Shown here in pieces: positions 1 to 42,517 of a stretch of DNA of 42,517 nucleotides. The DNA is taken from positions 1 through 42,517 of IMG/VR virus record IMGVR_UViG_3300037475_000068; one strand, given 5' to 3'. Under the pieces are notes generated by a model. The model was not told the origin of the DNA, searched no databases, and worked only from the letters and a program-made list of their open reading frames with translations. The position numbers and the translations under genes were made by a program. The DNA is from a virus. The stretch's first letter is position 1. Each line of letters begins with the position of its first letter.

Positions 1-999
1 CACGCGACGCTCCACGAGGCGTTCCACCTCCAGGCCGGTGAAACCGGCGCGGTGGACGCTGCCGCGACGGCCAGGTTCGCTGCCGCGCTGACGCCCGAGG
101 AGCGTCGCGTGCATATCGACGCGACCGCCGATGCCGGCGATCTGGTCAGGGTGTTCAAGCAGCAGTGGTCGGATGATCTGATACTGCGGACGGATAGAGT
201 CGTCGCTTCAGACGATAATCTCTGGGTCGGTTATGATCCCGGCGTCGATCACCCGATGGGCATGCTCGTGGACGCTGTTGGGAGGGACGCTCCGAACACG
301 CTCACCACCGTGAAAGCCTGGATCCGCCGCGGCGGCACGATCGACGACGACATCGCGATGCTCGCGCAGTGGCTGGATGGCCGTGCTGTCGCGGGATTCG
401 TGTACGACACCAACCTGAAGAACAAGGATCGCGGCGGTGGCCCTTCGGTGCTCGAGCAGTTCAAGGACAAGCTGCGCATGCGCGGCGTCACCGTGCATGG
501 CTGGTGGCAGTCACGGAAGAATCACGCGCCGGGCATCAATCTGATGCGCGAGAAGATGATGAAGCGCGAGCTCCGGGTGAATGGCAGTCCGGATTCAGGC
601 GGCATGCTGCTCGTCTCGCAGCTGAAAAAGTACCGCGGTCGCGAGGGAACGCGGTTCACCGGCGAGGGCGGCGTGGTCAAGAAGGATGACGAGCTCGTGG
701 ATGCTCTGAGATACGTCCTGATGGCCGGTCCCGTGTGGCGACGGGAGTGGGCGTGCGGGCTGACGGCGACGCGGGCGGGTGAGGATCTGGATTCGGATTT
801 GGAACCGCAGTCAGCGCAGGAGATCGAGCATGCGCGGCAGCTGGCGCTGAGCCGCCGGGCCGGGGAGTTGCGGTCGGGGCGCGGCGCGGCTGGGCGCGTG
901 CGCGGGATGCGCTCGCAGCTGTGGCTAGCGCGGACGGACACTGGCCAGGCGGTGCCGGTGCCGCCATGGCAGCGGGGTGACGGCGGCGCAGGCGCGTAA
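1..999 (+). CDS. terL: Terminase large subunit, C-terminal part (continues from 41648-42517)
   Basis: This is the 3' part of the DNA-packaging motor gene. The start codon lies at 41648 and the frame crosses the circular junction: codon 112-114 here is the same His codon as 42515-42517. The joined protein is 584 residues. This part carries the RNase H-fold nuclease that cuts concatemeric DNA. Likely metal-binding acids are D331 (in VGYDPGVDH), D388 (in FVYDTN) and D486 (in DDELVDALRY). The ATPase half is described at 41648. The first 11 bases of the window do not match the other end and look like an artefact, so the four residues they encode should be ignored. A short coiled-coil gene follows 3 bases after the stop. 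Confidence 0.9.
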   Translation, partial: HATLHEAFHLQAGETGAVDAAATARFAAALTPEERRVHIDATADAGDLVRVFKQQWSDDLILRTDRVVASDDNLWVGYDPGVDHPMGMLVDAVGRDAPNTLTTVKAWIRRGGTIDDDIAMLAQWLDGRAVAGFVYDTNLKNKDRGGGPSVLEQFKDKLRMRGVTVHGWWQSRKNHAPGINLMREKMMKRELRVNGSPDSGGMLLVSQLKKYRGREGTRFTGEGGVVKKDDELVDALRYVLMAGPVWRREWACGLTATRAGEDLDSDLEPQSAQEIEHARQLALSRRAGELRSGRGAAGRVRGMRSQLWLARTDTGQAVPVPPWQRGDGGAGA

Positions 1000-1002
1000 C
1001 CC

Positions 1003-1227
1003 ATGGACACCGCGGCGCGTATCCGCGTGCTCGCGGAGGTCCGCCGCCGGGCGCTCGAGCAGGGGAAGGCAGAGGGGCGCCGGGATGGCGCGGCTGAGGG
1101 CGGATCGCGGCTGGCGGCGCTCGAGCAGCGCGTGGCGGAGCTCGAGCGAACGCTGTCTGAACTGATTGAAACGTTATCGGCCGATGCGACCAGACGGCTC
1201 GAGCGGCTGGACGACGACCGATCGTGA
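1003..1227 (+). CDS. Small coiled-coil protein after terminase
   Basis: This is a 74-residue soluble protein of unknown function. It is rich in Arg, Glu, Ala and Leu, and residues 30-70 form a heptad-like helix ([20 protein letters not shown]). The ATG lies 3 bases after the terminase stop, so it is probably translationally coupled to it. Its place between terminase and a fibre gene suggests a late protein, perhaps a packaging accessory or small structural component. No family was recognised. The frame is supported by tight packing and strong helical heptads. A palindrome of the dispersed family follows 25 bases downstream. Confidence 0.65.
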
Positions 1228-1251
1228 TAGCGGGCGTGACCGCCGGTTCTG

Positions 1252-1271
1252 CAGGGGACTTCAGTCCCTTG
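1252..1271. repeat. Dispersed palindrome copy 1
   Basis: The core AGGGGACTTCAGTCCCTT is an inverted repeat with 7-8 bp arms (one G-T pair) in the gap between the 74-residue gene and the fibre gene. Related copies lie at 12389, 18202, 30086 and 37991. Each lies at or just beyond a stop codon and ahead of the next gene. There is no T-tract, so it is not a plain intrinsic terminator. Confidence 0.6.
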
Positions 1272-1301
1272 CTGTTCCACGTGGAACGTCTAGGGTTGGC
1301 C

Positions 1302-2828
1302 ATGCCGGTGTTGAATCCGCGTCGATGGCTGGGCGGTCGCTGGGTCGCCGTCATGCTCGCCGCGCTCCTCTGCGTGCTCTCCGGGCTCTGCGCTGTCGTT
1401 CACGGATCCGAGGACGACGCCCCCTGGGCAACCGGCTGGGGCATCCAACGCGTCGCGAAGTCGAGCGGATTCACGCCGACCGCGGCTGATCGCGGAACGT
1501 TCTACGACTGCACGGGATCGTTCACGGTATCGCTGCCCGCGGTGGCGAGCGTAGGCAGCGGGTATCACCTCGTCATTCGCAATGCGAACGCGAACACGAA
1601 CAACATCACGATCGACCCCAGTGGTGTGGAAGCGATCGTTGTGGGCGGCGTTTCAGATGAGGTGTGCGTGCTTTCCTCCGGCCAGGCCGTCGTCATCGTC
1701 TGTACGGGCACGCAATGGGTGGCCGCGGCATCGTCTGGAACGAGCGGGTTGGCCGGTGGCGGCGGAGTGTTCGGCCTTGGCTCCGCGCAGGGCTTGACCG
1801 GCCGACACAACGGCAGGTTCATTCCATGCTCTGGCGGACCCTACACCGTGACGCTACCAGATACTGGCGCGACCGAGAATCTCGGCTGGTGCGCGACTAT
1901 CTGTAACTTGGACGCGGGAACGATCACGGTCGCCGCGCCGGGCGCTCAACGGATCTACTTCAACGGATCGACGGTCGCCTCAACCACGCTCGCTCAGGGT
2001 CAGTCGATCTCGCTGATCAAGTCCGGTGTGGTGTACTACGTGGTGAGCCAGGGAACGCCGAGCGCGTCGGGCACCGCCAGCGGCGATCTCGGCGGCTCGT
2101 ATCCAGGCCCAACCGTCGCGAAGATCAACGGCGTGGCGCTCGGCACAACCTCGGCCACCGCGGGGAAGGTCCTGGCCGGAAACGGGACCACGATCGCCTC
2201 ACTGACGATGTCGGGTGATGCCGCCATCGACGGCGCAGGCGCGCTCACGCTGGCGAACACCGCGGTCACGCCGGGCTCATACACGAACGCGAATATCACA
2301 GTCGACTCCAAGGGGCGGGTGACGTCCGCTGCGAACGGGACCTCGTCTGGGTACTCACTCCTGTTCGCGCAGACGACAGCGACGACGGTCGCGAACACCG
2401 GCGTCGCTACCACGCTCATCGGCGCGGGATCTGGCAGCCTGACCCTCGCGGGAGGATACTGGTCGGCCGGGAAGACCATCCGCGTGAAGATGGCGGGAGT
2501 CATCTCGACCACGGGAACTCCGACGTTCGTCATCGATCCCAGGCTCGGGTCCCATGGTGTCGGCGGCTCCGCGGTGACGCTGGCGACGCTCTCGAGCGCT
2601 CCGTTCAATGTCGAATGCACGTTCACATGCATTACCACTGGCGCGAGCGGTTCGTTCTCCGCTGGCGGCGTCTGGTCTGCCGGTGACAGCCACGGCGTGA
2701 TCAACGCCGTCACTACGACCTTCGACACCACTGCCGCGAACGCGGTGGATATCCTCGCGCAGTGGGGCTCCGCCTCGCCATCGAACACCGTCACGAGCGC
2801 CATCGTCACGCTCGAGGGGTTGAACTAG
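1302..2828 (+). CDS. Tail-fibre-like protein with N-terminal signal/anchor segment
   Basis: This is a 508-residue fibre-like protein. Residues 1-40 look like a Sec signal or anchor: a basic start ([10 protein letters not shown]), the hydrophobic run [19 protein letters not shown], then VHGSEDD. The rest is Gly/Thr/Ala/Ser-rich beta sequence. Residues of the type [20 protein letters not shown], the phrase [20 protein letters not shown] and the stretch [13 protein letters not shown] are typical of phage tail-fibre shafts. The C-terminal part (from about residue 350) resembles a globular beta head. A GTG at 1224 opens the same frame, but the ATG at 1302 gives the clean signal-like N-terminus. 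A Sec signal on a fibre-like protein is unusual; it may be displayed on the host surface rather than, or as well as, assembled into virions. Confidence 0.75.
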
Positions 2829-2830
2829 CC

Positions 2831-3166
2831 ATGTCTCACGCGACGCCACCGTCAGATGAAGCATCCCCATCCGAGGGCACCGCCGCAATCACCCCGCGGT
2901 CGCGCCTGAAGCTGACGCTCTCGCAATTCTGGTCAGTACAGGTCGCGATCATCGGCGTCGCGATCATCATCTACGGCGCGTATCGCGACCTGAAGGACGA
3001 CATCAGGTCGTTCAAAGAGGAGCTCCGGCACGTGGAGCGCGCGGTCGGGGTGAGGCCGCTCGGGGACTCGCGGTCGGGCTCTGATGATTCCTCGGCCGTT
3101 CCCATCAACCCCCCGAGCCGGCCCGCGCTGGCGACGGTCGTCCCTGAACCACGGAGTACACCATGA
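2831..3166 (+). CDS. Single-TM coiled-coil protein (holin or inner-spanin candidate)
   Basis: This 111-residue protein has a polar N-terminus of about 35 residues and one transmembrane segment (WSVQVAIIGVAIIIYGAY). A charged helix follows (RDLKDDIRSFKEELRHVERA), then a Pro/Ser-rich tail. The ATG at 2831 is 2 bases after the fibre stop; in-frame codons further upstream lie inside the fibre gene. One membrane helix followed by a coiled coil is the layout of inner spanins and of some small phage membrane proteins. It overlaps the next, holin-like gene by ATGA. The assignment to lysis rests on context. Confidence 0.65.
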   Translation: MSHATPPSDEASPSEGTAAITPRSRLKLTLSQFWSVQVAIIGVAIIIYGAYRDLKDDIRSFKEELRHVERAVGVRPLGDSRSGSDDSSAVPINPPSRPALATVVPEPRSTP

Positions 3167-3363
3167 AGTCCTGGCGCACCACCCTCTGCGGCTTCCTCGC
3201 CGCGGTATCCGCTGCCATCCCCGCGATCAACGCTGCCATCGACGGCAACCCGGCGACCGTGCCGGATTGGTCGCCGATCTTCCCGGCGCTCATGGCGGCG
3301 ATCGGGCTGATGCTGGCGCGGGACGCGAAGGTCTCGAGCGAGCAGCAGGGTATCAAGCCGTGA
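3163..3363 (+). CDS. Holin-like small membrane protein
   Basis: This 66-residue protein has two hydrophobic segments: residues 6-25 (TTLCGFLAAVSAAIPAINAA) and about 38-52 (WSPIFPALMAAIGLMLA). A short polar tail, RDAKVSSEQQ, follows. The pattern MKSWRTTLCGFLAA...PDWSPI...GLMLARD is common among small phage membrane proteins encoded next to lysis genes. It would sit in the inner membrane and could act as a holin. It is coupled to its neighbours by ATGA and GTGA overlaps. The call is a family resemblance plus context; an endolysin partner was not found. Confidence 0.65.
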   Translation: MKSWRTTLCGFLAAVSAAIPAINAAIDGNPATVPDWSPIFPALMAAIGLMLARDAKVSSEQQGIKP

Positions 3364-3854
3364 GAATCGGCCGCTGCGTTGATTGCGGCGCGGAGTTCAC
3401 GACTCGGGCCCATAACACCATCCGGTGTCGTGGGACCGATTGTGAACGTCGTCGCAATCGCCAGTGGCGCATGAGTCGAAGACGCATGGACGTGCCGGCA
3501 GACAACGAGCGCGTTCGGCAGTGGCGAAAGACGGCAAGGATCCTGGTGATTCTGACGTCGGCGAAATCTCGAGCAAAGCGCCTGGGAATTGAGTTTAGAC
3601 TCTCGCCTGGCGACATCGAGATTCCCGCGGCGTGCCCGATACTGGGCATCCCGCTCGCTTGCGGCAACGGCGTCACGACTCCCGGCTCACCGAGCCTCGA
3701 CCGGATCAACCCGCTTCTCGGCTACGTCCCCGGAAACGTTGCCGTTATCAGCCATCGTGCCAACCGGATTAAGAACGATGCCACCCTCGCGGAACTACTC
3801 CTCGTAGCAGAGTATGTTCGGCGGCATTCGGGCCGGGCGGCCCATGTCGCGTAA
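3360..3854 (+). CDS. HNH-type endonuclease with N-terminal zinc ribbon
   Basis: This 164-residue protein begins with a four-Cys zinc ribbon (C6-x2-C9 and C23-x4-C28), followed by a basic linker and a small HNH-type nuclease domain. The phrase CPILGIPL (92-99), SLDRINP (112-118) and GNVAVISHRANRIKND (125-140) match the phage HNH group whose members typically read SLDRID...GY...NV...S.RAN.IK. It probably cuts DNA as a free-standing homing-type nuclease. The GTG at 3360 overlaps the holin-like stop (GTGA) and preserves both Cys pairs; the longer open frame upstream is antisense to nothing but overlaps two genes. Its place inside the lysis cassette is typical of mobile HNH genes. Confidence 0.8.
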   Translation: MRIGRCVDCGAEFTTRAHNTIRCRGTDCERRRNRQWRMSRRRMDVPADNERVRQWRKTARILVILTSAKSRAKRLGIEFRLSPGDIEIPAACPILGIPLACGNGVTTPGSPSLDRINPLLGYVPGNVAVISHRANRIKNDATLAELLLVAEYVRRHSGRAAHVA

Positions 3855-4084
3855 TGCCCACCCTCCTCGCGTTCGTCGAGGCGCTCGCCTACGGCTTCGC
3901 GAGGGGCTGGTGGAAGGCTTACTTCGAGCTCAAGCAGCGTGGCGAACACGCCTGGGAAGAAACGACGATCGATGAAGACCGCGCCCGTGCTGATCGCTTT
4001 CGTGATGCTGCTCGCGCTGCCGGGCTGCCCCCAGGCGGACCGTCCGATTCCCAGCCGCACGGTCCCACATCGGTTGGCGGCTGA
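3854..4084 (+). CDS. Small lysis-region protein, possible Rz-like partner
   Basis: This 76-residue protein starts at the TAATG overlap with the HNH gene. Residues 3-26 are hydrophobic and aromatic (LLAFVEALAYGFARGWWKAY). A charged helix (residues 27-57, KQRGEHAWEETTIDEDRARA) and a Gly/Pro tail follow. The lipoprotein gene at 3972 is nested in another frame and overlaps its 3' half, as in Rz/Rz1 spanin pairs. The hydrophobic segment is weaker than in classical inner spanins, so the assignment is tentative. The alternative is a small unrelated protein that happens to overlap the lipoprotein. Confidence 0.5.
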   Translation: MPTLLAFVEALAYGFARGWWKAYFELKQRGEHAWEETTIDEDRARADRFRDAARAAGLPPGGPSDSQPHGPTSVGG

Positions 4085-4196
4085 CGTGGACGCCGAGATA
4101 TACGTGCGTACCTCGAGCGGCGACTTCCAGAAGGCATCGGTGATGCTGCCGTCGGGGTGGTATGTGGCGGCGCCTGAGATTGTGGAGGGGAAGTGA
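3972..4196 (+). CDS. Rz1-like outer-membrane lipoprotein (putative o-spanin)
   Basis: This 74-residue protein begins MKTAPVLIAFVMLLALPGC: a basic start, a hydrophobic core and the lipobox LPGC, so the mature form would begin at a lipidated Cys19. The mature part is Pro-rich at first (PQADRPIPSRTVPH), then short and beta-like. The gene lies out of frame over the 3' half of the 3854-4084 gene, the usual Rz1 arrangement. It overlaps the next fibre gene by GTGA. An in-frame start at 3939 adds 11 polar residues before the signal and would spoil it, so the ATG at 3972 is preferred. Spanin function is inferred from architecture. Confidence 0.6.
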   Translation: MKTAPVLIAFVMLLALPGCPQADRPIPSRTVPHRLAADVDAEIYVRTSSGDFQKASVMLPSGWYVAAPEIVEGK

Positions 4197-6808
4197 TCCT
4201 CGCTTCACGATCGGCCCACCTGGTCGCCCTCCTCCTGCTCGTCCTCACCGGCTGGGCGAGCGACGATGTCGTTCCGCCTGGTTACGGCACCATCGGCCTC
4301 GGCCCCTCCAGCATCTCGGCGTCAACGTCTCAATCCGCGCGCCTCGGCCTGCAGTCGAAGTTCGGCCTTGGGCCGCGGACTCCGACCGCGGCCCAGGCGT
4401 TCGCGAAGCCGGCCTTCACCAACCTCAACGATGCTGCGATCACGACCTACACCAGTACCACCGGGCGGTGGGATCCGGTCAACAACGCGATCAAGTACGC
4501 CAACCAGCGCCGGCAGCGCACGTTCACCGTCGCGGGCACGAACTACTCGGCCGACCTGATCGAGAGCGCGCGGACGAACCTGCTCGCCGCCGGAACCTCC
4601 GAGCATTTTGAGCGCTGGACGGTGGGCACCGGTACGCCGGTTATCACGACCGACACCATCGCCTGCCCGAATGCGGAGGTTGTCGCCGACACCCTGACCG
4701 AGGGCGTCGGCACCGGAACGCAGAGCGTCACGCAGTCGATCACCAAGGCGGCCTCGTCTCTCGCCTACGTCGGCTCCTGCTACATCAAGAACAAGACCGG
4801 CACGCGTGAGGTGACGGTCGAACTGGACGACGGCACGACCACGAACGGCGTGTCCATGCGCATCAACCCGGCGACGGGTGCGCTGACCTCGGCTCCGGCT
4901 GCGTTCGGCGCTGGCTGGGCCGTGAACACTGCGGCTGGAACCAGTGGCTACACGATCACCGATGCTGGCTCCGGCTGGTATCGCGTATCGATCGTCGCCA
5001 CCAGCGACACCACGACCACAGTCCGCTTCCGCGTCGCGCTCTACAACGCGGCAGACAGCTACGCCGGTGACGGCACCAGCGCGGTTTATCTATGGGGCGC
5101 CGATGTGAACCAGGCGACGTTTGCGGGCGCGGTGGGGCTGAATCGGAATGTGCTGCTGCAGTCGCAGACGCTCAACACGACGTGGACTAAGACCCGCAGC
5201 ACCATCACCAGCGATGCGGTTGCTGACCCGATCACGGGCGACACGACTGCGGACAAGATTATTGAAGACAATACCGTCACCAACTCACATCTTATCCAAC
5301 AGTCGTTCACCAAAGCGGCATCATCGCTCACCTTTACTTGCTCCGTCTACCTCAAAGCGGCCGAGCGGACATGGGTGCGCCTTGCCTGCTCCGGAACGAA
5401 TGCGCTGACCAACGCCGCTGGAGCCTACTTCGACCTCACGAACGGCGTGACGGGGTCCTCGTTCTCGAATGGAGCGGGATGGACCCTGTCGTCAAAGACG
5501 ATCACTAGCGTAGGAGGCGGGTGGTATCGTTGCTCTATCGTTGTTGTCTCCGCAAGCGAGACGGCCATTTGGGCCAACATCCACTTAGCGACGGCTGACG
5601 GAACGGTCTCTTACACCGGCGACGCGACGAGTGGTCTCTACGCCTGGGGCACGCAGCTTGAATACGGCGGTACGCTGACCCAGTACTGGGCCACCACCAC
5701 CGCCGGCCTGCGCACGGCCGACGAGCTCACCTCGTCGCTCACCGGGATTACGGATGCGCGGACGAACCTCACGCTCTGGTCAGAGCAGATCGACAACGCG
5801 GCATGGACCAAGAACGCCGACGTGACAGTCACCGCGAACAGCGGCACGGACCCGAACGGCAACGGCTACTGCGATCTCATCACCGAGGGCGTCGCCGGCA
5901 CGGCGGCCACCATTTCGCCGGCAGCTACGATTTCGGCCGGCAGCACTGTTGCGGTGTCGTGCTGGTTCAGGGCTTCCGCGCTGACGGCATGGGTCCGCGT
6001 TCAGTGCGCTAGCGACTCCGGGGTGAACGGCTGGACCGCGTGGTACAACCTGAGTACTGGCGCAGTGGGAACGCAAAGCGTTCTCGGGACAGGTACCGCG
6101 TCCTCGATCACCATCAGCAGCTATGGCAACGGCTGGTATCGCTGCATGAGCACCGGGAAGGTGGCTCCAGCCGCGACGGCGATGAACTTCCGCTTCAGTT
6201 CAGCCGACGCCGATGCCAGCACCACGCGCGTCTCCTCGTCCGCCTACTACGCCTTCGGCGCCCAGGTGGAGCGGGCCTCCACCGTCGGCACCTACATGCC
6301 CGTCGGCGGCACCGCGATCACCACGACGCAGACCGGCCTCTCGCGCACGACGGGCACGCTGGTGTCGATCGTCATGCCGAGGAATTGGACGGGGGATCAG
6401 GATGGAAGCACGGCGTTCCGTATCTTGGCTGGCATAGATGATGCCAATTTAGCTATCCGCAAGTCCAGCGGCGCCACAACTGCGCCGGTCTATTCGCGCG
6501 GCGACACGGCTACGGGGCGCGCAATCACGGGCGCTAGCTGGACATCGAATCTTGTGAGCGGATCGCTCGTCCAGGCGACGATTACTTGGAGTCCCGGCAC
6601 CTTGGCCGGTTACATCAACGGCGGCTCTCCTCCTGCAGGTCCTGCGCAGGTCGCTCTGCCGTGGTCGACCTGCACTCAAATCGTGATCGGTTCGGCCGCT
6701 ACAGGAACGCTCGCCGACTTCGCATACAACCTCATCCTCTACAGCCACCAGCAAGTAGTCCCCGGCTCGACGCTCGCCCTCATGTACGCGAACACGAGCG
6801 CGCCGTGA
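4193..6808 (+). CDS. Large secreted fibre/adhesin-like protein with three repeated modules
   Basis: This 871-residue protein begins with a Sec-like signal (residues 1-23, core LVALLLLVLTG, possible cleavage after GWA). Three related modules of about 180-190 residues start near 127, 318 and 515. Each opens R(T/N)(N)L or RNVLL, has a W(T/K) strand near residue 15, a central ITKAASSL-like stretch, and ends GWYR(V/C)S followed by Y.(W/F)GA or Y.WGTQ. Such modules resemble jelly-roll carbohydrate-binding units of phage appendages. The last 150 residues resemble a lectin/LamG-like fold (GYINGGSPP, LILYSH). It starts GTG at 4193, overlapping the lipoprotein stop. Function is probably glycan binding, either on the virion or exported to the host surface; the signal favours export. 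Confidence 0.7.
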   Translation: MILASRSAHLVALLLLVLTGWASDDVVPPGYGTIGLGPSSISASTSQSARLGLQSKFGLGPRTPTAAQAFAKPAFTNLNDAAITTYTSTTGRWDPVNNAIKYANQRRQRTFTVAGTNYSADLIESARTNLLAAGTSEHFERWTVGTGTPVITTDTIACPNAEVVADTLTEGVGTGTQSVTQSITKAASSLAYVGSCYIKNKTGTREVTVELDDGTTTNGVSMRINPATGALTSAPAAFGAGWAVNTAAGTSGYTITDAGSGWYRVSIVATSDTTTTVRFRVALYNAADSYAGDGTSAVYLWGADVNQATFAGAVGLNRNVLLQSQTLNTTWTKTRSTITSDAVADPITGDTTADKIIEDNTVTNSHLIQQSFTKAASSLTFTCSVYLKAAERTWVRLACSGTNALTNAAGAYFDLTNGVTGSSFSNGAGWTLSSKTITSVGGGWYRCSIVVVSASETAIWANIHLATADGTVSYTGDATSGLYAWGTQLEYGGTLTQYWATTTAGLRTADELTSSLTGITDARTNLTLWSEQIDNAAWTKNADVTVTANSGTDPNGNGYCDLITEGVAGTAATISPAATISAGSTVAVSCWFRASALTAWVRVQCASDSGVNGWTAWYNLSTGAVGTQSVLGTGTASSITISSYGNGWYRCMSTGKVAPAATAMNFRFSSADADASTTRVSSSAYYAFGAQVERASTVGTYMPVGGTAITTTQTGLSRTTGTLVSIVMPRNWTGDQDGSTAFRILAGIDDANLAIRKSSGATTAPVYSRGDTATGRAITGASWTSNLVSGSLVQATITWSPGTLAGYINGGSPPAGPAQVALPWSTCTQIVIGSAATGTLADFAYNLILYSHQQVVPGSTLALMYANTSAP

Positions 6809-7116
6809 GGACTGCCATCCTCCTCTGCCTGGCGCTCACGGCTCCTGCAGCCGACCTGCTCCACGAGCCGATCGCGGTGCACTACAACTACGAGAGCCAC
6901 GCCCTTGCCGGCGCGGTCGTCGGCATCGCCGTCGAGGAGATCCTCCGCAAGGAGACTCCGCTTAACCGCATCGAGCGCCTCGTCACCGCCGCCGTGGCCG
7001 CGCTCGCGATCGGCGCGGGCAAGGAGTACCTGCTCGACATCCACGCGCGCCCGCGCGAGATCCCGCCGTGGGGTTGTGGGGCCGCCGCCGCCATCTCCTT
7101 CCGCTACGCATTTTAA
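6805..7116 (+). CDS. Exported small membrane protein
   Basis: This 103-residue protein starts at GTG 6805, overlapping the fibre stop (GTGA). Residues 1-17 form a signal (MRTAILLCLALTAPA, AxA-type cleavage). Further hydrophobic segments lie at about 32-42 (ALAGAVVGIAV), 57-71 (LVTAAVAALAIGAGK) and the C-terminus (GCGAAAAISF). The pattern H..AG...G......(21 residues)..GKEYLLD recalls small YfiM/DUF2279-type proteins, but the match is only by eye. It probably lies in the cell envelope. It sits between two exported proteins, suggesting a common envelope role. Confidence 0.55.
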   Translation: MRTAILLCLALTAPAADLLHEPIAVHYNYESHALAGAVVGIAVEEILRKETPLNRIERLVTAAVAALAIGAGKEYLLDIHARPREIPPWGCGAAAAISFRYAF

Positions 7117-7126
7117 GGAAATACCC

Positions 7127-7507
7127 ATGCGCCCCTCCGTCCGTCTCTTCGCTTCACTCCTCGCCCTGTTCGTCCTCGCGACGTCCGGCTTCGCCGTCAC
7201 CACGGCGACCTACGACATCACGGCGATCCCGCAGATCAGTATCAGCGGCGGCCTCGCGCTGACGTCGACCGAGACGACGATCACGCTCACCAAGGGCCAG
7301 GTCCCTGGTCGGGTCGTGCAGCTGACCTGCGAGCAGGACTGGGGCATCGCGACCGCCACCGGCGCGTTCGCGACCAAGCAGCCGGTCCCGGCTGGTGTGC
7401 CGTTCACGATCGAGATCAAGGGCGACTCGACCGTCCTCTACGTGCAGGCGTCGTCGACCTCTGGCACCATCCACACCTCGGCGCTCGCGGCGACGTCGCA
7501 GAATTAG
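7127..7507 (+). CDS. Small secreted beta-rich protein
   Basis: This 126-residue protein has a textbook signal: MRPSVRLFASLLALFVLATS, then GFA as a cleavage site near residue 23. The mature part is Thr/Ser-rich beta sequence (ISISGGLALTSTETTITLTK) with one Cys in LTCEQDW. The ATG at 7127 follows AAGGAA. No family was recognised. The stop is followed by a 39-base gap and then the portal gene. It belongs to a run of four exported proteins in the terminase-to-portal interval (fibre, fibre, membrane protein, this one). Confidence 0.6.
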   Translation: MRPSVRLFASLLALFVLATSGFAVTTATYDITAIPQISISGGLALTSTETTITLTKGQVPGRVVQLTCEQDWGIATATGAFATKQPVPAGVPFTIEIKGDSTVLYVQASSTSGTIHTSALAATSQN

Positions 7508-7546
7508 CTCTCCGCCCCTCCGACCACCGCCCAGATCGGATCACCC

Positions 7547-9553
7547 GTGCCACTCCCCTCTGCAGCCGAAGCTGATCGCATCGCCAAGATCCTCGTCGGC
7601 ATCCGCAAGTCGGGGCTGAAGGCGCGCGAGCAGTTCGACAAGACCGGCGATGAGGTGTGGAAATACGCCTACGATCCGACGTTCACCTTCCTGTACCAGG
7701 ACTGGGAGAACAACAACGGCGAATTATTCTTCAAGGCCAAGATCGCCGCGGCGGCGCAGTACATCGAGGTGATGGGGCCGTACCTCTACCAATACAACCC
7801 GACCTACGAGATCCAGCCCGAGCACGATCAGGCCGAGCAGCAGCAGATGCCGCCCTCATGGTCGGATCGCCGCTATGCCGTCGAGAAGCGCTACCTGTCG
7901 TGGTCCGCGAAGCGCGGCGACCAGTATGGCCACTCGAGGCGTGCGGTGGACGAGGCGGTCACGCGCGGCCGCGGCATCCTGTGGACTGGGTACAACGCGC
8001 GCCGGAAATGCGTGCAGCACGTCTACGGCCCGGCGAAGGAGCTCATCGACGACCCGGATGCTCGGAACACCGAGGAGCGCAACCTCATCATGCGCGACAG
8101 GCTGAAGCCGCGCTGGGAGCTCGCGAACCTGTACCCGGCACGCCGGGCGGTGATCTGGGGTCTGCCGAAGGCCGGCAACCTGCCGACCGGCATGTCGCAA
8201 CAGTCGTCGGGTGGCAAAGCCACGGAGATCGTCCGCTACACCGAGGCGTACCTGCGCATCGGTATCGGCAACTACGGATCGGGCACCGGCACGGACGACG
8301 CCGATGGCGCACCGGTGCAGGACGCGCCGCTGAAGTACATCTTCGCCGACGACGAGCTCCTCGACGTTCTGCCGTGGGAGATCCCCTTCTGGCGCGACGA
8401 CCTCTGGCCGTGCTCGACGCTCGACCTCCAGCGCATCCCGAACAGCATCTATCCGGCCCCTCCGCTCGAGGCTGGGTTGGGACTGCTCCGTGCGCTGAAT
8501 TGGAGCCACACGCTGATCCTGTCGCAGCTTCAGATCGCGACGCGGCTGTCGTTCGTGGTGATGAACATCAACGGCCAGAAGATGGATATCTCTCAGCTGC
8601 TGAAGATCATCCGCGGCGAACACTACGACATCGCCGTGCTGGATCAGGTCGGCAATGAGTACACGAACATCAATCAGGTCATCCAGCAGCTGAAGATCGA
8701 GACGTCGCTCCCGCTCCTGCGCGAGCTCAACGACATGCTGAGCCTGGAATTCCAGAAATCGACCGGCCTCTACGACCTCCTGTTCGCTGGTCAGACGCAG
8801 ACGCAGCTGCGCACCGCTGAGGACGTCAAGCTCAAGGACCGCAACTCGCGCAGCCGCATCGAGGACCGCTCGGAGAGCGTGCGCAAGTGGGCCACTGAAT
8901 GCGGGCGGAAGTCGCGCTTCGCCGCTCGGTATCTCGAGGGACCGGACGACATCTCGCAGCTGTTCGGACCCGAGGCCGGCGAAGTCTGGGGTGACCTGGC
9001 ATCGCCCGAGGAGGTCGCGGCGAACCACCAGAAGCGCACGCAGGTCTTCCAGATGGCCTATCAGCAGATCGGCCAGTTCGAGCAGCAGCAATACCTGCAG
9101 GCGCAGGCTCAGTTCCAGCGCGTCGCCGCGCAGGCCGGCGAACAGGCCGGAAGCGCGATGGCCGCTGGCATGCAAGCGCCGCCCCCGCCTCAGCCACCTC
9201 CGCCTCCGAGCGCCGAGCAGATCGAGCAGCAGGCCGTCGCGGTCACCGATCAGCAGGCCCCGGACAACCTCGTCGACTTCGACCAGTGGATGCTCGAGGC
9301 CGACGTGTCGATCGAGTCGGGCAGCATGCGCCGCAAGGACATCACGCAGGAGATCGACGTCTACACCGAGGCGTCGAACCAGCTGATGCCGACGATGCTG
9401 CAATCGCCGAACCCGAAGGTTCAGGGCATCGCCCTGAAGATCGCGGCGCGGAAGTTTGAGGTCGCGGGCGCTCCGGAGGAGCTCGTGAATCAGATCACCG
9501 AGGCGGCCGGGCTCGTGGAGAACACGCCGCCGATGATGCCGGGAGCCAAGTAG
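7547..9553 (+). CDS. Portal protein
   Basis: This 668-residue protein is placed where a portal should be: between terminase and scaffold/coat. It forms the dodecameric ring through which DNA enters and leaves the head. Visible features are an alpha/beta N-terminal half, Tyr- and Trp-rich stretches (YVEKRYL-type, GYNARRKC) and a long central helix region (TNINQVIQQLKIETSLPLL). A C-terminal third is Gln-rich, with a Pro run near residues 545-555 (APPPPQPPPPP) and a helical tail. Length suits podoviral portals (about 500-750 residues). Start is GTG at 7547. The assignment rests on position, length and general composition rather than a diagnostic motif. Confidence 0.75.
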   Translation: MPLPSAAEADRIAKILVGIRKSGLKAREQFDKTGDEVWKYAYDPTFTFLYQDWENNNGELFFKAKIAAAAQYIEVMGPYLYQYNPTYEIQPEHDQAEQQQMPPSWSDRRYAVEKRYLSWSAKRGDQYGHSRRAVDEAVTRGRGILWTGYNARRKCVQHVYGPAKELIDDPDARNTEERNLIMRDRLKPRWELANLYPARRAVIWGLPKAGNLPTGMSQQSSGGKATEIVRYTEAYLRIGIGNYGSGTGTDDADGAPVQDAPLKYIFADDELLDVLPWEIPFWRDDLWPCSTLDLQRIPNSIYPAPPLEAGLGLLRALNWSHTLILSQLQIATRLSFVVMNINGQKMDISQLLKIIRGEHYDIAVLDQVGNEYTNINQVIQQLKIETSLPLLRELNDMLSLEFQKSTGLYDLLFAGQTQTQLRTAEDVKLKDRNSRSRIEDRSESVRKWATECGRKSRFAARYLEGPDDISQLFGPEAGEVWGDLASPEEVAANHQKRTQVFQMAYQQIGQFEQQQYLQAQAQFQRVAAQAGEQAGSAMAAGMQAPPPPQPPPPPSAEQIEQQAVAVTDQQAPDNLVDFDQWMLEADVSIESGSMRRKDITQEIDVYTEASNQLMPTMLQSPNPKVQGIALKIAARKFEVAGAPEELVNQITEAAGLVENTPPMMPGAK

Positions 9554-9554
9554 C

Positions 9555-9860
9555 ATGTGCCGCTACGATTATCTCTGTGAGAAATGCGAGCATGAGCATG
9601 AGCAGATCCACCGCATGGCGGACGCGCCTCAGCCTTGCCCGAGATGTGGATGCACGCGGGTGACCAAGGTGTTCCGCCAGGTCCCGCCCGTGCGCGTTCC
9701 GGACGCCGGCTGGCAATTCGAGAACAACGGCCGCGGTCGCTACATCGGCCAACTGGCAGCCAAACCAGACGTCACCGACCCGAATGCCTTCTGCCGCTCC
9801 CGCACCGATGCGGTGGAGAAGGCGAAGCGGCAGGGCTGGAAGAATATCGAGAAGGTCTAG
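9555..9860 (+). CDS. FmdB-type zinc-ribbon protein
   Basis: This 101-residue protein starts at the ATG one base after the portal stop. It has two CxxC knuckles, CEKC (8-11) and CPRC (28-31), in the pattern YDYLCEKCEHEHEQ...PCPRCG, matching the FmdB/regulatory zinc-ribbon family often found between head genes in phages. The C-terminal half (GWQFENNGRGRYIGQL...AFCRSRTDAVEKAKRQG) is a conserved-looking extension. The role in phages is unknown; a structural or chaperone-like zinc protein is plausible. It is followed by a short perfect hairpin before the scaffold gene. Confidence 0.75.
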   Translation: MCRYDYLCEKCEHEHEQIHRMADAPQPCPRCGCTRVTKVFRQVPPVRVPDAGWQFENNGRGRYIGQLAAKPDVTDPNAFCRSRTDAVEKAKRQGWKNIEKV

Positions 9861-9865
9861 AAACC

Positions 9866-9879
9866 GCGGCATTTGCCGC
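9866..9879. repeat. Short perfect hairpin before scaffold gene
   Basis: GCGGCATTTGCCGC is a perfect 6-bp inverted repeat with a two-base centre, lying between the zinc-ribbon stop and the scaffold ribosome-binding site (AGGAG). It could be a minor RNA hairpin. It has no T-tract. Confidence 0.35.
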
Positions 9880-9892
9880 CCAGGAGTAAACC

Positions 9893-11056
9893 ATGGGTAT
9901 CGAGTCAACTGGTATTGACGAGGCCGAGGAAGTGGATAGCGTCGACGCAGCCGCCAATGTCGCGGCTGACGACGGAACGCCCGACGCCCCCGATGGGGAC
10001 CTTGGGAAACCTGACTCAGCCACCGCAGAAGCCGGTGACGTCGATGGCAATGGCCCCGCGCCAGATGGCGCCGAGCCGGAGCAGCAGCCAAGCGAGGCGG
10101 GGCAGCGCAAACTGCCGACCACTCGCCGCCCTGAAGCAACGACAACCCCTCAACTGCCCACCAACAAGCCGAATACCGCCGGAAAGAGTCCGGCGGTCGA
10201 CCCGCGTGCCGAAGCCGGCCGCTGGGGCGAGGAGAAGCAGCGTCTTACGTCGCAGATGACGGAGATGCAGAAGCAACTCGCTGCCTTCCAGGAAGGCGAA
10301 CAGCGCCGCAAGGCCGAGGCCGACAAGCTCGCCCTGAAGCCCTGGCACCCGCAGCATCCCGACAGCGCTGCAGCCAAGGACCGGATCGGTCGCGTCAAGG
10401 CGTACATGAACGCCCTGAATGCGATCCCGCCCGAGGCGCAGACCGATGCGGTCAAGGCCAAGCTCGCCCGCGAGCTCCGCGTCTCGAATGAGGACGCGAA
10501 GCTCCACGACGACTTCGAGGCTCACCGCGAGTCGGTCGTGAACCAGCTGTCGAGCGACCCGGAAGGGTTCCTCGACCAGCGTGTTCAGCAGGTCGTGCCG
10601 CGTCTGATCCAGGATGCGTTCAACCAGTTCTTCGCGCATCAGCGCGCTGAGCAGGACGTCTCGAAGATGATGGCCGACCCGGCGAAGATCGCCCCGCACG
10701 CCGACCTCATCCGCGAGCGCCTCCAGTCAGGATCGAGCCTGAAGGACGTGATGGAAATCGTCGAGCTCAAGAACCGACTCGCAGCCCTCGAGGGCAACGC
10801 GGGAGCGGTCGCCGGCAAGACGGAGGAAGTCACCCGCCGCGAGAAGGCGGCCGCGGAACGCGAGCGCCTCGCCAAGGGAGCCGCGGGAATCACCCGCGAC
10901 CCGAAGACGACCGGCAAGCCTGACTTCTACGCGCAGGCGCTGAAGGAATCACGGGAGCATGCCGGCGATCGTAGCTGGCAGCCTGGTGGGTCACGATTCA
11001 ACAAGCATTTGGCTCGCCTCGAAGAGGCGCACCACAATGCAGGGGATCCGGCCTAA
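9893..11056 (+). CDS. Scaffold-like capsid assembly protein
   Basis: This 387-residue protein directly precedes the coat gene. Residues 1-110 are acidic and low-complexity (TGIDEAEEVDSVDAAANVAA). A long charged helix follows near 115-150 (EEKQRLTSQMTEMQKQLAAF), and further helices extend to about 310. The C-terminus is basic and polar. This is the usual look of podoviral scaffolding proteins, which template procapsid assembly and are then removed. A good AGGAG lies 8 bases before the ATG. No protease motif was seen. Confidence 0.7.
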   Translation: MGIESTGIDEAEEVDSVDAAANVAADDGTPDAPDGDLGKPDSATAEAGDVDGNGPAPDGAEPEQQPSEAGQRKLPTTRRPEATTTPQLPTNKPNTAGKSPAVDPRAEAGRWGEEKQRLTSQMTEMQKQLAAFQEGEQRRKAEADKLALKPWHPQHPDSAAAKDRIGRVKAYMNALNAIPPEAQTDAVKAKLARELRVSNEDAKLHDDFEAHRESVVNQLSSDPEGFLDQRVQQVVPRLIQDAFNQFFAHQRAEQDVSKMMADPAKIAPHADLIRERLQSGSSLKDVMEIVELKNRLAALEGNAGAVAGKTEEVTRREKAAAERERLAKGAAGITRDPKTTGKPDFYAQALKESREHAGDRSWQPGGSRFNKHLARLEEAHHNAGDPA

Positions 11057-11167
11057 CCGGGTTCCACTCCTCTCGCGGGCCTCTGCCGCCGTTCTTTCGC
11101 CTCGGCGCCTACGGCCCTCACATCCCACCTCCTCATCTGGCGCACAACAGCGTCCTAGGAGCTTCCC

Positions 11168-12382
11168 ATGTCCGGTCCCCTCGACGTCCTCAGCGCCACG
11201 ACCATCGCGAACTACGCGCTCGGCGCGCTCGATGGCGTGACCCTCCACAACCCGATGCTCAAGGCGCTGCGCGAAAAGGGCGACTGGGAGTACGACGTCG
11301 GCGGCACGACCATGGCCGGTCCGGTCGAGGTCGGCTACGACAAGCCGATCATCTCGGCTCCGGGCATGGACCTCACGCCCAACCTGAAGGCCACCAACCG
11401 CTACGTGCAGTGGAGCCAGGTGTGGGCTGAGATCGCGGGCGTGAAGACCGTCGACAACGGCATGCTGCGCCGCAACAGCGGCAAGCAGGCCCTGGTCAAG
11501 CTGCGCGACAAGGAGGTGCCCGCGATGCTGCGCGGCATGCTCGACAAGGTCGACGGCCTGCTGCACCAGTTCCTGAACCAGAACATCGCCAGCCCGACCC
11601 AGTCGAGCGGCACGGTTACGGGCCTCCCGCTCGCCGGCCTGCCGAGCTTCCTGCTCGCCCCTGGCTCGGCGAGCCTGAACGGTTCGGTCCTCGGTGAGAT
11701 CCTCACCGGATCGGCCGTGGCCGCGACCGACCGCGAGGCTGTCTGCACCACGCAGACCTACGGCGGCCTGTCGCTCGCTCCGAGCGGCCTCTCCGGCATC
11801 GACAATCTGGTCGCCGACGCCTGGCGCCCGTGCCTGGTCAACTCGACCTCGACGGCCTGGAACGGCTCGGCCAGCGTCGCCACGAACATCCTGGCGATCC
11901 TGCAGTGGGCGGCGAACCGCTCCAAGCGGTTCAGCGCCAGCGATCCGAACCTGCGCCCGGATGCGGAGTTCGGCGCCTGGCTGTCGTACGACTACTTCCA
12001 GCTGCTCGGCAACGCCATCGCGGCGAAACAGACGATCTACCTCAGCGGCGGCAAGTCGGGCGCTGGCGTCTCCTCGGTCCCGCTCGGCACCGACAGCGAC
12101 ATGCTCCCCCACGCCGGCTACGCCTGGCGCTGGGACGAGCGCATGCCCGCGGCCTGCGGCTACCTCATCACCTGGCCCCAGGTCATGGCGAAGGTGCAGC
12201 CGCTGTTCGCCGGCATCGAGGGCAACGGCAACCCGCTCGGCAAGTCGGGCGAGGACGCGGGCCTGATCGAGACGGCGATCACCTACGATCCGGTGCGCCG
12301 CCAGTGGATCGTCACCGGCACCGCGCCGATGCAGATCCAGTGTCAGCCGCGCTACTTCACCCGCATCGGCGCCTACGCCTGA
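11168..12382 (+). CDS. Major capsid (coat) protein
   Basis: This 404-residue protein follows the scaffold and precedes a decoration-like protein, the coat position. N-terminal residues NPMLKALREKGDWEYDVGGT and AGPVEVGYDKPIISAPGMDL, followed by a Trp-rich segment (VQWSQVWAEIAG) and later helices and beta strands, fit the HK97-type fold used by tailed-phage coats. AGGAGCTTCCC precedes the ATG. Codon use is strongly biased to G/C-ending codons, as expected for an abundant protein. A palindrome of the dispersed family lies 7 bases after the stop. I recognise it by position and look, not by a catalytic motif. Confidence 0.8.
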   Translation: MSGPLDVLSATTIANYALGALDGVTLHNPMLKALREKGDWEYDVGGTTMAGPVEVGYDKPIISAPGMDLTPNLKATNRYVQWSQVWAEIAGVKTVDNGMLRRNSGKQALVKLRDKEVPAMLRGMLDKVDGLLHQFLNQNIASPTQSSGTVTGLPLAGLPSFLLAPGSASLNGSVLGEILTGSAVAATDREAVCTTQTYGGLSLAPSGLSGIDNLVADAWRPCLVNSTSTAWNGSASVATNILAILQWAANRSKRFSASDPNLRPDAEFGAWLSYDYFQLLGNAIAAKQTIYLSGGKSGAGVSSVPLGTDSDMLPHAGYAWRWDERMPAACGYLITWPQVMAKVQPLFAGIEGNGNPLGKSGEDAGLIETAITYDPVRRQWIVTGTAPMQIQCQPRYFTRIGAYA

Positions 12383-12388
12383 ATGGCC

Positions 12389-12406
12389 AGGGGACTTTAG
12401 TCCCTT
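12389..12406. repeat. Dispersed palindrome copy 2
   Basis: AGGGGACTTTAGTCCCTT lies just after the coat stop. Its arms are AGGGGACT and AGTCCCTT (one G-T pair). In mRNA it would form a short hairpin at the 3' end of the coat message and before the next ribosome-binding site. Confidence 0.6.
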
Positions 12407-12440
12407 GCCTTCCCACCACCCAGCCAACCAGGACATACCC

Positions 12441-12929
12441 ATGAGCGCCTTCGCTCCTCCCTTCCAGCCCGGCGACTACTCCACCAATGCGGCCCACGCG
12501 GCCGACCTCGGCAAGAGCTACCGCGTCGGTGCTCGAACCTTCGTGCTCTGCAAGGCCACCGCGGCCATCTCGACGCCTGCGAACAAGGTGGTCGCGACCG
12601 CTCTCGGCGGCGCCGCCAATGCCAAGGCGCCGACGTGGAGCGTGGCCACGACCACGACCGCGTTCGATCCGAATTCGGTCGGCCTCATCCCCGCCGAGTA
12701 CGGCACCGTCACCATCCCGATCAGCGCCTACTTCCTGGTGCAGACCGGCGGCCCCGCGCTCGCTATCTGTGCCGCGGCGGTCGCGGCCGGCGTGGCGATC
12801 GGTTCCTCGACCACCGCGGGCGATGTCGACGACGCCTCGGCGGTCGCTGGCAACGAGATCGGCGTGTCGCTCGAGGCGGGCACCAACGCGGCCGACCTGA
12901 TCGGCGTCCTGCTCAAGCCCCGCTTCTGA
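12441..12929 (+). CDS. Capsid decoration-like protein
   Basis: This 162-residue protein is small, Ala/Thr/Val/Gly-rich and beta-like (TVTIPISAYFLVQTGG, AGVAIGSSTTAGDVDD, GNEIGVSLEAGTNAADLIGV). Such a sequence directly after the coat is typical of head-decoration or cement proteins that bind the outer capsid. The in-frame TTG at 12405 would start inside the palindrome spacer; the ATG at 12441 is preferred because it follows AGGACATACCC. A 12-bp stem hairpin follows its stop. Confidence 0.65.
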   Translation: MSAFAPPFQPGDYSTNAAHAADLGKSYRVGARTFVLCKATAAISTPANKVVATALGGAANAKAPTWSVATTTTAFDPNSVGLIPAEYGTVTIPISAYFLVQTGGPALAICAAAVAAGVAIGSSTTAGDVDDASAVAGNEIGVSLEAGTNAADLIGVLLKPRF

Positions 12930-12936
12930 TCCGACT

Positions 12937-12970
12937 GAGCCGCCGCGCGCATCGCCTGGCGCGGCGGCTC
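12937..12970 (+). terminator. Strong GC hairpin after decoration gene
   Basis: GAGCCGCCGCGC (12937-12948) pairs perfectly with GCGCGGCGGCTC (12959-12970) around a 10-base loop. There is no T-tract after it, so it is an imperfect terminator, but it could partly stop transcription or protect the coat/decoration mRNA. Downstream is the strong ribosome-binding site of the adaptor gene (GAGGGAGGTGA). Confidence 0.5.
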
Positions 12971-12991
12971 CTCGACAGAGGGAGGTGATCC

Positions 12992-14497
12992 GTGGGCGAT
13001 CCCGTCTACCTCCGTGTGGGCACGGCGTTTCAGGACTCGTTTTTCTACCTCAGCCAGAATGCCCTGCGCACTCCGGTCACGGGGAAGGTCCAGGCCAACT
13101 TCACCATCCGGCTGTCCAAGGACGGCGTCGGCAACCAAGCGACCACCGGCATCACGCTGACCGAGGTCGACTCGGTCAACAACCCCGGAGAGTACGGCCT
13201 GGCGGTCGCGCTGTCGGCGTTCCCTGCCGCAGCTGGGCACTACGTCCTGCGCGTCATCGACACCACGAACACCCAGTACAGCTGGTCGTGGTCGATCTTC
13301 GTCACCTCGGATGGCACCGCTTCCGCGCCGATCGGGCCGGCGCTGTTCACCCCGACCGCATCGAACGGACGCGTCACGGACGGCACGTCGGCGCTGCTCG
13401 GCGCGACGATCATCATCCGCACCGCCACCGGAGCCCTGTACTACAGCGCGCTCACCGATTCCTCGGGCCTGTGGACCGCGGTCAACTTCCCGGCGACGAA
13501 CGCCACGTACACCGTCTACGCGATCCGCTCGGGCTACCTGCAGGCGTCGGGGACGATCACCGTCGCTGCCGGCGTCGCTACCGGACCTGGCACCGACCTG
13601 GCGATGGCCGCGGCGACCACCTCGGCCGGATTCGATGCTGCGTCCCTGTGGGCCTACGCCCGCCGCTCAGGCCGGAACGCCCTCGGAACGACGGGCGACA
13701 CCGAGGTCAAGCAGGCGGTGACGGAGGCGCTCGAGCGCGTCGCGACCTGCCACCGTTGGCCGTGGTACCGCTCCTACGCCGAGCTCACGCTCCGTGGCGC
13801 ATACACGACAGGCACGGTGACGGTGACGCTGGATTCACCGATCGTCACGCTCGCCGCGGGGACCTGGCCGACCTGGGCGGAGGGCGCGAAGTTCCGCATC
13901 TCCGGCCAGTACATCAAGGTCCTGACCAGGGACTCGAACACCCAGGTCACGCTCGAGGCGGACTGGGCGGAGGCCACCGCTTCGGGCCAGTCGTACGTCC
14001 TCTACCAGGACGAGTACGAGCTCCCCGACGACCTCTACCGCTTCGGGCAGATCCTGCCTGGCCAGCGTTGGGGCTGGGGGCCGTCTCCCATCGGCGCCGA
14101 GCAGTTGGACGCGCTGCAGAACGCCATGACCTTCGGGCAGAAGTTCGCGGACTTCTTCGCCATCCAGAAGCAGTCGGTGTTCCTCAGCAGCTGGCCGACG
14201 ATGGACACGAACGTGCGGTATTCCTACTACCGCAGGCCGGCGACGCTCGTGTCGAGCATCGACATCGCTGACTGGGACCCGGCACACATCCGCCTTCTGC
14301 GTCGCGCCATCGACTGCGAGATCGCGCTTCGCTTCGGTGGCTACGTCGGCGGCACGATCGAGCAGGCCCTGCGCGCGTTCAAGGACGCGCTCGATAACGC
14401 CATCCCGAACGATCGCTCCGAGGTATCCGAGGCGGGAGTGCTCGGCAGCGCATTCTCGCGTGGTGGTGGTGTCGAAATGTGGAAGCGCCGGGGCTGA
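12992..14497 (+). CDS. Head-completion adaptor with two N-terminal beta domains
   Basis: This 501-residue protein starts at GTG 12992 after a strong GAGGGAGGTGA. Residues 1-110 are an Ig-like or appendage-type beta domain (FTIRLSKDGVGNQATTGITL). Residues about 123-195 match a carboxypeptidase-regulatory-like beta domain (GRVTDGTSALLGATIIIRTA, LTDSSGLWTAVNFPA). Residues 205-501 look like the podoviral head-to-tail adaptor: a helical N-part (VKQAVTEALERVATCHRWPW), then beta (YELPDDLYRF), then helices with RLLRRAIDCEIALRFGGYVG. It would close the portal and connect the nozzle. The added beta domains are unusual in such a connector and could face outward. Confidence 0.7.
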   Translation: MGDPVYLRVGTAFQDSFFYLSQNALRTPVTGKVQANFTIRLSKDGVGNQATTGITLTEVDSVNNPGEYGLAVALSAFPAAAGHYVLRVIDTTNTQYSWSWSIFVTSDGTASAPIGPALFTPTASNGRVTDGTSALLGATIIIRTATGALYYSALTDSSGLWTAVNFPATNATYTVYAIRSGYLQASGTITVAAGVATGPGTDLAMAAATTSAGFDAASLWAYARRSGRNALGTTGDTEVKQAVTEALERVATCHRWPWYRSYAELTLRGAYTTGTVTVTLDSPIVTLAAGTWPTWAEGAKFRISGQYIKVLTRDSNTQVTLEADWAEATASGQSYVLYQDEYELPDDLYRFGQILPGQRWGWGPSPIGAEQLDALQNAMTFGQKFADFFAIQKQSVFLSSWPTMDTNVRYSYYRRPATLVSSIDIADWDPAHIRLLRRAIDCEIALRFGGYVGGTIEQALRAFKDALDNAIPNDRSEVSEAGVLGSAFSRGGGVEMWKRRG

Positions 14498-14510
14498 GAG
14501 GGGCTGAGAC

Positions 14511-14732
14511 GTGGAATGGGATGGCATCCAAGACGACGTAACCGACATCGCCGATCCAGGCGTAACGTCAGTGCGTTCGCTGTGGAACGGGTCGCTCGTC
14601 GTTCGCGGTGAGTTCTCGCGTCGTCCTGGTTTCGGCGCGCGGATGCCGAGCAGCGGGATCGTGTGCGCGGAGATCGCCGAGCTCGTCGTGTGGGTGAAGG
14701 ATGACGGGACGATTGTGAGCGCGCCGCAATGA
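14511..14732 (+). CDS. Short protein resembling the N-terminus of a tail nozzle
   Basis: This 73-residue protein starts at GTG 14511 and overlaps the next gene by ATGA. The sequence MEWDGIQDDVTDIADPGVTS...NGSLVVRGEFSRRPGFGARM resembles the first part of podoviral nozzle/stabilisation proteins, which often open with a W..(G/L).D.......P.(G/A) segment and an RPGF/RPGL turn. The continuation typical of such proteins appears only downstream of a SPRY-PKD block in the next gene. It may therefore be the detached N-terminal segment of that protein, which would dock non-covalently. Another reading is a small unrelated virion protein. Confidence 0.55.
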   Translation: MEWDGIQDDVTDIADPGVTSVRSLWNGSLVVRGEFSRRPGFGARMPSSGIVCAEIAELVVWVKDDGTIVSAPQ

Positions 14733-17539
14733 GCTGGGATCCGCTCAAGAAGGGCTCGCACGTATCGCTGTCGGTCGGCGATACCGTGGCCGACGTCAAC
14801 GGAGATCAGGACTGCGTCCTCGGCGCCCTCGGGCTCGACTGCTCGACGATGACCGGGAAGAAGTGCTTCGAGATCACCCTCGGGGCAAACGCCAACGGGC
14901 CTATCTTCGGCGTCGCTCAGTCCGGCCAGGACTACAACGAGACGCTCGCGTGGGACGTCTACGGCTGGGCCTGGTGCGCGATGAATTCGCCCACCGCGAA
15001 GTTCCACAGCGGAAATCAGGGAGCGTACGGAACGTCGCTGTCATTCGTCGGCGCTGTCGTCTACGTAATGGTGACGGTCGACTTCGACGCTGGGACGATC
15101 AGTTTCCGCTACGGCACGGCATCGGGACCGCCGACCGCCGATTACGGCGTCGCCTTCAGCGGCCTTTCTGGTGTCATCTATCCGGCGTTCGGCGTCGGCT
15201 ACACCGGCAGCGATCACGATTACGGGACTCTCAATGAGGACGGTCCATTCGTTCTCGACGTTGAGTCAGGCGCAACGCCCTGGGCAGCCGCCGTTCCGGT
15301 CGCATCGTTCTCGCTAGCCCCTTCCAGCGGAGACGCCCCGCTCTCCGTGGCGTTCACCGACACGAGTACCGGAACCCCGACCTCGTGGCTCTGGGACTTC
15401 GGCGACGGTAGCACCTCGACCTCGCAGAATCCGACGCACGACTACGCGACCGACGGAACCTACGACGTCACCCTCACCGCTACCAATGCGCTCGGCTCAG
15501 ATACGCACGTCGCATTGGCCGCTGTCGTCGCCACGATCGCCCCGGCAACGACCCTGCGCTCCGGCTACAATGTCGGCCTGGTCCCCTGCCTCGCGCAGGC
15601 GTTCCAGCGCCTATACATGGTCAACGACTTCGACCGCATGCAGGTCACGGACGATGGGCTGACGATCCGCGATTCTGGTATCGACTATCCGACTGTCGAT
15701 CCGACTCCGACCAGCGCGATTGGCGGCACCGTGAACGCCGGCGTCCACCTCATCCGTTACCGCTATCAGGATCAGTTGCGCGGGCGTTTGTCGAATCCCT
15801 CGAACGCTGCAAGTATCTCGATCGTGGCTGGCAGTCAGACGATCAACGTCGGATTTACGCCATCGGCCGATCCGTACGTTACCCACGTCATCGTAGAGAT
15901 GACTCCAGCCGGAGCCTCGACATACTACCGGGCAGCGGTGGTGTCGAACACGCTGACGACGACCGCGATCACGATGGACGACGACTCGTTGATCGAGCAG
16001 ATCACCGCGGCGAGGGACGGAGAATTCCAGCATCTGCCGCCAGGATTGTCGTCGATCGTCGCCGAGCACCGCCAGCGCGTGTGGATTTGGGGCGCCGAGC
16101 CGCGGACGTTCACCGGATGCACGCTCACCAATGGATCGCCGACCATCAGCGGCACCGGATTCTCGACGGAATGGGCAGGTCGCCAGGTCGTCGCGCCTGA
16201 TGGTCTGACCTACGCCATCGATTCGGCGACGACTACGGACATCACGCTCGATACGAATTACGCCGGCCCGAACACCGGCGCGGGGACGATCATCGTCAAG
16301 TCCGGGACGCCGTCGCTGCTCGGCTGGTCACGAGCCGGGTTCCCCGAGTCGTTCGACACCACGGTATTTGCACGCTCCATCAGCTTGGATGCCGGCGACA
16401 CCCCCGCGGCGATGGCGTCGTACTTCTCCGACCTCTACCTCATGGGCAAGCGGTCCATGCGGCGCCTAGTGTTCACCGGCGATCCTGCCGCGGGCATGCT
16501 CCTGTCGGTTCCGGGCACCATGGGCGCGTTCCACCAGCGCTGCGTGTGCTCGGCTGGTCCGGGCCTGCTGTTCGGCTGGGGTCGTGACGGCGCCTGGAAG
16601 ATCGAGGCGATGCAGCCGCAGAAGATCAGTGCTCGCGTCGAGCAGACGTTGGCGGCTCTGGGCGACACGGATAGGATCGCCGAGCGATTCGTGTGCTACG
16701 AGCCGGTCCAGCGCGTCGCGCAGTTCTTCTTCTGCCTCGTGGGTGAGTCAACCTGCCGCGCCGCGCTCGCCTATCACATCGAAACCGGCATCTGGGAGCT
16801 CTGGCGCTACCGCCAGGGCATCCTCAGCGCGTGTGCGAACAGCGCCTATGCTGACCGCCAGCGCCTTATGATCGCCGACGAGAACGGATACAGCTGGCGC
16901 ATGGGCGTCAAGGTCAACGACGGCGAAGACGCGAATGTGATGACGGCCACGACGGGATCGACGACAACCGACGTCCTCGGCACGAATGCCGCGGTCGCTG
17001 GTCAGATCGCCTATCGCCCGGCTACCGGAGAGGAGCGTCTGATCACCTCGTGCAGCCCGACGCAGATCATTTGCGATGCGTTCGCCACGGCCCCCGCGAA
17101 CGGCGAATTGATCTATATCGGATCGATCAAGCAGCGGATCCTGACCGACTGGTTCATCGGCGACGGACTCGACCACAAATCGCGCCCGCAGTGGCTGCGC
17201 GTGAAGCTGCGGGCCAATCGCGCCGCCGGCCAGTACATGGGCAAGGCGCAGGTGCGTTTTTACCGCAATTTCGATATGTCGAGCCCGATGGGCATCACGT
17301 CTATGTCCGCTGACGAATGGCCCATGGGCGTGCAACCGGTGGACGGCGATACCAAGATCACGATCGACCTCGACGTCGGTGGCCTCGACGGGTTCATTCC
17401 TGTTCCAGTCCCCGACGATTGGAGCCGCGCCATATGCGCCGAAATCATCCACGAGGAGCCGTACCACCCGGTGCGATTCTACGACCTCGAGTTCGCTGCC
17501 GATGATCGCAATGCGGGCGCCAAGGTGGGGAACGAGTAA
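14729..17539 (+). CDS. Tail nozzle/hub-like protein with SPRY and PKD domains
   Basis: This protein is 936 residues. Residues 1-177 read as a SPRY/B30.2-like domain: KCFEITLG, GPIFGVAQ, GWAWCAMNS, a KFHSGNQGAYG loop, VTVDFDAGTISFRYG, VAFSGLSGVIYPAFGVG. Residues 189-268 are a clear PKD domain (FTDTSTGTPTSWLWDFGDGS, NPTHDYATDGTYDVTLTATN). Residues 270-936 resemble podoviral nozzle/needle-base proteins: beta-propeller-like repeats with YFSDLYLMGKRSMRRLVFTG, FHQRCVCSAGPGLLFGWGRD and VAQFFFCLVG. The core would extend the adaptor and gate DNA exit; SPRY and PKD are adhesion-type modules. The ATG overlaps the preceding short gene by ATGA. Confidence 0.75.
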   Translation: MSWDPLKKGSHVSLSVGDTVADVNGDQDCVLGALGLDCSTMTGKKCFEITLGANANGPIFGVAQSGQDYNETLAWDVYGWAWCAMNSPTAKFHSGNQGAYGTSLSFVGAVVYVMVTVDFDAGTISFRYGTASGPPTADYGVAFSGLSGVIYPAFGVGYTGSDHDYGTLNEDGPFVLDVESGATPWAAAVPVASFSLAPSSGDAPLSVAFTDTSTGTPTSWLWDFGDGSTSTSQNPTHDYATDGTYDVTLTATNALGSDTHVALAAVVATIAPATTLRSGYNVGLVPCLAQAFQRLYMVNDFDRMQVTDDGLTIRDSGIDYPTVDPTPTSAIGGTVNAGVHLIRYRYQDQLRGRLSNPSNAASISIVAGSQTINVGFTPSADPYVTHVIVEMTPAGASTYYRAAVVSNTLTTTAITMDDDSLIEQITAARDGEFQHLPPGLSSIVAEHRQRVWIWGAEPRTFTGCTLTNGSPTISGTGFSTEWAGRQVVAPDGLTYAIDSATTTDITLDTNYAGPNTGAGTIIVKSGTPSLLGWSRAGFPESFDTTVFARSISLDAGDTPAAMASYFSDLYLMGKRSMRRLVFTGDPAAGMLLSVPGTMGAFHQRCVCSAGPGLLFGWGRDGAWKIEAMQPQKISARVEQTLAALGDTDRIAERFVCYEPVQRVAQFFFCLVGESTCRAALAYHIETGIWELWRYRQGILSACANSAYADRQRLMIADENGYSWRMGVKVNDGEDANVMTATTGSTTTDVLGTNAAVAGQIAYRPATGEERLITSCSPTQIICDAFATAPANGELIYIGSIKQRILTDWFIGDGLDHKSRPQWLRVKLRANRAAGQYMGKAQVRFYRNFDMSSPMGITSMSADEWPMGVQPVDGDTKITIDLDVGGLDGFIPVPVPDDWSRAICAEIIHEEPYHPVRFYDLEFAADDRNAGAKVGNE

Positions 17540-18213
17540 TGCCGTTCTCGACCAATGCGCCGTTCAACGAGCGCGGATACGCCGAGGTCCTCCGGGACAT
17601 CGAGTACCACCAATTGAAGATCCAGGAGTTGTTCAAGGCCGCGGGCATCAATGACGGCGACCTGAATCCGGGCGGTGGTCAAGGCGTATCTCAGGACATC
17701 GCCGATGATTCGTGGGGATCGCCGCCGGACACGGCGGACGCGGACGCGGTGAAGGGGCTGCTGTACACCGCCAACATGGCGGCCGGGCCGTTCGCCTGGA
17801 CGGTGCCAAGCGGCCTGTTCAATGCCGATTACCTCGGCTACGACGACCTCGGCGGGTGGGACCCAACGGCGAGCGCTGCTGCCAGCGTCTGGACCGCGCC
17901 GTCCGATGGGGTCTATGCGATCGACATCCAGGCCTACATCACGCTTGCCGGCGCAACGGTTGGACAGCTGATCAACCTGGTCGTGGATGCCGTGAGCTCC
18001 TTCAAGGGCCAGAATCCGCCGGGAATCACCATCCGGGACCTCAGGGCCGCCCACTTGGCCGCTGACTCGCTCGCCCTGCGAGTGTCGCTGACGCGCCCGT
18101 TCCTGGCCGGAGATACCGTCACCGCGTATATCACCATGGCCGGCGGCAGCGGCACTTACACCCTGACGAGCTCGAGCCAGGTCTTCAGCGCGACGAAGAT
18201 CAGGGGACTTTAA
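17539..18213 (+). CDS. Tail-associated protein with C-terminal C1q-like domain
   Basis: This 224-residue protein starts at the TAATG overlap with the nozzle gene. Residues 1-45 include a helix (ERGYAEVLRDIEYHQLKIQE) suited to trimer formation or attachment. Residues 90-224 are a beta sandwich like the C1q/TNF fold often used as a fibre tip (ASVWTAPSDGVYAIDIQAYI, RPFLAGDTVTAYITMAGGSG). It could be a short fibre or tail spike subunit. Its stop codon TAA lies within the third dispersed palindrome, so that element forms the end of the coding sequence. Confidence 0.55.
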   Translation: MPFSTNAPFNERGYAEVLRDIEYHQLKIQELFKAAGINDGDLNPGGGQGVSQDIADDSWGSPPDTADADAVKGLLYTANMAAGPFAWTVPSGLFNADYLGYDDLGGWDPTASAAASVWTAPSDGVYAIDIQAYITLAGATVGQLINLVVDAVSSFKGQNPPGITIRDLRAAHLAADSLALRVSLTRPFLAGDTVTAYITMAGGSGTYTLTSSSQVFSATKIRGL

Positions 18214-18219
18214 TCCCAT
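18202..18219. repeat. Dispersed palindrome copy 3 (degenerate)
   Basis: AGGGGACTTTAATCCCAT is a weaker copy of the family. The TAA stop of the preceding gene lies at its centre, so the element overlaps coding sequence. Arms pair at 5-6 positions. Confidence 0.45.
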
Positions 18220-18242
18220 GCCTAGCGCCATAGGATAACCAC

Positions 18243-19214
18243 ATGCCCTCCGCCTATCAGCCGCCGGGGAATTCGTACTCGAGGCCACTGCGGCGCCCGT
18301 GGGCGCCTGGCTACCTGCCTAGCGCCGGGGAGCAGGCCGCGGAGCAGCAGCGGCAGCAGGCCATGGGCAGCGGCGGTGGCGCGGCCGGCGGAGCCGATGG
18401 CGGCATGGCCGCGGTCGCGAACCGCATCATCCAGGACACCGAGGGTCGCGGCGATGCGACCATGCAGGATCCGTACCTGACCGCGGTCCTCAAGCGCCTG
18501 GACGACATTCAGGCGGGCAAGGACCTGCCGTACACCGATGCGGTGAAGTCGCAGATCACGGCTCGGCACGGCGACATGGGAGCGGCGGCAGAGGCGGCGA
18601 ACGCGGAGGACCTCCGCGAGGCGACCGCCGCTAACGGCGGCAGCATGTCCGACCCCTCCGCGCGGGCACGCCTGTCCCAAGGGACGCAGCAGCGGCAGGC
18701 CGAGAACCTCGCCTTCGCTGGCGACCTCAACACCAAGGCCACGCTCGAGAACTTCAACGCCCGCAACGACGCGAGCCGCGCCATCGCTGCGACACGTCTG
18801 CCGCAGCTGGGCGAGGCGAATGGCCAGTACAATCTCGGCGCGCAGTACCACAGCCGGTACACGACCGAGGATCCGCATGTCTCGTCGTTCCAGTACCAGC
18901 CTGCCGCGGCTCCCGCGCCAGCGCCTCGAGCGCCGTCGTATCAGTTCGGTGGTGGCGCTGGTGGCGGCTCCTCGGCTCCGAGCCCCTGGGCCTCGAGCAA
19001 TGGCGGCAGCGTGTGGGCTGGCTCGGGCATTCCGAACCCCGATCCCGTGTACGGCGGATCGCACGGCTCGACCACACAGGGCACCGCGGCGAACCCGGTG
19101 TATGCGCTGCAGGATCCGTACGGCGGCGAAGCGGCGCCGAATTACAACTTCAACTGGATGCCACCCGGCACGACTCCGGCCAACCCCAATCGCGCCCTGA
19201 TCTACCCGAGGTAG
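18243..19214 (+). CDS. Internal virion protein candidate (Gly/Ala/Pro-rich)
   Basis: This 323-residue protein is soluble. Residues 35-190 are helix-prone and Gln/Ala/Asp-rich (DAVKSQITARHGDMGAAAEA, LSQGTQQRQAENLAFAGDLN). Residues 210-323 are Gly/Pro/Ala/Tyr-rich and disordered. No family was recognised. With the next three genes it forms a block after the tail genes and at the operon end, the place of podoviral ejection proteins, which leave the virion with the DNA. A gap of 29 bases separates it from the upstream gene. Confidence 0.5.
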   Translation: MPSAYQPPGNSYSRPLRRPWAPGYLPSAGEQAAEQQRQQAMGSGGGAAGGADGGMAAVANRIIQDTEGRGDATMQDPYLTAVLKRLDDIQAGKDLPYTDAVKSQITARHGDMGAAAEAANAEDLREATAANGGSMSDPSARARLSQGTQQRQAENLAFAGDLNTKATLENFNARNDASRAIAATRLPQLGEANGQYNLGAQYHSRYTTEDPHVSSFQYQPAAAPAPAPRAPSYQFGGGAGGGSSAPSPWASSNGGSVWAGSGIPNPDPVYGGSHGSTTQGTAANPVYALQDPYGGEAAPNYNFNWMPPGTTPANPNRALIYPR

Positions 19215-19217
19215 TCG

Positions 19218-20057
19218 ATGCCCTCCATCCGCCGCACTCCCTTCAGCGCCACCTACGAGCCCGACGCCTTCGACGCGAGCGACCGCTTCAACGCGGAGTC
19301 GGCGCAGCGTGCTCGCGAGCTCCTGATGGCTCGTCTCGACCGCAGCGGTGAGCTTCAGCAGCAGGACGACTGGCACCGCGCCGCGATCGGCGAGCAGGGA
19401 CGGGAGTTCGATGCGGGGCGGGAGGACAACCGGTCGATGGCGCAGCTGATGCTGGCGGCGCGGGAGAAGGAGCTCGCCAGCCAGGATGCGCGCGAGGGCC
19501 GGCGCTTCGACTATATGGCCGGTCGCGACGCTGCCGCGGACTCCTGGCGCAACCGCGAGTACGAGGACACCAAGCCGTCGCGCGACGCATCGACGCAGCT
19601 GATGCTGGCGCAGATCGCGCGCATGCAGGCGGAGCAGGGTCGCACCGACCGCGCGGCGAACGTCGCTCCGATCGCCGACCTGTCTCCGCAGGACCTGGCG
19701 GAGTCGAACGCGATCATCGCCGCCGGTGGTACGCAGGCGCAAGCGAACCTGGCCACACTCGACAAGCGCAAGAAGCGCGGATACGAGGAGGCCGACGTGC
19801 TCGGCGAGGACCTCGCCAGCAGCGCCAAGGACTTCAGCGACCGCGACAACAAGGTCTTCGGATCCGACCCGACCGAGGAGGACGATCGCCGCATCGTGCT
19901 CTCGGCGAAGGCGCTCGAGAAGAAGTACATCGATCTCGGGGACTCGCCGGCAGTCGCGCGGGCCAAGGCGATGAAGAAGGTCAAGGACAGCGTCAAGACC
20001 AGCGCGAACAGCCAGCACGTCGACTTCGTCCTCCAATCCCTCGGCATCGTGAAGTAG
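19218..20057 (+). CDS. Internal virion protein candidate (helical)
   Basis: This 279-residue protein is nearly all helix-forming and highly charged (SAQRARELLMARLDRSGELQ, QLMLAQIARMQAEQGRTDRA, AKAMKKVKDSVKTSANSQHV). No membrane segment or catalytic motif was seen. The ATG is 3 bases after the preceding stop. The extended-helix composition and place in the block support an ejection-type internal protein, by analogy with podoviral proteins such as those of T7 and P22. Homology was not established. Confidence 0.5.
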   Translation: MPSIRRTPFSATYEPDAFDASDRFNAESAQRARELLMARLDRSGELQQQDDWHRAAIGEQGREFDAGREDNRSMAQLMLAAREKELASQDAREGRRFDYMAGRDAAADSWRNREYEDTKPSRDASTQLMLAQIARMQAEQGRTDRAANVAPIADLSPQDLAESNAIIAAGGTQAQANLATLDKRKKRGYEEADVLGEDLASSAKDFSDRDNKVFGSDPTEEDDRRIVLSAKALEKKYIDLGDSPAVARAKAMKKVKDSVKTSANSQHVDFVLQSLGIVK

Positions 20058-20066
20058 GAGCCACCA

Positions 20067-20675
20067 ATGGTCCTTCCTCTCCTCATGGCTGCCGGCGCCG
20101 CAACCGCACGCATCGCCCCCTACGTCGCCGCGGCCATCCCGCTGATCCAGGATCTCTTCTCCGGCGGCTCGCAGCCCGCCCCCGAGAAGGTCGCCGCGCT
20201 CCAGAAGGTGCGCGACGACATGGTCCAGCGCATGGTTGCCGGTGAGGGCATCAGCCCCGACCGCGCGCTCGAAGTGGTCAATGAGCAGCTGAAGCCGCTG
20301 ATCGAATCGGGCGGTGAGTCAGGCGGTGGTGCCGGCGACATCGCTTCCGATGCCATCGGTGCTGCCGGCGCCCTGGCTCTGGGATCCAAGTTCGGGGGCG
20401 CCCGTGCCCGCCGGAAGGCCATCGCCGGCCGCAAGGCGTCGATGGGCCGTCGCCCCGCTGCCGATGAGCGCGAGTCGCCGGCTATGGCTGCGGCCGAGAC
20501 GCCCGCGGCCGAAGCCGCCGAGACTGCCTCAGCCGACCCCGACCTGGTCGCCGAGATGGTCGCTGCCCGTCTGCGTGAAATGTCGCCGCCGCTGCCTGGT
20601 GGCGGCGGTCTGGACATGGCGAACGCGGCCATGGGCACCGGGCGCGGCACCAGGGGCATGAAGCGCGGGAAGTAA
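20067..20675 (+). CDS. Internal virion protein candidate with hydrophobic N-terminus
   Basis: This 202-residue protein begins with a hydrophobic helix (VLPLLMAAGAATARIAPYVA and on to about residue 30). A helix follows near 40-85, then an Ala-rich disordered middle (AAAETPAAEAAETASADPDL) and a Gly-rich basic end. A membrane-active N-terminus is common in ejection proteins that form a channel for DNA. AGGAGCCACCA precedes the ATG, and the next ATG follows the TAA with no gap. Function is inferred from context. Confidence 0.5.
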   Translation: MVLPLLMAAGAATARIAPYVAAAIPLIQDLFSGGSQPAPEKVAALQKVRDDMVQRMVAGEGISPDRALEVVNEQLKPLIESGGESGGGAGDIASDAIGAAGALALGSKFGGARARRKAIAGRKASMGRRPAADERESPAMAAAETPAAEAAETASADPDLVAEMVAARLREMSPPLPGGGGLDMANAAMGTGRGTRGMKRGK

Positions 20676-23285
20676 ATGGCCGATCCCCTCATCGGCTCTC
20701 CCGGCGTCCTGCAGTCCGTACTCGAGGCCCTGGACGAGCCAGGCCAGGCGCTGCGAAACCTGCTCCTGCGGCGCTATGACGCGGCAGGGCGCAAGGCGGC
20801 CGACTTCCTTGGCGATCTGGTCGACGCCCCCCTTCCCGGCGACTGGATCCCGCACGTTAGCCGCCCCGAGGACGACGTCTCTGGCGGTGACCTGCTCGGC
20901 CTGACCGAGCCTGGGCTGAAGAAGACCGCGGCCGACGTCCTGGTCGGCACCCTGACCGATCCCCTCTCGGCCCTGACCTTCCCGGCCGCTGGCGGCGTTC
21001 GCGTCCTCGGGCACACGGTTGCCGCGGCAGGGCGCACCGTCGATCCACTCACTCTGGCCATGAAGGGCGGCGGGGCCGCCGTTGTCGCGGCTGCCAAGGC
21101 CGCCGACCGCATCCTGGGCTCCAGCGCCACCGCAACGACCATCGCCCGCGAGCCGGTTCAGCAGGCCGTCCGGGAGCTCGCTCAGCGCACCAGGAACGCC
21201 CTCGGCTGGCACGACCTGACGCCAGAGCAGCGTACCGCCCTGGACACGGCCAAGGCTGCCGGGGCGAGCTCAGCGAGGGCAGGGACCGAGGAGGCCGGCC
21301 GGATCATGGCCGGGCTGACCCCCGACGAGCAGGTCGCCCTGGGTGACGCGATCGATGCGGTCCAGTGGGAGGGCGGGAAGGCGGTCGGCGTGCTGCCCGG
21401 CGCGACCGTCGAGGCGCGGCTGCAGGCCCTGGCGCACGCGAACCCGAAGCTCCGCCTCGAGCGGCTGATCCCGGCGGCAGCGGGCGTCCGCAAGCTGGCG
21501 CAGACCCAGCTGCAGGAGGGCCAGCGCCTGGGGGTGTTCCGGCCGGGCATGGGCGCCGACGACTACCTGCAGCGGCAGTTCCATTTCGACGACCGGGCGG
21601 CTCCAGCTGGCGCCGCCAGGCCGTCCGCCGGCTCCTCATCGATCGCAGGCCGCGAGCTCGACGGCCCAGCTTCCATCGTGGACTTCCTGACTAAGAACCC
21701 CGGAGCTCAATATGAGCGCAACGCGGCCCGCCGCCTAGTGGAACGCGCCGGACAGCAAGGACGTCTGGTGGAGCGCGCCGCCCTGGGACGCGGTCTGGTC
21801 GGGCCTGAATTCACCCTCGCCGAGGACGCTGACCGCGGAGTCGCCAGGCAGACGATCGAAGCGCTGGCCAAGACCGCGCCCGACTACGCGTACCGCCTCG
21901 ACCAGGCATTCAATGGGATGGCGCCTCGAGGAGGCTTCACGTCCCTACTCGCCACCGCCAACCGCTTCTTCAAGCCGGCCGCCGTCTACGGCGTGGTGAT
22001 CCCGAAGGTCGGGTCGATCGTCAGGAACCAGGTTGGCATGGTGTGGCAGGCGTTCTCGACACCAGGCGTCCCCCTCAGCACGCAGCGTCATGCACTGAGC
22101 AATCTGCTCTCGTCATTCGATGACGGCTGGGAAGCCGTGACGAATTCTCGACTCACCAAGGGCCATCTCACTGAGGACCTGAAACTCGTCGAGGACGCAT
22201 ACAAGAAGTCCGGCGGATCCGGAGAGGCCGTGACCGCGGCTCTCCGCGCTGCGCACCGCGACGACCTCGCTGAAGCGGTGGAACATGGCGTGCTCGACGG
22301 CTTTGTCTCGAGCGAGGAGATCCTGAAGAAGGTCCGATCGTCCGGCGTGAAGGGCTGGACAGGCCAACTCTACGACATGCCCGGCGTCATCTTCCAGGGC
22401 GTCGAGCAGCGCGGTCGCCTCGGAACGTTTCTCGACCTGCGGGCCAGGCATGGCGCCGCCAAGGCGTCGCAGCTGACCAAGGATGCGTTCCTCGACTACT
22501 CCGTCACCGGCGAGGGTAACCGCCGCCTGCGCGACATCATCCCCTTCGCGCAGTTCCTGGCGAAGTCGGTCCCGCAGCAGGCGCGCCTGCTCTCGACGAC
22601 ACCAGCGGTGGGCGTTGCCCTGGCGCCGTTGATCGGCCAAGACGACCAGCTGCCGGTGTATCCATTCGTCGCCGACCAGACCCACATCCCGCTCGGCCTG
22701 AATACCCAGGGGAACCCGGAGTACGCAGTCGGCCTGGGCCTGCCTATCGAGCAGCTGGGATCGATCCCAGACCTGAGCTCGGGACCGATGGCAGCCGGTC
22801 GATCGGTGAAGCGCCATCTGGTGTCGTCGCTGCACCCCATTCTGAAGTCGCTGTTCGGGTACGTCTCCGGCGAAGATCCATACTTCGAGACGCCGTATGG
22901 CTCGTATGGCAAGGAGCCGCTGACGGGGCGCGAGTCCAGCGCGGGCCGCGCGTACCGCCAGCTGGCGGGAACCGGGCTGATCGAACCGGTCGCGTCTGGA
23001 CTGCGCCAGGTGGAGAAGCTGGCGGATCCGCGCCGCTCGGCCGGAGTGAAGGCCCTCGACCTGCTCACCGGCACGAACGTCGTGGACGTCGACCCCGACC
23101 TTGCCGAGCAGCGCATCGTGTCAGACGCGCTGCGCCAGCATCCCGATGTGAAGAAGTACGAGACGTACTATCAGACCGGGCAGGATCCCGAGGTGGACGA
23201 ATTGATGAAGCGGCTCGGGGCGGCGAAGGAGAAGCTCAAGGAGAAGCGGGCGGAGGCGAAGATGGCGGCTGGGGTGGTGCTGTAG
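20676..23285 (+). CDS. Large internal virion/ejection protein candidate
   Basis: This 869-residue protein is the last late gene. It is mostly helical, with Ala/Arg/Leu-rich segments (VLQSVLEALDEPGQALRNLL, LVGTLTDPLSALTFPAAGGV). A middle stretch is hydrophobic (FFKPAAVYGVVIPKVGSIVR). The C-terminal part reads SVPQQARLLSTTPAVG...PVYPFVADQTHIPLGLNTQG...GLPIEQLG and resembles a domain of large polyvalent phage proteins (LPD38-like by eye). It has no lysozyme or protease motif I can identify. It is likely packaged in the head and ejected with DNA. Its last 50 bases overlap the convergent minus-strand gene ending at 23236. Confidence 0.6.
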   Translation: MADPLIGSPGVLQSVLEALDEPGQALRNLLLRRYDAAGRKAADFLGDLVDAPLPGDWIPHVSRPEDDVSGGDLLGLTEPGLKKTAADVLVGTLTDPLSALTFPAAGGVRVLGHTVAAAGRTVDPLTLAMKGGGAAVVAAAKAADRILGSSATATTIAREPVQQAVRELAQRTRNALGWHDLTPEQRTALDTAKAAGASSARAGTEEAGRIMAGLTPDEQVALGDAIDAVQWEGGKAVGVLPGATVEARLQALAHANPKLRLERLIPAAAGVRKLAQTQLQEGQRLGVFRPGMGADDYLQRQFHFDDRAAPAGAARPSAGSSSIAGRELDGPASIVDFLTKNPGAQYERNAARRLVERAGQQGRLVERAALGRGLVGPEFTLAEDADRGVARQTIEALAKTAPDYAYRLDQAFNGMAPRGGFTSLLATANRFFKPAAVYGVVIPKVGSIVRNQVGMVWQAFSTPGVPLSTQRHALSNLLSSFDDGWEAVTNSRLTKGHLTEDLKLVEDAYKKSGGSGEAVTAALRAAHRDDLAEAVEHGVLDGFVSSEEILKKVRSSGVKGWTGQLYDMPGVIFQGVEQRGRLGTFLDLRARHGAAKASQLTKDAFLDYSVTGEGNRRLRDIIPFAQFLAKSVPQQARLLSTTPAVGVALAPLIGQDDQLPVYPFVADQTHIPLGLNTQGNPEYAVGLGLPIEQLGSIPDLSSGPMAAGRSVKRHLVSSLHPILKSLFGYVSGEDPYFETPYGSYGKEPLTGRESSAGRAYRQLAGTGLIEPVASGLRQVEKLADPRRSAGVKALDLLTGTNVVDVDPDLAEQRIVSDALRQHPDVKKYETYYQTGQDPEVDELMKRLGAAKEKLKEKRAEAKMAAGVVL

Positions 23286-23466
23286 GCGGCAGCGGCGTCA
23301 CCTCCAGCACGCGGCCAAGCGGATCCTCTCCCGGCTTCCCATACCACGATTCGCACAGATGCTTGCCGTCCTCGGTCCAGGTTCGCCAGTAGCGACGCCA
23401 TCCGTTACCGATCGACTGACTCGAGATGGTGCGGTAAAGCGATGGGACGAGTGGGATGCCACTCAC
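23236..23466 (-). CDS. Small early-operon protein, Pro-rich tail
   Basis: This 76-residue protein starts at GTG 23466, overlapping the preceding gene's stop (GTGA). Residues 1-52 have a plausible folded look (YRTISSQSIGNGWRRYWRTW, DGKHLCESWYGKPGE). The last 20 residues are almost all Pro/Ser/Ala because they are antisense to the Lys/Glu/Ala-rich end of the late operon. It is the final gene of the minus-strand operon. No function was recognised. Confidence 0.45.
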   Translation of the reverse strand: MSGIPLVPSLYRTISSQSIGNGWRRYWRTWTEDGKHLCESWYGKPGEDPLGRVLEVTPLPPTAPPQPPSSPPPASP

Positions 23467-24248
23467 TTCCCCCTCCCCGCCGCGCCCATCGCCCCGAGTG
23501 CTGCCGTTGCGAGGTCTTTCCAGCGGTCTGGTCCGTAGGTGTGGCCGCCAATGCGTCGAAGCTCTGTCTCCAGCGCCCTCGCCACCCTCTCCACGTCCTG
23601 CTCGCTTGGCTCCCCTCCCCTCGCCGCCGCCTCAAGCTCGGCGACGCGGGCCTCGGCTTTCTCCCGAGCCGCCTTGTGCTCGTCACGCTCTTGCATGCAT
23701 GCCACCCAGGCATCGCAGGCATCGCGGAATGTTTTGCCCGGCACTAAATCGCCCCCCGCGTCCTTCCCGGCGCAGTCGGCCATCTCCCTAAGCCGATCGA
23801 TGTAATCGCGAATGGTCTGCGCGTGCTCGCTGTCGAACTCGTCGCCGTGTTCAAGCCACGCCATCGCGCCCTCATCCACAATGGCAGTGGTCTTGCACGG
23901 CCGGGGAGCGGGCTGCTCCACTGCCCTCGGCGCGTGCGGCCCGAAGCGCTTGTCCATGAGGTCAACGGACACGCGCGATGCCTCGGCTATATCGAACGCC
24001 GCCGGCCTGGGGTCGGGGGCGGTCCGCATCTTCTGGGCAATCTTGGCGCCGTGCTCCAGGATGATCCGGTCTAGGAACTCGTCGGTGGTTTCGCCCTCAG
24101 GAGCGCCGTCGACCACAATCGGCGCGACTCGATGGCCGGGCGCGATCTCGTCCATGTGCTTGCCGCATCGCTCGCAGGTTCCGTCACTGGCGATCCGGTG
24201 AACGAGGCAGAGCGGCGCCTTGCCGGTGGGATGGTCGTCGGTGCTCAC
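23463..24248 (-). CDS. Hypothetical protein with N-terminal Cys motif and coiled coil
   Basis: This 261-residue protein has an N-terminal Cys/His knuckle (CLVHRIASDGTCERCGKHMD, residues 13-32). A middle with DEFLDRIILEHGAKIAQKMR follows, then a C-terminal coiled coil (MQERDEHKAAREKAEARVAE). The final segment, RIGGHTYGPDRWKDLATAA, looks conserved. The first part may bind zinc. It starts GTG at 24248 and overlaps the next upstream gene by GTGA. Early expression is inferred from operon position. Confidence 0.6.
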   Translation of the reverse strand: MSTDDHPTGKAPLCLVHRIASDGTCERCGKHMDEIAPGHRVAPIVVDGAPEGETTDEFLDRIILEHGAKIAQKMRTAPDPRPAAFDIAEASRVSVDLMDKRFGPHAPRAVEQPAPRPCKTTAIVDEGAMAWLEHGDEFDSEHAQTIRDYIDRLREMADCAGKDAGGDLVPGKTFRDACDAWVACMQERDEHKAAREKAEARVAELEAAARGGEPSEQDVERVARALETELRRIGGHTYGPDRWKDLATAALGAMGAAGRGK

Positions 24249-24439
24249 ATCAACCTCGTCTTTCCTTCGGCTTCCTTGAACGCCTCGTCCCAGCTCGCGC
24301 CGCTGCCCTTCACATCAAAGAACATGCCGAGCGCGATGTATCCGACGCAGTATGGGCGGCCCTTGTGGTTGTATTTCTGCACGGCTCCGGTCTTGCCCCA
24401 CCGCTTCTGCGCTTCCTTGAGTGCCTGCGCGTTAGTCAT
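24245..24439 (-). CDS. Small protein, possibly nucleic-acid binding
   Basis: This 64-residue protein starts at the ATG at 24439, after GGAG. A longer frame opens upstream but crosses a noncoding AT-rich gap. The sequence MTNAQALKEAQKRWGKTGAV, then KYNHKGRPYCVGYIALGMFF and SGASWDEAFKEAE, looks like a compact domain. This short phage-type protein with a Trp-Gly-Lys turn and GRPYCVGY strand is seen in many phages, without known function. A 143-base gap lies upstream. Confidence 0.6.
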   Translation of the reverse strand: MTNAQALKEAQKRWGKTGAVQKYNHKGRPYCVGYIALGMFFDVKGSGASWDEAFKEAEGKTRLM

Positions 24440-24582
24440 GGTTGTGACTCCTTCGCGCCCATTGTACCACATCGGGAATTGCGATTTCTTTACGGCGACG
24501 GAGGAATCACGACTTAGAAAATAATCGCCGTTGCTACGACTGGACTTATTTTCCGCTTGACGCACTTTTGCCTCCCCCGCGC

Positions 24583-24690
24583 TCACGTCGCCCGCGTGAA
24601 GCCGACTCGCACCAGCTCGCCGTCGCCACAGCGCACCGCCCATCGCATGTTCTTCCCCGCTCGCCGCGCGCGCTGAGTGGGGCGGGTCAT
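24583..24690 (-). CDS. Very small basic protein (35 residues)
   Basis: The reading frame begins with an ATG that overlaps the stop of the upstream gene (ATGA at 24690-24687) and encodes 35 residues. These include RARRAGKNMRWAVRCGDG and LVRVGFTRAT. It is strongly basic and has one Cys. The overlap with its neighbour is the main support; its small size keeps confidence low. It could be a nucleic-acid-binding micro-protein. Confidence 0.35.
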   Translation of the reverse strand: MTRPTQRARRAGKNMRWAVRCGDGELVRVGFTRAT

Positions 24691-24899
24691 GGCTTAACCG
24701 CGAGCGGATGTGATTCGTTGGCCCTCTCGTCGGGCGTCAGTTCGATCAACTGCACATGCAGCCCGATCGCACCGGCAATGCCTAGCAGGCGGTCAGCGTG
24801 AGCCGGGCATATCGCGGACTCGTTCTGACCGGGCCATGTATAGCGATAGAATGCGTAGGCGGTGCAGCCCTGTTGACGGCATATGATTCCGTTGCTCAT
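24687..24899 (-). CDS. Small Cys-containing protein
   Basis: This 70-residue protein contains CRQQGC (7-12) and CPAHADRLL (31-39), which with nearby residues could form a small zinc site (C7, C12, C31, H34). Between them is AYAFYRYTWPGQNESAI. The pattern resembles small phage zinc-finger proteins. It overlaps both neighbours by ATGA. Function is unknown. Confidence 0.55.
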   Translation of the reverse strand: MSNGIICRQQGCTAYAFYRYTWPGQNESAICPAHADRLLGIAGAIGLHVQLIELTPDERANESHPLAVKP

Positions 24900-25213
24900 T
24901 TCTCATCCTTGTCCGTGGCTGAAGTGGCGGCGAGGGTGGAGAGGGCGGCGTCGAACTTGGCGATGGCCAGCAGGCCTTTTCTTGGCAATCCGAACACAGC
25001 GCGCATCTCCTTCGCCGCCTCCACGACGGCGAGGGCTGCCTCAAGGCGCTTCCAGACCTCGTCGTAGCGCTGTTGGGTCACGGGCATGTCGCCTTCGTGC
25101 GGCACGTCCTGAGACTGGAACCGCTCGGCCATGTCGCGCGTGATCGCCATGCACTCGGTCGGGTTGAAGCAATCGCGTCCGATGACGCCACCGCAGGCAG
25201 GGCAGGTGTTCAC
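24896..25213 (-). CDS. Small protein with N-terminal zinc knuckle
   Basis: This 105-residue protein opens MNTCPACGGVIGRDCFNPTE, with C4, C7, C15 and C21 as a likely zinc site. A helical part follows (QQRYDEVWKRLEAALAVVEA). It starts GTG at 25213 overlapping the upstream stop. It could be a small DNA-binding accessory, but no function is recognised. Confidence 0.6.
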   Translation of the reverse strand: MNTCPACGGVIGRDCFNPTECMAITRDMAERFQSQDVPHEGDMPVTQQRYDEVWKRLEAALAVVEAAKEMRAVFGLPRKGLLAIAKFDAALSTLAATSATDKDEK

Positions 25214-25512
25214 GTCGCCGCCCCGCCGGACGAGGGGTGCGCTTCATCCTCTGGATCGTTGCCCGCCGACGGATTGATGCCCTGCGCTCCGAGTGCGATG
25301 GCGATGCGCGTCTCCATGCGAGCGAAGTGCCGCGCCCAATCCTCGCGCCCCTGATTGTGACTCTCGTACTTAGCACGAGTCGCGCCCTTCGCCTCGCGTT
25401 CCAGTGCAGCCCGCATCGCTTCGGCCTGGCGGCGGAGGGTGGCGATCTCGGCGTTTAACCGATCAACCTCTGCCATGTGCTCGCTACGGAGCATCCAATC
25501 GCGGTCTGTCAT
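25210..25512 (-). CDS. Small coiled-coil protein heading an early segment
   Basis: This 100-residue protein is a coiled coil at residues 11-45 (AEVDRLNAEIATLRRQAEAM). A helix follows (REDWARHFARMETRIAIALG), then an acidic, Gly/Ser tail. AGGGA lies 8 bases before the ATG. The upstream gap (25513-25572) holds two copies of the ATAACA-ended motif and a candidate -10 box (GATAAT at 25545-25540), so a promoter probably lies there. Confidence 0.6.
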   Translation of the reverse strand: MTDRDWMLRSEHMAEVDRLNAEIATLRRQAEAMRAALEREAKGATRAKYESHNQGREDWARHFARMETRIAIALGAQGINPSAGNDPEDEAHPSSGGAAT

Positions 25513-25540
25513 ATGATTCCCTATGTTTACCAGTGGACTA

Positions 25541-25564
25541 TTATCTCATAACAAACAGATAACA
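25541..25564. promoter_or_regulatory. Tandem operator-like motif
   Basis: Two overlapping copies end in ATAACA: TTATCTCATAACA (25541-25553) and CAAACAGATAACA (25552-25564). Their ends are 11 bases apart, about one helix turn. They lie in front of the minus-strand gene at 25512, overlapping its candidate -10 (GATAAT on that strand). Similar motifs lie near 33575-33649, 40049-40072 and 40388. Confidence 0.45.
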
Positions 25565-25572
25565 ATAGCCAA

Positions 25573-25905
25573 TCACCGCCTAACCTCCGGCTTGCGATAC
25601 CCAGCCGGCAGCGTCATCGCCTCAGCCACTGCCACCCGCTGCTCTCCATACCGCGCCACCGCCTGCTCGCGCACGCGGTCCCACTCCGGCAGCGCGTGCC
25701 CCTGCTTCCTGGCGAGCATCGCCCGCTCATGCAGCCAACGATACCAGCGCGCGTCCAAGCGGCGGAACGCGACGCCCTGCTCGGTCAGGTCGTTCGATTC
25801 CACAAAGCGACCGAGCTCGAGGTCGGGCCAGCAGTGGATGATCTCCAGGCAGGAGGAGACGTAGACTTCGGAGGTGTCGGGGGTGGCTGGGACAGGCGGT
25901 GCCAT
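25573..25905 (-). CDS. Hypothetical protein following the primase-helicase
   Basis: This 110-residue protein starts at the TGATG overlap with the primase-helicase stop. It contains YVSSCLEIIHCWPDLELGRF, a helical middle (FRRLDARWYRWLHERAMLAR) and a basic end (PAGYRKPEVRR). The composition suggests a folded, helical, DNA-associated protein. No family was recognised. It ends just before an operator-containing gap, so it may close the replication segment. Confidence 0.55.
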   Translation of the reverse strand: MAPPVPATPDTSEVYVSSCLEIIHCWPDLELGRFVESNDLTEQGVAFRRLDARWYRWLHERAMLARKQGHALPEWDRVREQAVARYGEQRVAVAEAMTLPAGYRKPEVRR

Positions 25906-27848
25906 CACTCGCTCCTCTTGGCGTCACCAGGGCGGCGGTACCGCCGCTTACGATCAGCGACGCGCGGGCGCCACTGGACAAAGCCCTCCTCGTGAAGGCG
26001 CTGGAATTGCAGGTTTTCCGCGACGGGCGGCTCGCTGTTCGTGCGGCACCAGTGGACGTAGCGCGAGCGTATCTCTTCGCAGGTCTCGCCGATCTCGGCG
26101 CTATACTCAGTGACGATGATTTGCCCGCCGCCGATGACCGGCTCCCAAACCAGCCGCTCCCATGTCTCCTGCTCCAGCCACAGCGACACGTTGTCCTTGT
26201 GCCTGGCGATCTCCTGCTCGCTGGCGAGCTCATCGGCGACGAGCTTAACTGGCGGCTCGTCGTCCTCACTGACGCAGCGCCAGAGCAGGCTGTAATCGAT
26301 CTTGTTGATGGTCTTCCAGTCGAGGACCGGGAGGCATTCCGCCTGCATGAACCTGCCCAGCCCGGTCGTATCGCGCATGACCTGACCGATCGGCTTGTTC
26401 GAGGTGCCGATGAAATTCATAATTCTGACCACGGTGCCCGACTCATGGGAGCCGAGCACGCGGTGCATCTTCGTGGTGCAGGTGATGGCGTTCTTGATCG
26501 CCTCCGTCTCCGCCCTTCCGATGCCCTCGAGTTCATCCCAGATCCCGACGTAGAACCTGCCGAGGATCGGGGCCGCTCGGTCGTCGGTGAGGATGGTGGA
26601 CTGGATCGACGAGACGAGCTCCTGAAGCGGAGAACACAGCTTCGCGACCGCGGTGGACTTACCGCCCCGCTGCCGCCCGTAGAACACTGGCATCAGATCC
26701 CAGGCGCGCGTCATTCCGCACATGGTGCGCTTGACCAGCCAGATCCAGTGGCGCAGACCATGGAGGACCACGATGTCATCGCTGCCCACCACCGCGTTGA
26801 CGAACTTGACGAGCTCGGTCATGCCAGCTGGGTCCGCAGGGAATCCCGTGATCGCGCCGACCAGGCTGTCGCGGCGAGCGCTCGCCATGTGCGAGCCGAT
26901 CACCGACATCGTCTCGCTCACCATCGCCGAGGCGACGCGCGAGCGGTTGCGGTAGTGGTAGGCGAATGAATGGCTCAGCGATACGATGCTCGTCCTCGGC
27001 AGCGGACGGTAGTCGTCGGTGCCGCTCCATTGCCCGGCGGCGTTCATGGTCACGCCCTCACTGCGAAGGTACCCCTCGATCGCCTCGATCAGCGCCCGGT
27101 GCGGCGCTGCGTCGTCGTCGCCGGTGAAGTCTGTCGCTGGCTGCAGCGCAGCCGGATCGGCCAGGAACCGCGCCATCGACTCGTGATCCCAGCCATCAGC
27201 GTGGCGCAGGTCGTCGGCGTCGTATCCCTTCTTCAGCACATGCCCGAGGTGCCTGGCGAGCGTCTCGAGGTTGATCACCGACACGGAGGCCGCGCAGTTC
27301 ACCAGCGCCTTGCACGCATCCTTGGCGGCCTGAAGGCCCGACTCGTCATGGTCGCGGAAGATGGTGACGTGACGTCCCGCCAGCTGCTTCCAGTCCGCGT
27401 GCTTGGCCGACGACGCACCCCCCATCCAGGACAATGAGACGTGGTTAATGAACAGTTCCGATGCTGCCTCAGCGGCCTTCTCGCCCTCGCACACCATCAC
27501 CGGAGCGCCCGGATTCAGCGGCAGGTATTGCGATCGGTAGAGCGGGCGTGGCCGCGGGATGAGGCCCCATTCCCAGTCCCAGTAGAGCGCCCCGCTGATC
27601 GTCTTGCGCAGTACCCGATAGCGGTCGATCTTGTCGGGCGTCCCCTTGCTGGTGACGATCAAGTTCCCCTTCCTGTCGTACTTCAGGTACCGGACCTGAT
27701 AAAACAGCAGCTGGCCATCGGCGTTGCGGTACTCGCGAACGACGTGGACCTTCCCGTGATCGCAGTTCGGATGCACGTCCGGCACCGGGAGCAGGACCGG
27801 ATCGCTGTCGGATGCGTCGGCGGGCTTGTGCGACTTCTTGGTCATCAT
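25905..27848 (-). CDS. TOPRIM primase / VapE-like helicase
   Basis: This 647-residue replication protein has an N-terminal zinc-like part (HPNCDHGK), then TOPRIM residues: E121 in VCEGEKAAEA and the DxD pair D166/D168 in FRDHDESG. A superfamily-3/VapE-type ATPase follows, with Walker A at 391-399 (GRQRGGKST, K397) and Walker B at 436-440 (IWDEL, D438). The enzyme would make primers and unwind DNA at the phage origin. The ATG at 27848 was chosen because the longer frame overlaps the VRR-NUC gene. Its position next to nuclease and helicase genes marks the replication block. Confidence 0.8.
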   Translation of the reverse strand: MMTKKSHKPADASDSDPVLLPVPDVHPNCDHGKVHVVREYRNADGQLLFYQVRYLKYDRKGNLIVTSKGTPDKIDRYRVLRKTISGALYWDWEWGLIPRPRPLYRSQYLPLNPGAPVMVCEGEKAAEAASELFINHVSLSWMGGASSAKHADWKQLAGRHVTIFRDHDESGLQAAKDACKALVNCAASVSVINLETLARHLGHVLKKGYDADDLRHADGWDHESMARFLADPAALQPATDFTGDDDAAPHRALIEAIEGYLRSEGVTMNAAGQWSGTDDYRPLPRTSIVSLSHSFAYHYRNRSRVASAMVSETMSVIGSHMASARRDSLVGAITGFPADPAGMTELVKFVNAVVGSDDIVVLHGLRHWIWLVKRTMCGMTRAWDLMPVFYGRQRGGKSTAVAKLCSPLQELVSSIQSTILTDDRAAPILGRFYVGIWDELEGIGRAETEAIKNAITCTTKMHRVLGSHESGTVVRIMNFIGTSNKPIGQVMRDTTGLGRFMQAECLPVLDWKTINKIDYSLLWRCVSEDDEPPVKLVADELASEQEIARHKDNVSLWLEQETWERLVWEPVIGGGQIIVTEYSAEIGETCEEIRSRYVHWCRTNSEPPVAENLQFQRLHEEGFVQWRPRVADRKRRYRRPGDAKRSE

Positions 27849-27889
27849 GGCGTCTTCGCGGAAGGGATGGGAGGGAAGGGACGCGTATG

Positions 27890-28231
27890 TTACGGGTCCC
27901 GATTCCCCTGCACAACGTGGACGAACGGACGCACTAGGGATAGACACTCATCCGCGCTACGGCATAGGATGTAGATGCCGCCGTGGTTGCGGATGACGCG
28001 CTCGAAAATCTTTTGTTGCGAACGTTGCTTACCGGTCGGTGACTTGCACTCGACGCAGAGCAGCCGGCCGTACGGAGCGATGATGCCGCAGATGTCGGCG
28101 AGGCCGGGGACGCCGAAGCGAACGACGCGGTTGCCGATGAGAGCGCCGCCGGTGTTCATTCTCGCGACGCGCACGCCGGGAAGGCGCGAGAGGGCGACGA
28201 GGCAGGCGGCGACGATGGCGGATTCGGTCAT
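27890..28231 (-). CDS. VRR-NUC domain nuclease
   Basis: This 113-residue protein matches the small phage VRR-NUC family: an N-terminal helix (ESAIVAACLVALSRL), R.(A)RMNTGG, then GVPGLADICGIIAPYGRLLC, VECKSPTGKQRSQQ and a closing helix. The D in LADI and the E-x-K in VECK form the PD-(D/E)xK site. It cuts branched or structured DNA during replication or recombination. The ATG overlaps the helicase stop. The base count around this junction is uncertain by one position. Confidence 0.85.
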   Translation of the reverse strand: MTESAIVAACLVALSRLPGVRVARMNTGGALIGNRVVRFGVPGLADICGIIAPYGRLLCVECKSPTGKQRSQQKIFERVIRNHGGIYILCRSADECLSLVRPFVHVVQGNRDP

Positions 28232-29643
28232 ACCTTCACCGCCCGTTTCTCCCGCTCGCTCGCCATCAGCGTCTCGATCTCTTTCATCCCGCACGGCCAC
28301 CGATGAAACATATTCTTGAACGAATACCCGACCCAGCCGGCCTTATAGCTCCACGTCACCGCGTACTCGATCAGCCTGGTGAGCTCGCGCGACTCCGGGC
28401 CGCTGAGGAACACCGTCCGCCGCCGCGTCCCCATCGCCTCCTCGAGCTCACCGGCCACCGCCTCCAGCGGCTTCGCCGCCTTCACCGGGAACACCGCCCC
28501 GCACTGATCGCACGCCTGGCATCCAGCCGGGACCACGGCGTAGCACGCCAGGCATTGCCGCACCGGCTGCGCCTTCGTCGCGACGGCGCGCACGCCCGCG
28601 AGCGTGAGCTCCTCGCAGTCGGTGATCAGGCCGTGGCGGTGGTAGCAGCCGGCGTGGTCCAGCAGGATGCAGTCGGTCTTGCCCTCGGCTGTCCTCAGCC
28701 CGCGCCCCACCATCTGCTTCCACAGCCCGCGCGACTTCGTCGGCCTGGCGAGGATGATGCACGACACGGCCGGGATGTCCGTCCCCTCGGTCAGCACGCC
28801 GACGTTGCAGACCACGGACAGCGACCCGTGCCCAAGCGAGTACAGGATCTCGCGGCGCTTGTCGGCCGGCGTCTCGCCGTCGAGGTGGGAGCACGCTACT
28901 CCAGCAGCGGTGAATGCCGCGGCGAGATGCTGGCTGTGCTCGACGTTCACCGCGAAGACGATGGCCTTCCTGCCAGCCGCGCGCTTCTGGTAGGTCGCGA
29001 CCACGTCGCCAACCAGGCGTGGCTTGTCCACCGCGACGGCGAGCTCCGACTGATTGTAGTCGCCAGCCACCGTATGCACCGACTCCAGGTCAGGAGCCGG
29101 CGGGGCGAAGGTGCGGACGGGGACGAGGAAGCCGAGGTTGATCAGTTCGGGGGTGTTGCAGATTTCGACCAGGGCGTCGAAGCAATCGTGGAGCCCGTGG
29201 CCTGACGTGCGGTACGGGGTCGCGGTGAGGCCTACCTGAATCGCCTTCGGGTAGGCGGCAGAGATGCGGCGGTATGTCTCGGCCACGCAGTGGTGGCACT
29301 CATCCCAGACCACGACCGTTGCCGGCGGAATCTCGCGCCTGGCCAGCGTCTGTACCGACGCCACCTGCACCGGCGCATGCGGGCGCGGGAAGTGACCGGC
29401 CTTGATGATCCCGACATCGAGCCCGTCTAGCTTCGCCGCGCACTGCTCGATCAATTCGATGCGATGGGCCACGAACAGCACACGGTGCCCGTTCGCCACC
29501 GTCGGGCGGATGATCCCCTCCGTCGCGAGTACGGTCTTGCCCGACCCGGTCGGCGAGGCGACGAGGATCCGGCGCTTGCCGGCCGCGATCACGGCGCGGA
29601 TGCGCTCGAGGCCGGCGGATTGATAGGGGCGGAGGGCGGTCAT
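28228..29643 (-). CDS. SF2 DEAD/DEAH-type helicase with zinc finger
   Basis: This 471-residue helicase shows motif I SPTGSGKT (30-37), motif II DECH (114-117), motif III TAT (140-142), and motif VI QMVGRGLR (310-317). The Q-like opening LRPYQSAGLERI is also present. After the second RecA domain a Cys cluster (C364, C367, C375, C378, C381 in CLACYAVVPAGCQACDQCG) suggests a zinc finger. Such phage helicases open DNA in recombination-dependent replication. It overlaps VRR-NUC downstream (ATGA), and a 41-residue membrane protein lies just upstream. Confidence 0.9.
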   Translation of the reverse strand: MTALRPYQSAGLERIRAVIAAGKRRILVASPTGSGKTVLATEGIIRPTVANGHRVLFVAHRIELIEQCAAKLDGLDVGIIKAGHFPRPHAPVQVASVQTLARREIPPATVVVWDECHHCVAETYRRISAAYPKAIQVGLTATPYRTSGHGLHDCFDALVEICNTPELINLGFLVPVRTFAPPAPDLESVHTVAGDYNQSELAVAVDKPRLVGDVVATYQKRAAGRKAIVFAVNVEHSQHLAAAFTAAGVACSHLDGETPADKRREILYSLGHGSLSVVCNVGVLTEGTDIPAVSCIILARPTKSRGLWKQMVGRGLRTAEGKTDCILLDHAGCYHRHGLITDCEELTLAGVRAVATKAQPVRQCLACYAVVPAGCQACDQCGAVFPVKAAKPLEAVAGELEEAMGTRRRTVFLSGPESRELTRLIEYAVTWSYKAGWVGYSFKNMFHRWPCGMKEIETLMASEREKRAVKV

Positions 29644-29662
29644 GGCGTGCAGTCAGGCGTGC

Positions 29663-29788
29663 TCAGTGATGCTCGATGTCATCACCAGGCCCGAGAGCCC
29701 AGAACACCAGCAGGGCCAGCAGCGTCGTCGCGCCTACCGCTGACAGCGCGAGCAACGCGACGAATGCCCAGACAGGAAGCTCGATCAT
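29663..29788 (-). CDS. Very small single-TM protein (41 residues)
   Basis: The frame starts at ATG 29788, overlapping the stop of the HTH gene (ATGA). It encodes MIELPVWAFVALLALSAVGA and TTLLALLVFWALGPGDDIEH, a nearly pure transmembrane helix pair or long single helix. The overlap and the clean membrane profile support a real gene, although it is too short for usual finders. It may be an early membrane protein with an unknown host-takeover or exclusion role. Confidence 0.6.
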   Translation of the reverse strand: MIELPVWAFVALLALSAVGATTLLALLVFWALGPGDDIEHH

Positions 29789-29988
29789 GGTGCGCCCATG
29801 GCATTGATGAACCGGGTCGCCTCAGCTGCCGGGATGTTCCAACGAGCCCTGGTCCCCGGCGCTCGCCACGCCGACAACTCTCCGATCGAGATCCACCGGC
29901 ACACCGCCATGCGCGAGTAGCGCACGCCGGTGCGGCGCTGAATCTCATCGATAAGCTGAGAAGATGTTAGATTTCGACCAGGCTTCAT
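29785..29988 (-). CDS. Excisionase-like HTH protein
   Basis: This 67-residue protein starts at ATG 29988 with GGAG 8-9 bases before it. The sequence LTSSQLIDEIQRRTGVRYSR, MAVCRWISIGELSAWRAPGT and RWNIPAAEATRFI reads as a winged helix-turn-helix of the excisionase/AlpA type: a recognition helix, a wing with RAPG, and a closing helix. It could direct integrase to excision or regulate early genes. A longer frame would run over the tRNA gene, so it was not used. Confidence 0.7.
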   Translation of the reverse strand: MKPGRNLTSSQLIDEIQRRTGVRYSRMAVCRWISIGELSAWRAPGTRARWNIPAAEATRFINAMGAP

Positions 29989-30009
29989 TCTTGCTCCAGG
30001 CATGGAAGG

Positions 30010-30080
30010 AGCGCCGCGCTGGGATCGAACCAGCGTATCCGGGTTGGAAACCCGGCGCATAGCCACTTTGCTAGCGGCGC
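30010..30080 (-). tRNA. tRNA-Gly (UCC anticodon)
   Basis: The minus strand folds into a complete 71-base cloverleaf. The acceptor GCGCCGC pairs with GCGGCGC, there is a 3-bp D stem (GCA/TGC), the anticodon stem is CCGGG/CCCGG and the loop TTTCCAA gives anticodon UCC. The T arm is GCTGG TTCGATC CCAGC. CCA is not encoded. It reads glycine codon GGA (and GGG by wobble), useful if the phage uses those codons more than its host. The tRNA lies between recombination and regulatory genes. Confidence 0.85.
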
Positions 30081-30085
30081 ATAGG

Positions 30086-30107
30086 CCAGGGGACGTATGT
30101 CCCCTGG
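30086..30107. repeat. Dispersed palindrome copy 4 (perfect)
   Basis: CCAGGGGAC (30086-30094) and GTCCCCTGG (30099-30107) are perfect 9-bp arms around GTAT. It lies between the DUF669-like gene and the tRNA on the minus strand, so it would form a hairpin at the 3' end of the DUF669-like message and before the tRNA. It could mark a processing or stop point. Confidence 0.65.
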
Positions 30108-30128
30108 TTAATCATGCATGAGTGAAGC

Positions 30129-30584
30129 CTAGAATGGCGGCTTGTCGCTGCCCGATGCTGCGGCGCCCTGAGCCCCGACTTCGATCATTTTGTTGAAGTA
30201 GACATTCACATTCGGCTGCCCGTTGTACTCGCCCTTGCGCTGGACCTGCACCTCGAGGTACTTGTCGATGAAGCCCAGGCGCACCTCGGGGAGATTCAGG
30301 TCCGAGAGCTTTCCCGTGAAGCCGAGGAGCGCGAGGTCCTTCTTCACGTAGGGGAGCGTGGCGTTCGTGATGAACGCCGACTTGCTGATCGCCTTGCCAG
30401 CCTGCGGTCCAGCGAGGACGCGCAGCAGCCAGCGGAGCACGGGCTTCTCGTCCTGCCCGGCGGTGCCGAGCTCGCACTTCTCGATCTTCGCCTGGTAGCG
30501 GCCATCGGGCGGGTTCTCGAATCCGGTGGACTCCGGAGGAGCCACGGCCTGGTACTGGTCATCGAACATGGAGAGGTCGACCAC
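30129..30584 (-). CDS. DUF669-like recombination/ssDNA-associated protein
   Basis: This 151-residue protein reads PDGRYQAKIEKCELGTAGQD, RWLLRVLAGPQAGKAISKSA, then KKDLALLGFTGKLSDLNLPE and GEYNGQPNVNVYFNKMIEVG. This is the layout of phage DUF669 proteins, usually next to AAA_24/Sak4-like ATPases in recombination operons. It probably binds single-stranded DNA or supports annealing. The tail ends with GSDKPPF, reminiscent of SSB tails. GTG 30584 gives the longer form; ATG 30569 is possible. Confidence 0.7.
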   Translation of the reverse strand: MVDLSMFDDQYQAVAPPESTGFENPPDGRYQAKIEKCELGTAGQDEKPVLRWLLRVLAGPQAGKAISKSAFITNATLPYVKKDLALLGFTGKLSDLNLPEVRLGFIDKYLEVQVQRKGEYNGQPNVNVYFNKMIEVGAQGAAASGSDKPPF

Positions 30585-30587
30585 GGG

Positions 30588-31352
30588 TCACGCTACCTTT
30601 CCGGCGGTTGCCGGGGCTTTGGGTGAGAATGCAGAGGAGAGAGCGGCGTAGGTGCAGTCGATCGTCTCAGGCAGCTTGCCCGAGCGGTCGCCCGCATCGT
30701 AGGACACTTTCGGCTTGGTGCGGATGACGCGCCTGCCGCTGGCTTCCTGGTCGCAGTACAGGACGAGGTCGCACATACCGAGGATCAGCGAGTACAGGTC
30801 CTCGGACTTGTTGTCGCCGGGGATGTGCGGGCGCGTCTTGATGATCTCGCCAGCCGGGCTGCTGATGGTCTTGGTCGTGCTGTGCGCGACGAGGACCACG
30901 CCGATGCCCGTGCCCGAGAGCGCGGTCAAGAACCGCTTCACCTCGTTGACGACCATCGTGCCGCCTTTGCCGAATCCGAGCTTGCCGTCGCCGCGGTACT
31001 CCTCCCCCGCACGTTCGCAGACATGGCGGTCAGCCAAGGCGCAGGCGTTGCCGATGGTGTCGATGATGATGGTCTTAAAGCGACCGTCCGCGACGACCTC
31101 GCGAGCGGCGTCGACCAGACCCGGAGATTTATCCGCATCGGTGGCCGCCCAGCGGTCGATGACGTAGCCGCCGCGCGGGCGTTCCCAGCGCATGGCGTCC
31201 GAGCTTGAGAGGCCAGCTTCGGTGGCGAGGAAGATGCTGTCGGGAAACCCCGACGCGAGGGTGGTCTTGCCCACCTTCGGGACGCCATAGATCAGCGTCA
31301 GCTGCTTGTTCAGTTCAGTGACCGGCTTCGGTCGATCCTTCGGGATGGGCAT
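30588..31352 (-). CDS. Sak4-like RecA-fold ATPase
   Basis: This 254-residue protein has Walker A GVPKVGKTT (residues 23-31, K29) in LIYGVPKVGKTTLAS. Walker B is FKTIIIDTIGNA, followed by a RecA-like sensor region (IGVVLVAHSTTK). It matches the AAA_24/Sak4-type group used by phages for single-strand annealing or strand exchange. It likely acts with the DUF669-like neighbour and the Cas4-like nuclease. ATG 31352 was chosen over upstream non-homologous residues; it overlaps the preceding gene by about 38 bases. Confidence 0.8.
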   Translation of the reverse strand: MPIPKDRPKPVTELNKQLTLIYGVPKVGKTTLASGFPDSIFLATEAGLSSSDAMRWERPRGGYVIDRWAATDADKSPGLVDAAREVVADGRFKTIIIDTIGNACALADRHVCERAGEEYRGDGKLGFGKGGTMVVNEVKRFLTALSGTGIGVVLVAHSTTKTISSPAGEIIKTRPHIPGDNKSEDLYSLILGMCDLVLYCDQEASGRRVIRTKPKVSYDAGDRSGKLPETIDCTYAALSSAFSPKAPATAGKVA

Positions 31353-31803
31353 TCGATGTCGGCGGGGGTGTCCCACCGTCCTGTGTTGGCCCCGGTTGAA
31401 TGGGATGGGGCAGTGATCCCTGGGAGGTGGCGGATGGGGCGACGTCGGATCCGGCGCGCTGCACCAGCGGCGGCTTCCTGACGGCCTTCCCCATGCCGCG
31501 ATAGAGGTACGGGCGACCGTTGCCGACGCGCGCGACCGCGCGGATCTGCATCAGAGTCGCCGGCATCGGAACGCCTGGGTAGCAGGCGGCGAGCTCGAGG
31601 TCGTGGACGGTGAGCGTGCCCGCGCGCTGCAGGTCGAGGATCTTGTCGAGTCGGCGCTCAGCGGCGCGGCGTGAGGAGGCGTTGACCGCCCACATTTGCG
31701 CCTGCGCCAGCCCGTTGCCGGTGATGACGCACAGGAACCAGTAGCCGTTGCGCGTGCTCGGCGTGCGGGAGCGCGGGGTGATGATGGCGTGGCGGCGGAT
31801 CAC
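31315..31803 (-). CDS. Hypothetical protein in the recombination operon
   Basis: This 162-residue protein starts GTG at 31803 overlapping the Cas4-like stop. Residues 1-115 look folded (GYWFLCVITGNGLAQAQMWA, RRLDKILDLQRAGTLTVHDL). The last 45 are Pro/Ser/Gly-rich and likely disordered. It contains no motif I recognise. Its place between the nuclease and ATPase suggests an accessory role in recombination. Confidence 0.55.
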   Translation of the reverse strand: MIRRHAIITPRSRTPSTRNGYWFLCVITGNGLAQAQMWAVNASSRRAAERRLDKILDLQRAGTLTVHDLELAACYPGVPMPATLMQIRAVARVGNGRPYLYRGMGKAVRKPPLVQRAGSDVAPSATSQGSLPHPIQPGPTQDGGTPPPTSNAHPEGSTEAGH

Positions 31804-32819
31804 TCTCCACCCCTCTCAGCAGCCACCGCCTCCGCGACCTCCTGATGCGGCGCCTCGACGCGGTACTGCGTCTCGACGACGATCGGATTGTCCCGCGAGC
31901 GGCACAGCGGGAGGTACTCGCACGACCTCCCGTAGTGATGACAGTACGCCGTATTCCGGTACCACGCATCGCGTCGGCGCGCTTCCAGGTACGACTGCGA
32001 CAGATCCCAGAGCTCGTTGCGCGCCTGCTCGATGTCGCCGCGGTCGAGGAGGATCACCTCGCGGTGGAACTTCTGCGGGTTGTTGGCGTAGTGCTCGGTC
32101 AGGCGAGCGGCCCACTCGTCGTCGGTGTCGACGGCCTTGCGCTTGATGCGATTGGGCTGCTTGGCCTCAGCCTGGCGCTCGGCGAACTCCGCATCCGTCT
32201 CTCCCATGCTGCGGCGGATTGATGGCTTCTCGGCGATGTTCCACACCACGCCAGCGATCGGCCCCACGAGCGGCTCGAGGTAGGCGATGTAGAGCGTGGT
32301 CTGCCAGTCGAGCCAGAGGCGGTCGAGGTAGTCCGCGTCCACGCGCGATGAGGTCTTGTTCTCGTTGAGCCACAGCGTGCCGTCAGCCTTCAGGCGCCAC
32401 AGGCCGTCAGCCACACCGGCAAACACGAACGACCGGCTCGGCGAGCCGGTCTCCGGGTTGACGATGTCGCCCTGGAACGGGATCTGCATCCGCATGACCT
32501 CGTATCCCTGGTCATCCATCGCCCACCGCTGGCGGTAGGCAACCCACATCGGCAGGAGCGTCGCGCGGAATTGGCTGGCGGCGATGATCGGATCCGGCGA
32601 CTCGCCCAGGTAGTGCGCGTTGAGGACGCGGTCCCAGTCCTTGCCGAAGAACAGCGGCGTGCGGTCGTCGTTCGCGGGGACGAGGCCACGCACGTAGCGG
32701 TTGTGGTACTTCTTCCGGCAGTTCTTGAAGCTCGCCCAGCTGGACTGGGTGGTCAGGGTGCGGCCGTCAGCGACGACGGCAGCCAAGGAGAGGGCGACGA
32801 TGGCGAGGATGAGGATCAC
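31800..32819 (-). CDS. Cas4-like PD-(D/E)xK nuclease with Fe-S cysteines
   Basis: This 339-residue protein has D138 (in VFAGVADGL), E153 and K155 (in LWLNENKTS) and the Q173-x3-Y177 motif of the RecB/Cas4 nuclease family. Four cysteines, C34 and C293, C300, C306 (in YCHHYGRSCEYLPLC), sit where Cas4/AddB proteins hold an iron-sulphur cluster. It would resect DNA ends for the Sak4-like/DUF669-like pair. GTG 32819 follows GGAG and overlaps the upstream stop. It adds an odd hydrophobic leader (ILILAIVALSLAAVV); a later start (TTG codon 12 or beyond) is possible. Confidence 0.8.
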   Translation of the reverse strand: MILILAIVALSLAAVVADGRTLTTQSSWASFKNCRKKYHNRYVRGLVPANDDRTPLFFGKDWDRVLNAHYLGESPDPIIAASQFRATLLPMWVAYRQRWAMDDQGYEVMRMQIPFQGDIVNPETGSPSRSFVFAGVADGLWRLKADGTLWLNENKTSSRVDADYLDRLWLDWQTTLYIAYLEPLVGPIAGVVWNIAEKPSIRRSMGETDAEFAERQAEAKQPNRIKRKAVDTDDEWAARLTEHYANNPQKFHREVILLDRGDIEQARNELWDLSQSYLEARRRDAWYRNTAYCHHYGRSCEYLPLCRSRDNPIVVETQYRVEAPHQEVAEAVAAERGGE

Positions 32820-33031
32820 TTCTTGATCTCCATCCGCGTCAACGCTTCTTCCGCCCTGCCCAGCGCCGTCAGCGCAAGCCGGCGTGCCTCCAGCGCCTGC
32901 TCTGGCGACGAGAGGCGATCGTACTCCAGCACATGCGCGGCATGTGTGAGCGTCTCGGACATCGCGCGACGGAAGGCGTCATGCGCGGCGTGGACCGCCG
33001 GGCGGTTCCACCTGACCTCGTTGCTCCCCAT
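32816..33031 (-). CDS. Small helical protein
   Basis: This 71-residue protein is helical (RPAVHAAHDAFRRAMSETLT, SSPEQALEARRLALTALGRA). The ATG at 33031 overlaps the upstream stop as TGATG; the longer frame upstream is antisense-like and Arg-rich. No function was recognised. GGAG near its end serves as the ribosome-binding site for the nuclease gene. Confidence 0.55.
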   Translation of the reverse strand: MGSNEVRWNRPAVHAAHDAFRRAMSETLTHAAHVLEYDRLSSPEQALEARRLALTALGRAEEALTRMEIKK

Positions 33032-33318
33032 CACACTGCCTCCCCGCGAACACCCGACGAGGCGGGGAGCTCGAAGTAGAAGTCGACCAACACATCGATC
33101 AGCGCGTCGGGGTCGGTCGTCTCGCGCAGCGTCACCGCGGCGGGGTGCTCGGCGTTGCCCGTCCGCTGTGCCCACTCGAGCAGCGCGCGAGCCTGGCTGC
33201 GGATGGACGCGTTGGCGATGGCCTCGCGACGAGCCTCATCGATCGCCTCGGTTGAATCGATCGGAACGCTCCGCTCGTAGCGGTCGCGTGCGCGGAGGGC
33301 GATCTCGAGGGCGTTCAC
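33031..33318 (-). CDS. Small acidic helical protein
   Basis: This 95-residue protein is helix-rich (LEIALRARDRYERSVPIDST, EAIDEARREAIANASIRSQA) and ends with LIDVLVDFYFELPASSG. Start is GTG 33318 overlapping the Cro-like gene stop. It follows the early regulator and is likely made first in infection. No family was recognised. Confidence 0.6.
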   Translation of the reverse strand: MNALEIALRARDRYERSVPIDSTEAIDEARREAIANASIRSQARALLEWAQRTGNAEHPAAVTLRETTDPDALIDVLVDFYFELPASSGVRGEAV

Positions 33319-33572
33319 TTCCCGCCCCCAGCCGCGACCGTGGCGTCGAGAATCTTCACCATCTCCGCCGGCTCGACGCTGAAGGCTTTAGCGAGCTTCC
33401 GAACCGTCCCCACCCGGACGCCTGGGTGCTGGCCGTATTCGATGCGGCGGTAGTGGACTACATTTAGACCCGCCCGAGTTGCCGCCTCTTTTTGATCGAG
33501 CGGGATGCGAAGGCGCATCTTCCGCAGGGTCAGTGACTTGAGCTTGACCACCGAACCCGATGCGCTGCGCAT
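33315..33572 (-). CDS. Cro-like HTH regulator
   Basis: This 85-residue protein holds an XRE-type helix-turn-helix: RIPLDQKEAATRAGLNVVHY, then RRIEYGQHPGVRVGTVRKLA and KAFSVEPAEMV. It faces the repressor gene across a 97-base operator region and heads the early operon, the position of Cro. It would turn off the lysogeny promoter and moderate early transcription. The likely start site coincides with or closely precedes the ATG, which lacks a Shine-Dalgarno sequence, so the message may be leaderless. Confidence 0.75.
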   Translation of the reverse strand: MRSASGSVVKLKSLTLRKMRLRIPLDQKEAATRAGLNVVHYRRIEYGQHPGVRVGTVRKLAKAFSVEPAEMVKILDATVAAGGGK

Positions 33573-33574
33573 AG

Positions 33575-33649
33575 CAGATAAATAACAACCCTATACAACA
33601 GGTCAAGAAAAACCCGAGCAAGGAAATAACACGGAACACTAACATAACA
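33575..33649. promoter_or_regulatory. Operator region between Cro-like and repressor genes
   Basis: Three copies of an ATAACA-ended 13-mer lie here: CAGATAAATAACA (33575-33587), CAAGGAAATAACA (33619-33631) and CACTAACATAACA (33637-33649). On the minus strand a -35 (TTGACC at 33606-33601), 16-base spacer and -10 (TATTTA at 33584-33579) would start transcription near 33572, the first base of the Cro-like ATG. The first motif overlaps this -10, as expected of a repressing operator. Confidence 0.55.
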
Positions 33650-33669
33650 GAGGGGTAACACTTCATGGC

Positions 33670-34380
33670 ATGCCAGTCGAGACACATCGAGGTCGAAGAA
33701 TCAGCCTCGCACTCAGGCGCAAGGGCATGAAGCAGTCGCAGTTGGCGGAAGCGGTCGGCGTCCCTCCGCAGACGATCACGAAGACGATGCGCGAGGAACA
33801 CCACAAGTTCATCACCGACATCGCGCGCGTACTCGAGGTCCCCGAGGAGTGGCTCCGCGTCGGAGAGAATCCACCCGCGTGGGCGATCGAAGCGGAGCGC
33901 CTCCACACAGCGAGTGTCGCGTATCTCGCGGAAAACCCCAGTGTTTCGCTCGTCGGCGCTGTCACCGCTGGCGATGGCCTCGTGAGTTTCGAGGACGACC
34001 CGCGTCCCATGCGCTGGAAACCCAGCTGGGCGATCATGCTGGTCGAAGGCGTCAGCGCGTACCCAGTCGTGTATCCCGGCCAGTATGTCACCGTCGACAC
34101 TGATCGGCCCGTCCATCACAACAACATCGTGGTGATCCAGGTCGATAACTCAGAAGCGCACGAGAAGGATCCGACGCAGCCACGCGTGCGCGCCTACCTC
34201 AAGCGCTACTGTAAGGATCCCGACGCGCCGCATGGGTACCTGCTCGCGTCGATTAACAGCGGTCGCGACACGCCGTACATCCGACATGAGCGCATCCTCG
34301 TCATGCTGCCGGTGGTCGGCGTGTGGTTCGAGGATGCGGACAAGATTCCCTCGGACGATGAAACCGTGGAGGTTCTGTGA
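33670..34380 (+). CDS. CI-type repressor (HTH plus S24 peptidase-like domain)
   Basis: This 236-residue protein has an N-terminal XRE HTH (MKQSQLAEAVGVPPQTITKT) and a C-terminal S24/LexA-like domain. The probable cleavage pair is A100-G101 (VTAGDG), the Ser is S129 in LVEGVSAYPVVYPGQYVTVD and the Lys is K178 in AYLKRY. It would bind the nearby operators to hold lysogeny and be inactivated by RecA-stimulated self-cleavage. The usual G(D/N)SM around the Ser is GVSA here, so activity is not certain. Its divergent position to the Cro-like gene and proximity to integrase fit. Confidence 0.85.
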   Translation: MPVETHRGRRISLALRRKGMKQSQLAEAVGVPPQTITKTMREEHHKFITDIARVLEVPEEWLRVGENPPAWAIEAERLHTASVAYLAENPSVSLVGAVTAGDGLVSFEDDPRPMRWKPSWAIMLVEGVSAYPVVYPGQYVTVDTDRPVHHNNIVVIQVDNSEAHEKDPTQPRVRAYLKRYCKDPDAPHGYLLASINSGRDTPYIRHERILVMLPVVGVWFEDADKIPSDDETVEVL

Positions 34381-34574
34381 CTGCCGATCCACTCACCATC
34401 TGCGCCGTCGCCTACGCCATCATCGGTGCGCCCGTCCACCTCTGGACGATGAACCGTGCATTCGTTCAGGATCACCCCAAGAATCCCGACCTGTGGCTCG
34501 CGACCGAGGGCGTCGTCGGTCTGCTCATGTTCCCCTTTTGGCCACTCGTGTTCCTGTACATCAAGAGGCGGTGA
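34377..34574 (+). CDS. Small membrane protein linked to the repressor
   Basis: This 65-residue protein has two hydrophobic segments: residues 6-24 (LTICAVAYAIIGAPVHLWTM) and 43-62 (EGVVGLLMFPFWPLVFLYIK). GTG 34377 overlaps the repressor stop. Being co-transcribed with the repressor suggests expression in the lysogen, so superinfection exclusion is a fair guess but unproven. It is followed by the integrase. Confidence 0.6.
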   Translation: MTADPLTICAVAYAIIGAPVHLWTMNRAFVQDHPKNPDLWLATEGVVGLLMFPFWPLVFLYIKRR

Positions 34575-34577
34575 GCC

Positions 34578-35666
34578 GTGTCCTACATCGAACCCCTGAA
34601 ATCCAAGAATCCCAACATCGGAACCAAGTTCCGCGCCGTCCGCGAGCGTGGCGGCCCCAAGGGCCCGAGCCTGCCCACCGAGGCCGAGGCTCGCCGGTGG
34701 GCTGTCGCCAAGGGATGGATGCCGCCTCCCGTGACGAAGCTCACGGACCTTGTGCAGGAGTATATAAACGCCCGCCTCGCCGATGAGCACCCCATCACCG
34801 TCGAGTTCTCGCGCGGGCTGCTCGCGACGCTGACCTCCCTGTTCCATCGCCGAGGCTGGACCACTGTTGCCGACCTGAACCTGACGGCGGTCGACCATTG
34901 GCGCACGCAGACCAAGGGTAAGGGCGTCACGCGCCCGCTGGCCTACCTGCTCGCGGTCCTGCGCTGGGGCGTGTACCACCGCGACATCGTCGTCGACCCC
35001 AAGGTCCTCGAGATCAAGCGTAAGCGCCAGCGGTCACAGATCGCCGCCCGCGTCCTGCTCACGGACGCTCAGGTCAGAGCCGCGGTCAAGCGCGCCTCGC
35101 TCTATGGCCCCCACGCGCACGCCCTGATCCACTACCTCGCCACCTACGGCGCGCGACCGATCACGGCCTGCCGGCTGCGGGTCGGGGACTTCCACCCCCG
35201 CACCGGCGAGCTCGTCGTGGACGCCAAGCACTCTGGCACCTGGCGCCACCCGCTGCGCAAGGACACCATCAGGCTGTTCGCCATGTGCGCCGCGGATCGC
35301 GGACCCAAGGAGCCCCTGTTCCTGGCCCCGGTCGAGAAGCTGAAGGCCGATGAGGGCGGTCGCCCGATGCTCCCCGCGCCTGACGGCGGCTGGGCGGTGA
35401 CGCAGCAGGGTGAGGCCGAGTCGCTCGCGCGGTGGTACCACCGCTGCATCGGCAAGGCCGTGCTCCCCGAGGCGCTCTGGCGGATCTACCACCTGAAGCG
35501 CTACGCGATCACGTCGATGTTGGATAGCGGGATGAACCCGAAGCAGATCGCCGAGTTCACCGGCCACCTGGACGTGGGCCAGATCCTGACCTACGCGCGG
35601 ACCTCGGCCGCGAAGGCGGAGGCGTCGGTGGCGATGTTGCCGAAGGCGACGGCGCGCGGGGGATAG
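34578..35666 (+). CDS. int: Tyrosine-type integrase
   Basis: This 362-residue recombinase has the full catalytic set: R193 (TYGARPITACRL), K217 (VDAKHSG), H305-x2-R308 (YHLKRYAIT), H330 (FTGHLDVGQ) and Y339 (ILTYAR). An N-terminal arm-binding part (residues 10-60) and a core-binding helical part (70-150) precede the catalytic domain. It integrates the phage at the host site matching the tRNA-Trp half just downstream. GTG 34578 was chosen because it follows the membrane gene by 3 bases. Confidence 0.9.
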   Translation: MSYIEPLKSKNPNIGTKFRAVRERGGPKGPSLPTEAEARRWAVAKGWMPPPVTKLTDLVQEYINARLADEHPITVEFSRGLLATLTSLFHRRGWTTVADLNLTAVDHWRTQTKGKGVTRPLAYLLAVLRWGVYHRDIVVDPKVLEIKRKRQRSQIAARVLLTDAQVRAAVKRASLYGPHAHALIHYLATYGARPITACRLRVGDFHPRTGELVVDAKHSGTWRHPLRKDTIRLFAMCAADRGPKEPLFLAPVEKLKADEGGRPMLPAPDGGWAVTQQGEAESLARWYHRCIGKAVLPEALWRIYHLKRYAITSMLDSGMNPKQIAEFTGHLDVGQILTYARTSAAKAEASVAMLPKATARGG

Positions 35667-35724
35667 GCCCGTCAGGGCCGTGTGTGCGGGGTCTCCCTAA
35701 CCCCTTGCAGCGCCGATTTCCCCT

Positions 35725-35767
35725 GTGGATTTGGAATCCACTGCTCTACCAGCTGAGCTACCCCCGT
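35725..35767 (-). other. Probable attP: 5' half of tRNA-Trp
   Basis: The minus strand reads as the first 43 bases of a tRNA: acceptor strand ACGGGGG, TA, D arm GCTC-AGCTGGTA-GAGC, A, then anticodon stem GTGGA, loop TTCCAAA (anticodon CCA, Trp), stem TCCAC. No T arm or matching 3' acceptor strand follows, so it is not a working gene. It lies 58 bases after the integrase stop, the usual attP position. Carrying the 5' half rather than the 3' half is uncommon. Confidence 0.7.
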
Positions 35768-35776
35768 ATAAAGGGT

Positions 35777-36136
35777 TTACGACTTTCGGTTCTGGGTGCG
35801 TGTGGGTGCAGTGGTGGGTGCGGCGGTTTTCATGGGCTGGGCAGTGTCTGGCGGGGTGGCGGGCGTCAAGGCGGGCGGGTGTTCAAATACATGAACAACG
35901 ACCCCCTCTGACTGCTGCGCCGTTCCGATGAACCGCCCCGAGGGCATCTCGTGCCCCGTGAGCGCGACCTCCCAGCGATGTTCGGTCAGCCGGTCGCTGT
36001 CGTCGCCCCTGCGAACACAGGCCCACAGGACAACGTCCTCGCCTTGGGCTCCAACGCTCATCGCGAACGCATCGCCGCGGATTAGAACGCGGTTCAGTCC
36101 TGGCTTCAGGACGTATTTCCAGATGACGCGGCTCAC
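35777..36136 (-). CDS. IWKY...HVFE family small protein (DUF7352-like)
   Basis: This 119-residue protein has the family signature RVIWKYVLKPG, LWACVR, TGHEMPSGRFIGTAQ and VVHVFE within residues 1-85. Function is unknown; it is common in phage early regions. The last 33 residues are Pro/Thr/Ala-rich and likely disordered. Start is GTG 36136 overlapping the upstream stop. It is the last gene of the minus-strand operon and ends next to attP. Confidence 0.7.
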   Translation of the reverse strand: MSRVIWKYVLKPGLNRVLIRGDAFAMSVGAQGEDVVLWACVRRGDDSDRLTEHRWEVALTGHEMPSGRFIGTAQQSEGVVVHVFEHPPALTPATPPDTAQPMKTAAPTTAPTRTQNRKS

Positions 36137-36483
36137 AACTCCCTCCCCACCCCCCTGCTCACCTCATTCACCAACCCCAACCACACCTGCCGCACCTGCT
36201 CGCGCCTGGCTTCCATGGCCGGCGGAGCCTCACCTTCCCCCGCGCGGATCCCCGCCAACAGCTGGCGCAGATCAAACAGCGAGAGCGTGCGGATGAGCAC
36301 GGCGGGAGTTCCCGTGTGGACCTCCCAGCCGAGCGCGCCCTCACCAGGCCAGCGGGATTCGTAGGTCACGCTCGCGATCCACGGCAGGCGCCGCGTCGGT
36401 TCGCGATGCACCTCGATCGCCAGTGAGCGGTCATTGAAGGACGCCCGAGTGGCGCAGACGGGCGGGGTGGTCACGGTTCGCAT
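36133..36483 (-). CDS. Hypothetical protein
   Basis: This 116-residue protein reads as a compact alpha/beta fold (SLAIEVHREPTRRLPWIASV, EVHTGTPAVLIRTLSLFDLR) with a helical end (REQVRQVWLGLVNEVSRGVG). AGGAGGAA precedes the ATG at 36483. No function was recognised. It overlaps the micro-gene upstream by 13 bases and its neighbour by GTGA. Confidence 0.6.
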   Translation of the reverse strand: MRTVTTPPVCATRASFNDRSLAIEVHREPTRRLPWIASVTYESRWPGEGALGWEVHTGTPAVLIRTLSLFDLRQLLAGIRAGEGEAPPAMEARREQVRQVWLGLVNEVSRGVGREL

Positions 36484-36620
36484 GATTCCTCCTGATCGCG
36501 CGGGCGCCAGTCATCGGACCAGGCCCACGCGATAGCGAGATGGATGGCACCCCCCGTCGAGATGACGGAGAGGATGAACAGGGCGATGAGGCCGGCGGTG
36601 TGGAGGGCGTGCGGGGTCAC
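36471..36620 (-). CDS. Very small single-TM protein (49 residues)
   Basis: The frame starts at GTG 36620, overlapping the upstream stop. It encodes a membrane helix (LHTAGLIALFILSVISTG, then AIHLAIAWAW) and a polar tail (SDDWRPRDQEE). The same DNA supplies the Shine-Dalgarno of the downstream gene (GAGGA), so the two are coupled. It is too short for the usual cut-off. Function is unknown. Confidence 0.55.
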   Translation of the reverse strand: MTPHALHTAGLIALFILSVISTGGAIHLAIAWAWSDDWRPRDQEESCEP

Positions 36621-37072
36621 GCCTGCCTCCGCTCACGACGGTAATCCCTCGCCTGCGCCCGATACGCCCGCGCCTCATACGCGAAGCGCTCGGCCTGGCG
36701 ATCCGCTTCAGCACAGATCACGACCCGGAGCCGCTCGGCGTACACGCCCGCTGGCTTCCCCTGGGCGATCAGCGCCAACGCCTTCAGCGTCAGCTGTCGT
36801 TTGATTCGGGTCTGGAACAGAGCGCGCTTCCCCCTGCGGTTCGATGGGTGCCCAGCACAGAGCTCGCGGTACCATTCGGGGTTCTGCTGGACGGCGACCC
36901 TGATCCTTCCCCCGCGCGCCGCTGTCTGCGGATCGCGTGAGGGGACGAGGGCGACTTCGAGACGCGACTCGAGTAGCTCCTCGCGCATGGTGCGTGCGAG
37001 GGCGCGGAGGCGGAGGGGGAGGTTGGGGCGGCTGGCGTGGGCGGCGAGGGCGCGGCTGGCGTGATGGCTCAC
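36617..37072 (-). CDS. Basic helical protein
   Basis: This 151-residue protein is rich in Arg and Ala (RALAAHASRPNLPLRLRALA, QARDYRRERRQA). Its middle part reads ARGGRIRVAVQQNPEWYREL and HPSNRRGKRALFQTRIKRQL. The strong basic character suggests nucleic-acid binding. It starts GTG 37072 overlapping the upstream stop. No family was recognised. Confidence 0.6.
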   Translation of the reverse strand: MSHHASRALAAHASRPNLPLRLRALARTMREELLESRLEVALVPSRDPQTAARGGRIRVAVQQNPEWYRELCAGHPSNRRGKRALFQTRIKRQLTLKALALIAQGKPAGVYAERLRVVICAEADRQAERFAYEARAYRAQARDYRRERRQA

Positions 37073-37296
37073 AGGAGCCCCGCTCGCTTCGCTCGACTGA
37101 GCTTCCGCGATGCCTCGCGGTTCACTCCCGCGACGACGAGCCTGGCCAACCGCTCCTCGCCGATGACTACGGCGACAAGTGTGCCACGGTCATTGTAAAT
37201 CGCCCAGTGAGGCATGCCGCTGTAACCGCGCGACGGCGGGGCCTGGGTGTAGAACCAGGATCCACGGGATCCGACTCCGGGGGCATCGTCTGTCAC
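37069..37296 (-). CDS. Small protein with beta-hairpin middle
   Basis: This 75-residue protein starts GTG 37296, overlapping the upstream stop (GTGA). It contains PHWAIYNDRGTLVAVVIGEE, a beta hairpin, followed by RLARLVVAGVNREASRKLSR. The longer open frame above it is antisense-like (Arg/Gly/Pro-rich). No function was recognised. Confidence 0.55.
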   Translation of the reverse strand: MTDDAPGVGSRGSWFYTQAPPSRGYSGMPHWAIYNDRGTLVAVVIGEERLARLVVAGVNREASRKLSRAKRAGLL

Positions 37297-37508
37297 TGGC
37301 CACCATCCCGCTTCTCCCCATTCGGGGCCGCGATGGCGCGGCGAACCCCGTCGACCAGCCGACGCGCACACGCGATGCGATAGGCCGCGAGGGCGCGCTG
37401 ATCCACGCCTTCCATCCGCCGCTGTTCGTCGCAGTGGAGGAAGGCGTCGATCGCGTCGGCGACCTCGTAGAGCGGTGAGGAAGCCGGAGGAATCGGTGCG
37501 CCGCTCAC
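37293..37508 (-). CDS. Small helical protein
   Basis: This 71-residue protein contains LYEVADAIDAFLHCDEQRRM, a helical segment, and RALAAYRIACARRLVDGVRR. Start is GTG 37508 coupled to the 53-residue gene upstream. The shape suggests a small DNA- or protein-binding helix bundle. No function was recognised. Confidence 0.55.
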   Translation of the reverse strand: MSGAPIPPASSPLYEVADAIDAFLHCDEQRRMEGVDQRALAAYRIACARRLVDGVRRAIAAPNGEKRDGGQ

Positions 37509-37666
37509 GCCCGCCCCCTACGGTTCGCATGGAACCAGTCAGCCGCATCCCCGAGGCGGACCCCGCGAGCGAGGAGCACCAGGAGCCAGAAGCGGCGGGT
37601 GGATAGGGTGTCGCGGTGGGAGGCGATGACGGGTGAGCCGAGGCGGGGCGTGGCGTCGGCGATCAT
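37505..37666 (-). CDS. Very small protein (53 residues), helix rich
   Basis: The frame from ATG 37666 (overlapping the upstream stop, ATGA) to 37505 encodes 53 residues, including STRRFWLLVLLARGVRLGDA and ADWFHANRRGRA. It has an amphipathic or weakly hydrophobic helix followed by a basic end. Double coupling to its neighbours (ATGA and GTGA) is good support. Confidence 0.55.
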   Translation of the reverse strand: MIADATPRLGSPVIASHRDTLSTRRFWLLVLLARGVRLGDAADWFHANRRGRA

Positions 37667-37926
37667 GACTCACCCCGCGCCAGCTTGAGCACCTGGTCGG
37701 CACGCTTCAGGAGCCGATGCCCAGTCTTGGCGCTGGCAGGCATGCCGTCTCCCGCGAGTTCATCCGAGACGTATTGAGCGAGGGCTAGCGCGTCCTCCAG
37801 GAGGTTGCGCACGTGCTCCACTGCCCCCGCATCACTGCGGAAGCGGTTGCATGTATCGCAGCGCTGGATTTCATTGTTATTGAAGAATGCCCATCCGGGG
37901 CAATTCGGATCGTCACACTTACTCAT
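37663..37926 (-). CDS. Small zinc-finger-like protein
   Basis: This 87-residue protein starts at ATG 37926 after AGGAGA. Residues C4, C9, C24 and C27 in MSKCDDPNCPGWAFFNNNEI and RCDTCNRF form a likely zinc ribbon. A helical part follows (VRNLLEDALALAQYVSDELA). The pattern is common among phage early proteins that may bind nucleic acid. A dispersed palindrome lies 65 bases upstream of its start. Confidence 0.65.
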   Translation of the reverse strand: MSKCDDPNCPGWAFFNNNEIQRCDTCNRFRSDAGAVEHVRNLLEDALALAQYVSDELAGDGMPASAKTGHRLLKRADQVLKLARGES

Positions 37927-37990
37927 AATCGCATCTCCTCGCACCACTGCGCGTGATGCCTGCGGTTCGCCTGAATGGCGGACGACGTAG

Positions 37991-38014
37991 GCCAGGGTTC
38001 TAGATTCCCCTGGC
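37991..38014. repeat. Dispersed palindrome copy 5 (divergent)
   Basis: GCCAGGG (37991-37997) and CCCTGGC (38008-38014) are 7-bp arms with TTCTAGATTC between them. It lies between the DUF932 gene and the next minus-strand gene. It fits the family by position and by the CCAGGG/CCCTGG ends, but the centre differs. Confidence 0.5.
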
Positions 38015-38038
38015 TTACAGCTTCCGTCAGTCAGGGAA

Positions 38039-39046
38039 CTAGACCAGAGCCAGCGCCGCCTCCCACGCGCGGCCTTTCGCGTCATCCATCGCCCCGCCGA
38101 ACTGCGAGGAGACGAACCGCTTCGCCTTGTCGCTGATGGATTCGTGATCGATCCACTCCGTGACAGCATTGAAGTCCGCGAACAGCGTCCCCGCCGTTCC
38201 CTCCACGTTGCACGTCTCGCTACGGCGGATCGCGCGGATCTCGCTCAAGCGGTTGAGCCGGATCGTCTCCGCGCGCTGCGTCTCGTCCGCGTCGGCCTTC
38301 ACGGGCCAGGCGGCCGCGACGATGGCCGGCAGGCTGTCCGCCGTGCTCCGCACGCTCGCCAGGCCGCGCATGGCTTCCTGGGTGCGAGCGTTGTCCGCCA
38401 TCGCCGACTGGTAGACGCGCGCGATGGCGTCCATCCCGGCGCGCATCCCGCTCGTGTGCCTGAGAGCGTATCCCGCGCTCAGCGTGTTGGCCTTCCCCAT
38501 GCGTCCCTTCTCATTCGACGTCGCGGCGCGGAGCGTGTTCTGACAGACCACGCGGACGGTGGTGGGCATAATGTTGAGCATGCGGTTCCCCGCGTGGCCC
38601 TGCGCGATGAGGAAATACGACTGGATCACATCCTTCCCCGCGACGATGAAGTCCATGTCGGGGATGCGAGCCATGCACCACACCGTCTCGCCAGCGCCGA
38701 GAGCCCCAGCCGTCTCCACGGTCATCTCGTGGTCCTTGCCGACCGTCCTCAGGTAGTCGAGCATCTCGGCATTTTGCAGCGTCTGGAAGCCCTCGCCGAC
38801 CACGCCGAGGATGGCGCCGGTATCGCTGCGGCGGATGGCGCGGTGCGTCTCCACCGTCTCCATGGTCTCCGTCCACAGTCCGACCTTCTCGGCCGTCCAG
38901 TTGAGCCCCGCGACTTCCAGGATGCGCGGGTCGGACAGCGGCGCGTCGACCACGGTGCCGAGGCCATGCCATCCAGCCTGGCGGAGTGAGTAGAAGCTAG
39001 CCGATCCATCGGCGTTGCGGGCGAGGTTGTGAGCCATGGTATCCAT
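38039..39046 (-). CDS. DUF932 (phage/plasmid-like) protein
   Basis: This 335-residue protein matches the DUF932 family: MAHNLARN, GWHGLGTVVDAPLSDP, YRAIRRSDTG-type segment, GVVGEGFQTLQNAEM, ETAGALGAGETVWCMARIPD, then GHAGNRMLNIMPTTVRVVCQ and NTLRAATSNEK. Such proteins are common on phages and plasmids and their role is unknown, though DNA-associated functions are often suggested. ATG 39046 or 39037 are both possible. It is the largest gene in this operon. Confidence 0.85.
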   Translation of the reverse strand: MDTMAHNLARNADGSASFYSLRQAGWHGLGTVVDAPLSDPRILEVAGLNWTAEKVGLWTETMETVETHRAIRRSDTGAILGVVGEGFQTLQNAEMLDYLRTVGKDHEMTVETAGALGAGETVWCMARIPDMDFIVAGKDVIQSYFLIAQGHAGNRMLNIMPTTVRVVCQNTLRAATSNEKGRMGKANTLSAGYALRHTSGMRAGMDAIARVYQSAMADNARTQEAMRGLASVRSTADSLPAIVAAAWPVKADADETQRAETIRLNRLSEIRAIRRSETCNVEGTAGTLFADFNAVTEWIDHESISDKAKRFVSSQFGGAMDDAKGRAWEAALALV

Positions 39047-39117
39047 TCCCTGCCCCTCTCGGGGCTCTGTGCAGCGGTGCGGCCGCCGCGTCCGTGATCA
39101 CGTAAGGGGCGATCATC

Positions 39118-39145
39118 GCACCCCCGGCCCGTAGGTCGGGGGTGC
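39118..39145. repeat. Perfect hairpin upstream of DUF932 gene
   Basis: GCACCCCCG (39118-39126) pairs with CGGGGGTGC (39137-39145) around a 10-base loop, between the coiled-coil gene stop and the DUF932 start on the minus strand. It is terminator-like in strength but has no T-tract; it may separate expression of the two genes. Confidence 0.5.
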
Positions 39146-39158
39146 GGAAGCGCCTGGC

Positions 39159-39971
39159 TTACTCTCCGCGAATAGCCTCCGCCTGGATGCTGCGCCCCGC
39201 CCCGCGGATCTCATTCAGCACGGCTTCCGTTCGGTGCGTGTGCGGCACCAGCCAGTAACCGCGCATCGGCTCGCCCTTCCAGCTGGTGACCTTCCAGCGC
39301 GCGCCGATCGCCTTCAGCTTGTCCGCCGTGCCGAATCCCTGCGGGCCGTTGAAGGACACACGCCAGGCTCGGCAGGGGCCGTGCTCGGCGGTATCCACAG
39401 CGGCGGAGACGGCTTCGCTGGCTTCCTGAGTCGCGCCGGCTTCATCCACAATCGGAGCCTGTGGCTGGTGGCGCAGCGCCAGGGCATCGCCAGCGGCACG
39501 GAGCTTGGCCACCGTGCGCTCGAGAGCGGCGACATCGGCCCGCGCCTCGTCACGCTCGCGGGTGAGCGCAAGAGTCAGCTTGTCCTGATTGAGCGTGGGG
39601 CGGCTGGCGAGTTCCTCCGTCAGCACCCGGATGCGCTCCACCATCCGATCCCGCCCAGCGACCAATCCATCCCGCTCGCCGCTCAGGGCCTTCAACTCGC
39701 GCTCGAGTACCAGAATCCGGCCGGCCTTGGCCACGGCATCAGCGGAGACGTTTTTGTAGGCCTCGCGTGACCGAGCCGCGTTGGACTCGGCGCTGGCGAG
39801 GTCTTTCCGGAGTCCCTCGATCAGGATCGCCGCGTCATTCATCGCGCGGCTGGTGACGTTCGGCTCATTGGCTTGAGCGCCATCCGCTGCGCCAACCTCC
39901 TGCAGCCTGATCCCCTGTTTCGCCGCCATGGCGATCAGGGTCATTGCCGTGAGCTTCTGATTCGTAGCCAT
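39159..39971 (-). CDS. Long coiled-coil protein with C-terminal domain
   Basis: This 270-residue protein has a helical N-part (KLTAMTLIAMAAKQGIRLQE), then a long coiled coil (RILVLERELKALSGERDGLV, TRERDEARADVAALERTVAK). A C-terminal domain reads RAWRVSFNGPQGFGTADKLK, WKVTSWKGEPMRGYWLVPHT. ATG 39971 was chosen; the longer frame reads through the promoter gap. It heads the second minus-strand operon. Function is unknown; the C-terminal part may bind nucleic acid or ligand. Confidence 0.6.
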   Translation of the reverse strand: MATNQKLTAMTLIAMAAKQGIRLQEVGAADGAQANEPNVTSRAMNDAAILIEGLRKDLASAESNAARSREAYKNVSADAVAKAGRILVLERELKALSGERDGLVAGRDRMVERIRVLTEELASRPTLNQDKLTLALTRERDEARADVAALERTVAKLRAAGDALALRHQPQAPIVDEAGATQEASEAVSAAVDTAEHGPCRAWRVSFNGPQGFGTADKLKAIGARWKVTSWKGEPMRGYWLVPHTHRTEAVLNEIRGAGRSIQAEAIRGE

Positions 39972-40048
39972 CTGAGTATCCGTCCTCCGGGGTATCCCCG
40001 GCTCGCCAGGCTGCGGGCCTGGCATCCGTCGCGCGTGGTTCGCGCTGC

Positions 40049-40072
40049 GACAGACATAACAGATACATAACA
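40049..40072. promoter_or_regulatory. Tandem operator-like motif near the coiled-coil gene
   Basis: GACAGACATAACA (40049-40061) and CAGATACATAACA (40060-40072) overlap and end 11 bases apart, as in the pair at 25541-25564. They lie upstream of the minus-strand gene starting at 39971. A further copy, CAAATACATAACA, lies at 40388-40400. Confidence 0.45.
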
Positions 40073-40073
40073 C

Positions 40074-40657
40074 ATCGGCACCATCCGATCACACCTGCCG
40101 CACACCGGTGTATCACACCAGTACCATACTACCAATATAGACCTATCGGATCGGCCTTGTCTTAACCCATTAGCATGCGGACCACCCTGGGTCGTCCTGG
40201 ACCATGGTTTCGTTATAACTCCAGTCACGACCGTCATCCCCTACTCTGGTCCTATATGGTCCTATACTTATTATTATATTATATATATAATATATACATA
40301 TATGTATCGGTATGGTACCGGTATGGGGGGTGTATATTTGTATATGTACGCTGAGCGAAAAGTCCCGGGTTGTCGCGGACCACCTCTCAAATACATAACA
40401 ATACAGTCCTTATAGCTTTTTCAGTGAACGGACCCCCCCGGCCCGGTCCAGGACCACCTGGACCAAAAGGGCGAAAAAAGGAGAGTATTGAACTATATGG
40501 AACGATTGGGAATGGGTTGGAATGGAGAGTGATTTGTTAACGGATGATTTATGGTGGGGTGAGAGGGGCCCAGGTTCAGGTACGACCATTGCAAAATGCA
40601 GTGCTCGCGTCCTGCTCACCTCGCGACCCCTCCGCCGGCCCTGACTGCCCTCCATAA
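40074..40657. other. AT-rich noncoding region, candidate replication origin
   Basis: No credible gene lies here. The run 40262-40306 is almost pure A/T with nested palindromes (ATTATATATATAAT, ATACATATATGTAT). It is flanked by GGACCA or its complement at 40179, 40199, 40247, 40257, 40377, 40451 and 40460. Two tandem TGGTCCTATA units lie at 40247-40266, and a perfect hairpin GGTCCAGG/CCTGGACC lies at 40445-40464. Repeats next to an AT-rich unwinding-type stretch suggest an origin or a packaging site close to terminase. Confidence 0.45.
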
Positions 40658-40687
40658 TTGACAGTAGTCCCCCCAACTGTATACAAT
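40658..40687 (+). promoter_or_regulatory. Consensus sigma70 promoter towards terminase
   Basis: TTGACA (40658-40663) is a perfect -35 box. It is followed 16 bases later by TATACA (40680-40685) or 18 bases later by TACAAT (40682-40687) as -10. Transcription would start near 40692-40694 and run into a hairpin plus T-tract about 150-180 bases downstream. Confidence 0.55.
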
Positions 40688-40808
40688 AAGCGGAGTTATG
40701 ACTCCTTGAATTGATACATACCATAGATTATCGGACATTAGGTGTTGTAAGTCCTGTGTTTGCAATGGCTGAGAATCGTCAGGCGCGCGGCAGGCAGAAT
40801 TGATGCCG

Positions 40809-40870
40809 GGGGGCGATGACCCAACGGGCGCGTATGGCATCCTGGGTCACTCCCCGTCAGAAATTTTTTT
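40809..40870 (+). terminator. Terminator-like hairpin and T-tract in the late leader
   Basis: TGACCCA (40817-40823) pairs with TGGGTCA (40843-40849), and GGGG/CCCC outside (about 40809 and 40852) extends the stem. GTCAGAAA then TTTTTTT (40864-40870) follows. The gap between stem and T-run is longer than in a classical intrinsic terminator. It sits between the strong promoter and the terminase genes. Confidence 0.45.
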
Positions 40871-40896
40871 CCACCCCTGACCGTTGCCGCTGCTGG

Positions 40897-40925
40897 TTGT
40901 CCAGGCGACTCGCATCGCCTATTCT
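40897..40925 (+). promoter_or_regulatory. Candidate terminase promoter
   Basis: TTGTCC (40897-40902), a 17-base spacer and TATTCT (40920-40925) form a fair sigma70 promoter downstream of the terminator-like hairpin. The expected start (about 40932) falls on the GTG of the small terminase gene, which has no Shine-Dalgarno, so the message might be leaderless. Confidence 0.4.
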
Positions 40926-40931
40926 ATTCGC

Positions 40932-41651
40932 GTGCCGGACGCTCACCCAGCCGCGGTCTCACCTGCGGTGTCATCGACCGTCTCCTCCGCCTCCGCCCAG
41001 ATCGCCCCCCTCATCGGCCCCATCCGCGGCAACGAGCGTGCGCTCGAGCATCTGAACGAGCGGTCAGAGGATGCGCATACGCTGCATCGCGCGATTGCGT
41101 CGCTGAGGTTGTTCGGGCGTGGCGGTGGGCGAGGCGGGACACAGCGATCGGACGACGACCATCCCGTGATAGGAGCGGTGCTCGAGTGGCGCGACCGATA
41201 TCTCGCATCGGTGGCGGTGATCGACAAGGCACGTCGCGCGATAGAAGCGGTCGCGGTAGCGTGCGACGCGATCGAGGATGACCGCGCCGCGGCGAATGCA
41301 GCGCGTGATCTCGCGCGGGCGACGTCGGACATCGCGAAGTATGAATTGGTCGCGGGGAAGATGATCGAGAACGTGCGCGATGCGGTGCAGGAGGCGATGA
41401 GTTTCGTTTCTCGCGTTGGTGATGGTGATGGGCGGTTGATTCTCGAAGACATCCGGCGCGTGCGCACTGAGCTCGAGCTCGAGCGGAAGAAGCTCGAAGC
41501 GGGTGTGATCGGGAAGGTGACGGACGCGCTGCGCGTGAGCGCTGGCGCGCTGATGGCGGAGAGGCGGAGGCGCGCGGTGGGGATGCCGGCCGGCGCGGTG
41601 GAGGGGCCGGCGGCGGATGAGGAGCCAGCCGCGCCCGCGGAGCGCCCGTGA
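40932..41651 (+). CDS. terS: Putative terminase small subunit
   Basis: This 239-residue protein directly precedes and overlaps the large subunit (GTGA), the classic place of the DNA-recognition subunit. It is helical: LEHLNERSEDAHTLHRAIAS, VIDKARRAIEAVAVACDAIE, then a long charged helix (RRVRTELELERKKLEAGVIG) and an acidic, Ala/Pro-rich tail that could contact the large subunit. No clear HTH was seen, so the call rests mainly on context. An upstream TTG at 40884 also opens the frame, but the GTG at 40932 fits the promoter spacing better. Confidence 0.6.
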   Translation: MPDAHPAAVSPAVSSTVSSASAQIAPLIGPIRGNERALEHLNERSEDAHTLHRAIASLRLFGRGGGRGGTQRSDDDHPVIGAVLEWRDRYLASVAVIDKARRAIEAVAVACDAIEDDRAAANAARDLARATSDIAKYELVAGKMIENVRDAVQEAMSFVSRVGDGDGRLILEDIRRVRTELELERKKLEAGVIGKVTDALRVSAGALMAERRRRAVGMPAGAVEGPAADEEPAAPAERP

Positions 41652-42517
41652 AAAAGAAGCCATCGGCCCCGCTCGACCTGTCCGCATTGACTCCCGACGA
41701 GCTCGACTCACGCCTGCGCGAGCAAGCCGCTGACGACCCCCTGAGCCCGTACTTCGATTTCGGCATGGGCCATTACCGCCCGTCACCGACGCAGCGGCGG
41801 TTTCACGAGTCGAATACGTACTTTAAGCTGGTACTCGGCGGCGGTCGTATGGGAAAGACGACGTCCTGCCTGGCTGACCTCGTGATGGCGATGCGCGGGA
41901 TCCATCCGTGGAAGCCGTGGGAAGGGCCGTTCACAGCGCTCGCGTTCGCGATCTCGAGGCAGCAGGCCGCGATGGTGATGGGGAAGAAGTTGTTCGAGTC
42001 GTGCGAGCTTCCGTCGCTGATCACGGCGCCGGACGAGATGGGCGTGCAACAGCCGGTATATCCGCTGATCGGCACGAAGCCGCTGATCCCCGAGTGGGAA
42101 ATCGCTGATCTCGGCACGATGAAGGTGGGATTCCGCGCGACGTATTGGGTGAAACTCATCAATGGATCGGAGTTGTGGTTCTCGTGGTCGGCGGCAGAGG
42201 ACATCTGGAAGAAGATCCAGGGTCCTAAGATCAAGTACGGCCTGATCGACGAGAACGCCGGCACGAAGAAGATGATGATCGAGCTCCGCAAGCGCCTGCA
42301 GGACTCGCAGCGGCCGGGATCGTGGGGCGGTTGCCTGGTCTGGGGCGGTCACGGCACCGAGGACAACGACGCGTTCACGGAATACCGCGAGAAATGCGAG
42401 AAGCGCGAGCCCGACCACGAGGCGTTCCACCTCCAGGCCGGTGAAACCGGCGCGGTGGACGCTGCCGCGACGGCCAGGTTCGCTGCCGCGCTGACGCCCG
42501 AGGAGCGTCGCGTGCAT
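41648..42517 (+). CDS. terL: Terminase large subunit, N-terminal part (continues at 1-999)
   Basis: These 290 codons encode the ATPase half of the packaging motor. Walker A is GGGRMGKTT (residues 64-72) in LVLGGGRMGKTTS. Walker B is YGLIDEN with D201-E202. The frame is open at the window end and continues at codon 115 of the window start, giving 584 residues in all. It starts at GTG 41648, overlapping the small subunit. The protein pumps DNA into the prohead through the portal and cuts it with the nuclease half described at 1-999. Confidence 0.9.
   Translation, partial: MKKKPSAPLDLSALTPDELDSRLREQAADDPLSPYFDFGMGHYRPSPTQRRFHESNTYFKLVLGGGRMGKTTSCLADLVMAMRGIHPWKPWEGPFTALAFAISRQQAAMVMGKKLFESCELPSLITAPDEMGVQQPVYPLIGTKPLIPEWEIADLGTMKVGFRATYWVKLINGSELWFSWSAAEDIWKKIQGPKIKYGLIDENAGTKKMMIELRKRLQDSQRPGSWGGCLVWGGHGTEDNDAFTEYREKCEKREPDHEAFHLQAGETGAVDAAATARFAAALTPEERRVH
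42415..42517. repeat. Terminal direct repeat (103 bp) matching 12-114
   Basis: Bases 42415-42517 are identical to 12-114 and keep the terminase frame. The likeliest reading is overlap of the two ends of a circular or circularly permuted assembly, so one copy should be removed and the genome joined there. A true 103-bp terminal repeat is less likely because it falls inside a gene. Confidence 0.85.

Follow-up and report, generated by a model that had tools for sequence, protein, structure and literature searches.

Two large fibre-type proteins encoded among the late genes of a phage carry signal-type N-termini followed by spike-fibre or tail-fibre domains, and no such signals were found on the fibres of its relatives. 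The usual view is that tailed phages assemble their fibres in the cytoplasm. Because the signal stands where homologues start or dock, exported glycan binders are the simplest reading of these proteins. Judged from their N-termini, export of the signal-type proteins through Sec is probable. Our fuller explanation, put forward tentatively, is that exported glycan-binding fibres would be freed at lysis, bind host polysaccharide and mask debris, and would not be built into the virion.

The window, by which we mean the whole stretch of DNA analysed (42,517 nt, IMG/VR record IMGVR_UViG_3300037475_000068), very probably represents the whole of a circularly permuted genome of ~42.4 kb, since its two ends overlap by 103 identical bases within the TerL gene (1-114 and 42404-42517). 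A CI-like repressor and an integrase are encoded, so the phage is probably temperate. Searches gave no relative of the portal among named phages and no prophage relatives in GTDB genomes. Comparisons were made with related IMG/VR phages, namely L004 (portal 44% identical, C-terminal TerL 41%), L005-L009 (TerL ~49%) and L011 (TerL 29%). A small FmdB-like zinc-ribbon protein (9555-9860) follows the portal gene, as in L006 (11774-12070) and L011 (6396-6725). The cassette between terminase and portal comprises ten genes, and genes are named here by their first position. The features discussed below are:

1-999: TerL, at the start of the record
1252-1268: palindrome CAGGGGACTTCAGTCCC, located 34 nt upstream of the 1302 start codon and with two sister copies ahead of virion genes
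1302-2828, + strand: fibre protein 1302, 508 aa, signal-type N-terminus followed by tail-fibre domains
2831-3166, + strand: single-pass membrane/coiled-coil protein of lysis type, between the fibres
3163-3363, + strand: holin-like small membrane protein of lysis type, weak holin PHROG match
3972-4196, + strand: small lipoprotein 3972, lipobox LPGC, out-of-frame overlap with the ORF at 3854-4084
4193-6808, + strand: spike fibre protein 4193, 871 aa, with three domains of the GTA head-spike fibre type; its C-terminal region is modelled at low confidence
4193-4261, + strand: signal-type N-terminus of 4193, VILASRSAHLVALLLLVLTGWA followed by SDD, from the sole available start codon
4574-6322, + strand: three beta-sandwich spike-fibre domains (residues ~128-308, 320-515 and 520-710)
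6805-7116, + strand: small protein 6805, 103 aa, short signal-type start (site between APA and AD), two hydrophobic stretches
7127-7507, + strand: small protein 7127, 126 aa, signal-type start (site between GFA and VTT), then a probable beta region
7547: start of the portal gene

N-termini were scored with a simple rule of our own, which combines a charged start (n-region net charge of at least +1), a hydrophobic core (11 residues without D/E/K/R/H/N/Q, mean Kyte-Doolittle ≥2.3) and small residues at positions -3 and -1. Five of the 49 called genes pass (1302, 3972, 4193, 6805 and 7127), all of them between terminase and portal, and none of the other 44 does. These are exactly the genes to which the earlier note had assigned Sec-type signals (1302, 4193, 6805 and 7127) or the label of lipoprotein (3972), and under this rule the assignment holds for all five, with the reservation that the start of 6805 is uncertain. 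The rule is passed by 1 of 196 other ORFs and by 1.4% of all ATG/GTG codons with 45 open codons, and the Sec/SPI features of 1302, 4193, 6805 and 7127 (charged n-region, core and -3/-1 site) are to be read against this background of ~1%. That all five passing genes would be among the ten of the cassette, given 49 in total, has a chance of ~1e-4 (252/1,906,884). Elsewhere, the best start of a PD-(D/E)XK-type exonuclease (31800-32819, minus strand), far from the cassette, gives a hydrophobic N-terminus without a charged n-region (MILILAIVALSLAAVV / MILILAIVALSLAAVVADG), a possible start over-extension.

The start codons are secure to different degrees. 4193 begins at a GTG with a strong Shine-Dalgarno sequence (SD energy -9.8) and 7127 at an ATG with AAGGA upstream; neither has another start codon in its first 50 codons, and their signals are therefore not errors of start calling. 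For 1302, whose signal-type region spans residues ~1-35 with a predicted site between VHG and SEDD, the hydrophobic core follows, or begins at, each candidate start (1224 to 1353). The start at 1302 is supported as the true one by the palindrome, because copies lie 26-37 nt before the starts of 1302, 12441 and 18243. The palindrome (CAGGGGACTTYAGTCCC) has three late-region copies (1252-1268, 12388-12404 and 18201-18217, the third with one mismatch), with 8 strand-matches observed versus 0.9 expected, is absent from the relatives fetched, and may act as an operator or form an mRNA hairpin. Beside tRNA-Gly, at 30088-30109, there is a perfect palindrome of related sequence, CCAGGGGACGTATGTCCCCTGG. 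6805 is the weakest of the five signals, having a poor Shine-Dalgarno sequence and an alternative GTG at 6877.

By sequence, 4193 belongs to a family of glycan-binding virion fibres. It matches NCBIfam NF048003 (GTA_spike_fiber) in three stretches with E=3e-70 and 236.4 bits (cut-off 36), the head spike fibre Rcc01080 of the Rhodobacter capsulatus GTA (RcGTA; sequence of PDB 6tb9) with E=1.3e-27, and PHROG tail proteins; the suggestion in the earlier note that glycan-binding proteins are encoded here finds support in this family membership of 4193. A model from 25 aligned sequences contains three beta domains, whose pLDDT is mostly 70-97, plus a helix at residues 7-18 within a low-confidence stretch covering the first 127 residues. 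Among its fold neighbours are phage tail fibres, tandem CBM22 domains and lectin-like phage proteins, with the low whole-chain TM-scores expected of a flexible multidomain chain. Matches to insecticidal-protein folds had very low TM-scores, probably reflecting common carbohydrate-binding beta-sandwich domains, and were set aside. Tagged Rcc01080 is reported to bind better to capsulated cells (PMC10218006), and the RcGTA fibre to dock through a leucine-rich hydrophobic N-terminal peptide (PMC7296036). 4193 begins instead with a charged start and an unbroken leucine-rich core, with only a short IGLG at residues 34-37. The alternating (iso)leucine/glycine pattern of the docking peptide (residues 2-10) is not found in 4193; the protein thus has the spike-fibre domain, but its head-spike role in the virion is only putative. 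No base protein for 4193 was identified; 7127 is a candidate for the pentameric jelly-roll base by size and position only. High cysteine counts (10 and 10) were weighed as a hint of oxidative folding and dropped, since spike 14729, which is unexported, has as many or more per residue, and so do several early proteins. This second spike-like protein of 936 aa, at 14729-17539 in the late region, has SPRY and PKD domains but starts without a signal.

1302 contains a tail-fibre segment found also in several phage tail fibres, and one of its domains occurs in an L008 fibre as well (pairwise E=2e-4); the searches used returned no IMG/VR relatives for 1302 or 7127. No relatives of 6805 were found, and neither 6805 nor 7127 has a credible one in INPHARED. 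The single-sequence model of 7127 is poor (pLDDT 43.5), and comparison with the small protein of L006 gave no credible match.

Signals are not usual for such fibres. Among 82 distinct GTA spike-fibre homologues with complete N-termini, 81 fail the rule; the sole exception (L020) has a later Met that is the likelier start, and its pass is probably a start over-extension, so that no credible signal is predicted in the set. Docking-type starts among these homologues are glycine-rich (e.g. GLGIGL and GVGLGLG) and fail the rule, and the six homologous fibres taken from named phages fail it too. In related phages, fibres in the same gap (2696 and 3467 in L008, 2389 in L006, 4391 in L004, and in L009) also lack a signal, and signal-like hydrophobic starts in that gap are confined to lipoproteins, single-pass membrane proteins and overlapping ORFs. 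Since homologues, named-phage fibres and same-gap fibres are all without a credible signal, the signal appears to be a specific addition. Fibre location and lysis-type genes are thus common to the group, and fibre signals special to the window phage among those examined. The earlier note held that a signal on fibres is unusual, which agrees with these comparisons, and proposed looking for its conservation across related phages; the fibres of L004, L006, L008 and L009 all start without one, and no closer relatives that could show conservation were found. A conserved exported cassette is ruled out by these signal-less fibres. In the accessible parts of the open-licence literature, no report was found of a Sec signal on any protein of the GTA-spike or tail-fibre type.

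Lipoprotein 3972 is nested with the ORF at 3854, in the layout of L011 3804 nested with 3707, and relatives show the same arrangement of lipoprotein and membrane genes between terminase and portal. This spanin-like layout, at 3854/3972 as in L011, comes without a match to a known spanin family. By layout alone, 3972 is probably an o-spanin-like lysis gene rather than part of the exported fibres, and together with membrane proteins 2831 and 3163 and ORF 3854 it probably forms an ordinary lysis module. Homology was not detected between 3972 and the L011 lipoprotein, nor credibly between 2831 and L006:5254, and no endolysin was found. An endonuclease VII/HNH-like nuclease (3363-3854) with lower GC3 (0.68), between the holin-like and lipoprotein genes, is probably a mobile intruder. 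Export-type starts on the fibres are confirmed, but the idea of one exported cassette is unsupported, because 3972, 2831, 3163 and 3854 look like a lysis module, as in relatives, with the HNH nuclease inserted too. Because no separate promoter was found in 1-10000 (sigma70 type, the only promoter class covered) and GC3 of the cassette genes resembles that of their neighbours, the cassette fits late expression with the virion genes. There was also no terminator excess in 1-10000. A lysogenic-conversion moron with its own promoter and terminator was rejected on these three results.

We propose that 1302 and 4193, as glycan-binding fibres of virion type, and the small protein 7127 would be made as Sec precursors late in infection, together with virion and lysis proteins. 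The precursors would cross the inner membrane, lose their signals (near GWA/SDD in 4193 and GFA/VTT in 7127) and fold in the periplasm of a presumably diderm host. They would be stored there until set free at lysis, the lipoprotein and membrane proteins encoded between the fibres being the probable lysis module. Released fibres may then bind capsule, LPS or other envelope glycans of the host, and the likeliest benefit would be that receptors on debris and neighbouring cells are masked and progeny are not lost to them. Several points count against export and masking. Large fibres would be wasted by export if they are needed on virions, and to our knowledge receptor masking has no precedent in the GTA spike-fibre family. 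The hydrophobic docking peptide of the RcGTA fibre itself (PMC7296036) also weighs against export.

That peptide is the basis of a rival account, which we find doubtful, in which the hydrophobic N-termini are docking peptides (compare IALGLGLGL of RcGTA) or targets of a phage protease and the fibres stay cytoplasmic. Protease targeting has a parallel in Porphyromonas phages, where predicted signals on capsid proteins are reported to be probable prohead-protease targets (PMC10367356). The docking-type starts of homologues, however, are glycine-rich and fail the signal rule, whereas four unrelated proteins here combine a charged start with an unbroken core and small residues at -3/-1. It is unlikely that the products are virion fibres that undergo export and cleavage first and join the particles only once the cell has lysed, or at the envelope, so that part of the particle matures outside the cytoplasm. 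Both fibres do bear domains of virion fibres, and the IGLG kept at the mature N-terminus of 4193 is reminiscent of RcGTA-type docking peptides and recalls the GLGIGL and GVGLGLG of homologues; but this stretch is very short and no base protein accompanies it. We know of no tailed phage that is finished outside the cytoplasm. The more specific version, with the phage's own spike fibres exported via Sec, matured in an oxidising compartment and joining the capsid after lysis to complete particles outside the cytoplasm, we consider quite unlikely.

Display on the host surface, which the earlier note suggested for superinfection exclusion or adhesion, is improbable. Sec alone reaches only the periplasm in a diderm cell, and the sequences of 1302 and 4193 show neither a lipobox nor any other anchor that was recognised, so surface display is unsupported. 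The genes are moreover placed with late and lysis genes, without a separate promoter for lysogenic expression having been found. In favour of display are the glycan-binding family together with the signal, and the example of lambda Lom, which bears a signal, is encoded among tail genes and is expressed by lysogens (PMC12309495). Chance or artefact, with starts called wrongly or hydrophobic N-termini arising at random in a GC-rich genome, is very improbable. The exonuclease likewise starts hydrophobic and the start of 6805 is uncertain, but 4193 and 7127 have no other start, the clustering has a chance of ~1e-4, and the background rate is ~0.5-1.4%.

A secretion signal added to a fibre of the head-spike family, in which a relative has been characterised, offers a clean test case. 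With it one can ask whether receptor-binding proteins have become exported effectors (for debris masking, rival blocking or capsule altering) or whether some virions are finished outside the cytoplasm. If exported, such fibres may be a source of naturally exported capsule-binding modules.

The fibre family and phage proteins with signals are both already known. 4193 resembles Rcc01080 and NF048003 in having the domain, in three copies, of a family that binds polysaccharide capsule (PMC10218006), and differs in having a Sec-type signal in place of the docking peptide. L004, L006, L008 and L009 are alike in location, in fibre-type proteins and in adjoining lipoprotein and membrane genes; unlike those of the window phage, their own fibres start without a signal. 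Like the lipoprotein gene of a two-component spanin, 3972 shares an out-of-frame overlap with a small ORF and lies in a late cluster that also has a holin-like gene, although it matches no known spanin by sequence. T5 Llp is a small receptor-masking lipoprotein. It shares with the proposed explanation the benefit of protecting progeny from receptors on debris, whereas the window fibres are large, glycan-binding by family and without the lipobox or membrane anchor of the Llp type. Secreted-type proteins are also encoded by Porphyromonas phages (PMC10367356). Like the window fibres, lambda Lom is phage-encoded, signal-bearing and located among virion genes (PMC12309495); unlike these glycan-binding fibres, it is an outer-membrane beta-barrel.
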